Below, one piece after another: positions 1-43,187 of a stretch of DNA of 43,187 nucleotides. A model generated the notes under the pieces. It was not told the origin of the DNA. It saw only the letters and a program-made list of their open reading frames with translations, and did no database searches. The stretch spans positions 1-43,187 of the forward strand of contig JACROU010000035.1 in the NCBI GenBank assembly GCA_016214265.1, written 5' to 3'. The DNA comes from Candidatus Omnitrophota bacterium. Its GTDB lineage: Bacteria; Omnitrophota; Omnitrophia; Omnitrophales; JACROU01. Position numbers and translations under genes: made by a program. The first letter of the stretch is position 1; each line of letters begins with the position of its first letter.

Positions 1-126
1 CATAGCCTTCACCGTGGCGGCCATAGAGTATTGCATCGTAAATCCTCCCGACATCTAGATTTTGATGCACACTATAGCCTAAGGTTGAAGGGGACATTTC
101 ACTTGCTAAAACAAGGGGACATTTCA
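1..126 (-). mobile_element. Probable truncated end of an insertion sequence
   Basis: Two direct copies of the 14-mer aaggggacatttca lie at 88-101 and 113-126, 25 bases apart. Read on the minus strand they precede a GGGAGG ribosome-binding site (about 42-49) and an ATG at 36-34 that opens a 12-codon reading frame (MQYSMAATVKAM) running off the window edge. Repeated GGGGACATTTC boxes just outside a transposase start are, from general experience, typical of insertion-sequence ends. The transposase family cannot be named from 12 residues. An alternative is an unrelated divergent gene with a repeated operator. Confidence 0.45.
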
Positions 127-155
127 TTAGCTTACTACAAACAACTTGCGTTTGA

Positions 156-184
156 TTGACACCCGATAGAGCCTATGCTAACCT
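156..184 (+). promoter_or_regulatory. Extended -10 promoter for the envelope operon
   Basis: A perfect -35 box TTGACA (156-161) is followed by a 17-base spacer and -10 TAACCT (179-184), preceded by the extended -10 dinucleotide TG at 176-177 (TGCTAACCT). Transcription would start near 191, about 37 bases before the chosen ATG at 228. The long open frame that reaches back to a TTG at 156 merely runs through this promoter. Confidence 0.7.
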
Positions 185-227
185 ATTGCAAATTTTCCCC
201 CATGAAAGGGCCTATCTCTTAACCATT

Positions 228-3059
228 ATGACAAAATCCTTGAAGCTCATCGCTATTTTCACCAGTCTCATGTTTTCGTTGTCCAGTCCGACGTTTGCCT
301 ATTGGGTTTGGTCCCCCGAGCAGGGCAAATTTATCAATCCTCAGAATGCCCAGGATAACGCGGCCGAAGAGCAATTCAATTACTCTATGCAGTTTTATAA
401 GGGGAAGAATTTTAAGCGGGCCGAAGATGAATTTAAAAATCTCACCAAGCGATTTCCGAAATCCGATGCCGCAGCGGAAGCCTTGTTCTATTTGGGGCAA
501 ATACACGAAGAGCGCGGCGAGTATTTCAAGGCATTCAAAGATTATCAGAAAATCATCAGCGATTATCCTCAAACACAGCGGGTTGATGAAGTCGTCGAAC
601 GGCAGTTTCGCATCGGTGATATGTTCTTGACCGGGAAAAAAGAGAAACTATTGGGCTTGGCGGTAAAACCGTCCCTGACTCACGCCATCGAAATCTTTCA
701 GAAAATTGTAGATACGTCACCTTACAGTGCATACGGCGATCAGGCACAGTTTCGTCTGGCGCAGGCATATCGCATGAAAAGGGAATGGCAGAAATCCGGG
801 GAAGAGTATCAGAAACTGATCGACAATTATCCCGACAGCAACCTCGTAGATGACGCGAAATTTCAAATGGCCGAGAGCATTGCGCTTCAGGCCAGCAAAC
901 CTGATCGTGATCAACGCGGACTTGAAACTGCCTCGAAAAACTTCGAGCAATTTTTGCATGAATATCCCAACAGTGCTTTGGCTGAAAAAGCCGGAAAATT
1001 AAAAGAGGCCATCAATTTGAAAGCTGCCGAGAAGAATTTTAAAATCGGCGAGTATTACGAGAAAGACAGCTATTACGATTCCGCGCTTGTTTATTATGAA
1101 GATGTGGCCACGACTTATCCCGGCACGGATTGGGCCAAACGCGCTACTGAAAAAATTGAAAAACTGCGTGATCCCGAAAAGTTTCTGAAACAGAGAGCTG
1201 GTTTGATCGAGGCTAAACAGCGTGATATAGAACAACGTGAACGCGGGATCGCTGAAAAAGAGTCCCAGCTTAGAACTCAAAAAGACGTTGAGCTGGAAAA
1301 GAAACTTGGTGAAGAAAAGAAAAAGATTAAAGAGCTTAAAAAATCTATTGAGTCCGAAGCCTTGCGGTTTGAGAAAAACAAGAAAGAAAGCATTAAACTT
1401 CGCAGGAAAGCGTTGGACCGCGATAAAGCCGAGCGTAAACGCAAAGAGAAAGTTCTCGCAGAAAAACGCAAGCTCCTCAAGAAAAATCAATCCAAAAGCT
1501 TGCAGAGCGCGCTGGATCGATGGGCGGACAGTCTGGAATCGGAACGCTACTCGCTGTACCGTCAAGAGACTGAACTGGTAAAACTTGAGGAGCAATTTGG
1601 CATTCGCAGCGGTCTCCCGGGCGTGTTTAAATTTGTGCCATTTGTGAAAAATGCCGCAGCGATGGATTCTGTGATTCGTTATAAATATAAAGATTTCAGT
1701 GAGTTGATCGAGAGGCGCAACAAGATTGAGAAGAAAAAAACACGGTTGATTACTGAACGCCAGCATTTCCAATCGCGCATGATTGCGTCCGGCCCGTGGA
1801 ACGCATCGACAATGAAAAAGAACGAAGATCTTTGGAGAAAAATTAAGGCCGACGATCTTTCTTTGGCGGCGTTGGAAGAGTCATTAAATCAAGAAATGGC
1901 CGAACTCGCCAAGCTGACCGAAAAACGAAATGATCTTGAGAATCAAATTAAAAAATTGAGTGGATCTGTGATTTCTAAGATGGGCGGCGCAGTGACAGTT
2001 CCTGTGACATTGGCCGCTATGCCTGCTGGGTTTGTCGGCGGCGCTATTGGGCAGATTAATCCGTTTAAGCCGGGGACCCGCGTGTCGGAAAGTGAGCAGT
2101 TTATCGAGCTTCTGAGAGAAAAAGAGAATCTGGGTAAGCAAATCGAAGAGACCAAAGGAATTGTTCAGTCCATTCAGACCGCGTTTGAGGATGAACTTGC
2201 ATCTGATATAGCCGCGGTGGCTAAAGACTCTAAGTCTGAGACGGTGAAGGTTGAGAAAAATCAGGTTATTCCGCAGGAATCAGAAGAAACAGCCCCGGTT
2301 TCCCAAAACGCTGTTAAGTTGACTCCAGAAGAGCGAAAAGAACGTATTGAGCTGAAGAAAAAAATCAAGCAGACGGAAAAGGAAATTCGCCGCCGGTGCG
2401 AAGAGATTGAAGATCGCAAAGAAGCCAAAAATCGCAAGATGGATGCACTTGCCAAGCTGTTCAAAGAGCGGCAGAACCGAAGTCTTCTGGGACCTGTTGG
2501 CGGTACCCTGAAGGGGACAGCCTCTGTATTTCGCGGATTTTTGTTTGGGTTAAAGAATGAAGAAATTGAAATGTCAAAAGAAGCGAAGGGTGTTGAACAA
2601 AAAGGCGGTGAGGATGCCCGGCAGGCCGCCGAACTTCGTGAATCGATCGAGCTGGACAACATCATGATTGAAGCCCGCGGTCGGGAAATCGAAACACTAA
2701 AAAATGATTTGAATGCTTTGAAGGAAAAATCGAAGACGCTTGAGGGATTTTCTTTCCGTTCTATTTTGATTGATCGTCCAGGTAATGCCATCGGTGAAAC
2801 GGTGGAGGAGACGTCAAAAATTATTCCCAAGAAGGATAAAAAATCTGTTTTGATTCATCGACTGGATATGGAAACCCGCAAATTAGCTGAGTTTGAAGCC
2901 AGGTTGGCTCAAGTTGATGAAGTAATCAAAACTAAAACAATTGAGGCTAAAGAGGCAGAAAAGAAGGCTGTGGAAAATCAGGTTACGGTGCCTGAGGTGC
3001 CAACGGCGGCACCGTTTTCACCTCCCGCTAATGCGACTCCGAAACAGCCGGATTACTGA
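228..3059 (+). CDS. BamD-like TPR protein with very long coiled-coil tail, secreted
   Basis: This 943-aa protein starts with a signal peptide (MTKSLKLIAIF...SSPTFA, cut before YW). Residues about 45-310 hold TPR-like helical repeats of the BamD/YbgF kind, with recurring FPKS, YPQT, YPDS, YPNS and YPGT turns after 'A...Y..' helices. The remaining 600 residues are charged, Lys/Glu-rich coiled coil, interrupted by glycine-rich hydrophobic patches (around GGAVTVPVTLAAMPAGFVGG and LLGPVGGTLKG) that may be membrane-active. There is no lipobox cysteine, unlike classical BamD. The ATG at 228 is chosen over the upstream TTG at 156 because it places the signal peptide at the N-terminus and 156 is the -35 box. 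A role in outer-membrane or periplasmic assembly is inferred from the TPR type and from the nearby lptE. BamD itself is about 250 aa, so this is a BamD-like fusion and not an orthologue call. Confidence 0.75.
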   Translation: MTKSLKLIAIFTSLMFSLSSPTFAYWVWSPEQGKFINPQNAQDNAAEEQFNYSMQFYKGKNFKRAEDEFKNLTKRFPKSDAAAEALFYLGQIHEERGEYFKAFKDYQKIISDYPQTQRVDEVVERQFRIGDMFLTGKKEKLLGLAVKPSLTHAIEIFQKIVDTSPYSAYGDQAQFRLAQAYRMKREWQKSGEEYQKLIDNYPDSNLVDDAKFQMAESIALQASKPDRDQRGLETASKNFEQFLHEYPNSALAEKAGKLKEAINLKAAEKNFKIGEYYEKDSYYDSALVYYEDVATTYPGTDWAKRATEKIEKLRDPEKFLKQRAGLIEAKQRDIEQRERGIAEKESQLRTQKDVELEKKLGEEKKKIKELKKSIESEALRFEKNKKESIKLRRKALDRDKAERKRKEKVLAEKRKLLKKNQSKSLQSALDRWADSLESERYSLYRQETELVKLEEQFGIRSGLPGVFKFVPFVKNAAAMDSVIRYKYKDFSELIERRNKIEKKKTRLITERQHFQSRMIASGPWNASTMKKNEDLWRKIKADDLSLAALEESLNQEMAELAKLTEKRNDLENQIKKLSGSVISKMGGAVTVPVTLAAMPAGFVGGAIGQINPFKPGTRVSESEQFIELLREKENLGKQIEETKGIVQSIQTAFEDELASDIAAVAKDSKSETVKVEKNQVIPQESEETAPVSQNAVKLTPEERKERIELKKKIKQTEKEIRRRCEEIEDRKEAKNRKMDALAKLFKERQNRSLLGPVGGTLKGTASVFRGFLFGLKNEEIEMSKEAKGVEQKGGEDARQAAELRESIELDNIMIEARGREIETLKNDLNALKEKSKTLEGFSFRSILIDRPGNAIGETVEETSKIIPKKDKKSVLIHRLDMETRKLAEFEARLAQVDEVIKTKTIEAKEAEKKAVENQVTVPEVPTAAPFSPPANATPKQPDY

Positions 3060-3060
3060 A

Positions 3061-3438
3061 ATGCGCAGTGCTTTGGAGAAAGAATTGCGTAGCTGGGTGG
3101 AAGCCCATGAGTCTCAGCTTCCGGCGGTAACTGGCAAAAAGAAGAAAAAGACGGCGAAAGGTCAGAAGAAAATTTCTCGTGACATGAACGATCTGAATAA
3201 GGAATTGGCTCGGGTGCTGAAGGAGGAAAGAGAAAACCTTCAAAAACAACATTCGCTATATCAGGAAAAACTTGAGCGTTTGAACAAAACTATTTCTACG
3301 ATGAAACGCCGTGCCGATGACCGGTATGAACTATTGGTTGCCGAAAAAGAAACTGTTGGCCGTCGATTGGAGCAAACCAGTAAAGAGATTGCCTCACTAA
3401 ATTCGGAAGAAGGTTTTGTCAATAAATCAGGAAAATAG
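3061..3438 (+). CDS. Small cytosolic coiled-coil protein, function unknown
   Basis: This gene encodes 125 residues starting at an ATG one base after the upstream stop, so it is probably translated by coupling because no good ribosome-binding site is visible. A Lys-rich stretch (KKKKKTAKGQKK, about residues 25-37) is followed by a continuous heptad-like helix, about residues 40-115. It has no signal peptide or membrane segment. An in-frame ATG at 2941 would lie inside the upstream gene in another frame and is unlikely to be used. I do not recognise a family. The position between the TPR/coiled-coil protein and lptE suggests an accessory of the same envelope operon. Confidence 0.6.
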   Translation: MRSALEKELRSWVEAHESQLPAVTGKKKKKTAKGQKKISRDMNDLNKELARVLKEERENLQKQHSLYQEKLERLNKTISTMKRRADDRYELLVAEKETVGRRLEQTSKEIASLNSEEGFVNKSGK

Positions 3439-3454
3439 TTATGCGGGAGGATTT

Positions 3455-3976
3455 GTGAAACAGTTAATTCGGTTGGGTTTGTTTTTGATAATATTGGGCG
3501 TTTTGAGTGGGTGCGGTTATACACAGAAATCCAAGATGCCAAACGATATCAAAAAACTCGCAGTGCCAACTTTTATTAATACCATTCAAGCCAAAAAGAT
3601 TTACACCTATCAAGCAGGTCTTGAAGTGAAATTGACAAATGAAATTCGTAACCGGATTTTGTTTGACGGCAATTGCAAGCTGACTGAACCGGCGCAGGCG
3701 GACGCGGCGTTGATTGGCAAATTGGTTCACTTTAGTCAAGAGCCGCTGGGCTATGATCAGCTGGAACGTGTGGATCGCTACCGGCTTTACATCGTCACAG
3801 ACATTACCCTGAAGGATCTGCGTACCAATCAGGTGATTTGGCATGAACCCAATTTTGTTGGTGAAGTGATTTATGACACGAAAGGTTCCACCGGCATTAC
3901 CCAGACCAATGCCACAGATGTGGGAATAAAAAAACTCGCCCGGGATATTGTTGACCGGATGGTTGAAGATTGGTGA
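3455..3976 (+). CDS. lptE: LPS-assembly lipoprotein LptE-like
   Basis: This is a 173-aa lipoprotein. A GTG start at 3455 is preceded by GGGAGG (3445-3450). It gives a signal peptide (VKQLIRLGLFLIILGVLSGC) whose lipobox LSGC ends at Cys20, followed by GYTQKSKMPNDIKKLAVPTF. The 'GCGY....P..i..iaVp.f.N' opening is typical of LptE-family lipoproteins (LptE/RlpB superfamily), which plug the LptD barrel and help export lipopolysaccharide. The later 'GKLVHFSQEPLGYD' and 'RLYIVTDITLKDLRTNQVIWHEPNF' strands fit the family's alpha/beta fold. LptE is poorly conserved, so the assignment rests on the N-terminal pattern and general layout. An outer-membrane location is inferred from the lipobox. Confidence 0.75.
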   Translation: MKQLIRLGLFLIILGVLSGCGYTQKSKMPNDIKKLAVPTFINTIQAKKIYTYQAGLEVKLTNEIRNRILFDGNCKLTEPAQADAALIGKLVHFSQEPLGYDQLERVDRYRLYIVTDITLKDLRTNQVIWHEPNFVGEVIYDTKGSTGITQTNATDVGIKKLARDIVDRMVEDW

Positions 3977-3989
3977 TGCGTTTTCTTTC

Positions 3990-4949
3990 ATGAAAAAAAA
4001 CGCCCTGCTGATTCTTGCTGTTGGTGATCCACTTCTTACCCGTGAAGCTCTCGAAAAAAAACTTCCCGTTTCTCATGATAACGCTTACCGTTTTTATGCC
4101 AAAGACGCTGACTGGACCAGCATTTTAGAGCAGGCCCGCACTTTCCCATTTCTTGCAGAAAAACAAGTTGTTTGGATTAAACAAGCCGAACTAATCGACG
4201 AGGAGACCACAGAACTTCTTGAGAAGTATTTTGAAGATCCCGCTCCTTTCACTTTTTTCTTTTTTGAATCGGAAACTTTTTCTGGGAAAAGGAAATTCAT
4301 TGATTGGATTAGCCGGCAAGGCGGGGAAGTTATTCAATTTGAGTCCGAATCGAAATGGAAAAAACAGACGGAGCAGGTGCGCAGTTTTATCCGCCAGAAA
4401 TTAAAGGTGCTCAAACTTCAGGCTACGCCCGGAGCGCTTAAGATGATTGAGGAGTCGTGCGGTGAGCATTTTATTCTCCTCGATAATACGCTTGAGAAAT
4501 TAAGCTTGAATGTTGGCGATTCTGGCACAATTACCGAAAAGGAAGTAGAAGCTCTGGCTGATCAGATCGATGACCGGACCGGGTTCGATTTGGCCGAGGC
4601 ACTTGCTTCAAAAAAAATGACGAAGGTGTTTGAAATCTATTTTCAACTCTATGAGGATAATCCATATCAAAGCGGGGAACTTCTGGGCCTTCTGAACTGG
4701 CAAATTCGGAAAATTTATGAGGGTAAACGCTTGATGAAAAAGGGTGCTTCGAAGCAGGAGCTGGCTTCAAAGCTTAAGATGAGCCCTTATTTTATGGACC
4801 GGTTTATCACGAATGTGCAGTCGTTTGATGAGCGTAAACTAAAAAATGCTTTCAATTATTTGCTCGAGACCGATGAGGCAGTTAAAACAGGAAAAGTGGC
4901 GGTGGGTGCCGCGCTTGAAACGCTTTTATTACGCCTTGGTCTGTCCTAA
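3990..4949 (+). CDS. holA: DNA polymerase III delta subunit (clamp loader)
   Basis: HolA is the clamp-loader subunit that opens the beta sliding clamp. The ATG at 3990 gives a 319-aa protein starting MKKNALLILAVGDPLLTREALE, which resembles the family opening where a short strand leads to '.G.d..l...a'. Downstream features also fit: AEKQVVWIKQAELI, then a central region (RSFIRQKLKVLKLQATPGAL, ..LDNTLEKLSL), and the C-terminal 'GELLGLLNWQIRKIYEGKRLMKKGASKQELASKL' collar-domain pattern. The length is typical (about 320-340 aa). The start lies 13 bases after the lptE stop. The alternative upstream start at 3948 would overlap lptE. Its last 21 bases overlap the antiparallel rpsT gene. In many bacteria holA follows lptE and precedes rpsT, and that order is seen here. 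Confidence 0.9.
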   Translation: MKKNALLILAVGDPLLTREALEKKLPVSHDNAYRFYAKDADWTSILEQARTFPFLAEKQVVWIKQAELIDEETTELLEKYFEDPAPFTFFFFESETFSGKRKFIDWISRQGGEVIQFESESKWKKQTEQVRSFIRQKLKVLKLQATPGALKMIEESCGEHFILLDNTLEKLSLNVGDSGTITEKEVEALADQIDDRTGFDLAEALASKKMTKVFEIYFQLYEDNPYQSGELLGLLNWQIRKIYEGKRLMKKGASKQELASKLKMSPYFMDRFITNVQSFDERKLKNAFNYLLETDEAVKTGKVAVGAALETLLLRLGLS

Positions 4950-5201
4950 TTTATTGACGAAAACGCTTATGCGGGATTTGCGGCGATCCGCGCGTCCTCT
5001 TGGAATGACTCCCATTTTCACGGCTTTGTCATATTTAACAAGTAATGCTTGAGCCAGTTCCTTGGCTTCTTTGGCATTTTCTTTGCCAAACTCAGCCAGT
5101 TTCTTGCTCATAGTTTTTAGCTCGGAAATATGGGATTGATTGAAGTGGCGCTTTTTCGCGTCGCTTCGCATTCTTTTTTCTGCGGATTTGATATTCGGCA
5201 T
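4929..5201 (-). CDS. rpsT: 30S ribosomal protein S20
   Basis: This 90-aa basic protein binds 16S rRNA in the 30S subunit. MPNIKSAEKRMRSDAKKRHFN at the N-terminus and the end region GVIPRGRADRRKSRISVFVNKL are diagnostic of S20. A strong AAGGAG ribosome-binding site lies upstream (about 5211-5217 on the minus strand), with a recognisable promoter at 5244-5272. The gene is convergent with holA and overlaps its 3' end by 21 bases, so any transcription terminator must lie inside holA. I see no obvious hairpin and T-run there. Confidence 0.97.
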   Translation of the reverse strand: MPNIKSAEKRMRSDAKKRHFNQSHISELKTMSKKLAEFGKENAKEAKELAQALLVKYDKAVKMGVIPRGRADRRKSRISVFVNKLGQTKA

Positions 5202-5243
5202 TGCTTAAAAACTCCTTTCAAGTACAGGTTCAAAAGAGCGCGT

Positions 5244-5272
5244 AATTTAGCATAGGGTCCCTTGAATTGCAA
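5244..5272 (-). promoter_or_regulatory. rpsT promoter with extended -10
   Basis: On the minus strand, -35 TTGCAA (5272-5267), a 17-base spacer and -10 TAAATT (5249-5244) are preceded by TGC (TGCTAAATT). The -35 box directly abuts the murJ start codon at 5273, so rpsT transcription and murJ initiation share this 70-base region. Confidence 0.65.
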
Positions 5273-6826
5273 ATGAATCCACACAAACACAGACTCATCC
5301 AGTCGGCAGGGCTGATCGGCGGTCTCGCCGGGCTTTCCCGGGTATTCGGGATGCTCCGGGATATCGCGAGTGCCAGTCTGTTTGGCACAACGGCCGTCTG
5401 GGACGCTTTTGTTCTGGCCTTCACCATTCCGAACCTCCTTCGACGTCTCGTGTTTGAAGGAGCGCTTTCCAGTGCGTTTATCCCTATTTTTGTGGAGATT
5501 CTGAAGACGAAAGGGCGCCAGGAAGCCGGGAAATTCGCCAATCAAGTCGGTACCGCGCTTTTCCTGATCGTGATCATCATCACCGCCGGATTTTATTCCG
5601 GATTGATCGCGCTCAATGCGTTCGGGCTGATAACCGGAAAATGGGTGATGGTGTTTGATTTTCTGATTGTTCTATTTCCATATTTATTCTTCCTTCTCGC
5701 TGTGGCGCTTAGCATGGGCATCTTAAACAGTGAGAAACATTTTTTCACGCCGGCGCTCTCACCATTGATTTTGAATCTGGCTTGGATCTCGGCGGTCATG
5801 CTGATTTGCCCGGCCTTATCTCGCGACCGAGTAACGCAGGTGAAAATCCTCTGCTTTGTGATCGTCATTTCCGGCGCTATTCAACTATTGATTCAATGGT
5901 TTCCGCTGGCCGCTCGGAAGTATCAATTAAAACTGATGTGGAATTTCTCATCGCCGCACGTTTCGCGTTTCATGAAATTAATTCTGCCCTCGATTGTGGG
6001 ATTTTCGGTGTTTAATTTGAATATGCTCGTCGATTTGATTTTTGGTTACTTTCTCACCAGCGGCTCCAGCTCAAGCCTTTGGTACGCGGGGCGCCTGATG
6101 CAATTGCCACTCGGGATTTTTGCCGCTTCGCTCGGAACCGTGCTGCTTCCGGAATATTCGCATCAGGCGGCAGAAAATAATCTCTCGCGATTGCGCAGTA
6201 TGTTTTCGTTTTCGCTCCGATCCGTGTTTCTGGTGATGCTTCCGGCCACTGTCGGTTTGATCGCGCTTGCGCATCCGATCGTGCGCCTTCTTTTCGAGCG
6301 CGGCGAATTTACCGCTACGTCCACCGCGCAAACTCAAGCGGTGCTGGTAGCCTACACGCTCGGACTTCCGGCCTACGCGGCGCTTCAGGTGATTGTCTCG
6401 GCTTTTTACGGGATTCAGGATATAAAAACTCCGGTGAGGGTGGGGCTCGTTTCAATCGCCCTGCATCTTGTCCTTAATTTTGTGTTAATGCGATTTATGG
6501 GTTCATCGGGATTGGCGCTTTCGACGGCCATTTGCGGAATTCTTAATTTCGCGATGCTGATTTTTGTGTTTTATAAACGCATTGGCGATTTCGAAATCCG
6601 TCAGGTCGGCCTTTTTTCCCTCAAAGTGTTTGCGGTAAGTTTATTTGTGGGCGGCGTCGCGATTTGGGTGGATCAGTGTTTTTCCGTTTTGATCGCGATT
6701 CCGGCGGGCATCGCTGTTTTTGTCGCCGGGTGTTTCATCGTCCGAGTTCATGAAATAAGGAGAATGTTGGAGTGGATATTCGCCAAAAAGTACAATCGTT
6801 GCCGGAAACTCCCGGTGTTTATCTGA
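5273..6826 (+). CDS. murJ: Lipid II flippase MurJ (MviN family)
   Basis: This 517-aa polytopic inner-membrane protein is of the MATE-like MOP superfamily and flips lipid II to the periplasm. The N-terminal SAGLIGGLAGLSRVFGMLRD, followed by FGTTAVWDAFVLAFTIPNLLRRLVFEGALSSAFIP, is the hallmark MurJ opening with its conserved arginines. About 14 hydrophobic segments follow, plus typical motifs (LPEYSHQAAE; LFERGEFTATST). The length is normal (about 510-530 aa). The ATG at 5273 is preferred to the TTG at 5267, but no clear Shine-Dalgarno sequence is visible. Its 3' end overlaps uvrC by 55 bases. It is physically separate from the dcw cluster at 25.5-38 kb, with which it works functionally. Confidence 0.95.
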   Translation: MNPHKHRLIQSAGLIGGLAGLSRVFGMLRDIASASLFGTTAVWDAFVLAFTIPNLLRRLVFEGALSSAFIPIFVEILKTKGRQEAGKFANQVGTALFLIVIIITAGFYSGLIALNAFGLITGKWVMVFDFLIVLFPYLFFLLAVALSMGILNSEKHFFTPALSPLILNLAWISAVMLICPALSRDRVTQVKILCFVIVISGAIQLLIQWFPLAARKYQLKLMWNFSSPHVSRFMKLILPSIVGFSVFNLNMLVDLIFGYFLTSGSSSSLWYAGRLMQLPLGIFAASLGTVLLPEYSHQAAENNLSRLRSMFSFSLRSVFLVMLPATVGLIALAHPIVRLLFERGEFTATSTAQTQAVLVAYTLGLPAYAALQVIVSAFYGIQDIKTPVRVGLVSIALHLVLNFVLMRFMGSSGLALSTAICGILNFAMLIFVFYKRIGDFEIRQVGLFSLKVFAVSLFVGGVAIWVDQCFSVLIAIPAGIAVFVAGCFIVRVHEIRRMLEWIFAKKYNRCRKLPVFI

Positions 6827-8025
6827 TGAAAGATGAGCACGGCGAAATCATTTATATCGGGAAAGCCGCGGCGCTCCGGAAACGCGTCACTTCTTATTTT
6901 GTTCATGATGATCACGCGCCCAAAATCAGCATGCTCATGAAGCGTGTTTGTGATGTAGATTACATTGAGACGCCGACCGAGGTTGAGGCGCTCCTCCTGG
7001 AAGCGCAGCTTATTAACAAGCACAAGCCCCGCTACAACACGCGGCAGAAAGATGACAAAAGTTATCCGCTCGTTAAAATTACGCGCGAGCCATTTCCAAA
7101 ACTGGTGTTGACGCGTCAAAAAACAGACACAAAAGCCAGATATTACGGTCCTTTCACCGATTCCCGGATGCTACACGAGGCGTTGCGTTTGATACACACA
7201 ATTTTCCCGATTCGCAAATGCCAGACTCTCCCGAAAACCGCTTGTCTTTATTATCACATCGGTCAATGCATCGCGCCGTGCATTTTCCTGGATAAAAAAG
7301 AGGAATACGCCAAATTGATCAATGAAGTATCTGATTTTCTGGGCGGCGGCAAGAAAAGCCTGATCGATTATTTGTCGGAGAAAATGGAAGAAGCCTCCCG
7401 CGAGCTTCGGTTTGAAGAAGCTCAAATCTACAAAGAACAGATTCAGGCGCTGGCCCAGCTGAGGAAAAAGCGCTTTTACCAGGCGCGGCCCGAAAAATCC
7501 GTTTCTCTTTCCGCGACTTCCGAACTCAGGCGCGTGCTGAAACTGAAAAAATATCCCGAACGTGTGGTCTGTTTTGACGTGTCCAACATTATGGGAACCG
7601 AAGCGGTGGCTTCGAAAGTGAGCTTTTACCGTGAGATGCCCGACAAATTCGATTATCGCCATTACAAGATCAAAACCGTGATCGGGATTGATGATTATTC
7701 GATGATTCAGGAGGCCGTCCGGCGAATGATTCGTGGCATCAAAGAAGGGCGGGAAGAGATCGTTCCCGACGTGATTGTGATCGATGGCGGCAAGGGACAT
7801 TTGCGTGCGGCGTATGAAGTGATGAAACAGGAAAGCTTTACCGAAGTTGGCCTGATTTCTATTGCAAAAAGATTTGAACATCTCTACACTGTCGAATCTT
7901 CAGAACCCCTTGTCCTGGAACGGGATTCACCGCTTTTGCACCTGATGCAAAAGGTTCGGGACGAGGCGCATCGGTTCGCCATTACGTATCACAGAAAGTT
8001 ACGAGACAAGAAACTCTATGAATGA
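6772..8025 (+). CDS. uvrC: Excinuclease ABC subunit C, short form without HhH domain
   Basis: UvrC makes the two incisions of nucleotide excision repair. The GTG start at 6772 lies inside murJ. Seen in the 417 residues: a GIY-YIG nuclease (GVY 15-17, YIG 28-30, catalytic Glu77), a Cys-rich element (CLYYHIGQCIAPC, about 158-170), a UVR domain (about 200-233) that would bind UvrB, and the RNase H-like nuclease with its Asp269, Asp338 and His400 triad (FDVSN, IDGG, DEAHRFA). Two parts of the usual 600-aa protein are absent. The roughly 120-residue region between UVR and the second nuclease is reduced to about 20 residues, and the C-terminal helix-hairpin-helix domain is missing because the protein stops at [11 protein letters not shown]. 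All catalytic residues are kept, so activity with altered DNA binding is possible. The stop overlaps the prfB start (ATGAATGA). Confidence 0.88.
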   Translation: MDIRQKVQSLPETPGVYLMKDEHGEIIYIGKAAALRKRVTSYFVHDDHAPKISMLMKRVCDVDYIETPTEVEALLLEAQLINKHKPRYNTRQKDDKSYPLVKITREPFPKLVLTRQKTDTKARYYGPFTDSRMLHEALRLIHTIFPIRKCQTLPKTACLYYHIGQCIAPCIFLDKKEEYAKLINEVSDFLGGGKKSLIDYLSEKMEEASRELRFEEAQIYKEQIQALAQLRKKRFYQARPEKSVSLSATSELRRVLKLKKYPERVVCFDVSNIMGTEAVASKVSFYREMPDKFDYRHYKIKTVIGIDDYSMIQEAVRRMIRGIKEGREEIVPDVIVIDGGKGHLRAAYEVMKQESFTEVGLISIAKRFEHLYTVESSEPLVLERDSPLLHLMQKVRDEAHRFAITYHRKLRDKKLYE

Positions 8026-9128
8026 AAGCCGCGCGGAAAATTTAAAAGAAGACCTCGAAAAACTGCGTTTCACCATTTCTGAACTTCGGAGGCGTCTTTG
8101 ACCTGGGCGTCAAAGAAAAAGAAATTCAAGCGCTGAATGATAAAATGGCCGCTCCCAATTTTTGGGACCGGCAAAAAGAAGCTCAGGAAACGGTGGAGCA
8201 ATTAAAATCGCTGAGGGCGTTGGTGGATCCCATCGCCACTGCCGAGAAGCATATTCATGACCTGGTCGAGCTGGTTTCTCTCCTTTCCGATACCGATCCG
8301 CATTCCGTTGAAGAATTTGACCGTGAAATTACGCGGTTGCGCAAAGAAGTGGACGTGATTGAGTTTCAGCAGTTGCTTTCAGATCCCTACGATAAAAATG
8401 ACGCGATTGTCAGTATCAACGCTGGCGCTGGTGGAACCGAAGCCTGTGATTGGGCCAGCATGTTATACCGGTTGTACACTCGGTGGGCGGAAACGCGCGG
8501 TTTCAAAGTGGAATTATTTGATGAACTCTCGGGAGAAGAAGCGGGAATAAAAAACGTTACCTTTTTTATCCGCGGTCCTTATGCACATGGTTTTTTGAAA
8601 TCAGAATCCGGCGTTCACCGCCTCGTGCGCATTTCGCCGTTCGATTCTAACAAGCGTCGGCATACTTCATTTGCCTCTGTCGATGTGGTGCCGGATGTGG
8701 ACGATATTCCTGAAATTGAAATTAAGGATGTCGACATCAAAATCGATACTTACAGAGCGGGCGGAGCGGGCGGGCAGCACGTCAATAAAACGGAAAGTGC
8801 GATTCGCATTACGCATTTGGCAACGGGTATTGTGGTTCAGTGCCAGAACGAACGCTCACAGTTTAAGAATAAGCAGTCCGCGCTCAAAGTGTTGAAGGCG
8901 CGGCTGTACGAGCGTCACCGGAAAGAAGAAGACGCGAAAATTCAGGCGAAGTACGGTGAGAAAAAAGAAATTTCGTGGGGCTCGCAGATTCGCTCGTATG
9001 TGTTTCAGCCCTACTCGCTTGTGAAAGATCATCGCACCAACACTGAGACTTCCGATGTCAACCGGGTGATGGACGGGGATATCAATTTATTTATCGAAGC
9101 GTACTTGAAAGAACGGATAGGGAAATAA
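8018..9128 (+). CDS. prfB: Peptide chain release factor 2, programmed +1 frameshift
   Basis: RF2 releases nascent chains at UAA and UGA. The gene is split over two frames: codons 1-27 at 8018-8098, an in-frame TGA at 8099-8101, then reading resumes at +1 with GAC at 8100, so the CDS is the join 8018-8098,8100-9128 (369 aa). The resumed frame reads [22 protein letters not shown], the expected RF2 N-terminal helix ending in P-x-FW. The SPF tripeptide (about 206-208) that reads stop codons and the catalytic GGQ (about 251-253, in [12 protein letters not shown]) are present. The 5' end overlaps uvrC by 8 bases, and the stop overlaps the secA start by one base (TAATG). Annotating only from the internal ATG at 8145 would lose 42 residues. 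Confidence 0.96.
8086..8102 (+). promoter_or_regulatory. prfB +1 recoding site (SD-like element, CTT TGA C)
   Basis: The sequence CGG AGG CGT CTT TGA C matches the classic prfB autoregulatory frameshift cassette. An internal Shine-Dalgarno-like GGAGG (8088-8092) sits one codon before the slippery CTT (8096-8098), followed by TGA and C. In the known mechanism, low RF2 makes the ribosome pause at UGA, and the anti-SD pairing pushes the leucyl-tRNA one base forward, allowing full-length RF2 to be made. Spacing is identical to the E. coli arrangement (AGG GGG TAT CTT TGA C). Confidence 0.95.
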
Positions 9129-11725
9129 TGATTAACTATATTCTCAAAAAAATATTCGGTACTCAAAACGAACGAACGCTGAAAAAAGTATGGCCGATCG
9201 TGCATCAAATTAACACATTGGAGCCATCCATTCAGGCTCTTTCGGATGATGCGCTAAAAGCAAAAACTGGCGAATTTAAAAAGCGGTTGGTGGAAGGTGC
9301 GGCTCTCGATGATATTCTACCGGAAGCCTTTGCGGTAGTTCGCGAGGCGTCGAAGCGCGTGCTCAAAATGCGGCAGTTTGACGTTCAACTCTTGGGCGGA
9401 ATTTTTCTTCATCACGGCAAAATCGTCGAAATGTCAACAGGTGAAGGAAAAACACTGGTGGCGACCTGTCCGGTTTATCTGAACGCACTCACCGGAAAAG
9501 GGGTTCACGTGGTGACGGTGAACGACTATTTGGCCCGTCGCGACATGGCCTGGATGGGCCCGCTCTATGAATTCTTGGGACTTTCGATCGGTGTCATTCA
9601 GCATGACATGGATCCCAAAGCTCGCCGGATTTCCTATTTTTCGGATATTACGTACGGCACCAACAATGAATTTGGTTTCGATTATTTACGCGACAATATG
9701 GAATACGATATTAACTCGCGTCGGCAAAGAGAACTTAACTTCGCTATTGTGGACGAAGTGGACTCGATTTTGGTCGATGAAGCCCGAACGCCGCTCATTA
9801 TTTCGGGGCCCGCCGAAGAATCGACGGATAAATATTACAAAATCGACCGGATCATTCCCCGCCTTGCCAAGGACAAAGATTACACGATTGATGAAAAGGC
9901 GAATACCGTTCAGCTGACAGAAGACGGTGTGAAAAGCTGCGAATCGCTGATGGGCGTCAAAAATCTTTATGAGAACACCCAAATCGATTTGATTCACCAC
10001 GTCCATCAGGCTTTGCGGGCGCACACGCTTTTCAAACTTGATGTTGACTACGTCGTCAAAGACAATCAGGTGATTATCGTCGATGAATTCACCGGACGGC
10101 TGATGCCGGGCCGCCGATTCTCGGATGGTTTGCATCAGGCACTTGAGGCGAAAGAAAATGTGAAAATCGAACGCGAAAACCAGACGCTGGCAACTGTGAC
10201 ATTTCAGAATTTTTTCCGTATGTACAAAAAACTTTCTGGCATGACCGGTACGGCAGAAACCGAAGCCATTGAGTTCGAAAAAATTTACAAATTAGATGTG
10301 GTCGTCATTCCTACGAACAGGCCGATGATTCGCAAAGATCATCCTGACGTGATTTATCGCACCGAGCATGAAAAGTTCAAGGCCGTTATCGACGAGGTGG
10401 CTTCCTTGTATAAAGAGGGCCGTCCGGTGTTGGTGGGAACCGTTTCCATCGAAAAGTCTGAGCACTTGAGTGACATGTTGCGCCGTCGGAATATTCCGCA
10501 CACGGTTCTGAACGCAAAATATCACGAAAAAGAAGCCGAGATTGTGGCCAAAGCCGGTCAGCCGTTCGCGATTACGATTTCGACCAACATGGCCGGCCGC
10601 GGAACAGATATCGTGCTGGGTGAAGGCGTCGCGACGAAAGGCGGTCTGCACGTGGTGGGCACTGAGCGTCATGAAGCACGCCGTATCGATAATCAGCTGC
10701 GCGGCCGGTCGGGCCGTCAGGGGGACCCCGGATCGTCGAAATTTTTCCTGTCACTGGAAGATGATTTGATGCGCATTTTCGGTTCGGACCGTATCGGCGG
10801 CTTGATGCAAAAAATGGGCATGGAAGAAGGTCAGGAGATTCAACATCCGCTTGTCACTCGCGCAATTGCCCAGGCGCAAAAGCGCGTTGAGGCGCGGAAC
10901 TTTGATATCCGAAAAATGCTTTTGGAATATGACAACGTGATGAACCGTCAGCGCGAAGTGATTTACGAGGAACGGAAACGTGCGCTTGAAAGCCCCGATC
11001 TGAAAGAGCATGTGCTTGAAATGACAGAAGAGGTTTTGGATTCGTTGATCGCTGAGCATCTGAACGACAATTTGACTATTGAGGAGCGGGAGTCGGGGAA
11101 GTTTTATGAAATTTTTAAAACTAAATTCAATTTTGACGTTGCGGACATCAAAGGTTCAGAGATGGAGCGTAATCAGGAAGTGATTCGCGAAGAGCTTTGG
11201 GAGCGAGTTCAGAAAAAGTATGATGAGAAGGAATCCCGACTGACGCCGCCGATGATGCTGTATCTTGAAAAATACGTCATGCTTCAGCTGATTGACTCAA
11301 AATGGAAGGATCATCTGTACTCGATCGATAATTTGAAAGAAGGAATTCATCTACGCGCTTACGGCCAGCGAGATCCGCTTGTCGAATATTCGCATGAAGC
11401 ATTTCATATGTTCGAAGGTATGATCGAAAGCATCAAGCAGGAAGCTGTCGAATTTATTTTCAAGGCCGAGCCGGTTCAGTCTACGGAAATGGCGAATGTG
11501 TTTCAGACGTCCCGTCAGGAATCCTTGCATCCCGATGCGTCGAAGGTCGGCGGTATTCCGAAAGCTAAAGCCGGACAGGATCTCGATGAGGAAACTTTCC
11601 CAACGATGACCGAAAGCCGGGCGACGTTGACCACCACGCAGGAACGTTCAGAGCCAAAAGTAGGACGGAATGATCCGTGTCCCTGCGGCAGTGGAAAAAA
11701 ATATAAAAAATGTCACGGGGCGTAA
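9128..11725 (+). CDS. secA: Preprotein translocase ATPase SecA
   Basis: SecA drives post-translational export through SecYEG. The 865-aa protein shows Walker A (MSTGEGKT, 102-109), the DEAD-like Walker B ([20 protein letters not shown]), the NTF/DYLARRD motif, the second helicase motif region ([32 protein letters not shown]) and the C-terminal zinc-binding SEC-C motif [14 protein letters not shown] used for SecB or ribosome contact. The start overlaps the prfB stop by one base, and the stop overlaps the lnt start by one base, so prfB, secA and lnt are translationally coupled. The length is normal. Confidence 0.98.
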
Positions 11726-13296
11726 TGAACGTGGCTACGTCTGTAATTCCTGCCCGTTGGCAAACCAGTCTTTTTCTTCCGATTGTCGGCGGTCTGATTC
11801 TTTCTCTAGCGTATCCGCGATTTGATTTCTGGCCGCTCGCTTGGATCGCGATTGTTCCTCTGTGGATTTTTATCGATTCCGCGCCGAACCGCTGGATGGC
11901 GCTTCTCGGTACTTTTCTTTTTTCATTCACCTTCTTTGCGATTTCCATTCATTGGCTGCGTTTTGTCACACTGTTTGGCTGGGCCTTCGTGGTGTGCCTG
12001 GAAACCTTCTTTTTTACGGTAATGGGATTTTTGGCCTGGATCATTCTGCATCGCCGGCCGTGTAAAGTTTGCTTTTTCGACAATATTTCACTGCTATTTA
12101 TTTTGCCGGCGCTTTGGGTTTTGGCCGAATGGGGACGAAGTGAAATTCCTGTTTTGGGATTTGGATGGAATCTTTTGTCGTTTTCTCAGACAGAATATTT
12201 GAATTTGATTCAGTTCGCTAAACTCACCGGTGCTTACGGAGTTTCATTTCTGGTGGCGCTCGGGAATGCTTTTTTCTTTTTGCTATGGCGACTTATGACC
12301 GCATACGGTTCACCACTACGCCGTTTTTTAATTCTTGGCGCCGCTTTTGCTATCGTCATCGGTATTTTTGTGGGGACGACGCGCTACGGCATTGCGACAC
12401 TAGCGCAACCGGTTGATAAGGGTACCGCACTTCGTGTTTCCATGATTCAGGGTGATATTGCTCAAGAAGAAAAGTGGGATCCGAAATACCGGAATGTCAT
12501 CCTTCAAAAATATCTGAAATTAACCGAGCTCGCCAGTTATGACGGTCCGGATTTGATTGTCTGGCCCGAGGCAGCATATCCGGGTTATTACAATTTGGAC
12601 CGCGAAGGGTTTTTGGCGCAGGCGGTTGATAAGTCGAACATTCACCTCATTTTTGGCGCGCTGACGGCCCTGAGTGACAAACTTTTTTACAACAGTGCCT
12701 ATCTGCTTTCCGGAGAAGGCCAAGTGCTCAGCCGTTATGACAAGATGAGGCTTGTGCCTTTCGGAGAGTATATGCCGTTTCATTCGGTTCTATTTCCGCT
12801 CGATGGTCTCGCACAAAAAATGGGCGTCAGCGATTTTTCTGAAGGAGATGAATCAAAATTGTTTCATATTCCGCTAAAGACGGGCGAGGCCTCTATCGGT
12901 CCTCTTATCTGCTTCGAAAATACCCTTCAGGATTTTGTCCGTAAGCTTGCCTGGAAGGGCGCGGACGTTTTGTGCGTTATCACCAACGACGCATGGTTCC
13001 GCGAAAGTTCTGCACCGTATCAACATCTGGATGCTAGTATTTTTCGCGCGATTGAGACAGGGCGTTGGGTGATTCATTGCGCCAATACCGGCGTCACTGC
13101 TTTTGTGTCACCGAAAGGGGAAGTGACAGACCGGGTCAAAGATCCAAAAGGGCATGAACTTTTCGTGATGGGGGGAATTACGCGTCCTGTTTATCTATCT
13201 AGGGAGAGTACACCTTACTTACAATTTGGCTATTTATTTCCGTATATTGCTCTCTTGATTGTGCTGCAGGGATTGCTGCTCAGCAAGAAAAAATAA
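11725..13296 (+). CDS. lnt: Apolipoprotein N-acyltransferase
   Basis: Lnt adds the third acyl chain to lipoproteins in the inner membrane, a trait of diderm bacteria. The 523-aa protein has about six N-terminal membrane segments, then a periplasmic nitrilase-fold domain, then a final membrane anchor. The Glu-Lys-Cys triad is visible: Glu282 (VWPEAAYP), Lys340 (YDKMRLVPFGEY) and Cys396 (GPLICFEN). The ATG at 11725, overlapping the secA stop as TAATG, is preferred. An ATG at 11710 is also in frame. The stop abuts the stop of the convergent 157-aa gene with no spacer. Likely substrates nearby are the LptE-like protein and the small lipoprotein at 13865. Confidence 0.95.
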   Translation: MNVATSVIPARWQTSLFLPIVGGLILSLAYPRFDFWPLAWIAIVPLWIFIDSAPNRWMALLGTFLFSFTFFAISIHWLRFVTLFGWAFVVCLETFFFTVMGFLAWIILHRRPCKVCFFDNISLLFILPALWVLAEWGRSEIPVLGFGWNLLSFSQTEYLNLIQFAKLTGAYGVSFLVALGNAFFFLLWRLMTAYGSPLRRFLILGAAFAIVIGIFVGTTRYGIATLAQPVDKGTALRVSMIQGDIAQEEKWDPKYRNVILQKYLKLTELASYDGPDLIVWPEAAYPGYYNLDREGFLAQAVDKSNIHLIFGALTALSDKLFYNSAYLLSGEGQVLSRYDKMRLVPFGEYMPFHSVLFPLDGLAQKMGVSDFSEGDESKLFHIPLKTGEASIGPLICFENTLQDFVRKLAWKGADVLCVITNDAWFRESSAPYQHLDASIFRAIETGRWVIHCANTGVTAFVSPKGEVTDRVKDPKGHELFVMGGITRPVYLSRESTPYLQFGYLFPYIALLIVLQGLLLSKKK

Positions 13297-13770
13297 TCAC
13301 GCCGCCTTCATGTAGTCTTCCGAAGAAAAAATCTTTTTCACCAGCGCTTTTCCATCCGGAAATGATCTGTTGATAAAATTTTCAATCACAATTCGAAGGT
13401 CAATATCACGCCAGTCTGATTCCAGAATCATTGCCCTTGCCGTGCGTTCCACCAGATCATGGGCATTCAAATGAAGTTCTTGGGCTGTTTTCCAAACGCC
13501 CTGAAGAATCCCGTGAGAGACTTCGCCCAAATCACGTCCGGAATCATCTGCGCCGTATAGCGCATATTCCACAAGTATCGGAATTTGGTATTCTAATTCT
13601 TCCTCAGGGTGCTGTGTGTTTATGAGCATGCTAGATAAAGCTTCAAAAACATTTCGCGAAACATCATCGATGACATGGTGGGAACTGTTCAAGGCTGTTG
13701 CGATTTTTTCTCTGACAATTTTACCAAAAGATATTTTGCCATCAGGGCCTTGCATCCTTTTTTCCGTCAT
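13297..13770 (-). CDS. Unrecognised 157-aa helical protein
   Basis: I do not recognise a family. The ATG at 13770 (MTEKRMQGPDGKISFGKIVREKI) has an AGGAG seven bases upstream, better than the longer frame from 13803. The protein is soluble with no signal peptide or membrane segment. It is predicted mostly helical, with an acidic middle (QHPEEELEYQIPILVEYALYGADDSGRD) and an end in FINRSFPDGKALVKKIFSSEDYMKAA. It is one of only two minus-strand genes here and is transcribed divergently from the small lipoprotein, sharing a promoter region. A good start site and promoter argue that it is real. Confidence 0.7.
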   Translation of the reverse strand: MTEKRMQGPDGKISFGKIVREKIATALNSSHHVIDDVSRNVFEALSSMLINTQHPEEELEYQIPILVEYALYGADDSGRDLGEVSHGILQGVWKTAQELHLNAHDLVERTARAMILESDWRDIDLRIVIENFINRSFPDGKALVKKIFSSEDYMKAA

Positions 13771-13789
13771 GGCATTTCTCCTACTCAAA

Positions 13790-13819
13790 AGTCTAGCAGG
13801 CATAGTGCATCTTTTACAA
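13790..13819 (-). promoter_or_regulatory. Promoter of the 157-aa gene
   Basis: On the minus strand, TTGTAA (13819-13814), an 18-base spacer and TAGACT (13795-13790) are preceded by TGC, giving the extended -10 TGCTAGACT. The -35 box overlaps that of the divergent plus-strand promoter, so the two promoters may compete for polymerase. Confidence 0.5.
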
Positions 13820-13840
13820 ACGGCCGGATGATGATATATT
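13813..13840 (+). promoter_or_regulatory. Promoter of the small lipoprotein gene
   Basis: TTTACA (13813-13818), a 16-base spacer and TATATT (13835-13840) with an extended TG (TGATATATT) fit a sigma-70-type promoter. Transcription would start near 13847, close to the AAGGAG ribosome-binding site at about 13850-13855, so the leader is very short. Confidence 0.55.
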
Positions 13841-13864
13841 CTACGCTCAAAGGAGCGCGCTTAT

Positions 13865-14161
13865 ATGAAACAGATCCTTGCTATTTTAATGTTTTCTCTA
13901 TTTTTAATCTCTGGCTGTGAAATGACGATTGGCATTCCGAAATCGGAAAACGCCTCGGCACCCAAAAAAGTGAATTCCGTCGAACTCAAAGCCGTTGAAG
14001 GTCGCACGCCGCTTGAAATTCTTCAGCATGACAAAAGGGATGTGCAGACTATTGCCTATCCTGATTGGGGTTCTTATGTCATTCAGGTCGGAAATGTGAA
14101 AAATGAGGCCGAGTTGGGTCCTGAAGGGCGTAAGTTTGAGAAGCCTAAGGGAAACGAGTAA
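13865..14161 (+). CDS. Small lipoprotein, possibly DUF4430-like
   Basis: This 98-aa protein has a lipoprotein signal (MKQILAILMFSLFLISGC, Cys18). Its ribosome-binding site AAGGAG lies about 10 bases before the ATG. The mature part includes VEGRTPLEILQHDKRDVQTI followed by AYPDWGSYVIQVGNV. This vaguely recalls the beta-grasp DUF4430 domain ('t.ld.L......v....y.d.G.fv..i.gv'), but the usual second half is absent, so the resemblance is weak. Twenty-seven bases separate it from the epimerase gene downstream, so they may be co-transcribed. Confidence 0.65.
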   Translation: MKQILAILMFSLFLISGCEMTIGIPKSENASAPKKVNSVELKAVEGRTPLEILQHDKRDVQTIAYPDWGSYVIQVGNVKNEAELGPEGRKFEKPKGNE

Positions 14162-14188
14162 AATGCCCAGTTTCAGGAGGAATTAACT

Positions 14189-15118
14189 ATGCGTGCATTG
14201 GTGACAGGTGGAGCGGGATTTATTGGTTCCAATCTGGCTTTGGAGCTTGAGAAGCAAGGCTGGAAAGTGACCGTTGTCGATAACTTTTTCTCAGGTGATT
14301 TTAAGAATCTAACCACATTTAAAGGTGAAGTGATTCCCGAAAATGTTTTGGACGTGGACTGGGCAATCCGGGTTCCACGGCCAGATGTGATCTTTCATCA
14401 AGCCGCTATTACCGATACGACGATTCTTGATCAAAAATTTATGGTGCGTGAAAATTTCGAAGGCTTTCACAAGATTCTCAAATTCGCCATTAAGAATAAA
14501 GCCAAGGTGGTTTATGCCTCGTCCGCCGGAGTGTACGGAAACGGTCCTGCACCGCAAAAAGTAAATCAGGAGCTTTTCCCATTAAATCCTTACGCTTTTT
14601 CCAAATATTTAATGGATCAATATGTTTTTGATCTGGCGAAGCATGTGCCGATTACGATCGTGGGTCTTCGTTATTTCAACGTGTTTGGTCCGCGCGAGCA
14701 GCATAAGAAAAAAGCCGCCAGCATGATTTATCAGTTGTATCTTCAGATGAAGGAAGGTCGCCGTCCGCGCATTTTTAAATTCGGCGAGCAAAAGCGAGAT
14801 CACATTTATGTCAAAGATGTGGTGCGAGCGAATATTCTTGCCGCGGAATCCAAAAAAAGCGGTGTCGTTAATGTCGGAACCGGACGAGGCACGAGCTTCA
14901 ACGAACTGGTGAGCGAACTGAACCGGTCGCTGGGGACGTTGCTGGAACCCGAATATTTTGACAATCCTTACGATTTTTATCAGACCGATACGTGCGCAGA
15001 GCCTCAATCTGCCAAGGAATTGATTGGCTTCAAAACGGAATTTTCTTTCGCCGACGCGGTGAAAGATTACGTGACCTGGCTGGAATCGCGATCGAAGCTT
15101 GTTCCTGTGACGGCATAA
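14189..15118 (+). CDS. NAD-dependent sugar-nucleotide epimerase, HldD-like
   Basis: This is an extended short-chain dehydrogenase/reductase of 309 aa with the Rossmann motif GGAGFIG (7-13), Ser111/Ser112 of YASSAGVYG, and the catalytic YxxxK (Tyr135, Lys139 in YAFSKY). The stretch LRYFNVFGPREQHKKKAASM and then FGEQKRDHIYVKDVV resemble ADP-L-glycero-D-manno-heptose 6-epimerase (HldD), which supplies heptose for the lipopolysaccharide core. A UDP-glucose 4-epimerase-like activity cannot be excluded from sequence alone. It has a strong AGGAGG ribosome-binding site about 8 bases before the ATG. No partner heptose genes are in the window. Confidence 0.8.
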   Translation: MRALVTGGAGFIGSNLALELEKQGWKVTVVDNFFSGDFKNLTTFKGEVIPENVLDVDWAIRVPRPDVIFHQAAITDTTILDQKFMVRENFEGFHKILKFAIKNKAKVVYASSAGVYGNGPAPQKVNQELFPLNPYAFSKYLMDQYVFDLAKHVPITIVGLRYFNVFGPREQHKKKAASMIYQLYLQMKEGRRPRIFKFGEQKRDHIYVKDVVRANILAAESKKSGVVNVGTGRGTSFNELVSELNRSLGTLLEPEYFDNPYDFYQTDTCAEPQSAKELIGFKTEFSFADAVKDYVTWLESRSKLVPVTA

Positions 15119-15139
15119 CCGTTACCGAAAGGTTTTTTG

Positions 15140-16675
15140 ATGCTTCAATTCATCAGCTATCAGCTCTTCCGATTTTTTTCTTCCCTAAAATTGGCGGTGT
15201 TTACTATCGTTTTGCTGGCAAGCTCTCTGGCGGCCGGAACGATTATTGAATCGCTTCACGGCGCCCAAATCGCGCGCGATAGCGTCTATCATGCCAGGTG
15301 GTTTGCCTTCATTCTCACTATGCTATCGATCAATGTGGCTTGCGCCGCGCTGTCACGCCTCCCCTGGAAGCGTCGTCATACGGGATTTGTTATCACTCAT
15401 ACCGGAATTATTTTAATTCTCGCGGGTTCGCTTTTAACTCTGGCATACGGCAAGAATGGACAGATGGCCGTTCGCGTTGATCAAACATCCAATCTAGTGC
15501 TCTTGGACCATCAATTTCTACACCTGCAAGTTCCGGGCAAGGGAATCGACGCGCTTTTTCCGGTGAACCCCCGAAAAAATAAAAGTCGTCATTTGCCGTT
15601 AGCGCCGTGGAGTCCGGTTTCTGCTCGCATTGTTGAAGTGATTCCGAAAGCGAAATCCGTTTCAAGAATTTTGGATGATGACCGCGGAGCTCCAGGGGTG
15701 TTACTGCGCATTACAGGGATGATGGGAGAGATGAAAGAATGGCTGGTTTACGGTGACCCGGTTCGGGAACATTTGAATGTGGGACCGGCTGAAATTTTAT
15801 TACTGTATGCTACCTCGGAGGAAGAATTGAATTTTCTGATGAATGACCTCGCACCTGAAAAAACATCGGATAAAAAGTTCAAGTTTCCTGAATCCGGACG
15901 CAATGCGCTTTACGTTATCATGGCCCCGCAGGGAAAACTTTATTATCGCCTGAAAGCCCGGGGAGTTTTTACGCAGAAAGGTCCTTTGTTCAAGGGTGTT
16001 GATTACCGGACTGGGTGGATGGATTACAAATTTTCTGTGGAGGATTACCGGAGCAATGTCGTTGTCGACAGGGAATATGAACCTGTTTCCCGCGGTGAAG
16101 AGCGCGAAGACAATCCCTCGGCCATTCATATTCTTGTGGAACGTAAGCGCGACGTGAAATCGGTGTGGCTTGAGATTAACGAGAAAAAAACTATTGAGAT
16201 TGAAGGTCTTCCTGTCCGGCTGAATTTTCTCCTTGAGCGCGAAAGCCTGCCATTTTCTTTGAAACTCTTGAAATTTGATATTGCCCGTTACGAAGGAACC
16301 GACAATCCGATGAGTTATGAAAGCCAGGTTGAGGTGAATGATCCGGCGAAGCAAAAAACGTTTACTCGTGAAATAAAAATGAATCGTCCCCTTAAATTAA
16401 GAGGCTACACCGTTTATCAGGCAGCATTTCAGGAAGAAGAAGGTGTGCCGGTTGCCAGCGTGTTTGCCGTAGCTAAAGATCCCGGAATTGCCATCAAATA
16501 TCTCGGGAGCATTATTCTTGTGATGGGAATTGGTATCCAGTTCTTCGGTCGCCGGTGGTTGACTCGAGAACGCGTGAAACATGTGACAACAACAACTTCC
16601 GCTTCTTTCAACACAGTGACTCGTGACAAGGTGAAATCTGAAGAGGTTGAATTGGTTGAGAACGTGAAGAAATGA
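15140..16675 (+). CDS. resB: Cytochrome c biogenesis protein ResB (Ccs1)
   Basis: ResB works with CcsA in System II haem delivery and ligation to apocytochrome c at the periplasmic face. The 511-aa protein has three N-terminal membrane segments (LKLAVFTIVLLASSLAAGTII; the second after HARWFAF; GFVITHTGIILILAGSLL), a large periplasmic domain, and a C-terminal segment (KYLGSIILVMGIGIQFFG), the standard ResB layout. Before that segment, RPLKLRGYTVYQAAFQEEEG matches the family's conserved 'P l..~g~.~yqs.y' block. The ATG at 15140 follows GAAAGG. It overlaps ccsA by four bases (ATGA), which suggests coupled synthesis of the complex. Confidence 0.9.
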   Translation: MLQFISYQLFRFFSSLKLAVFTIVLLASSLAAGTIIESLHGAQIARDSVYHARWFAFILTMLSINVACAALSRLPWKRRHTGFVITHTGIILILAGSLLTLAYGKNGQMAVRVDQTSNLVLLDHQFLHLQVPGKGIDALFPVNPRKNKSRHLPLAPWSPVSARIVEVIPKAKSVSRILDDDRGAPGVLLRITGMMGEMKEWLVYGDPVREHLNVGPAEILLLYATSEEELNFLMNDLAPEKTSDKKFKFPESGRNALYVIMAPQGKLYYRLKARGVFTQKGPLFKGVDYRTGWMDYKFSVEDYRSNVVVDREYEPVSRGEEREDNPSAIHILVERKRDVKSVWLEINEKKTIEIEGLPVRLNFLLERESLPFSLKLLKFDIARYEGTDNPMSYESQVEVNDPAKQKTFTREIKMNRPLKLRGYTVYQAAFQEEEGVPVASVFAVAKDPGIAIKYLGSIILVMGIGIQFFGRRWLTRERVKHVTTTTSASFNTVTRDKVKSEEVELVENVKK

Positions 16676-18357
16676 TCAAAAAAACGGCTTTGATTTTTTT
16701 TATAGCCTTCTTGTTATGCGGAAACGCTTGGGCTGCCAAAGCGCAATCCGTGAATCCGGATCCGCTAAAATATCTTCTCATTCAAGATGGCGGGCGTGTT
16801 AAACCCGTCAGCACCTTTTTTATGGAATCCATGCTGGTGATTACCGGTAAGGCGCGTTTTGAAAATGAGGATCCGACGGCGCTGTGTCTGGCCTGGATTA
16901 GTGATCCGCGTGCGTATGAGCAAAAACGGTTTATCCTTCTTGCTCACGAATCCCTCAAACGAATGATTCAGGCAGATCTCAAGCGTAAATATTTTTCTGC
17001 TCTGGAACTGGCGCAAAACCAGGAATTTCAGAAATTTTTGAAAGAAGTCGACGCGCGTCAAAAAGACAGGAAAAAACTGAACAACACCGAGCTGGAAGCG
17101 CTCCGGCTTTACGGAAGGTTGGACCGGTTCTACGGTATTGCCCAGGGGACAGCACTCAAAATCGTTCCTTTTAACAAAGTGAGCAAGAACGCCTGGATTT
17201 CTCCCGTTGATTTAATGCCTGGCCATGAGCTGGCTGAAGGAATGGATGTGAAGCTGCGTTTTGATTTTCTGGCGGTGTTTGGGACCGTGGTGCAAACGTT
17301 TAAAACCAAAGAGAAAAGCACATTCAACACGTCCGCAAAAATCCTTGTTGCGATTCAGGAAAAGATTGCGGCTTCATCCGGTATCAATTTTTCAAAATAT
17401 CCCATCCGGCAAGAGATTTTTTACAACGCGCTGGCTCCGTTTGCCCGGGCGTGGAAATTGTACCTTCTTGCTTTTCTGTTTCTTCTGACCGCGGCATTTT
17501 GGAAAAATATCTGGATTGAGAGAGCTGGGTTTTTTGTTTTTGCCTCCGGATTTTTGATTCACACTCTCGGTTTTGTGCTTCGTTCGTGGATTGCGGGACG
17601 TCCGCCGGTGAGTAATATGTATGAATCGGTAATTTGGGTTTCGTGGGGAGTCGTGTTTTTTGCTTCAATTCTGGGTGTTATTTACCGGCAGAAAATTTAT
17701 ATTTTAGCGGCAGCTCTGGTTTCAGCGATTGCACTTATTTTGGCCTCGAGCACAGCCACGGTGCTGAATCCTCAGATTGCGACGTTGGAGCCGGTGCTTC
17801 GTAGCAACTTTTGGCTCACCATTCACGTGATGACGATTACTTTAAGTTATGCGGCGTTCGCGCTTGCTTTTGGGATTGGCCATTACAATTTGTATTTGTA
17901 TGGATGGGGGAAGGCTAGTAAAGAAAAACTTCGGGCTGTGAATCTTTATGTCTACCGGGCAATTCAAATTGGCGTTATTCTTTTGGCCGCCGGAACGATT
18001 TTAGGCGGAGTGTGGGCTAATTATTCATGGGGCAGGTTCTGGGGCTGGGATCCCAAGGAAGTCTGGGCGCTTATCGCGCTTCTTGGCTATTTGACAATTC
18101 TCCACGGCCGGCATGCCGGCTGGCTTCGAGAATTTGGCATGGCCGTGGGTTCCGTTATCGCGTTTTTGGGTGTGTTGATGGCTTGGTATGGCGTCAATTT
18201 TGTTCTGGGGGTGGGGCTTCACAGTTATGGCTTTGGCGGCGGTGGACTTTCATATATTCTTACTGCCGTTATTTTTGATTTGGGATTCGTCGGTTTTGTG
18301 TCACTGCGGCATTTGCAGGTGTCGCCGACAAAGGGTAAACTTGCTAATAAGCAATGA
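16672..18357 (+). CDS. ccsA: Cytochrome c assembly protein CcsA (ResC family)
   Basis: CcsA is the haem-handling partner of ResB. The 561-aa protein starts with a signal-like segment (MIKKTALIFFIAFLLCGNAWA) and a roughly 230-residue extracytoplasmic N-terminal domain. It then has eight or so membrane helices carrying the tryptophan-rich WWD haem-binding motif (WGRFWGWDPKEVWALIAL) and conserved histidines (NFWLTIHVMT; LHGRHAGW; GVGLHSYGFG). It is longer than minimal CcsA (about 320 aa) because of the N-terminal domain, as is common in fused or extended ResC proteins. The presence of resB and ccsA implies the cell makes c-type cytochromes by System II. Confidence 0.93.
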   Translation: MIKKTALIFFIAFLLCGNAWAAKAQSVNPDPLKYLLIQDGGRVKPVSTFFMESMLVITGKARFENEDPTALCLAWISDPRAYEQKRFILLAHESLKRMIQADLKRKYFSALELAQNQEFQKFLKEVDARQKDRKKLNNTELEALRLYGRLDRFYGIAQGTALKIVPFNKVSKNAWISPVDLMPGHELAEGMDVKLRFDFLAVFGTVVQTFKTKEKSTFNTSAKILVAIQEKIAASSGINFSKYPIRQEIFYNALAPFARAWKLYLLAFLFLLTAAFWKNIWIERAGFFVFASGFLIHTLGFVLRSWIAGRPPVSNMYESVIWVSWGVVFFASILGVIYRQKIYILAAALVSAIALILASSTATVLNPQIATLEPVLRSNFWLTIHVMTITLSYAAFALAFGIGHYNLYLYGWGKASKEKLRAVNLYVYRAIQIGVILLAAGTILGGVWANYSWGRFWGWDPKEVWALIALLGYLTILHGRHAGWLREFGMAVGSVIAFLGVLMAWYGVNFVLGVGLHSYGFGGGGLSYILTAVIFDLGFVGFVSLRHLQVSPTKGKLANKQ

Positions 18358-18391
18358 ACAACAACCACCGGTATTCCGGTAAGGATGAATT

Positions 18392-18766
18392 ATGAGTCCG
18401 AACAAAAAAATTCTTTTTGTCGACGATGAGGATGATATTCGAGAAGTGGTACAAATCCGGCTTGAATCCAATGGCTATCAGGTAGTTACCGCAGCTTCGG
18501 GTGAGGAGGCGCTTAACAAGGTTGCCTCAGAACATCCTGATTTAATGATTTTGGATGTGATGATGCCCGGAATGGACGGTCTGGCCGTTTTAAAAAAACT
18601 GCGCAAAGAAGTAACATCCTCAAAACTTCCGGTTATTCTTTTGACTGCAAAGCGAAAAAAAATGATCGGTGATCTTTTTGAGCTTGAAGGTATTCAAGGT
18701 TTTATTGAAAAGCCTTTTGAGTCCGCTGTTTTGCTCGACATGATAAAAAAAGCGCTGGTCCAGTAA
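18392..18766 (+). CDS. Stand-alone response-regulator receiver domain
   Basis: This 124-aa CheY-like protein contains only a receiver domain. The acidic pocket (Asp11, Asp12), phospho-acceptor Asp55 (LMILDVMMPGMDG), Thr85 (VILLTAK) and Lys107 (IEKPF) are all present, so phosphotransfer chemistry looks intact. No output domain is present, so it acts through protein contacts or as a phosphate shuttle. No histidine kinase lies in the window. The start follows AAGGA about 6 bases upstream. A small hairpin (ACCGG-TATT-CCGGT, 18367-18380) precedes the ribosome-binding site. Confidence 0.93.
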   Translation: MSPNKKILFVDDEDDIREVVQIRLESNGYQVVTAASGEEALNKVASEHPDLMILDVMMPGMDGLAVLKKLRKEVTSSKLPVILLTAKRKKMIGDLFELEGIQGFIEKPFESAVLLDMIKKALVQ

Positions 18767-18774
18767 CTTTCCGA

Positions 18775-18803
18775 TTGATAACCTCATTGTGATCTGTTAT
18801 AAA
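18775..18803 (+). promoter_or_regulatory. Promoter for the AAA ATPase-HIT-dGTPase operon
   Basis: TTGATA (18775-18780), a 17-base spacer and TATAAA (18798-18803) with TG at 18795-18796 make a strong extended -10 promoter. The leader is about 50 bases, with an AAGGA ribosome-binding site before the ATG at 18860. Confidence 0.7.
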
Positions 18804-18859
18804 AATACCCCTTTTTCTTTTTTATTTCATCAGTGCCATTGAACTTAAGGATTTGATCT

Positions 18860-20488
18860 ATGGCGACGGACCCAGTAATGGGATCTGAGTTTTTCGAACG
18901 CGAAGAAATTTTAAGCTGGCTTACGAAAAGACTGGACGCGTTCAAACAGGGATACCGGCAGAACATGGCTCTTTTAGGAGCCATGGGCGTTGGAAAATCT
19001 TCTGTCCTGCATCAATTTCTTTCCCAGAATACCGACCCAAATTTTATTCCCATTTTTGTCGAAGTGCCACAAGGCTCCCTCGATTTGTTCATCAAACGTT
19101 TCATGGGCGCCTGCTTGACCGGCCTTCTGAAATCAAAGGGAGAGGAGCTGCCTTGGGATGTGACCGAGCTGATACAGCGTGCGAAAAAATTCGTACCGAA
19201 GACAGTTCGCCACATGCGCTCGACGCTAAAGCTCGCTAATCTCGGTAGGGAAGACGAAGCCTACCGGGAAGTGCTGGCGATTCCACGAATTATGCGTGAA
19301 GAGGCCTTGACCCGGGCCGTGCTGGTGCTGGATTCTTTCGGCAATCTTGAGACCCTTTCAGTCCGCGATCCGTTTGGTTCCTTGGGCAAAGAAATTATGA
19401 TCGACAAAGACACGATGTATCTGGTGGCCAGCTCGCATCCGCTTCGGGCACGGCAAATATTCCGAGAAAAACTTAATTTGCTTTTTGGCAACTTTGAAAT
19501 TCTGGAAATTAAAAACTTTGATTTTGCAGCTGCCTCGCGGGTGATTCAGAAAAAACTTGGCGCTTATCAGATCAGCCGGATTCAGGAAAACTTTCTGATT
19601 CACATGACGGATGCCCACCCATTTTATCTGGCTATATTGCTTTCACGGATCGAATCTTTATCGAAACTGAAAGCTGAGAATGCGATCAGTCCGGAAACTA
19701 TTTTTCAGGCGTTTCAGGATGAGGTTGAAAGCCGTAATGGCCGTATTCATCAATATCTAAATTCAATCTGCTCGGTCTGTGTGCGATTGAAAATTTTTGT
19801 TAATCCCTTGGAGGTGTTAGCCGCTATTGCCCAGGGACATCGGAAAATATCAGAAATTGCTCGCTTCGCAGGTTTGAAAATTGCTGATGCACAAAAAGTT
19901 TTGCAAAAACTTCTGGAAGAAGAAATTGTCCAGAAGGAGGGGGCGATTTTTCTCATTCCCGATATTTTGCTTAGGTTTTGGCTAAAATATGTGGCGGCGG
20001 TTGGATATCTTGGTTTTGAAAGTAATCCGGTTCGGCGTCAGGAATATTTTAGACGCGAGCTTGAGGCCCAATACAAAATTTATGAGGAGGCTGCGTCTAA
20101 GGATTTGCCGAAACGGGTTGAGGAGCTATTCCGCGTGTTTTCAGGCGAGGTGGTTTCGATGGGGACGTACAAGGTCTTATGCCCGTCCTTTCACGATATT
20201 CATTCCAAGCCTACAAACGGCCGCGTATTTCCGGTTTTTGCCCGAGCATCAAAAGGTGCGTGGCTCTGTCAGATTGCCTCAAAGCCGGTGAAAGAGGATG
20301 ATATCCGTGTGTTTCAAGAGGATGTTAAAAAACAGGGGGCCAAGGTGACTCAAAAAGTGGTAGTGGCTCTTTCCGGTATCGATCTGAACGCGACGCTCGC
20401 GGCGAAAGATTCCAAAATCGCAGTTTGGGATTTGAAAAATTTCAACCGCCTGCTCGAAATTTATGACCGCCCGAAAGTGATTTTATGA
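18860..20488 (+). CDS. AAA-family ATPase with winged helix and nuclease-like C-terminus
   Basis: The 542 residues hold a P-loop (GAMGVGKSS, 40-48), Walker B (LVLD, Asp158) and a sensor-like stretch (YLVASSHPLRA). A winged-helix region follows (about 330-370, KISEIARFAGLKIADAQKVL). The C-terminal domain includes 'GAWLCQIASKPVKEDDIRVFQEDV', 'VVVALSGIDLNATLAAKDSKIAVWDL' and 'NFNRLLEIYDRP', which resembles the restriction-endonuclease-like end of archaeal-type (DUF234) ATPases. The architecture is that of the archaeal AAA/DUF234 family, whose physiological function is largely unknown. It overlaps the HIT gene by four bases (ATGA). A substrate or role cannot be deduced. Confidence 0.75.
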   Translation: MATDPVMGSEFFEREEILSWLTKRLDAFKQGYRQNMALLGAMGVGKSSVLHQFLSQNTDPNFIPIFVEVPQGSLDLFIKRFMGACLTGLLKSKGEELPWDVTELIQRAKKFVPKTVRHMRSTLKLANLGREDEAYREVLAIPRIMREEALTRAVLVLDSFGNLETLSVRDPFGSLGKEIMIDKDTMYLVASSHPLRARQIFREKLNLLFGNFEILEIKNFDFAAASRVIQKKLGAYQISRIQENFLIHMTDAHPFYLAILLSRIESLSKLKAENAISPETIFQAFQDEVESRNGRIHQYLNSICSVCVRLKIFVNPLEVLAAIAQGHRKISEIARFAGLKIADAQKVLQKLLEEEIVQKEGAIFLIPDILLRFWLKYVAAVGYLGFESNPVRRQEYFRRELEAQYKIYEEAASKDLPKRVEELFRVFSGEVVSMGTYKVLCPSFHDIHSKPTNGRVFPVFARASKGAWLCQIASKPVKEDDIRVFQEDVKKQGAKVTQKVVVALSGIDLNATLAAKDSKIAVWDLKNFNRLLEIYDRPKVIL

Positions 20489-20988
20489 ACCGGCTTTGGG
20501 CTCCCTGGAGAAAAGCCTACATCACTCACAAAGTCAAAATTAAAGGCTGCCTTTTCTGTAACGCCCTTCGTTGCCAAAACGATAAATCCAATCTTGTGGT
20601 TAGGCGGACCCGCCATTCTTTTGCCATGCTCAATCTTTATCCTTACAACAACGGGCACGTAATGATTGTGCCGGCCCGGCATGTGGATGATTTGGATAAA
20701 TTAAATGAAGCTGAGCTCTTGGATTTAACCCAGCTCCTCATTCATGTGAAGAAATTGCTGAATCAAACTATGAAACCCGAGGGATTTAACATTGGCATTA
20801 ATCTGGGTAAGGCCGCGGGCGCCGGAATTACGAGTCATGTCCATATCCACATCGTCCCGAGGTGGGTGGGGGACGTCAATTTTATGCCGGCACTTTCCAG
20901 TACCAAAATCATCTCGGATTCTTTACAATCCTCGTATGAGCAGCTTACCCAAGCCCATCAGAAAACTTCTCGAGGCAAGCGAAGATAA
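20485..20988 (+). CDS. HIT-family nucleotide hydrolase or transferase
   Basis: This 167-aa protein carries the histidine triad HVHIHIVPRW (about 118-127), with a CxxC pair at Cys22 and Cys25 (CLFC) and a conserved upstream AMLNLYPYNNGHVMIVPARH. It closely matches the bacterial Ap4A-phosphorylase/HIT type (about 160-170 aa), which cleaves adenosine dinucleotides or nucleoside-phosphoramidates. The exact substrate is not determinable. It overlaps the AAA gene upstream and the dGTPase gene downstream (53 bases), so it is in one operon with two nucleotide-related or DNA-related proteins. Confidence 0.92.
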   Translation: MNRLWAPWRKAYITHKVKIKGCLFCNALRCQNDKSNLVVRRTRHSFAMLNLYPYNNGHVMIVPARHVDDLDKLNEAELLDLTQLLIHVKKLLNQTMKPEGFNIGINLGKAAGAGITSHVHIHIVPRWVGDVNFMPALSSTKIISDSLQSSYEQLTQAHQKTSRGKRR

Positions 20989-22072
20989 GCTTCTGGCTCC
21001 GTTTGCCGCCAAAAGCGGTCAAAGCTTCGGACGTAGATATCCCGAAAAAGAACATGATTTCCGCACTGCATTCCAGCGCGATCGCGACCGCATCGTCCAT
21101 TCCACCGCTTTCCGCCGGCTCGAGTACAAAACTCAGGTGTTCGTCAATCACGAAGGCGACCATTACCGTACGCGCCTGACGCACACCCTTGAGGCGGCGC
21201 AGATCGGCCGAACCGTTGCCCGCTGTTTGGGTCTGAACGAAGATCTCACGGAAACCATTATTTTGGCGCATGATTTGGGGCATGGCCCATTTGGACATGC
21301 CGGGGAAGACGCGCTTCGCGATTTGATGGTGCAGCACGGCGGCTTTGAGCATAATCAGCAAAGTCTGCGCATCGTCGAAGTACTTGAGGACAGCTATCAG
21401 GAATTTCCCGGATTGAATCTGACACTCGAGACCCGCATAGGCATGCAGAAGCATTCAGATAAGAAGGTGAAGGGGTATCACGTGGAATCCCGCATTGCTG
21501 ATCTCTCTGATGAAATCGCCTACGACTGTCACGATTTGGATGACGGCCTTCGTTCAGGACTCCTAAAGCCGGATGAGCTCGAGGATGTACGGCTCTGGAA
21601 AAGCGCGATGGATTATATTTCCAGAAAATATCCCCGGATCAAAGAAACTCAGCGGAATCGATTGGGGGTTCGTCTGGTGACCAACCGGCTTGTCTCAGAT
21701 ATGATTGCTCAAACACAAAAAAATATCGCTCGGTATAAAATCAATTCTCTCAAAGATCTTTTCCGGGTTGCGAGCCCGATTGCTGGTTTTTCTTCGGAAG
21801 TCCGCAAAGACAAGATTGAACTTCAGGATTATCTCAGCATTCATCTCTACCAGAATCAGCGCGTGATCCGGATGACGAACAAAGGGAAGCGTTTCCTTCG
21901 TGAAATCTTTAAAGTGTACAAAGACTGTCCCGAACAACTGCCGGCCCAAGTGCAAGAACGTGGCAAGAAGGATGGCATTTACCGCGCTATTTGCGACTAC
22001 ATTTCCGGTATGACCGACCGTTTCGCCCTCGAAGAATACAAACGCCTCTTCGAGCCTTTTGAGAGGGTATAA
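20936..22072 (+). CDS. dgt: dNTP triphosphohydrolase (dGTPase-like), HD superfamily
   Basis: This enzyme would hydrolyse dNTPs to nucleosides and triphosphate, trimming the nucleotide pool. The 378-aa protein shows metal-binding His83 (RLTHTLE), the HD pair His112-Asp113 (ILAHDLGHGPFGH) and downstream motifs (ESRIADLSDEIAYDCHDLDDGLR). The N-terminal SFGRRYPEKEHDFRTAFQRDRDRI and STAFRRLEYKTQV are typical of the deoxyguanosinetriphosphate triphosphohydrolase-like family. The ATG at 20936 is chosen over the longer frame from 20792 because the conserved part starts just after it. It overlaps the HIT gene by 53 bases. Confidence 0.92.
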   Translation: MSSLPKPIRKLLEASEDKLLAPFAAKSGQSFGRRYPEKEHDFRTAFQRDRDRIVHSTAFRRLEYKTQVFVNHEGDHYRTRLTHTLEAAQIGRTVARCLGLNEDLTETIILAHDLGHGPFGHAGEDALRDLMVQHGGFEHNQQSLRIVEVLEDSYQEFPGLNLTLETRIGMQKHSDKKVKGYHVESRIADLSDEIAYDCHDLDDGLRSGLLKPDELEDVRLWKSAMDYISRKYPRIKETQRNRLGVRLVTNRLVSDMIAQTQKNIARYKINSLKDLFRVASPIAGFSSEVRKDKIELQDYLSIHLYQNQRVIRMTNKGKRFLREIFKVYKDCPEQLPAQVQERGKKDGIYRAICDYISGMTDRFALEEYKRLFEPFERV

Positions 22073-22090
22073 AAGGCTTTATTTCCCCCC

Positions 22091-22119
22091 TTTAATCCCT
22101 GGTCTGATAGTGCTAAACT
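22091..22119 (+). promoter_or_regulatory. Candidate promoter next to the HD-GYP start
   Basis: A TGC-extended -10 TAAACT (22114-22119) has only a weak -35 (TTTAAT, 22091-22096) at 17 bases. Transcription would start near 22126, which is itself the A of the start codon, so the message may be leaderless. Confidence 0.45.
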
Positions 22120-22125
22120 TAATGG

Positions 22126-23631
22126 ATGATTCTCAGGAAACCGAAACACATATTAGAAAAGTTTTTCGATTCTAGTGAGGATTGGAAAGAGGGGTACCGC
22201 TCTTTCGTAGATCTTTTAGGACATCCTTGCGGCTGGCTGGTTTTGCCGGCGGATGAAGTGTCTGAAAAGCTAAGGCCTCTGGATATTTCCCATCGCTGTC
22301 CTCAATGTATTCAAGCTGCCAAACATCAGAAGTTGTGCAGCGAGTTTATTTATCATACCGCGATGCGGCACATGAATGACGAATTTAAAAAAATCCCCGA
22401 AGAAATCCCCTGTTCTCACGGCCATATTTATTCCATGTTTCCCATAATTCAGGATGGGGAACGTAAAGGCTTTATCGTCCTTTTGGATATTCCGAAGCAT
22501 CTCGCAAATAAAAAACAATTAATGGCCGCCTTCGCCGCCTTTCTTTCAAATATGATTCGTTACGCGTACAAAGAATTCGAGCTTCAGCATGTTTATGAAA
22601 CGGTGCACCCGCGCGCTCTGGCACTGTCAACGCTGCATTCTTTGCATCGTGTCATCCGAAGCAGTCTTCGTCTGGATGAACTGCTTCCTCGTGTGGCGCG
22701 GCTTTGCGCTCAGATTTTGAAGGCCCGCGGGTCCGCCATCATGCTGGTCGATTCCACGGGAAAATATTTGATTCCGAAAGTGGTGCTAGGCGATATGGCG
22801 AAGACGAAAAAACATATTCGTCACCGGCTCGGCCATGGCATTGAGGGAAAAGTGGGGGAAACCTGTGAGTTTTATCGCAGTCCCCGCTGCATCGCGATTC
22901 CTCTGATCGACGATGATTTGGTCGGCGTCATCTCCGTTTGCAACAAAATCGATAACAGCCCGTTCACCGACGCGGATGTTGAAATTGTGAAAACGCTTTC
23001 CGAGCAGGCCGTTGTGGCCATCAAAAGCGCCCAGCTGTACGAGGAAAGCGAAGAGCTGACGCTCGGTAGTATTAAATCCATCAACGAACTCATGAATCTC
23101 AGTCTGGATGTGGATCATTCGCATCATCAAATTTTGGGGGATCTTGCGATTGAAATCGGAAAAGAAATGCACATTCACGGAGATGAACTCACTAATCTGT
23201 ATCGCGCCACTTATCTTCTAGACACCGGACAAATCGGAACGCCGAAAAATATTCTTGAAAAACGCTCCAAATTAACCCTTGAAGAATTTGAGAAGGTGAA
23301 ACAGCATCCAGAATCGGGAGCCAATGTGCTGCGTAAAATTCCTTCGCTTCGGCCGCTTATTCCAATTATTCTGCATCATCATGAGCGTTATGACGGAAAA
23401 GGATATCCGGATCATTTAAAGGCGAAAGACATTCCGCTCGGGGCGCGGATTGTTGCGATTGTCGATGCTTATTCCGCGATGATTTCGAAACGTCCGTATC
23501 GGAAGAAAATGGCTCCGGAAGAAGCTGTGGAAGAAATCCGGAAAAATTCCGGCACTCAGTTTGATCCCGATGTTGTAGCTGTTTTTGAAAGAGTAATGGA
23601 ACGCCGTTTGCGTGAAAATAGAACGGCTTAG
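22126..23631 (+). CDS. GAF/HD-GYP-like protein with degenerate HD site
   Basis: The 501 residues contain three parts. A Cys-bearing N-terminal sensor-like region (about 25-125; Cys58, Cys61, Cys71, Cys96) recalls a PocR-type domain. A GAF domain follows (about 175-305, GSAIMLVDSTGKYLIPKVVLG; CIAIPLIDDDLVGVISVCNK). The C-terminus is an HD-GYP domain (about 310-500). In the last, the HHHERYDGKGYP motif (417-428) and the VDAYSAM aspartate (447) remain, but the usual LLHDIGK(I) reads LLDTGQIG, so the HD histidine is Leu365 (Asp366 kept). HD-GYP proteins normally cleave cyclic di-GMP. This one may be inactive or act as a binder. No ribosome-binding site is visible before the ATG at 22126. Confidence 0.85.
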   Translation: MILRKPKHILEKFFDSSEDWKEGYRSFVDLLGHPCGWLVLPADEVSEKLRPLDISHRCPQCIQAAKHQKLCSEFIYHTAMRHMNDEFKKIPEEIPCSHGHIYSMFPIIQDGERKGFIVLLDIPKHLANKKQLMAAFAAFLSNMIRYAYKEFELQHVYETVHPRALALSTLHSLHRVIRSSLRLDELLPRVARLCAQILKARGSAIMLVDSTGKYLIPKVVLGDMAKTKKHIRHRLGHGIEGKVGETCEFYRSPRCIAIPLIDDDLVGVISVCNKIDNSPFTDADVEIVKTLSEQAVVAIKSAQLYEESEELTLGSIKSINELMNLSLDVDHSHHQILGDLAIEIGKEMHIHGDELTNLYRATYLLDTGQIGTPKNILEKRSKLTLEEFEKVKQHPESGANVLRKIPSLRPLIPIILHHHERYDGKGYPDHLKAKDIPLGARIVAIVDAYSAMISKRPYRKKMAPEEAVEEIRKNSGTQFDPDVVAVFERVMERRLRENRTA

Positions 23632-23643
23632 AAAGGAAGAATA

Positions 23644-23781
23644 ATGGCGATAAAAATCCAAGCTCCTGAGGAAAATCAGAGTTTCCCCAAAATTTACCTG
23701 CTTCTTTTAATCTTGTCTTTTTTGATGGTGGCCGTTACATTTTTCTTTGTTGTGGGTTTTATTATGTCAAAACAGGGTTGA
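23644..23781 (+). CDS. 45-aa single-span membrane protein
   Basis: This short gene has a strong ribosome-binding site (AAAGGAAG) directly before its ATG at 23644. The product has a 15-residue polar start (MAIKIQAPEENQSFP), one long membrane helix (YLLLLILSFLMVAVTFFFVV), and a short MSKQG end. It sits 12 bases after the HD-GYP stop and 3 bases before the next gene, so co-transcription is likely. It is of unknown function and has no family that I recognise. Confidence 0.72.
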   Translation: MAIKIQAPEENQSFPKIYLLLLILSFLMVAVTFFFVVGFIMSKQG

Positions 23782-23784
23782 TTC

Positions 23785-24480
23785 ATGGAAAAAACAGGGA
23801 CGCGGCCCTTGGTTCGGTCCGAATTTTTTATCGCGCTTGTTTCTGTTGTTTTGTGTATCGCCGGCTATGTGTTGTTACCAAAATATACCAGCGATTTGAT
23901 GCTGGGGGTTATTCGCGCCCGCGCTAAGGTGGAAATTAATTTTGATAAATGCCAGACGCGCGGATTTTTCTGGGTGCGCTATCAGAACTTATCCGTTGCG
24001 CGTTCCGGGGGAGTCACCGTAACCGCCCGGGACGCTGTAATTCAATACAATATTTTGGATTTGATTTTCAAGCATCTCAATTTAAAGCTTTTGGCCAAGG
24101 GTATTAAAGTTCGCACACCGGGAGGCAGCGTTGGGAAAGCTGGTTTGATCAAGAATATCGAATTCGGTGATATGGAAAGCGTATTTACTTTGGCGGCGAA
24201 AAGAAAAATCCGAATCGACTATCTGAAACTTTCAGGACCAATGGGTAGTATTTTTGTAAAAGGCCGGTTGCAGGAAAAAGTGGATGTGGATCTTCGGTTT
24301 TCCTGCTTTTTAAGCCGTGAATTTTTGCTGGAATTGCCCAAGTTTGTCCAAGAAAATTTGTTTCGGGACAATGAACTTCCGCTCAAACAATTCAAGTTCA
24401 GTTTGAGAGGGCTGTGGTTTCAGCCGTCGATTGATTTTCAGTCAGATTTGATAGAATTTAATTTTAAAGCACGGAATTAA
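23785..24480 (+). CDS. Membrane-anchored AsmA-like protein, function unknown
   Basis: The 231-aa protein has an N-terminal anchor (EFFIALVSVVLCIAGYVLLP) and a periplasmic beta-rich region with alternating strands (VTVTARDAVIQYNILDLIFK; LKLLAKGIKVRTPGG; RIDYLKLSGPMGSIFVKG). Such repeated amphipathic strands resemble the AsmA/GspN-type lipid-transport or secretion accessory domains, but no motif is decisive. The start is three bases after the 45-aa gene, so the two appear to form a unit. Confidence 0.65.
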   Translation: MEKTGTRPLVRSEFFIALVSVVLCIAGYVLLPKYTSDLMLGVIRARAKVEINFDKCQTRGFFWVRYQNLSVARSGGVTVTARDAVIQYNILDLIFKHLNLKLLAKGIKVRTPGGSVGKAGLIKNIEFGDMESVFTLAAKRKIRIDYLKLSGPMGSIFVKGRLQEKVDVDLRFSCFLSREFLLELPKFVQENLFRDNELPLKQFKFSLRGLWFQPSIDFQSDLIEFNFKARN

Positions 24481-24530
24481 AAACGCAGTCGTCAATTTTT
24501 CGAGTCTTCTCATGGATGGAGAAGAAAAGA

Positions 24531-24615
24531 CGGGACGGATCCCTAAAGTAGTGGTTGGGTAAACCGATAATCTAAGTATCATTTCGTCATTTTACGTCTT
24601 ATTCTAACCGTCCCG
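24531..24615 (+). repeat. Inverted repeat upstream of the AMP nucleosidase gene
   Basis: CGGGACGG (24531-24538) and CCGTCCCG (24608-24615) are exact inverted copies, 69 bases apart, with a small internal GGTT...AACC hairpin (24553-24565). The right arm ends against the GGGAAG ribosome-binding site (24614-24619) of the next gene, so folding could mask initiation. It matches no riboswitch class I can name. Confidence 0.4.
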
Positions 24616-24624
24616 GGAAGATCA

Positions 24625-25425
24625 ATGAGTCAGGTAATCACGGATGAAAAAAACCGCCAGGTTGTAGCCCTGGGTATGCTGGAGCGCTATACGGGCTCTA
24701 CGCCGAAAGAATTTTTTCCGCATATCCTTCTCACCAATTTCGACTATTATTTCAACACTTTCGCCGATAATTATCAGGTTCGAAGAAAGCACGGCGCTGT
24801 CATGGAGGTTGCGCACGCGGTTTCCGAGAAAATCAGTATGATCAATTTCCGGATTGGCGCGCCGACAGCCGGTTTGGTGATCGACATTCTATCCTACATC
24901 AATCCCAAAGCGGTGTTGATGCTCGGCATGTGTGGAGGGCTTCATCCTAAAGTAAAGGTGGGTGAGTTTGTTTTGCCCATGGCCGCGATCCGTGATGAAG
25001 GTACCAGTCAGTTTTACATGCCCAGCCAGGTTCCGGCGCTTCCGACTTTCCGTATTCAGAAAATTCTCTCCGAGGTTCTTGGTCGCATGAAAGTTTCCTA
25101 CAAAACGGGGGTGGTTCATACGACCGATTATCGTTTTTGGGAATTCGACTCGGAATTTCGCGAGAAGTTGAAACAGGAACGGGCGATTGGTATCGAAATG
25201 GAGTGTTCGAGTTTGTTCGTTGCGGGCTTTCGCCACAAGACCCCGATCGGGGCTTTGCTGTTGGTTTCCGATCTTCCATTAATAAAAGGCGGGATCAAAT
25301 CGCACAAAAGTTCAGAATCGGTGTACAAACGATTTGCGGACGTTCATCTGGGCGCCGGATTTAGAACGTTGAAGGCGATTCAGTCGTTGAAGGAAGGCAT
25401 TAACCTCCGTCAGTTTCAATGGTAG
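24625..25425 (+). CDS. amn: AMP nucleosidase, short form
   Basis: AMP nucleosidase cleaves AMP to adenine and ribose 5-phosphate. The 266-aa protein matches the compact form known in Bacteroidetes and relatives, lacking the extra N-terminal domain of the E. coli enzyme. Visible family blocks are ALGMLERYTGSTPKEFFPHI, KAVLMLGMCGGLHPKVKVGE, IRDEGTSQFYMPSQVPALP, TGVVHTTDYRFWEFDSEF, IGIEMECSSLFVAGF and GALLLVSDLPLIKGG. The EMEC glutamate and the VSD aspartate are those used in nucleoside-phosphorylase-fold catalysis. A ribosome-binding site GGGAAG lies 5 bases upstream of the ATG. A weak promoter (TTGGGT / TATCAT, 24555-24582) may serve it. Confidence 0.93.
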   Translation: MSQVITDEKNRQVVALGMLERYTGSTPKEFFPHILLTNFDYYFNTFADNYQVRRKHGAVMEVAHAVSEKISMINFRIGAPTAGLVIDILSYINPKAVLMLGMCGGLHPKVKVGEFVLPMAAIRDEGTSQFYMPSQVPALPTFRIQKILSEVLGRMKVSYKTGVVHTTDYRFWEFDSEFREKLKQERAIGIEMECSSLFVAGFRHKTPIGALLLVSDLPLIKGGIKSHKSSESVYKRFADVHLGAGFRTLKAIQSLKEGINLRQFQW

Positions 25426-25438
25426 TTTGATTTTTAAA

Positions 25439-25487
25439 AGATAAGATGCTTAGAGACACTGGATTCCCGCTTTCGCGGAAATGACAA
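25439..25487 (+). repeat. Palindromic dispersed repeat, copy A
   Basis: The element reads agataagat, then a ctggattcccgctttcgcgg hairpin arm, then aaatgacaaa. Its CCCGC...GCGG core is palindromic and resembles the widespread 'GGATTCCCGC..GCGGGAATGACA' repeats. Related segments form copy B at 29145-29234. It lies directly upstream of murE, and an ATG in its tail (25481) extends the murE frame by chance. Confidence 0.6.
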
Positions 25488-25513
25488 ATACAATTCGAAG
25501 GGACCCTTTTCCC

Positions 25514-27025
25514 ATGAAATTGGGAGCGCTTTTAGAAGGAGAAAATTTTCAGATCAGCGACAAACATTTACTTGATCGGGAGATCTTCCATTGGACAGAA
25601 CGTTCCGATGAAGTTAACAACAGTAGCTGGTTTATAGCCGTCCGCGGGGAAACTGTCGACGGCCATAATTTCATTCCGGACGCGTTGCGCCGTGGAGCTT
25701 CTGGCATCATCGCCGAAAAACCTTTTCTTGGTACCGGAGACCCAGTTCCTTGCGTGATCGTTCAGGATTCCAGAAAAATTCTTTCACTCATTTCCTCCCG
25801 CTGGTTTGGTGTGCCTTCCGGACGCCTTCATTTAATTGGGGTCACTGGGACAAATGGTAAAACTACCATCACGTATTTGATTCAAAACCTGCTCAATTAT
25901 TTTACCCAGGCCGGTCTTGTGGGAACGGTAGAGGCCCGGTGGCAGGATAAACAGCAGCCTACTATTAATACAACGCCCGGGCCGCGGGAATTGAACGCGG
26001 TGCTTAATCAAATGGTTCAAGACGGGGTCACGGCCTGTGCGATGGAAGTATCCAGTCACGCGCTGAAACAAGGGCGGGTGGACGACGTTCTTTTTCAGAC
26101 TGCAGTGTTTACCAACCTGACTCAGGATCATTTGGATTATCACAAAACATTCGACGATTATTTTGAATCGAAGGCAAAGCTTTTTCTGGAATTTCCATCC
26201 GTGACGAAACGAATTGTCAATCTGGATGATGCGTATGGAAAAAAAATGTGGAATCGTCTTAAAAAAAATGCGGGAATAAGTTATGCCATTAATCAAAGAG
26301 CCGATTACGAGGCTCGCGATGTTCAGATGGCGATGGATGGAACCCATTTCGTTTTGATTGCGCGAGGCGGGCCATTTAAGGTGAGTACGAAACTTTTATG
26401 TCTGCACAATGTTTATAATTTGTTAGCCGCGATTGCCACAACCGTTGAAATGGGCTATCCAATAGAAGGGATTCTGGAGGCCGTTAAACATTTTGATGGG
26501 GTGCCTGGTCGTCTGGAACGATTCAGCCATCCGAATGGCGCTGCTATTTTTGTCGACTATGCACATTCACCAGATGCATTTAAAAATATTTTTGGTTCAC
26601 TCAAACCGTTAAAATGCGGCCGAATTGTGAGTGTGTTTGGCTGCGGCGGAAATCGGGACAGGGATAAACGTTCCAAAATGGGCCGCATCGCCGGTGAGTT
26701 TTCAGATCACATGATTGTGACTTCAGACAATCCGCGTGAGGAAGATCCCAAAGAAATTATCCGTGAAATTTTAGTTGGCCTAAATCATGCGTCGGTGACG
26801 AGCTCGCTCGATGTGATTGAGTCCAGGAGTGAGGCCATTCGTCATGCACTCGATATTGCCCGTCCGGAAGATACGGTTCTTATTCTGGGAAAAGGGCATG
26901 AGAATTATCAGATTATCGGAAAACAAAAGTTTCATTTTTCAGATCAGGAGGAAATACAGCAGTGGATCAAGGAATTCAAAACGCACAAAGAACCTTCAGT
27001 CTCCCGGAACTTGCTCGGCGTTTAG
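25514..27025 (+). CDS. murE: UDP-MurNAc-L-Ala-D-Glu: meso-DAP ligase MurE
   Basis: MurE adds the third residue of the peptidoglycan stem peptide. The P-loop TGTNGKT (about 111-117), the ATP-site block (EVSSHALKQGRVDDV; TNLTQDHLDYH) and the carbamylated-lysine region (YFESKAKLF) are present. The substrate motif DNPR (405-408, SDNPREEDP) is the signature for meso-diaminopimelate and not lysine. The ATG at 25514 gives 503 aa. The earlier ATG at 25481 lies in the upstream repeat and is unlikely. A GAAGGGA about 11 bases upstream is a possible but distant ribosome-binding site. It overlaps murF by 64 bases. Confidence 0.96.
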   Translation: MKLGALLEGENFQISDKHLLDREIFHWTERSDEVNNSSWFIAVRGETVDGHNFIPDALRRGASGIIAEKPFLGTGDPVPCVIVQDSRKILSLISSRWFGVPSGRLHLIGVTGTNGKTTITYLIQNLLNYFTQAGLVGTVEARWQDKQQPTINTTPGPRELNAVLNQMVQDGVTACAMEVSSHALKQGRVDDVLFQTAVFTNLTQDHLDYHKTFDDYFESKAKLFLEFPSVTKRIVNLDDAYGKKMWNRLKKNAGISYAINQRADYEARDVQMAMDGTHFVLIARGGPFKVSTKLLCLHNVYNLLAAIATTVEMGYPIEGILEAVKHFDGVPGRLERFSHPNGAAIFVDYAHSPDAFKNIFGSLKPLKCGRIVSVFGCGGNRDRDKRSKMGRIAGEFSDHMIVTSDNPREEDPKEIIREILVGLNHASVTSSLDVIESRSEAIRHALDIARPEDTVLILGKGHENYQIIGKQKFHFSDQEEIQQWIKEFKTHKEPSVSRNLLGV

Positions 27026-28380
27026 GCGGAAAAGTTAAAAATCTTCGAGACGGCGGTGATGTATTGACGGGCATTTCTATCGACACTCGTACGCTTGCGT
27101 CCGGAAATGTTTTTGTCGCCCTTCGGGGAAAAAAGCTGGATGGTCATCAATTTCTTTCTCAGGCAATCGGGCGTGGGGCGCTCGCTTTTGTGGTTGACTC
27201 CCAATTTTTTGCTGCCGAGAAACTAGAGAATACGCACAATCTCATCGTGGTATCGGATACTACGAAAGCACTTCAGAAGCTGGCTACTTCCGTGCGGGAT
27301 GATTTTAAAGGTCTCGTGGTAGGGATTACTGGAAGTTCCGGAAAGACCACTACAAAAGAAATTACGCGGGCATTTTTGAAATCTCGCTGGAATTTGCTTG
27401 CGAGCGAAGGCAATCAGAATAATTACATCGGATTACCGCTTACGCTTCTGAAATTGGACGGCTCGCATGACGCTCTGCTTGCTGAGTTGGGCGCGAGTTA
27501 TCCCGGAGAAATCGGGGAACTTTGTGAGATTTTGAAACCGGATTGGGGTATTATCACGAATGTGTACCCCTGCCATCTTGAGGGATTTGGGAGCCTCGAA
27601 AATATTTATCATACTAAACTGGAGTTGGCGGGAAAAATTATTTCGCGCGGGGGAACCGTTGCCGTTAACGGTGATGATAATCGATTGCTCGAACTTGTAA
27701 AAAAGGGGAAAGGTCGGCGGGTTACTTTCGGTATTTCATCGGATTGTGATTTTGCACTCACCCAAACGAAGCCTTATGCTACGGGAATGGAATTTGTGGT
27801 GAACGGAAAACACAATTTTTGCATTGAAACGCGGGGACAGTTTAATGTGATGAACGCGCTTGGGGCCATCGCGCTTGCCGCCTCAATGGGACTTAAAATG
27901 GGGAAGCTCGCTGAAATTTTAGAAACCCTTGAGCTGCCTAAATCCCGTTTTCAGTTGATGACTTCGCCGCAAGGCGTACGTATTGTTGACGACGCATACA
28001 ACTCTAATCCGACATCGCTCCGGCTGGCGATCGAATCTTTCGAAGGAATGAAAGCGGATGGGCGAAAGGTACTGGTCGCGGCGGATATGCTTGAGCTGGG
28101 CGAGCGTAAAAAAGAATTTCACCGCAGCCTGGGTGAAGGAGCTGCCCACAAAAATATTGACGTTGTCGTGACAGTTGGTCCGCTGATGAGAGAATTTCTA
28201 GCGGGACTTCACGGTGTGCTTGACCGACGGCCTGTTACTTATGGATTTGATAATAATGAAGAGGCGAAAGAATTTTTGAAAGTATTTTTGAAATCAGGTG
28301 ATTTGGTGCTTTTTAAAGGCTCTCGCTCCATGAAACTCGAGGAAATCATTCAATGTTTTATGCCCTCTTATATCCATTAA
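26962..28380 (+). CDS. murF: UDP-MurNAc-tripeptide: D-Ala-D-Ala ligase MurF
   Basis: MurF attaches the D-Ala-D-Ala dipeptide, completing the UDP-MurNAc pentapeptide. The 472-aa protein has the P-loop GITGSSGKTTTK, the NQNNYIGLPLTLL block typical of MurF, ELGASYPGEIGELCEILKPD, and the C-terminal DDAYNSNPTSLRLAIESF motif. The start is a GTG at 26962 inside murE with AGGAGG about 11 bases upstream (26944-26951). The 3' end overlaps the mraY start by 28 bases. Confidence 0.96.
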   Translation: MDQGIQNAQRTFSLPELARRLGGKVKNLRDGGDVLTGISIDTRTLASGNVFVALRGKKLDGHQFLSQAIGRGALAFVVDSQFFAAEKLENTHNLIVVSDTTKALQKLATSVRDDFKGLVVGITGSSGKTTTKEITRAFLKSRWNLLASEGNQNNYIGLPLTLLKLDGSHDALLAELGASYPGEIGELCEILKPDWGIITNVYPCHLEGFGSLENIYHTKLELAGKIISRGGTVAVNGDDNRLLELVKKGKGRRVTFGISSDCDFALTQTKPYATGMEFVVNGKHNFCIETRGQFNVMNALGAIALAASMGLKMGKLAEILETLELPKSRFQLMTSPQGVRIVDDAYNSNPTSLRLAIESFEGMKADGRKVLVAADMLELGERKKEFHRSLGEGAAHKNIDVVVTVGPLMREFLAGLHGVLDRRPVTYGFDNNEEAKEFLKVFLKSGDLVLFKGSRSMKLEEIIQCFMPSYIH

Positions 28381-29136
28381 GAGAATATTCAATCATTTTC
28401 AATATTTTCAAGTACATCACGTTCCGTTCCGGAGCGGCCGCGGTAACAGCATTTATGTTGTCGCTATGGCTTGGTCCACGCATGATTGAGTGGCTCCGTC
28501 AATTAAGCGTGACGGCCTGCAACAAACGTGAGCATGCCGAGCAAATTCACAAATTTTATGAAGGTAAGGGTAGTGTGCCGACGATGGGCGGAATTATTCT
28601 GATCGCCGCGATTACCATCTCGATGATTTTGTGGGGCAATTTTTCAAATAAATATACCCTCTTGTCACTCCTCGTTCTGCTTTGGTTTGGTGGAGTCGGT
28701 TTTTTGGATGATTATCTGAAAATCCGTTCAAAAAGTTCGAAGGGGCTCGCGTCTTTCACCAAGCTAAGTGGACAGCTGATTTTAGGAACGTTTCTCGGGT
28801 TTTATCTTTTCTTCGATACGTCGTTCGATCACCAAATTTACATTCCTTTTTTTAAGGGGATCGCTTTCGCTCGGCGGCGTTTTGGGCGCAGTCGCAATTT
28901 TTATTAAAAAAGAATTGCTGCTTGTCATCGTGGGGGGCGTTTTTGTTTGGGAAGCGCTATCGGTGATTCTGCAGGTTGCATCATTCAAGCTATTCAAAAA
29001 ACGAATTTTTAAAATGTCGCCATTCCATCATCATCTCCAGCTTTTGGGATGGCCCGAATCAAAAGTCACTGTGCGGCTGTGGATTATTGCCTTTATTCTA
29101 TCGATCGTCGGACTTAGCACGCTGAAGATTCAGTAG
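28353..29136 (+). pseudogene. mraY: mraY with internal deletion and frameshift
   Basis: MraY makes lipid I from UDP-MurNAc pentapeptide and undecaprenyl phosphate. The 5' part (28353 to about 28856) encodes an intact N-terminus with YITFRSGAA, GKGSVPTMGG and FLDDYLKIR (the Asp-Asp pair). It ends at IPFFK near 28856. The 3' part, in the +1 frame from about 28858, reads [19 protein letters not shown] and then [20 protein letters not shown], with the HHH motif ([13 protein letters not shown]) to 29136. Compared with the usual 360-aa protein, about 100 residues between them are missing, including NLTDGLDGL and the catalytic GDVGSL aspartate. The first frame then stops at 28907. Either the gene is broken or the sequence is wrong here. 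MraY is normally essential, and no second copy is in the window. Confidence 0.9.
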
Positions 29137-29144
29137 ATAGTTTA

Positions 29145-29234
29145 TCATTCCCGCGAAAGCAGGAATCCAGTTCCTTTGCTATTTCAAGATAAGATATTAA
29201 AGATAGTGGATCCCGGGTCAAGCCCAGAATGACA
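29145..29234 (+). repeat. Composite palindromic repeat, copy B
   Basis: The left arm tcattcccgcgaaagcagga (from 29145, continuing to 29170) is the inverse of the copy A core. The shared agataagat sits at 29187-29195, and the right arm (29207-29234) reads tggatcccgggtcaagccca then gaatgaca. The arms are inverted relative to each other, so the whole could fold as a long imperfect hairpin. It fills the space between the broken mraY and murD, whose ribosome-binding site AGAGGA follows. Confidence 0.65.
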
Positions 29235-29250
29235 AAGAAGAGGAACCGTT

Positions 29251-30525
29251 ATGGAAATTTTCTCCGGAAAAAAAGTATCAGTGCTTGGACTTGGCAAATC
29301 GGGGTTCGAGTCCGCACTATTTTTGAAAGAGCATGGTGCGGAGGTTTATGTCAGCGAATTGGCCGAGAAAGAAGATTTCCTGCAAAAGAAAAGTGAGCTT
29401 GAGGCGCTTGGTATTCGATGCGATATCGGGACGCATGACTATGCTCAAATTCTCGAGTCTCAATTTTCAGTGGTTTCTCCCGGCATAGCCCCACATACCG
29501 AACTCATGCAGACGCTTCGACAGAGGCACCATAAAACCATCAGCGAAATTGAATTGGCATTCCGTTTTTTTCAAGGGGACGTCGTTGCTATCACTGGAAC
29601 GAACGGGAAGACAACGACAACAACACTGTCCGCCGGGCTGCTTCAGCATTTCGGAAAAAAATCGTTTTCATGCGGGAATATTGGCAATTCGGTTATCGGA
29701 GAAATCCGTAAAGACAACGTGACAGGTACCGCGGTGATTGAGGTAAGTTCTTTTCAGCTCGAGACGACGGAATTATTCCGGCCGAAAGTCGCATTTCTTC
29801 TGAATGTGGAGCCTGATCATATCGATTGGCACGGGAATTTTGAGAAATATCTGGCCGCCAAGCTCAGGATTTTTGAGAATCAGAAAACGGATGACGCTGC
29901 TATTTTAAATTTCCGCGATTCAGTGATTCAAAAATCGATTCCACAAATTCATTCCCGCGTATTTTTCTTTAACGAGTCGCCCGGTGCGGAAAATCCAAAT
30001 TGGGATGCCGTGCTTGCGCTTTGTGATGTGTACGGTTTTGACCGTGCAGCCGGCGAAGCGTTTTTAAAAAGTGCTCCGCCGATTGAACATCGGCTTGAGC
30101 AGTTTATAGATCCTGGAAAAACCGACGGTGTGATTTACATCAATGATTCGAAATCAACGAATCCCGCATCGCTTACTTACGCGCTTGAGCGACAAAAACA
30201 AAAAGTCATTTTGATTGTTGGCGGGAAGAACAAAGGAAACCATTTCGATGCTCTGCGGCCTCTGGTCAGTCATAAAGTGAAGCACTTGATTATTTTTGGT
30301 GAGTGCAAAGAACTCATGCGCGAAGATCTAGGGCCTGCTGCACCGTATGAAATTGCAGCTGATCTGGCGGATGTGCTTTCCCGTGCCAAGCTTGCGGCTC
30401 AACGGGGGGACGTTGTGCTCTTTTCTCCCGGGTGTGCCAGCTTTGACATGTTCAAAAATTATGAGGACCGTGGACGAAAGTTCAAAGAAGGAGTTCTGGC
30501 GGGGAGTGAAGTCCATGTCGCTTAG
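29251..30525 (+). CDS. murD: UDP-MurNAc-L-Ala: D-Glu ligase MurD, shortened middle
   Basis: MurD adds D-glutamate to UDP-MurNAc-L-alanine. The 424-aa protein has the N-terminal Rossmann-like GLGKSGFESALFL, the P-loop ITGTNGKTTTT, EVSSFQLETTELF, NVEPDHIDWHGNFEKYLAAK, HRLEQF, INDSKSTNPAS and the C-terminal LFSPGCASFDMFKNYEDRG. The ATG at 29251 has AGAGGA upstream. Between the central strand ending VFFFN and the helix NWDAVLALCDVYGFD, the segment that usually ends in 'L.G.HN' is about 30 residues shorter than in E. coli MurD. All frames are intact, so it may still be active. It overlaps ftsW by 11 bases. Confidence 0.94.
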   Translation: MEIFSGKKVSVLGLGKSGFESALFLKEHGAEVYVSELAEKEDFLQKKSELEALGIRCDIGTHDYAQILESQFSVVSPGIAPHTELMQTLRQRHHKTISEIELAFRFFQGDVVAITGTNGKTTTTTLSAGLLQHFGKKSFSCGNIGNSVIGEIRKDNVTGTAVIEVSSFQLETTELFRPKVAFLLNVEPDHIDWHGNFEKYLAAKLRIFENQKTDDAAILNFRDSVIQKSIPQIHSRVFFFNESPGAENPNWDAVLALCDVYGFDRAAGEAFLKSAPPIEHRLEQFIDPGKTDGVIYINDSKSTNPASLTYALERQKQKVILIVGGKNKGNHFDALRPLVSHKVKHLIIFGECKELMREDLGPAAPYEIAADLADVLSRAKLAAQRGDVVLFSPGCASFDMFKNYEDRGRKFKEGVLAGSEVHVA

Positions 30526-31636
30526 TAAAGAAGGGAACGCAGTTTTTATTGCGACGCTGGTTCTAAATGCGGTTGGAACGATTATGATTTTTAGCGCAAG
30601 TGCTGTGTTTGCAGATAAATATATGGATGATAGTCTGTATTTTTTGAAACGCCAAATCGTGTATCTCGTTCTTGGTTTTTCGGCGCTGCTTGCGGCTTCT
30701 TCAATTAATTTAAACTGGATTCAAAAACATTCCCGAGTAATTTTACTGCTCTCAATCTTTTTTTTGATTTTAGTTTTTATGCCGGTCATCGGAAAGTCAG
30801 GTGGAGGTGCACGCCGCTGGATTGGTTTTCCCGGTTTTAATTTTCAGCCTGTGGAATTCGCCAAGCTTGCAGTTGCTATTTATCTTTCTGATTATCTGTC
30901 CCGAAAAATGAAATGGATTCAATCCGGATCGCTCGTGGTTTATTTAGTGCCCGGATTGATGTTGCTCCTGCTTTTTGGAGTGACAATTCTTCAGCCCGAT
31001 CTCGGTTCCGTTGTTTTTATTTTTCTACTTTCGTCGATTCTGCTTTTTTTGAGCGGTATTCCTCTTCGATATGTCGGAGCAGTCTTTTTGGCGGCATTAC
31101 CCATATTCGCCATGGCCGTGTTTCATTCCTCATACCGGATGGCGCGCATTCTGGCTTTTTTAAATCCCTGGGCTGATCCGCTTGGAACCGGATTCCAGAT
31201 TATTCAATCGTTTCTGGCATTCGCTCTTGGCGGATTGACTGGAGTGGGACTGGGTGAGAGCGTGCAAAAACTATTTTACCTTCCGCAGAGTTATACGGAT
31301 TTTATTTTTTCGATTATCGGGGAAGAAACTGGCCTTGCCGGAACTTTGTTTGTGCTTTTGGTGTTTGTTTTTTTGGTTCTTCAAGGGCTCAGAATTGCCA
31401 AGCGTGTGCAGGATGATCCCTTCCGGCAATTGTTGGCATTTGCGACGGTATCGATTATTGCGTTTCAAGCGATTATCAACATGCTGGTGACGACAGGAAT
31501 GATTCCGACAAAAGGATTACCGCTTCCGTTTATCAGTTACGGAGGTTCTGCCATAATCGGCAACATGGCGGCGATCGGGCTTTTGCTGGCCATCGACAAA
31601 GAATATATGAAACGGGAAGTGTACGAGCAAACATGA
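30515..31636 (+). CDS. ftsW: Peptidoglycan glycosyltransferase FtsW (SEDS family)
   Basis: FtsW polymerises lipid II at the septum. The 373-aa protein has about 10 membrane helices. Diagnostic SEDS blocks are GARRWIGFPGFNFQPVEFAKL, LQPDLGSVVFIF, GFQIIQSFLAFALGGLTGVG, IGEETGLAGT (a conserved periplasmic acidic site) and the C-terminal GLPLPFISYGGSAIIGNMAAIG. The ATG at 30515 is preceded by GGGGAG about 8 bases upstream. Extending the frame upstream to 30347 would overlap murD by about 180 bases and is rejected. It overlaps murG by four bases (ATGA). Confidence 0.95.
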   Translation: MSLSKEGNAVFIATLVLNAVGTIMIFSASAVFADKYMDDSLYFLKRQIVYLVLGFSALLAASSINLNWIQKHSRVILLLSIFFLILVFMPVIGKSGGGARRWIGFPGFNFQPVEFAKLAVAIYLSDYLSRKMKWIQSGSLVVYLVPGLMLLLLFGVTILQPDLGSVVFIFLLSSILLFLSGIPLRYVGAVFLAALPIFAMAVFHSSYRMARILAFLNPWADPLGTGFQIIQSFLAFALGGLTGVGLGESVQKLFYLPQSYTDFIFSIIGEETGLAGTLFVLLVFVFLVLQGLRIAKRVQDDPFRQLLAFATVSIIAFQAIINMLVTTGMIPTKGLPLPFISYGGSAIIGNMAAIGLLLAIDKEYMKREVYEQT

Positions 31637-32769
31637 AAATACTGATCGTGACCGGCAGGACGGGCGGGCATTTTTTTCCGGCAAAAACATTTGCTCAAGC
31701 GCTGAAGCATGAATATCCTCAGGCAGAAGTTCATTATGTTCTGAGTCAGAGAACATCCGGAGATTTGCTGGAAGAAGAGTCAAGTAATTCCAAATATTTT
31801 CACTATCTTCCTGCCTTTCCGTGGAAAGGATTGTTTACTCCGAAGGTTTTTCAATTTGCGTTTTCTTTCGTGAAGGCTTTTTTTCAATCTCGGAAATTGT
31901 TAAAGATGCTGCGTCCAAAATTAGTTGTTGGCTTCGGAAGTTACCTTTCGTTTCCGTTAATTATTTCTGCTCGAAAGTGGAAAATTCCCACCCTGATTCA
32001 CGAGCAAAATGCTGAAATGGGAAAGGCCAACCACATGCTGGCGCCTTACGTTTCGAAAATCGCGGTTAGTTTTTCAGATACGCGAGATGAGCGGTTCCCC
32101 GAAAAATTTGTTCATACGGGAAATATTCTCCGGAATGATCTGTTTTACGCGGCGCAGGCAAAACGGGAGAACGATAATAATCATTTTCATATTTTGGTGC
32201 TCGGGGGCTCGCAGGGAGCTCATGAGCTGAACCGGTTGGTTACGGAAGGGGTCGCGTTGCTTTCCCGGGAACTTGTAAAAAAGATTCAAATTGTTCATCT
32301 GACCGGGGCAAAGGATCTTGAATCGGTGCGTGAGAAATACAAGAATCTTGGTGTCGAGGCTTCTGTTATATCTTTTTCCAACGAAATGGGCAAACTATAC
32401 CGCCAGACAGATCTGTTAATTTCGCGAAGTGGTGCGGGAACTTTATTTGAAAGTGTGTTATTTCAACTGCCGGCGATTTTGGTTCCGTATCCGTATGCCG
32501 GTTCTCATCAATATCAAAATGCGCAAGCGCTGACGCAGGCGGGAAATTCCTGGATTCTGGACCAGCGGACTGCTGCGCCGCAGGAATTGGCCGATAAATT
32601 AACGTCAATCATGAATCACCCTGAGGATCTGGCCCATGTGCGCTCGAGGATTCGCCATATTTTGAAGGTTGATGACGGTCAGAATTTGACGCGTGTGGCA
32701 ATGAGTTTGATTAACGACAAAATTAACTTTTCAGCGAACACGGAGGTTCGTCTTGAGACTGCTAACTGA
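31633..32769 (+). CDS. murG: Lipid II synthase MurG
   Basis: MurG transfers GlcNAc from UDP-GlcNAc onto lipid I to make lipid II at the inner membrane. The 378-aa GT-B protein starts MKILIVTGRTGGHFFPAK, the family's first glycine loop (usually GGTGGH; here GRTGGH). It also carries VVGFGSYLSFP, HEQNAEMGKANHMLAP, LGGSQGAHELNRL and RSGAGTLFESVLFQLPAILVPYPYA. It overlaps murC by 17 bases. Length and order are standard for a dcw cluster. Confidence 0.95.
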   Translation: MKILIVTGRTGGHFFPAKTFAQALKHEYPQAEVHYVLSQRTSGDLLEEESSNSKYFHYLPAFPWKGLFTPKVFQFAFSFVKAFFQSRKLLKMLRPKLVVGFGSYLSFPLIISARKWKIPTLIHEQNAEMGKANHMLAPYVSKIAVSFSDTRDERFPEKFVHTGNILRNDLFYAAQAKRENDNNHFHILVLGGSQGAHELNRLVTEGVALLSRELVKKIQIVHLTGAKDLESVREKYKNLGVEASVISFSNEMGKLYRQTDLLISRSGAGTLFESVLFQLPAILVPYPYAGSHQYQNAQALTQAGNSWILDQRTAAPQELADKLTSIMNHPEDLAHVRSRIRHILKVDDGQNLTRVAMSLINDKINFSANTEVRLETAN

Positions 32770-34165
32770 CGAGGAGAAACAATATTTGGAAGGCTTGTTT
32801 ATTTCACCCAAGAACATTTATCTGACCGGAATCGGCGGCGTGGGGATGAGCGCATTGGCCAAAGTGCTGGTGCATTTAGGACATCACGTGACCGGGTCCG
32901 ACGCCAAGCAAAGTCCATATCTGGATTCGCTGATTGAAAAGGGCGTGAAGATTACATTTAATCAAAAAGAGCCTGATTTGGCGGGAATTGATTTTGTGAT
33001 TTATTCCTCTGCGATTTCCGAGAACCACCCAGAAATGATTGCAGCGCGCCGGTTTAATGTCCCGCTTTTTCACCGCGCGCATATTTTGAGTTTTATTTTA
33101 AATCGCCACACATCGATTGCGGTCACTGGAACTCACGGCAAGACGACAACGTCCGCGATGATTTCATTTCTGTTGAGTGAACTGGGCGCGAATCCTACCT
33201 GCCTGGTGGGGAGTAAAATGCTCAATGCCGGAGATAATGTGATTTTGGGCGACCGGCGGATTTTTGTCGCTGAGGTGGATGAAAGCGACGGCACTCAGGC
33301 TTATTACACGCCCACGTATTCCGTGATGACAAACCTGGATGACGATCACATGGATTATTATCAAACTCTGGAGCGTCTCATCGAGAGTTTTGAGTCGCTG
33401 GCCCAAAAAACACACGAAGCCGGATCTGTGGTGTATTCATACGAGGATGATAAACTCCGCGCGATGATGAAAAACATCAATCGCTTGAAGATTTCGTACG
33501 GGTTTTCAAAAGAGGCGGATTTTTATGCGGAATCTATCGTCCAAGATGGCTTTCAGATTTCCTTTAGGATGTTTCATCAGGGGAAATTTCTGACGGATAT
33601 CACGTTGGCCATTCCGGGCCGTCACAATGTGCTGAATTCGCTGGGATCCATCGCTCTTTTGTACTCGCTGGGCTACGATATCAACCGCCTGCGCAAAGCG
33701 ATCCTGAAATTTCAAGGAACGTCGCGCCGGCTGGAAGTCAAATTCAATTCACCGAAACTCATGGTGATTGACGATTACGCACATCATCCGACCGAGGTTC
33801 TGGCATCGCTTGCAGCGATTAAGCGGTTGGGCCGGAAAATGTGCGTGATTTTTCAACCACACCGGTTTACGCGTACGAAATATCTGGCCAAAGCGTTTGG
33901 CGCTGCGTTTGACTTGGCCGAGCAAGTGATTCTGACGGATGTCTATTCTGCGGGTGAAAAGTCGATTTCCGAAGTCGACGCCAATTTGATTTATACGGAA
34001 GTGAAGGCCTCGAAACATCCGAACGTTCAGATGATGCCGCGAAATCAAATTATCGATTTTCTGCTTCGAGATTCGCAAAATTATGAACTCGTCGCCTTTT
34101 TGGGCGCGGGAGATATAGGAGATTTGGCAAATGACTTTGCTGGGCGGGTTGAAGATCGGGCTTGA
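32753..34165 (+). CDS. murC: UDP-MurNAc: L-Ala ligase MurC
   Basis: MurC attaches the first amino acid of the stem peptide. The 470-aa protein contains the GIGGVGMSALAKVL N-terminal glycine loop, ITGTHGKTTTS-type P-loop (here VTGTHGKTTTSAM), AEVDESDGTQAYY, TNLDDDHMDYYQ and DDYAHHPTEVLASLAA. The start is a TTG at 32753 with a good CGGAGG seven bases upstream (32741-32746), inside the murG 3' end. No ATG is suitably placed. It overlaps murB by 35 bases. Confidence 0.95.
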   Translation: MRLLTDEEKQYLEGLFISPKNIYLTGIGGVGMSALAKVLVHLGHHVTGSDAKQSPYLDSLIEKGVKITFNQKEPDLAGIDFVIYSSAISENHPEMIAARRFNVPLFHRAHILSFILNRHTSIAVTGTHGKTTTSAMISFLLSELGANPTCLVGSKMLNAGDNVILGDRRIFVAEVDESDGTQAYYTPTYSVMTNLDDDHMDYYQTLERLIESFESLAQKTHEAGSVVYSYEDDKLRAMMKNINRLKISYGFSKEADFYAESIVQDGFQISFRMFHQGKFLTDITLAIPGRHNVLNSLGSIALLYSLGYDINRLRKAILKFQGTSRRLEVKFNSPKLMVIDDYAHHPTEVLASLAAIKRLGRKMCVIFQPHRFTRTKYLAKAFGAAFDLAEQVILTDVYSAGEKSISEVDANLIYTEVKASKHPNVQMMPRNQIIDFLLRDSQNYELVAFLGAGDIGDLANDFAGRVEDRA

Positions 34166-35036
34166 GCCTGACGAATCTTTATCAAAACACACAAGCTGGC
34201 GCATTGGCGGCAACGCTGTTTTTATGGCCTGGCCCAAAAATATAGACGAATTGGCCGGAATTCTTGACTATGCGCGGGATCAACATCTTCCGATCTGCGT
34301 TATCGGACGGGGAAGCAACATGCTATTCTCCGATGAGGGGTTTTTTGGTATTGTCATCAATATGCTCCATTTTGAAAAGGAGTATCTAAAAGTGGACGGT
34401 AACTGTGTTGAAGTGTCCGCGGGTATGCCGAATCATATTCTTGTTCAAAAATGCGCTGAGTTGGATCTTGGAGGTCTGGAATTTCTCTCGTCCATCCCCG
34501 GAAGTGTTGGCGGCGCTTGCGTACAGAATGCGGGATTTAGCCGTCTGAAGGGCCAGAAAAATGAAATGAAACATTTTGTAGAAGAAGTTATGGTTCTCAC
34601 CCGAGATGGGCAAGTCAAGAAGTTAAAACATGAGGAAATCCTTTGGAATTATCGTGACACCAGTCTCAGACAATTCATTGTATTAAAGGCCAAGTTGAAA
34701 TTCGAAAGAAAAAATAAGGCGGAAGTGCAGAAAGAAGTCTATGAGAATTACCGTTACCGCTCTGAAATTCAGGATCTTCAACACCCGAGCGCCGGCTCTG
34801 TTTTTAAAAATCCTGCCGGAGCAGGGATGTCAAGCGGGCAACTGATCGACAAAGCCGGATTAAAAGGTTTCAAAATTGGAGATGCTCAGATTTCCGAACG
34901 ACACGCTAACTTTTTTATCAATACTGGTCATGCGACCTGTGAAAATATGCTGGCTCTTATACAGCATGCGAAAGGTAAGGTGAAAGAGCAATTTGGCGTG
35001 ATGCTGGAGGAGGAAATTCGTTATGTCGCAGGTTAA
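34131..35036 (+). CDS. murB: UDP-N-acetylenolpyruvoylglucosamine reductase MurB
   Basis: MurB is a flavoenzyme that reduces the enolpyruvyl group to give UDP-MurNAc. The 301-aa protein has the FAD-binding SKHTSWRIGGNA, VIGRGSNMLFSD, SIPGSVGGACVQNAGF and the catalytic-serine region YRYRSEIQDLQHPSAGSVFK, plus HANFFINTGHAT. TAGGAG lies about 10 bases before the ATG at 34131. It overlaps ddl by 14 bases. Confidence 0.95.
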   Translation: MTLLGGLKIGLEPDESLSKHTSWRIGGNAVFMAWPKNIDELAGILDYARDQHLPICVIGRGSNMLFSDEGFFGIVINMLHFEKEYLKVDGNCVEVSAGMPNHILVQKCAELDLGGLEFLSSIPGSVGGACVQNAGFSRLKGQKNEMKHFVEEVMVLTRDGQVKKLKHEEILWNYRDTSLRQFIVLKAKLKFERKNKAEVQKEVYENYRYRSEIQDLQHPSAGSVFKNPAGAGMSSGQLIDKAGLKGFKIGDAQISERHANFFINTGHATCENMLALIQHAKGKVKEQFGVMLEEEIRYVAG

Positions 35037-35976
35037 CGGATTCGCCGGCAAAATCGGCGTACTGATGGGTGGGAATTCGAGCGAGCGTTCTATTTCCTTA
35101 AAGTCCGGAGAAGCAGTGCTGACTGCACTCAGGCAAAAAGAATTTAACGTTCTTCCCTTGGATATTCAGGGCGCGAGGCGGGAAATTGCAAACAAAATCA
35201 AATCTTCTGAAATCGCTTTGGCTTTTATTACCCTGCATGGCCGCGGTGGAGAGGATGGTTTTATTCAGACACTGTTGGAAGAACTTGATATCCCCTACAT
35301 CGGTTCAAGCCCTGAGGGCAGTCTTAAAGCGTTTAACAAACTAGAGTCAAAAAAAATCTTTGTCGAAAAAGGAATTCCGACTCCTCGTTACGCAATGATT
35401 ACGGCGATGAATTGGAAAGATCAAATTGCCGCTCTGCGATTTCCCGTTTTTATTAAACCGGTGGATGAAGGTTCGAGTATTGGTGTGAAAAAAATAAAAA
35501 GTTTTGAGGAGATGTCCGCCGTTGCACCTCAAGAGTTCGAAGAGTATGATTCGCTTTTGGCCGAAGAGGCTGTTTTAGGGCGAGAACTGACTGTCGGTAT
35601 TTTGGGCAACAAAGCGCTGCCGGTGATTGAGCTCAGGCCCAAGCGCGAATTTTACGATTACACCGCGAAATATACGAAGGGCATGACAGAATATCTGGTT
35701 CCCGCGCCGATAAAACAGGAAACGACCGGAGAATTGCAGAAAATCGCTCTGCAAGCATTTCGCGCGCTGGATCTTCGGGATTTTTCGCGTGTCGATTTTA
35801 TGCTGGACCAAAATGACAATCCGTTTGTGTTAGAGGTCAATACAATTCCCGGGTTTACAGAAACCAGCTTGCTTCCCAAAGCGGCAAAAGTTATCGGGAT
35901 TGATTTTGGCGACTTGTGTTCAACATTGATTCAATTTGCAAAGGAACGGTGTCTTGCTCATGGCAAAAAAAAGTAA
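35023..35976 (+). CDS. ddl: D-alanine-D-alanine ligase
   Basis: Ddl makes the D-Ala-D-Ala dipeptide used by MurF. The 317-aa ATP-grasp protein starts with KIGVLMGGNSSERSISLKSG, then LHGRGGEDGFIQTLLEELDI, FIKPVDEGSSIGVKKIKS, RVDFMLDQNDNPFVLEVNTI, and PGFTETSLLPKAA, all standard blocks. GGAGGAGG lies upstream of the ATG. It overlaps murB by 14 bases and ftsQ by 17 bases. Confidence 0.96.
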   Translation: MSQVNGFAGKIGVLMGGNSSERSISLKSGEAVLTALRQKEFNVLPLDIQGARREIANKIKSSEIALAFITLHGRGGEDGFIQTLLEELDIPYIGSSPEGSLKAFNKLESKKIFVEKGIPTPRYAMITAMNWKDQIAALRFPVFIKPVDEGSSIGVKKIKSFEEMSAVAPQEFEEYDSLLAEEAVLGRELTVGILGNKALPVIELRPKREFYDYTAKYTKGMTEYLVPAPIKQETTGELQKIALQAFRALDLRDFSRVDFMLDQNDNPFVLEVNTIPGFTETSLLPKAAKVIGIDFGDLCSTLIQFAKERCLAHGKKK

Positions 35977-36811
35977 ACGCGGAAGCAGCGGACTCAAAAT
36001 TAACTGGCATGCCCACATCAGCAATTTTATTCATGCGTTCGGTATCGGGCTTTATTTTATCTCAAAATTTCTGCCTGTGTTATTGGCCGGATTGTTAATC
36101 GGAGGCATGTATCACGGCATTCAGAAATATTTATATGCCGATCCCTATTTTCGTCTGGATGTGATACGGGTAAAAAGTGACCTTCCTTTTACTTCCAAGG
36201 AAGTCGAGAAAATCAGCGGACTTAAACTTGGGGAGAATCTACTGGCTATTGATCTAGATAGAATTTCAAAAAGTATTGAAAAAAATCCTCAGATAAAACG
36301 TGTTGATGTTAAACGCGCACTTCCCAACACCATCGAAATTGATGTCGTGAGGCGTTTTGAAGTCTTTCAGGTCCGGCCGCGTGGACAGGGGCGCTATTTT
36401 GCCATTGATGATCAAGGTATTATTCTCCCTAAGTCGGATGTGAGCCCACTTAAGGGACTTGTATTGATTGATGACGGTAGTGTTCCGAAGAGGCCGGTTG
36501 GAATTGGGGATCAGTACCGGACGAAAAATCTGGATGCGTTCAAGGCACTCTATCAATACGTTATTCAGGAAAGCGAACTGGCCGGTGAGAGAATTGAGAC
36601 TATGCTGGTTGATCATCTCGGGAATTTCACTGTTTATTTGACCGGAGGTTTCGAGGTGCGGCTAGGTAAATCGTACGTAAAAAATTTGAAAAAATTACGC
36701 GGCCTAAAAAATCTTCTACAATCCGACGAGCGCTCAAAAATTGAATACCTAGATCTCCAGTATCAGGATGTTGTTGTGAAAATGAAAGAGGATCAACGAC
36801 TGAAACTCTAA
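35960..36811 (+). CDS. ftsQ: Cell division protein FtsQ
   Basis: FtsQ is a bitopic inner-membrane divisome scaffold. The 283-aa protein has a basic cytoplasmic N-terminus (MAKKSKRGSSGLKINW), a membrane helix (about 30-50, FLPVLLAGLLIGGMYHGI), a POTRA domain (FRLDVIRVKSDLPFTSKEVEKI and GLKLGENLLAIDLDRISKSI), and a beta domain with the typical KNPQIKRVDVKRALPNTIEIDV. The ATG at 35960 is about 13 bases after AAGGAA. A TTG at 35954 is an alternative with tighter spacing. The stop overlaps the ftsA start (TAATG). Confidence 0.88.
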   Translation: MAKKSKRGSSGLKINWHAHISNFIHAFGIGLYFISKFLPVLLAGLLIGGMYHGIQKYLYADPYFRLDVIRVKSDLPFTSKEVEKISGLKLGENLLAIDLDRISKSIEKNPQIKRVDVKRALPNTIEIDVVRRFEVFQVRPRGQGRYFAIDDQGIILPKSDVSPLKGLVLIDDGSVPKRPVGIGDQYRTKNLDAFKALYQYVIQESELAGERIETMLVDHLGNFTVYLTGGFEVRLGKSYVKNLKKLRGLKNLLQSDERSKIEYLDLQYQDVVVKMKEDQRLKL

Positions 36812-38046
36812 TGCCAAAATCGACCCCACTGTTTATATTTTATATCGGCTCCACCAAGCTTTCCGCGGTTAAGGTGAAGCAAATCGACGAGTCGTTTTTT
36901 GACGTCGTTGAATTTCACGAGATTCAACCCTCCGGATTCGAGAAAGGGAATGTGGTGGACGGCGAGAAAGCGGTGCATGACATTCGCCGTCTTTCCAGTG
37001 AATTGGGTTCCTTTTCGGAATTCATGAAATATCCGCTTTATCTCGTGATTGAAAGCGCGTTTTCAAATACCTATTCTCTTTCCAGCTCGCTTTATTTCCA
37101 AAAGCAAAAACGCATTTATTCTTCCGACGTCAATGAGGTCATTGATCAAACTCGCGAAGTAGCGACCCTTCCGATGAACGAGCATTTGATTCTTTCCGTA
37201 GCACAAGGGTTTATTGTCAACGATCTTTCCGGAATCCGTAATCCCGTGGGGCTTGACGGAACGCGTCTCGGAGTGGATTTACTGCTCGGGACTTTGTCGG
37301 TGGATGTGTACAAAAAACTTCAGCAGGTATTCAAGCAAAATGGCCTGCGAATTACGAATATCATTCCGAAGGGAGTCGCGGGCACGTTTGGCTTGCTGGG
37401 GCCCGAAGAGTTTAAAGGAAGTACGTTGTTTTTAGATGTCGGCGGAAAATTGACGAGTTTGGTTTATATCCGCGATGAGCGGGTGCGACGTTCATCTTGG
37501 CTCACATTTGGTGGGGAAAATTGGACTCAGCGTGTGGTGCAAAGTCTCGGGATGACTGAAAAGGAAGCGCGCCGTGTGAAAGAGGTGTTTGGGTCTGTCC
37601 AGTCTGAGCGGGAATTTCATGATGAAATTATTCCCCGGTCCGGCGGCGTTGTGACGCAGACAACCCGGGATATGAAATTGAAAGATTTGTATCCGCTCTT
37701 GAATGATGGGATGAAAGATTTTTTGGAGCTGATTCGTCTGGAGATTGATCGAATCGAGAAGGTAGAGACGGCGATTGAGCGCATTGTGATCACAGGAGGC
37801 GGGGCTCGGATGGATGGATTTCTGGAACGGCTTCAGGATGAACTGAAAAAACCAGTTCGTCTGGCGCAGCCGCTTCGAATTCGCACGAAAGAAAATCATC
37901 TGATTCGGCCCGAGTACGCTTCTTTTTTGGGGACACTCCGTTTTTTATCCGAAGAAAATAAAAAGGAAGCGGAGCGGTATCAGGGCGAGGGAGCGATTGC
38001 CTCGGCAATTAAAAAAGCCAAAGACTGGTTCCACGAGTACTTTTAA
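36811..38046 (+). CDS. ftsA: Actin-like cell division protein FtsA
   Basis: FtsA tethers FtsZ filaments to the membrane. The 411-aa protein starts FYIGSTKLSAVKVKQ (actin phosphate-1 loop) and has an FtsA-type 1C/SHS2 stretch (HLILSVAQGFIVNDLSGIRN then PVGLDGTRLGVDLLLGT), the second phosphate loop LFLDVGGKLTSLVYI, and an ITGGGARMDGF adenosine motif. The C-terminal amphipathic helix (IKKAKDWFHEYF) is the FtsA membrane-targeting tail. It is more divergent than typical FtsA, and a PilM-like protein is the alternative, but the tail and the position after ftsQ favour FtsA. No ftsZ follows: the operon ends in a terminator. Confidence 0.87.
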   Translation: MPKSTPLFIFYIGSTKLSAVKVKQIDESFFDVVEFHEIQPSGFEKGNVVDGEKAVHDIRRLSSELGSFSEFMKYPLYLVIESAFSNTYSLSSSLYFQKQKRIYSSDVNEVIDQTREVATLPMNEHLILSVAQGFIVNDLSGIRNPVGLDGTRLGVDLLLGTLSVDVYKKLQQVFKQNGLRITNIIPKGVAGTFGLLGPEEFKGSTLFLDVGGKLTSLVYIRDERVRRSSWLTFGGENWTQRVVQSLGMTEKEARRVKEVFGSVQSEREFHDEIIPRSGGVVTQTTRDMKLKDLYPLLNDGMKDFLELIRLEIDRIEKVETAIERIVITGGGARMDGFLERLQDELKKPVRLAQPLRIRTKENHLIRPEYASFLGTLRFLSEENKKEAERYQGEGAIASAIKKAKDWFHEYF

Positions 38047-38057
38047 CAGCTGTAGGC

Positions 38058-38087
38058 AACGGAAGGTAGCGGCTACCTTCTGTTTTT
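38058..38087 (+). terminator. Rho-independent terminator after ftsA
   Basis: A 12-bp stem (AACGGAAGGTAG with CTACCTTCTGTT, including one G-U pair) with loop CGG spans 38058-38084, then TTT. It closes the dcw operon before the glycine-cleavage promoter. Confidence 0.85.
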
Positions 38088-38109
38088 AAGCTGTATTTTT
38101 GAGCGCTTT

Positions 38110-38118
38110 TGTTATAAT
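38110..38118 (+). promoter_or_regulatory. Extended -10 promoter of the glycine-cleavage operon
   Basis: A consensus -10 TATAAT (38113-38118) is preceded by TGT (TG at 38110-38111). The -35 at 16-18 bases upstream (around 38090-38096, GCTGTAT) is poor, as is common for extended -10 promoters. Transcription would start near 38125, giving a leader of about 42 bases, too short for a glycine riboswitch. Confidence 0.65.
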
Positions 38119-38166
38119 GCCCGTTCTTTCCCCCCCATTTGATTTATAACTGGACCTTTAACTGAT

Positions 38167-39279
38167 ATGACGATGGCAGATCTCAAATCCGAAGTCAAAA
38201 GACTCCCGTTACACCGCTTCTACGAGCAAGCCGGTGCCCGTTTCATTCAATTTGCCGGCTGGGAAGTTCCCGTCTATTTCACCAGCATTATCGACGAACA
38301 CGATGCTGTCCGAAAAAATGTCGGGCTTTTTGATATTTCCCACATGGGGGAGTTTCGCGTTCGCGGCAAAGAAGCCAGAAAATTCCTCGACTGGCTAGTC
38401 ACCAATAAAGTCTCGAAATTAACCCCTCTCAAAGCTGTTTACAGCCCGATGCTTAATGAACAGGCTGGAATTATTGATGACCTGATCGTGTATGAAATTT
38501 CAGAAGAGCATTTCCTAGTTATCGTAAATGCCGGCAATGTTGCTGTCGACTTTGCTTGGATGAAATCAAAAGCTCCGGCCGGAGTGGAAGTGATCAACCT
38601 GAGCCCCGAACGTGGCATTCAGGCTGTTCAGGGGCCAAACAGTTCAAAAGTAATCGAGAAAGTTTTTGGCACCAAAGCTGCCGGCATTTCTTCGTTCACA
38701 ATTTTGCCCGTTCCGTTTGAAGGACGGGAAGTGATTGTGTCGCGGACCGGCTACACGGGTGAAGATGGATTTGAAATTTTTTATGATTGCGGCATTGCTG
38801 AGCCACTTTATCTTGCGCTGAAAAAAGCGGGAGAGTCGCTTGGCATGAAACCGATTGGATTTGGCGCTCGCGATACGTTGCGTCTTGAGGCGCGGCTACT
38901 GCTCCACGGCCATGATATGAACGCGACGATCACGCCGCTTGAATGCGGACTGACCTGGACGATTGATTTCGAGAAAAAAGATTTTATCGGTAAAGCGCGG
39001 CTCGATCGCGAGAAACAATCCGGTGTCGTGCGCAAGCTTGTTGGGTTTGAAATGGTCGATCGAGGACTTGCCCGGGAGCATTATAAGGTTTGTTCGAAAG
39101 GCAAAGAAATCGGAGAAGTTACCAGCGGTTCGTTTGCCCCATCGTTGAAAAAGAATATCGGTCTTGCGTTGATTCAATCAGATTTCGCCAAAGAAGGAAA
39201 TGAAATTGAAATCATGATTCGCGATCAGGCGCAAAAAGCTAAAATCGTCAAAACACCCTTCTACAAAAAAGGACAATAA
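38167..39279 (+). CDS. gcvT: Aminomethyltransferase (glycine cleavage T protein)
   Basis: GcvT transfers the aminomethyl carbon from the H protein to tetrahydrofolate. The 370-aa protein shows LHRFYEQAGARFIQFAGWEVP, VGLFDISHMGEFRVRGKEA, VQGPNSSKVIEKVF, VSRTGYTGEDGFEIF, GARDTLRLEARLLLHGHDM and SGSFAPSLKKNIGLALI, all standard T-protein blocks. Both ATGs at 38167 and 38173 are possible, and no clear ribosome-binding site is seen. It is followed by gcvH with a two-base gap. Confidence 0.95.
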   Translation: MTMADLKSEVKRLPLHRFYEQAGARFIQFAGWEVPVYFTSIIDEHDAVRKNVGLFDISHMGEFRVRGKEARKFLDWLVTNKVSKLTPLKAVYSPMLNEQAGIIDDLIVYEISEEHFLVIVNAGNVAVDFAWMKSKAPAGVEVINLSPERGIQAVQGPNSSKVIEKVFGTKAAGISSFTILPVPFEGREVIVSRTGYTGEDGFEIFYDCGIAEPLYLALKKAGESLGMKPIGFGARDTLRLEARLLLHGHDMNATITPLECGLTWTIDFEKKDFIGKARLDREKQSGVVRKLVGFEMVDRGLAREHYKVCSKGKEIGEVTSGSFAPSLKKNIGLALIQSDFAKEGNEIEIMIRDQAQKAKIVKTPFYKKGQ

Positions 39280-39280
39280 A

Positions 39281-39670
39281 ATGAATTTTCCATCAAATTT
39301 GAAATATACAAAATCTCATGAATGGGGCCGTCAGGATGGGGCCAAAATTGTTGTCGGCATTACGGAATACGCGCAGCACGAACTTTCCGACGTGGTGTAT
39401 GTCGAACTTCCTAAAATTGGACAGGAAGTGAAGCAGGGCGTAGCGTGCTGCATTGTGGAGTCGGTTAAGGCCGCTTTTGATATTTACGCGCCCATTTCCG
39501 GTAAAATCGTGGAGATCAACAAGAAACTGGAAAGCGATCCAGCCCTGATCAACAGAGACCCTTACGGGGATGGCTGGTTTTTTGCCATTACGCCGAGTAA
39601 TGTGAATGAATTGAACAATCTGATGCCAGCGGCTGGCTACGAAGAAATGCTGGCCCAGGGAGCGAAATAA
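39281..39670 (+). CDS. gcvH: Glycine cleavage H protein
   Basis: GcvH is the lipoyl carrier shuttling the aminomethyl group between P and T proteins. The 129-aa protein has the lipoylated Lys63 in the standard ESVKAAFDIYAPISGKIVEIN context, and the HEW, GITEYAQHELSDVVYVELPK and LINRDPYGDGWFF blocks. AAAGGA lies about 8 bases upstream of the ATG. It abuts gcvPA. Confidence 0.97.
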   Translation: MNFPSNLKYTKSHEWGRQDGAKIVVGITEYAQHELSDVVYVELPKIGQEVKQGVACCIVESVKAAFDIYAPISGKIVEINKKLESDPALINRDPYGDGWFFAITPSNVNELNNLMPAAGYEEMLAQGAK

Positions 39671-41014
39671 GTGAATTATCTCCCACTTACTGAAACCGAT
39701 CGCCAGGAAATGCTCGCTGACCTCGGGGTTAAAAACTTCGAGGATCTTATTCGAGTCATTCCTGAAAAACTCCGGCTCAAAGATCTGAATCTGCCGTCCG
39801 GAACCAACGAACTCGATTTAACACGCGAATTGCGTGAACTGTCCGCCGGGAATCAATCAACGGCCCAGGCGCTTTCATTTTTAGGCGGCGGTTATTACGA
39901 GCATTTTATTCCGAGCATCATCAATCACGTGATTTCCCGGAGCGAGTTTTACACGGCCTACACGCCGTATCAAGCCGAGGCGTCGCAGGGCACCCTTCAA
40001 ACTATTTTTGAATATCAAAGCATGATCGCCGAATTGACCGGCATGGATATCTCCAACGCGTCCAATTACGACGGCGCTTCCGCGACGGCTGAAGCCGCGC
40101 TTTTGGCGCTGCGTCACACAGGGCGTAACAAAGTTTTGGTAGCCCGCACGCTTCATCCGGAATATCGCGAAACCATTCGCACTTACTGCTTTGGATCTCA
40201 CTTTGACATTGTCGACGTACCTTTTGATGCTGCGGGAAAACTGGATCAAGCGGCGCTCGTGAGTCTACTGAAGGACGATGTCGCGGCTTTGATTGTGGCC
40301 AGCCCGAACTTTTTGGGTTTGGTAGAAGACTTCGAGGGCGTCGCCAAAAAAGTTCATGATGCTGGCGCGCTTTTTATTATGTCGGTGAATCCGCTTTCGC
40401 TGGGGCTATTCAAATCACCGGGGGAATGGGGAGCGGATATTGCTGTCGGTGAAGGACAGAGCTTGGGAATTCCGATGTCGCTCGGCGGACCGGGCCTCGG
40501 ATTTTTCGCCGTGAAAAAAGAATTGCTGCGAAAGATTCCAGGTCGGCTGGTTGGCATGACCAAGGACCGGAACGGGCACCGGTGTTTCGCGCTGACGTTG
40601 CAGGCCCGGGAACAGCATATTCGCCGCGAGAAAGCGGGATCGAATATTTGCACGAATCACGCGCTTCTGGCTTTGGCCGCGAGCGTTTATCTGGCTGCGA
40701 TGGGGAAAGAAGGCTTGCGAAAAGTGGCTGAGTATAACGTCCGATCTTCGGTTTACTTGCGTGAGCAATTGGCCAAAATCAAAGGATTTGAAGTGCCATT
40801 CAAGGGCTCGGTTTTTAATGAGTTTGTTTTGAAGAGCGCAAAGAAATCTCCGACTGAAATTGTTCAAAAACTTCAAGCGCAAAATATTTTTGCCGGATTG
40901 GAGCTCGGGGAATTTTATCCCGAATTGAAAGATTCGCTTCTGGTTTGTGCTACTGAAACCAAAACGAAAGCCGAGCTGGACCGGTTTATCGATGCGATGA
41001 GGGCCGTCTCATGA
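39671..41014 (+). CDS. gcvPA: Glycine decarboxylase subunit 1 (P protein alpha)
   Basis: GcvPA forms the two-subunit P protein with GcvPB, decarboxylating glycine. The 447-aa protein has YLPLTETDRQEMLADLGVKN, then the FLGGGYYEHFIPSIINHV and YTPYQAEASQGTLQTIFEYQ blocks, SNASNYDGASATAEAALLA and the later GRLVGMTKDRNGHRCFALTL (beginning KIPGRL). The start is a GTG directly after the gcvH stop. The stop overlaps gcvPB as ATGA. It is the split form found in many bacteria, unlike the single 950-aa GcvP. Confidence 0.96.
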   Translation: MNYLPLTETDRQEMLADLGVKNFEDLIRVIPEKLRLKDLNLPSGTNELDLTRELRELSAGNQSTAQALSFLGGGYYEHFIPSIINHVISRSEFYTAYTPYQAEASQGTLQTIFEYQSMIAELTGMDISNASNYDGASATAEAALLALRHTGRNKVLVARTLHPEYRETIRTYCFGSHFDIVDVPFDAAGKLDQAALVSLLKDDVAALIVASPNFLGLVEDFEGVAKKVHDAGALFIMSVNPLSLGLFKSPGEWGADIAVGEGQSLGIPMSLGGPGLGFFAVKKELLRKIPGRLVGMTKDRNGHRCFALTLQAREQHIRREKAGSNICTNHALLALAASVYLAAMGKEGLRKVAEYNVRSSVYLREQLAKIKGFEVPFKGSVFNEFVLKSAKKSPTEIVQKLQAQNIFAGLELGEFYPELKDSLLVCATETKTKAELDRFIDAMRAVS

Positions 41015-42528
41015 ACCAGAACGTATCGCTTATTTTTGAAAAAAGCAGACCTGGGAAACGGGGCTTCAGTATTCCCGAAAAACACTTCAGCGACTTGGAT
41101 GTGAAAGCACTGGTGGAGCCGAATTTGCTTCGCAAACAATCCGCCGAACTTCCTTCCGTCAGTGAGCCGGAAATTGTTCGCCATTTCGTGACGCTGTCGC
41201 AGAAAAATTTTTCCGTCGACACCAATTTTTATCCGCTCGGCAGCTGTACGATGAAATACAATCCGAAATTGAATGAAGATGTGGCCCGTTTCGAAGGATT
41301 CGCGCAACTGCACCCCTATCAACCCGAAGAGACGATTCAGGGTGCGCTTAATCTCATGTTCGATTTGGAAGGCGCTTTGAAAGAGATTACCGGGATGGAC
41401 CGGTTCACGTTACAGCCTGCTGCCGGGGCTCACGGTGAGCTCGCCGGCATGATGCTGGTGAAGGCGTATCACGATTCCCGGAAAGATTTCAAACGCACGC
41501 AGGTGATCGTTCCAGATTCCAGTCACGGAACTAATCCTGCCAGTGCCGCGCTTTTTGGCTTTAGCGTCGTCACTGTCAAATCCGATGAGCGCGGACGCGT
41601 GAATCTTGCTGAGCTTAAAAAACTGGTGGGACCTGAAACCGCCTGTTTGATGCTGACCAATCCGAACACACTCGGACTTTTTGAAGATGAAATTCAACAG
41701 ATCCAAAAAGCGGTGCATGACGCCGGCGGACTGCTGTATTACGACGGCGCCAACATGAACGCGCTTTTAGGACTAGCCCGGCCCGGGGACATGGGGTTTG
41801 ATATTGTCCATTTGAATCTACATAAGACGTTCTCGACCCCTCACGGAGGAGGCGGGCCCGGCGCTGGTCCTGTTGGTGTGAAAGAGAGGCTCGTTCCGTT
41901 TCTGCCCGCACCGCTGGTGGATAAAAAGGACGGAAAATACGTTCTGAATTACGATATACCGCAAAGTATCGGACGCCTGAGGTCCTTTTACGGAAATTTC
42001 GGCATGCTGATTCGCGCCTACACGTTTATTCGCAGGCACGGCCGCGAAGGACTTAATCAGACTAGCCGTGACGCTATTTTGAATGCCAATTACGTGAAGA
42101 AAAAGGTCGAAAAACATTTTGTGGTTCCGCATGCTGAATTCTGTATGCACGAATTTGTGGCTCAGGCGGTGAAGCAGAATGATTTGGGTGTGCACGCGAC
42201 AGATATTGCCAAACGCTTGCTCGATTTCGGATTTCACGCTCCGACGATTTATTTTCCGCTCATTGTTCCCGAGGCGATGATGATTGAGCCGACGGAATCG
42301 GAGTCGAAGGAAACGCTCGATAAATTTGTCGACGCGATGAATGTGATTGCGGATGAAGCCGTGGATTTCCCGGATCGGCTCCGGCAAGCTCCGTTTACGC
42401 TGATTATTTCGCGGCCGGACGACGTGTTGGCCGCGCGCCAGCCCGTTCTTACTTTTAAAGATTATCAAGCCGCGGAACATCTCCATCTACAGAATCAGCC
42501 TGTCGGAGTGCCCGTTCATGTTGAATAA
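41011..42528 (+). CDS. gcvPB: Glycine decarboxylase subunit 2 (P protein beta)
   Basis: GcvPB carries the pyridoxal phosphate. The PLP lysine Lys272 is in HLNLHKTFSTPHGGGGPGAG. Other blocks are YPLGSCTMKYNPKLNED, LQPAAGAHGELAGM, VPDSSHGTNPASAALFGF and LMLTNPNTLGLFEDEI. The 505-aa length is typical. It overlaps the following ligase gene by 11 bases. Confidence 0.97.
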   Translation: MNQNVSLIFEKSRPGKRGFSIPEKHFSDLDVKALVEPNLLRKQSAELPSVSEPEIVRHFVTLSQKNFSVDTNFYPLGSCTMKYNPKLNEDVARFEGFAQLHPYQPEETIQGALNLMFDLEGALKEITGMDRFTLQPAAGAHGELAGMMLVKAYHDSRKDFKRTQVIVPDSSHGTNPASAALFGFSVVTVKSDERGRVNLAELKKLVGPETACLMLTNPNTLGLFEDEIQQIQKAVHDAGGLLYYDGANMNALLGLARPGDMGFDIVHLNLHKTFSTPHGGGGPGAGPVGVKERLVPFLPAPLVDKKDGKYVLNYDIPQSIGRLRSFYGNFGMLIRAYTFIRRHGREGLNQTSRDAILNANYVKKKVEKHFVVPHAEFCMHEFVAQAVKQNDLGVHATDIAKRLLDFGFHAPTIYFPLIVPEAMMIEPTESESKETLDKFVDAMNVIADEAVDFPDRLRQAPFTLIISRPDDVLAARQPVLTFKDYQAAEHLHLQNQPVGVPVHVE

Positions 42529-43187
42529 GAAAAATTGCTGGGGATTTCTGGATTCCGGGTTCAATGAAGGCGGCTATAATATGGCCGTCGATGAAGTGCT
42601 GCTCAATCAGGCGGTTGCCAAGCAACAGAAATTTCCGGTACTTCGGATTTACGGGTTTTACCGGAAGACCGTTACGATCGGCTATGGCCAAAAAATCAAA
42701 GAGCTTGTCGGACTTGATAATTATAAAAAACAAGGATACGAAATTTGCCGTAGAATCACCGGCGGCGGAGCTGTTTTTCATGGAGAGGATTTAACGTATT
42801 CGCTTGTTGTGCCGATTCAGGAATATCCTGATTTTGCTTCCACCACTAAATCTTACCGTCTCATTCACACAGCGCTCGTGACAGGGCTTAAAGCGCGAGG
42901 AAAAAAAGTGGCGATGAGTGTTCAGGGAAGTGAATCTCCAGGAGCTCTTTGTTTTGAGTCTCCGGTTCGCGACGATATCATGCTGGGGAAGAATAAACTC
43001 GCCGGTGCTGCGCAAAAGCGTGCGGCCGATTACATGCTGCATCAGGGCAGTATTGATTTGAGTCTGCTCAAAGAGCCGGATCAGGTTTTCTTTGAGTTGT
43101 TTGACGATGTGAAAGCGGCTGTGATTGACGGATTCAAGCAAACGATCAATATCGATTTTGTGCTGATTGATTTTTCGTTGAAGGAAC
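42518..43187 (+). CDS. Lipoate ligase / octanoyltransferase family (5' part)
   Basis: The gene starts at an ATG inside the gcvPB end and runs off the window, giving 223 residues. It begins with WGFLDSGFNEGGYNMAVDEV and has RRITGGGAVFHGEDLTYSLV, the signature of the LplA/LipM family. ALCFESPVRDDIMLGKNKLA then GAAQKRAADYMLHQGSI follows. The Cys of CFE aligns with the catalytic Cys of LipM-type octanoyltransferases, while LplA ligases use lipoate plus ATP. The missing 3' end prevents a choice. Linkage to gcvPB suggests it serves lipoylation of the H protein. Confidence 0.88.
   Translation, partial: MLNKKNCWGFLDSGFNEGGYNMAVDEVLLNQAVAKQQKFPVLRIYGFYRKTVTIGYGQKIKELVGLDNYKKQGYEICRRITGGGAVFHGEDLTYSLVVPIQEYPDFASTTKSYRLIHTALVTGLKARGKKVAMSVQGSESPGALCFESPVRDDIMLGKNKLAGAAQKRAADYMLHQGSIDLSLLKEPDQVFFELFDDVKAAVIDGFKQTINIDFVLIDFSLKE

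Follow-up and report, generated by a model that had tools for sequence, protein, structure and literature searches.

In the MraY of A. aeolicus, D117, D118 and D265 have been described as critical, with D265 binding Mg2+, and a uridine pocket has been assigned to G194, L195 and D196 together with F262, according to the extract of PMC6606608 used here. With regard to the need for this enzyme, the extracts of two further sources give different pictures: mraY is essential in Verrucomicrobium spinosum (PMC12283558), yet single mraY1 and mraY2 deletion mutants have been made in the planctomycete Planctopirus limnophila, also of the PVC superphylum, and murABCDEFGJ are reported as not essential in this species (PMC10632474). 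An earlier sequence-only reading of the present locus held that MraY has no bypass, which does not apply as a general law. The extract of PMC12283558 describes the dcw genes as highly conserved in Omnitrophota. Misjoins and erroneous deletions, finally, occur in metagenome assemblies, as set out in the part consulted of PMC9661791.

The window analysed here is a stretch of 43,187 nucleotides that begins at base 1 of contig 10 in a Candidatus Omnitrophota assembly (G000), which comprises 2,315,921 bases in 102 contigs and is 91.47% complete. Its nearest relatives, G001 and G002, are Omnitrophota metagenome-assembled genomes of the same family. The contig carries murJ, uvrC, prfB, secA and lnt, followed by murE-murF-mraY-murD-ftsW-murG-murC-murB-ddl-(ftsQ-like)-ftsA and by glycine cleavage genes, and runs collinear with the segment of G001:C24 between about 129 and 175 kb.

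A split mraY in an ordinary dcw cluster

The features of the cluster are the following:

25481-28380, plus strand: murE (25481-27025) and murF (26962-28380), intact, over the curated cut-offs of TIGR01085 and TIGR01143, collinear with G001
28353-28856, plus strand: N-terminal part of mraY, 168 codons, up to IPFFK, with the DD motif (LDDYLK) retained; TIGR00445 positions 1-131
28856-28858, plus strand: deletion junction, 305 nt gone by alignment to G001 and G002, the frame shifting by one
28858-29136, plus strand: C-terminal part of mraY in the other frame, from GSLSLGG through HHH to the stop; TIGR00445 positions 229-320 (231-320 with the pieces taken apart)
29145-29234, plus strand: copy of a dispersed palindromic element, situated between mraY and murD; with the full element as query, G000 as a whole gives 23 matches, this copy included, most of them partial
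29251-38046, plus strand: murD, ftsW, murG, murC, murB, ddl, an ftsQ-like gene and ftsA, open and gap-free

The genes murD, ftsW, murG, murC, murB and ddl score over their curated cut-offs, and ftsA matches nearly its whole profile, although with 150.4 against a cut-off of 175.85. The gene between ddl and ftsA, which we take to be ftsQ-like, aligns to residues 14-285 of 285 in G001, and the murJ of the window is whole. The other mur genes of the cluster had been described as intact, and this is borne out by the family cut-offs that they pass, by their open frames and by their collinearity with G001. Upstream, prfB (8018-9128) contains CTTTGA at 8096-8101 after an AGG-rich stretch, as it does in G001 and G002, presumably the usual programmed +1 frameshift site.

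The mraY genes of G001 and G002 are intact, with 362 aa each, and in both of them, as in the window, the order is murE-murF-mraY-murD. In these intact genes, exactly 102 codons separate IPFLK from GSLSLGG. The window gene (28353-29136) lacks this block minus one nucleotide, so that, by alignment to G001 and G002, exactly 305 nt (102 x 3 - 1) are missing, which agrees with the internal deletion of about 100 codons with a frameshift, and with the length of 305 nt, that had been estimated earlier. The N-terminal frame starts at 28353 and has as its last codon the K (AAG, 28854-28856) of IPFFK, and the C-terminal frame begins with GGA at 28858 and stops at 29134-29136. The frame moves by one because a single G (28857) sits between the two. 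The junction carries no N, and both flanks are open and conserved, with one conserved block absent between them.

Motifs lost with the missing block

Both parts of mraY are matches to TIGR00445 beyond chance (E 2.1e-27 and 1.9e-36). However, their scores, 96.4 and 126.3 bits in the six-frame search and 98.2 and 125.6 bits with the pieces taken apart, fall below the curated cut-off of 192.05 bits, and neither piece qualifies as a member of the family by itself. According to the alignment with G001 and G002, the missing block comprises the NLTDGLDGL loop and the GDT that precedes GSL. The N-terminal piece retains LDDYLK, and with it the first two Asp of what we take to be the DDD motif (D117 and D118 in A. 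aeolicus). The Mg2+-coordinating Asp, D265 in A. aeolicus, is assumed to sit in the motif GD[TV]GS; it is absent here, with only GSLSLGG left and GDT within the missing 102 codons. Loop C of the uridine pocket, which we take to be N..DGLDG, is likewise within the missing segment and has no copy elsewhere in the assembly. The C-terminal piece contains HHH, presumably the C-terminal motif of MraY. The loss of the catalytic region, previously noted from the sequence, is thereby upheld for both the loop and the Mg2+-binding Asp, and it can be predicted that the remaining pieces could not form an active MraY.

Search for another mraY and distribution among relatives

A search with HMM profiles returned no second mraY and no PF00953 match in the 2.316-Mb assembly (91.5% complete), and a sequence search for the missing middle found no copy of it elsewhere in the assembly. 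The latter search had no control of its own, and the HMM search that agrees with it recovered 12 of 14 controls. The second mraY that had been suggested is therefore not met with in this assembly by either approach. With respect to independent copies of the same species, genome contigs gave only the G001 and G002 loci and one distant locus, and a 28-base pattern from the 5' flank had no match among viral contigs.

In the 117 genomes searched, the window's own included, mraY scored over the cut-off in 111 of the 116 relatives, with one match in each of 111 different genomes; the class-wide search gave 39 of 44 genomes (39 of 43 relatives). Of the five relatives that do not reach the cut-off, G028 carries a fragment at the end of a contig, G004 gives no more than a weak match, and nothing was matched in G003, G016 and G043; G003, G004, G016 and G043 are 71-86% complete. 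In G047 and G080 mraY is interrupted by the end of a contig, and, among the matches listed, G000 is alone in having two mraY pieces on one contig with the middle gone.

Two observations on these relatives deserve mention in their own right. In G003 and G004, which belong to the same order and are 86% and 79% complete, neither mraY nor murD passes its cut-off and murG is unconvincing; either contigs are missing or the whole cluster has been lost, and both genomes merit attention as possible cases of genuine loss of the cell wall in Omnitrophota. G001 and G002 each have, besides mraY, a second and weaker TIGR00445 match, which is perhaps WecA-like, G000 having no PF00953 match.

It could be argued that the genome has a second, working mraY in the portion absent from the assembly (about 8.5%), the window copy being a true pseudogene. 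The completeness of 91.47% leaves space for such a gene, and P. limnophila has mraY1 and mraY2 (extract of PMC10632474). Nevertheless, this is extremely unlikely, since no relative has two matches over the cut-off and the window copy stands, undecayed, in its normal dcw place, collinear with G001.

The absence of mraY and PF00953 matches from the assembly would also be expected if the deletion were real and fixed, that is, if the lineage had recently abandoned lipid I synthesis, a condition that another PVC bacterium tolerates, mraY1 and mraY2 being each dispensable in P. limnophila (extract of PMC10632474). Such an organism, having just lost MraY, would live without lipid I or would obtain it through some other enzyme, whatever its type. 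This explanation is very unlikely, taking into account that 111 of 116 relatives have mraY over the cut-off, that the window's other peptidoglycan genes are whole, murG and murJ included, that dcw genes are termed highly conserved in Omnitrophota (extract of PMC12283558) and that the two mraY pieces are strongly constrained. Were it true, the locus would capture the loss of the cell wall in the PVC superphylum at its very first step, and a real loss would be a rare case of MraY disappearing while the remaining pathway genes stay intact, in a phylum whose cell-wall genes are otherwise highly conserved.

Constraint on the remaining pieces

Substitutions in the two pieces were counted against G002 in the manner of Nei and Gojobori. 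The N-terminal piece has an amino acid identity of 0.74 over 167 codons (pN 0.163, pS 0.782) and the C-terminal piece one of 0.90 over 92 codons (pN 0.082, pS 0.885), with the synonymous sites saturated and dS undefined. The identities between G002 and G001 over the same parts, 0.64 (N-terminal) and 0.84 (C-terminal), are below those between the window and G002. The relaxed constraint that would mark a pseudogene is not seen, pN being far under pS in both pieces, and the comparison indicates that full constraint acted on mraY up to a very recent time, or acts on it even now. It has to be noted that a very recent loss of mraY would show equally undecayed pieces.

Breakpoints and the neighbouring palindromic repeat

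The two 60-nt contexts of the breakpoints in G001 and G002 have no common word longer than 6 nt, and this favours a faulty closure or a real deletion over a collapse between long direct repeats, an origin that is rejected here as unlikely. The 12-mers that span the junction do not recur in the sampled genome; this does not speak against a collapse, after which a single copy would be left, and the breakpoint contexts constitute the better test.

The palindrome at 29145-29234, with a fold z of -2.85, belongs to a family that is more densely represented in the sample of G000 than in that of G001: with up to 5 substitutions allowed, the 669 kb of G000 hold 22 copies of the left arm and 11 of the right, and the 1.36 Mb of G001 hold 14 and 1. 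It had been put forward as a candidate cause of the deletion. The repeat itself is real, and in support of such a role it could be mentioned that it lies about 290 nt downstream and that the spacer between mraY and murD, of 114 nt in the window, is shorter in G001 (43 nt) and G002 (30 nt). However, it sits about 290 nt from both breakpoints, neither of which touches a copy, many copies are dispersed through the genome, and none of those listed lies beside the breaks in nuo, uvrC or the coiled-coil gene described below. The repeat is thus dismissed as the cause, a role that is extremely unlikely. One copy is located about 420 nt from the doubtful end of folK (see below).

Other probable lesions in the draft

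The search for similar defects covered 741,354 nt of G000, window included, of which 669,299 were readable (29% of the genome), and 1.36 Mb of G001 (about half), compared by tblastn in both directions. When ORFs from G001 were placed on G000, 137 pairs with at least 50% identity were obtained, 121 of them full, 5 at edges and 11 partial. On reading, these 11 corresponded to mraY, to nuoB and nuoC (two rows for one deletion), to uvrC, to folK and to six natural-looking differences in tails or families. In the reverse direction, 125 of 135 pairs were full and 10 partial, none of which was judged to be a lesion of G001; five of these partial matches were read as sequences and five were judged by the position of start site or tail or by the opposite comparison, and one of them was nuoB, short owing to the lesion in G000. 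In a smaller run at 40% identity or more, with pieces of G002 included, full matches were obtained for 26 of the 30 genes from the window and for 43 of the 52 from elsewhere.

The lesions proposed besides mraY are these:

Contig 64 (G000:C64:1-20000), around 18397-18411: deletion across the boundary of nuoB and nuoC, by which the two are fused, about 450 nt gone
6772-8025 of the window, plus strand: uvrC without its 3' end (about 55 aa), the profile being matched to 539 against 571-574 in six of six relatives
156-3438 of the window, plus strand: coiled-coil gene of about 1,100 codons, a single frame in G001 (1089 aa from the first Met) and frameshifted here

In the first case, the last shared codon of nuoB and the first shared codon of nuoC are separated by 452 nt in G001 and by 2 in G000. 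The N-terminus of NuoC is intact in G001 and G002, and G000 shows only distant paralogues of it. Both genes are presumed to be nuoB and nuoC from reading their sequences; pyrG, considered as an alternative, was discarded, since it is whole. In uvrC, about 55 residues have gone together with the spacer, and the stop lies over the probable start codon of prfB (8018); this is probably a second lesion on the window contig. The match of the coiled-coil gene breaks off in frame 3 at 2957 and is taken up again in frame 1 at 3172, the G000 stretch being about 98 nt shorter than that of G001, and it is probably a third lesion. Both differences could also be natural. As for the gene that we take to be folK, situated before a presumed panC (G000:C57, around 4861), some 34 C-terminal residues are apparently missing, either naturally or by another cut. 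Other candidates, which we take to be rnc, ilvN, rpsC, the tails of ribosomal L3 and an RDD-type protein with its neighbour, were discarded, their sequences being read as natural.

A census of second colinear hits gave mraY, the coiled-coil gene (156-3438) and one repeat protein among 166 pairs of at least 40% identity, and the repeat protein only among 163 pairs in reverse. Counting mraY, nuo and uvrC, lesions amount to 3 of 137 in G000 against 0 of 135 in the G001 control (one-sided p 0.13, mraY having been chosen beforehand), and with the coiled-coil gene to 4 of 166 against 0 of 163 (one-sided p 0.06, again with the preselected mraY among them); which partial matches count as lesions is the analyst's reading. 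The excess in G000 appears suggestive but is not significant.

The spacing of 129 neighbouring gene pairs was also compared. At least 14 of these pairs are shorter in G000 than in G001 by a minimum of 200 nt, including nuo (-450) and mraY-murD (-234), and 11 are longer by at least 290 nt. The remaining differences may represent natural spacing or further cuts. In addition, the readable sample of G000 contains three short runs of N, of 13, 19 and 23 bases. One of them is flanked on both sides by the same 17 bases, which means that its two ends overlap and that it does not represent a true gap. The runs are taken as scaffolding gaps, in keeping with a scaffolded draft of unreliable gap sizes, and could in principle be masking.

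Origin of the gap in mraY

Taking into account the good preservation of what remains of the gene and the similar cut in at least one other gene pair, the gap in mraY is most likely an error of the draft. It is thus probable that a deletion was produced during assembly or joining and that the organism carries an intact mraY. Under this proposal, which presumes short-read data and a join that is itself erroneous, contigs would have been wrongly joined, with 305 nt of real mraY dropped, and the living organism would possess the intact gene within a dcw cluster of the usual kind. Losses of about 100-450 nt would fit the gap sizes of paired-end data. A join with neither N nor a long repeat needs real spanning reads or a faulty gap closure; if reads really cross such a join, the deletion would be real.

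A real deletion could be a strain-level event, in which part of the population would bear it, the assembler would have followed the deleted DNA, and other cells would keep mraY. The N-free junction and the contexts of the relatives, devoid of a long repeat, are what a real deletion crossed by reads would leave, and the undecayed pieces are those of a very recent event. However, mraY is expected to be essential in an organism that keeps murE, murF, murD, ftsW, murG, murC, murB, ddl and murJ, and therefore the deleted cells should not dominate; moreover, the similar cuts in unrelated genes point to a cause acting on the whole draft. A strain-level deletion is consequently considered rather unlikely. 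Among the origins first envisaged for the gap, an assembly problem or a strain-level deletion is supported, and a second mraY is not supported, none being present in the assembly (91.5% complete). If the gap is an artefact, as the error of joining preferred here implies, the draft misses parts of conserved genes, and claims of gene loss based on it need the support of reads.

Comparison with known systems

The window resembles the misjoins described for metagenome assemblies (extract of PMC9661791) in that a few hundred bases are abruptly missing where sequences are joined, with several such sites suspected in this draft, and differs from them in that the case is derived from comparison alone and not from depth or pair distance. 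With respect to the MraY family TIGR00445, both pieces match it and the order murE-murF-mraY-murD is that of G001 and G002, whereas the window gene lacks approximately profile positions 131-229, changes frame, remains below the cut-off and has lost the Mg2+-binding Asp and the uridine loop. The closest known genes are the mraY of G001 and G002, from the same family and with the same neighbours, to which the window gene is 68% and 73% identical over its N-terminal 171 residues; both of them are intact (362 aa), while the window copy is split.
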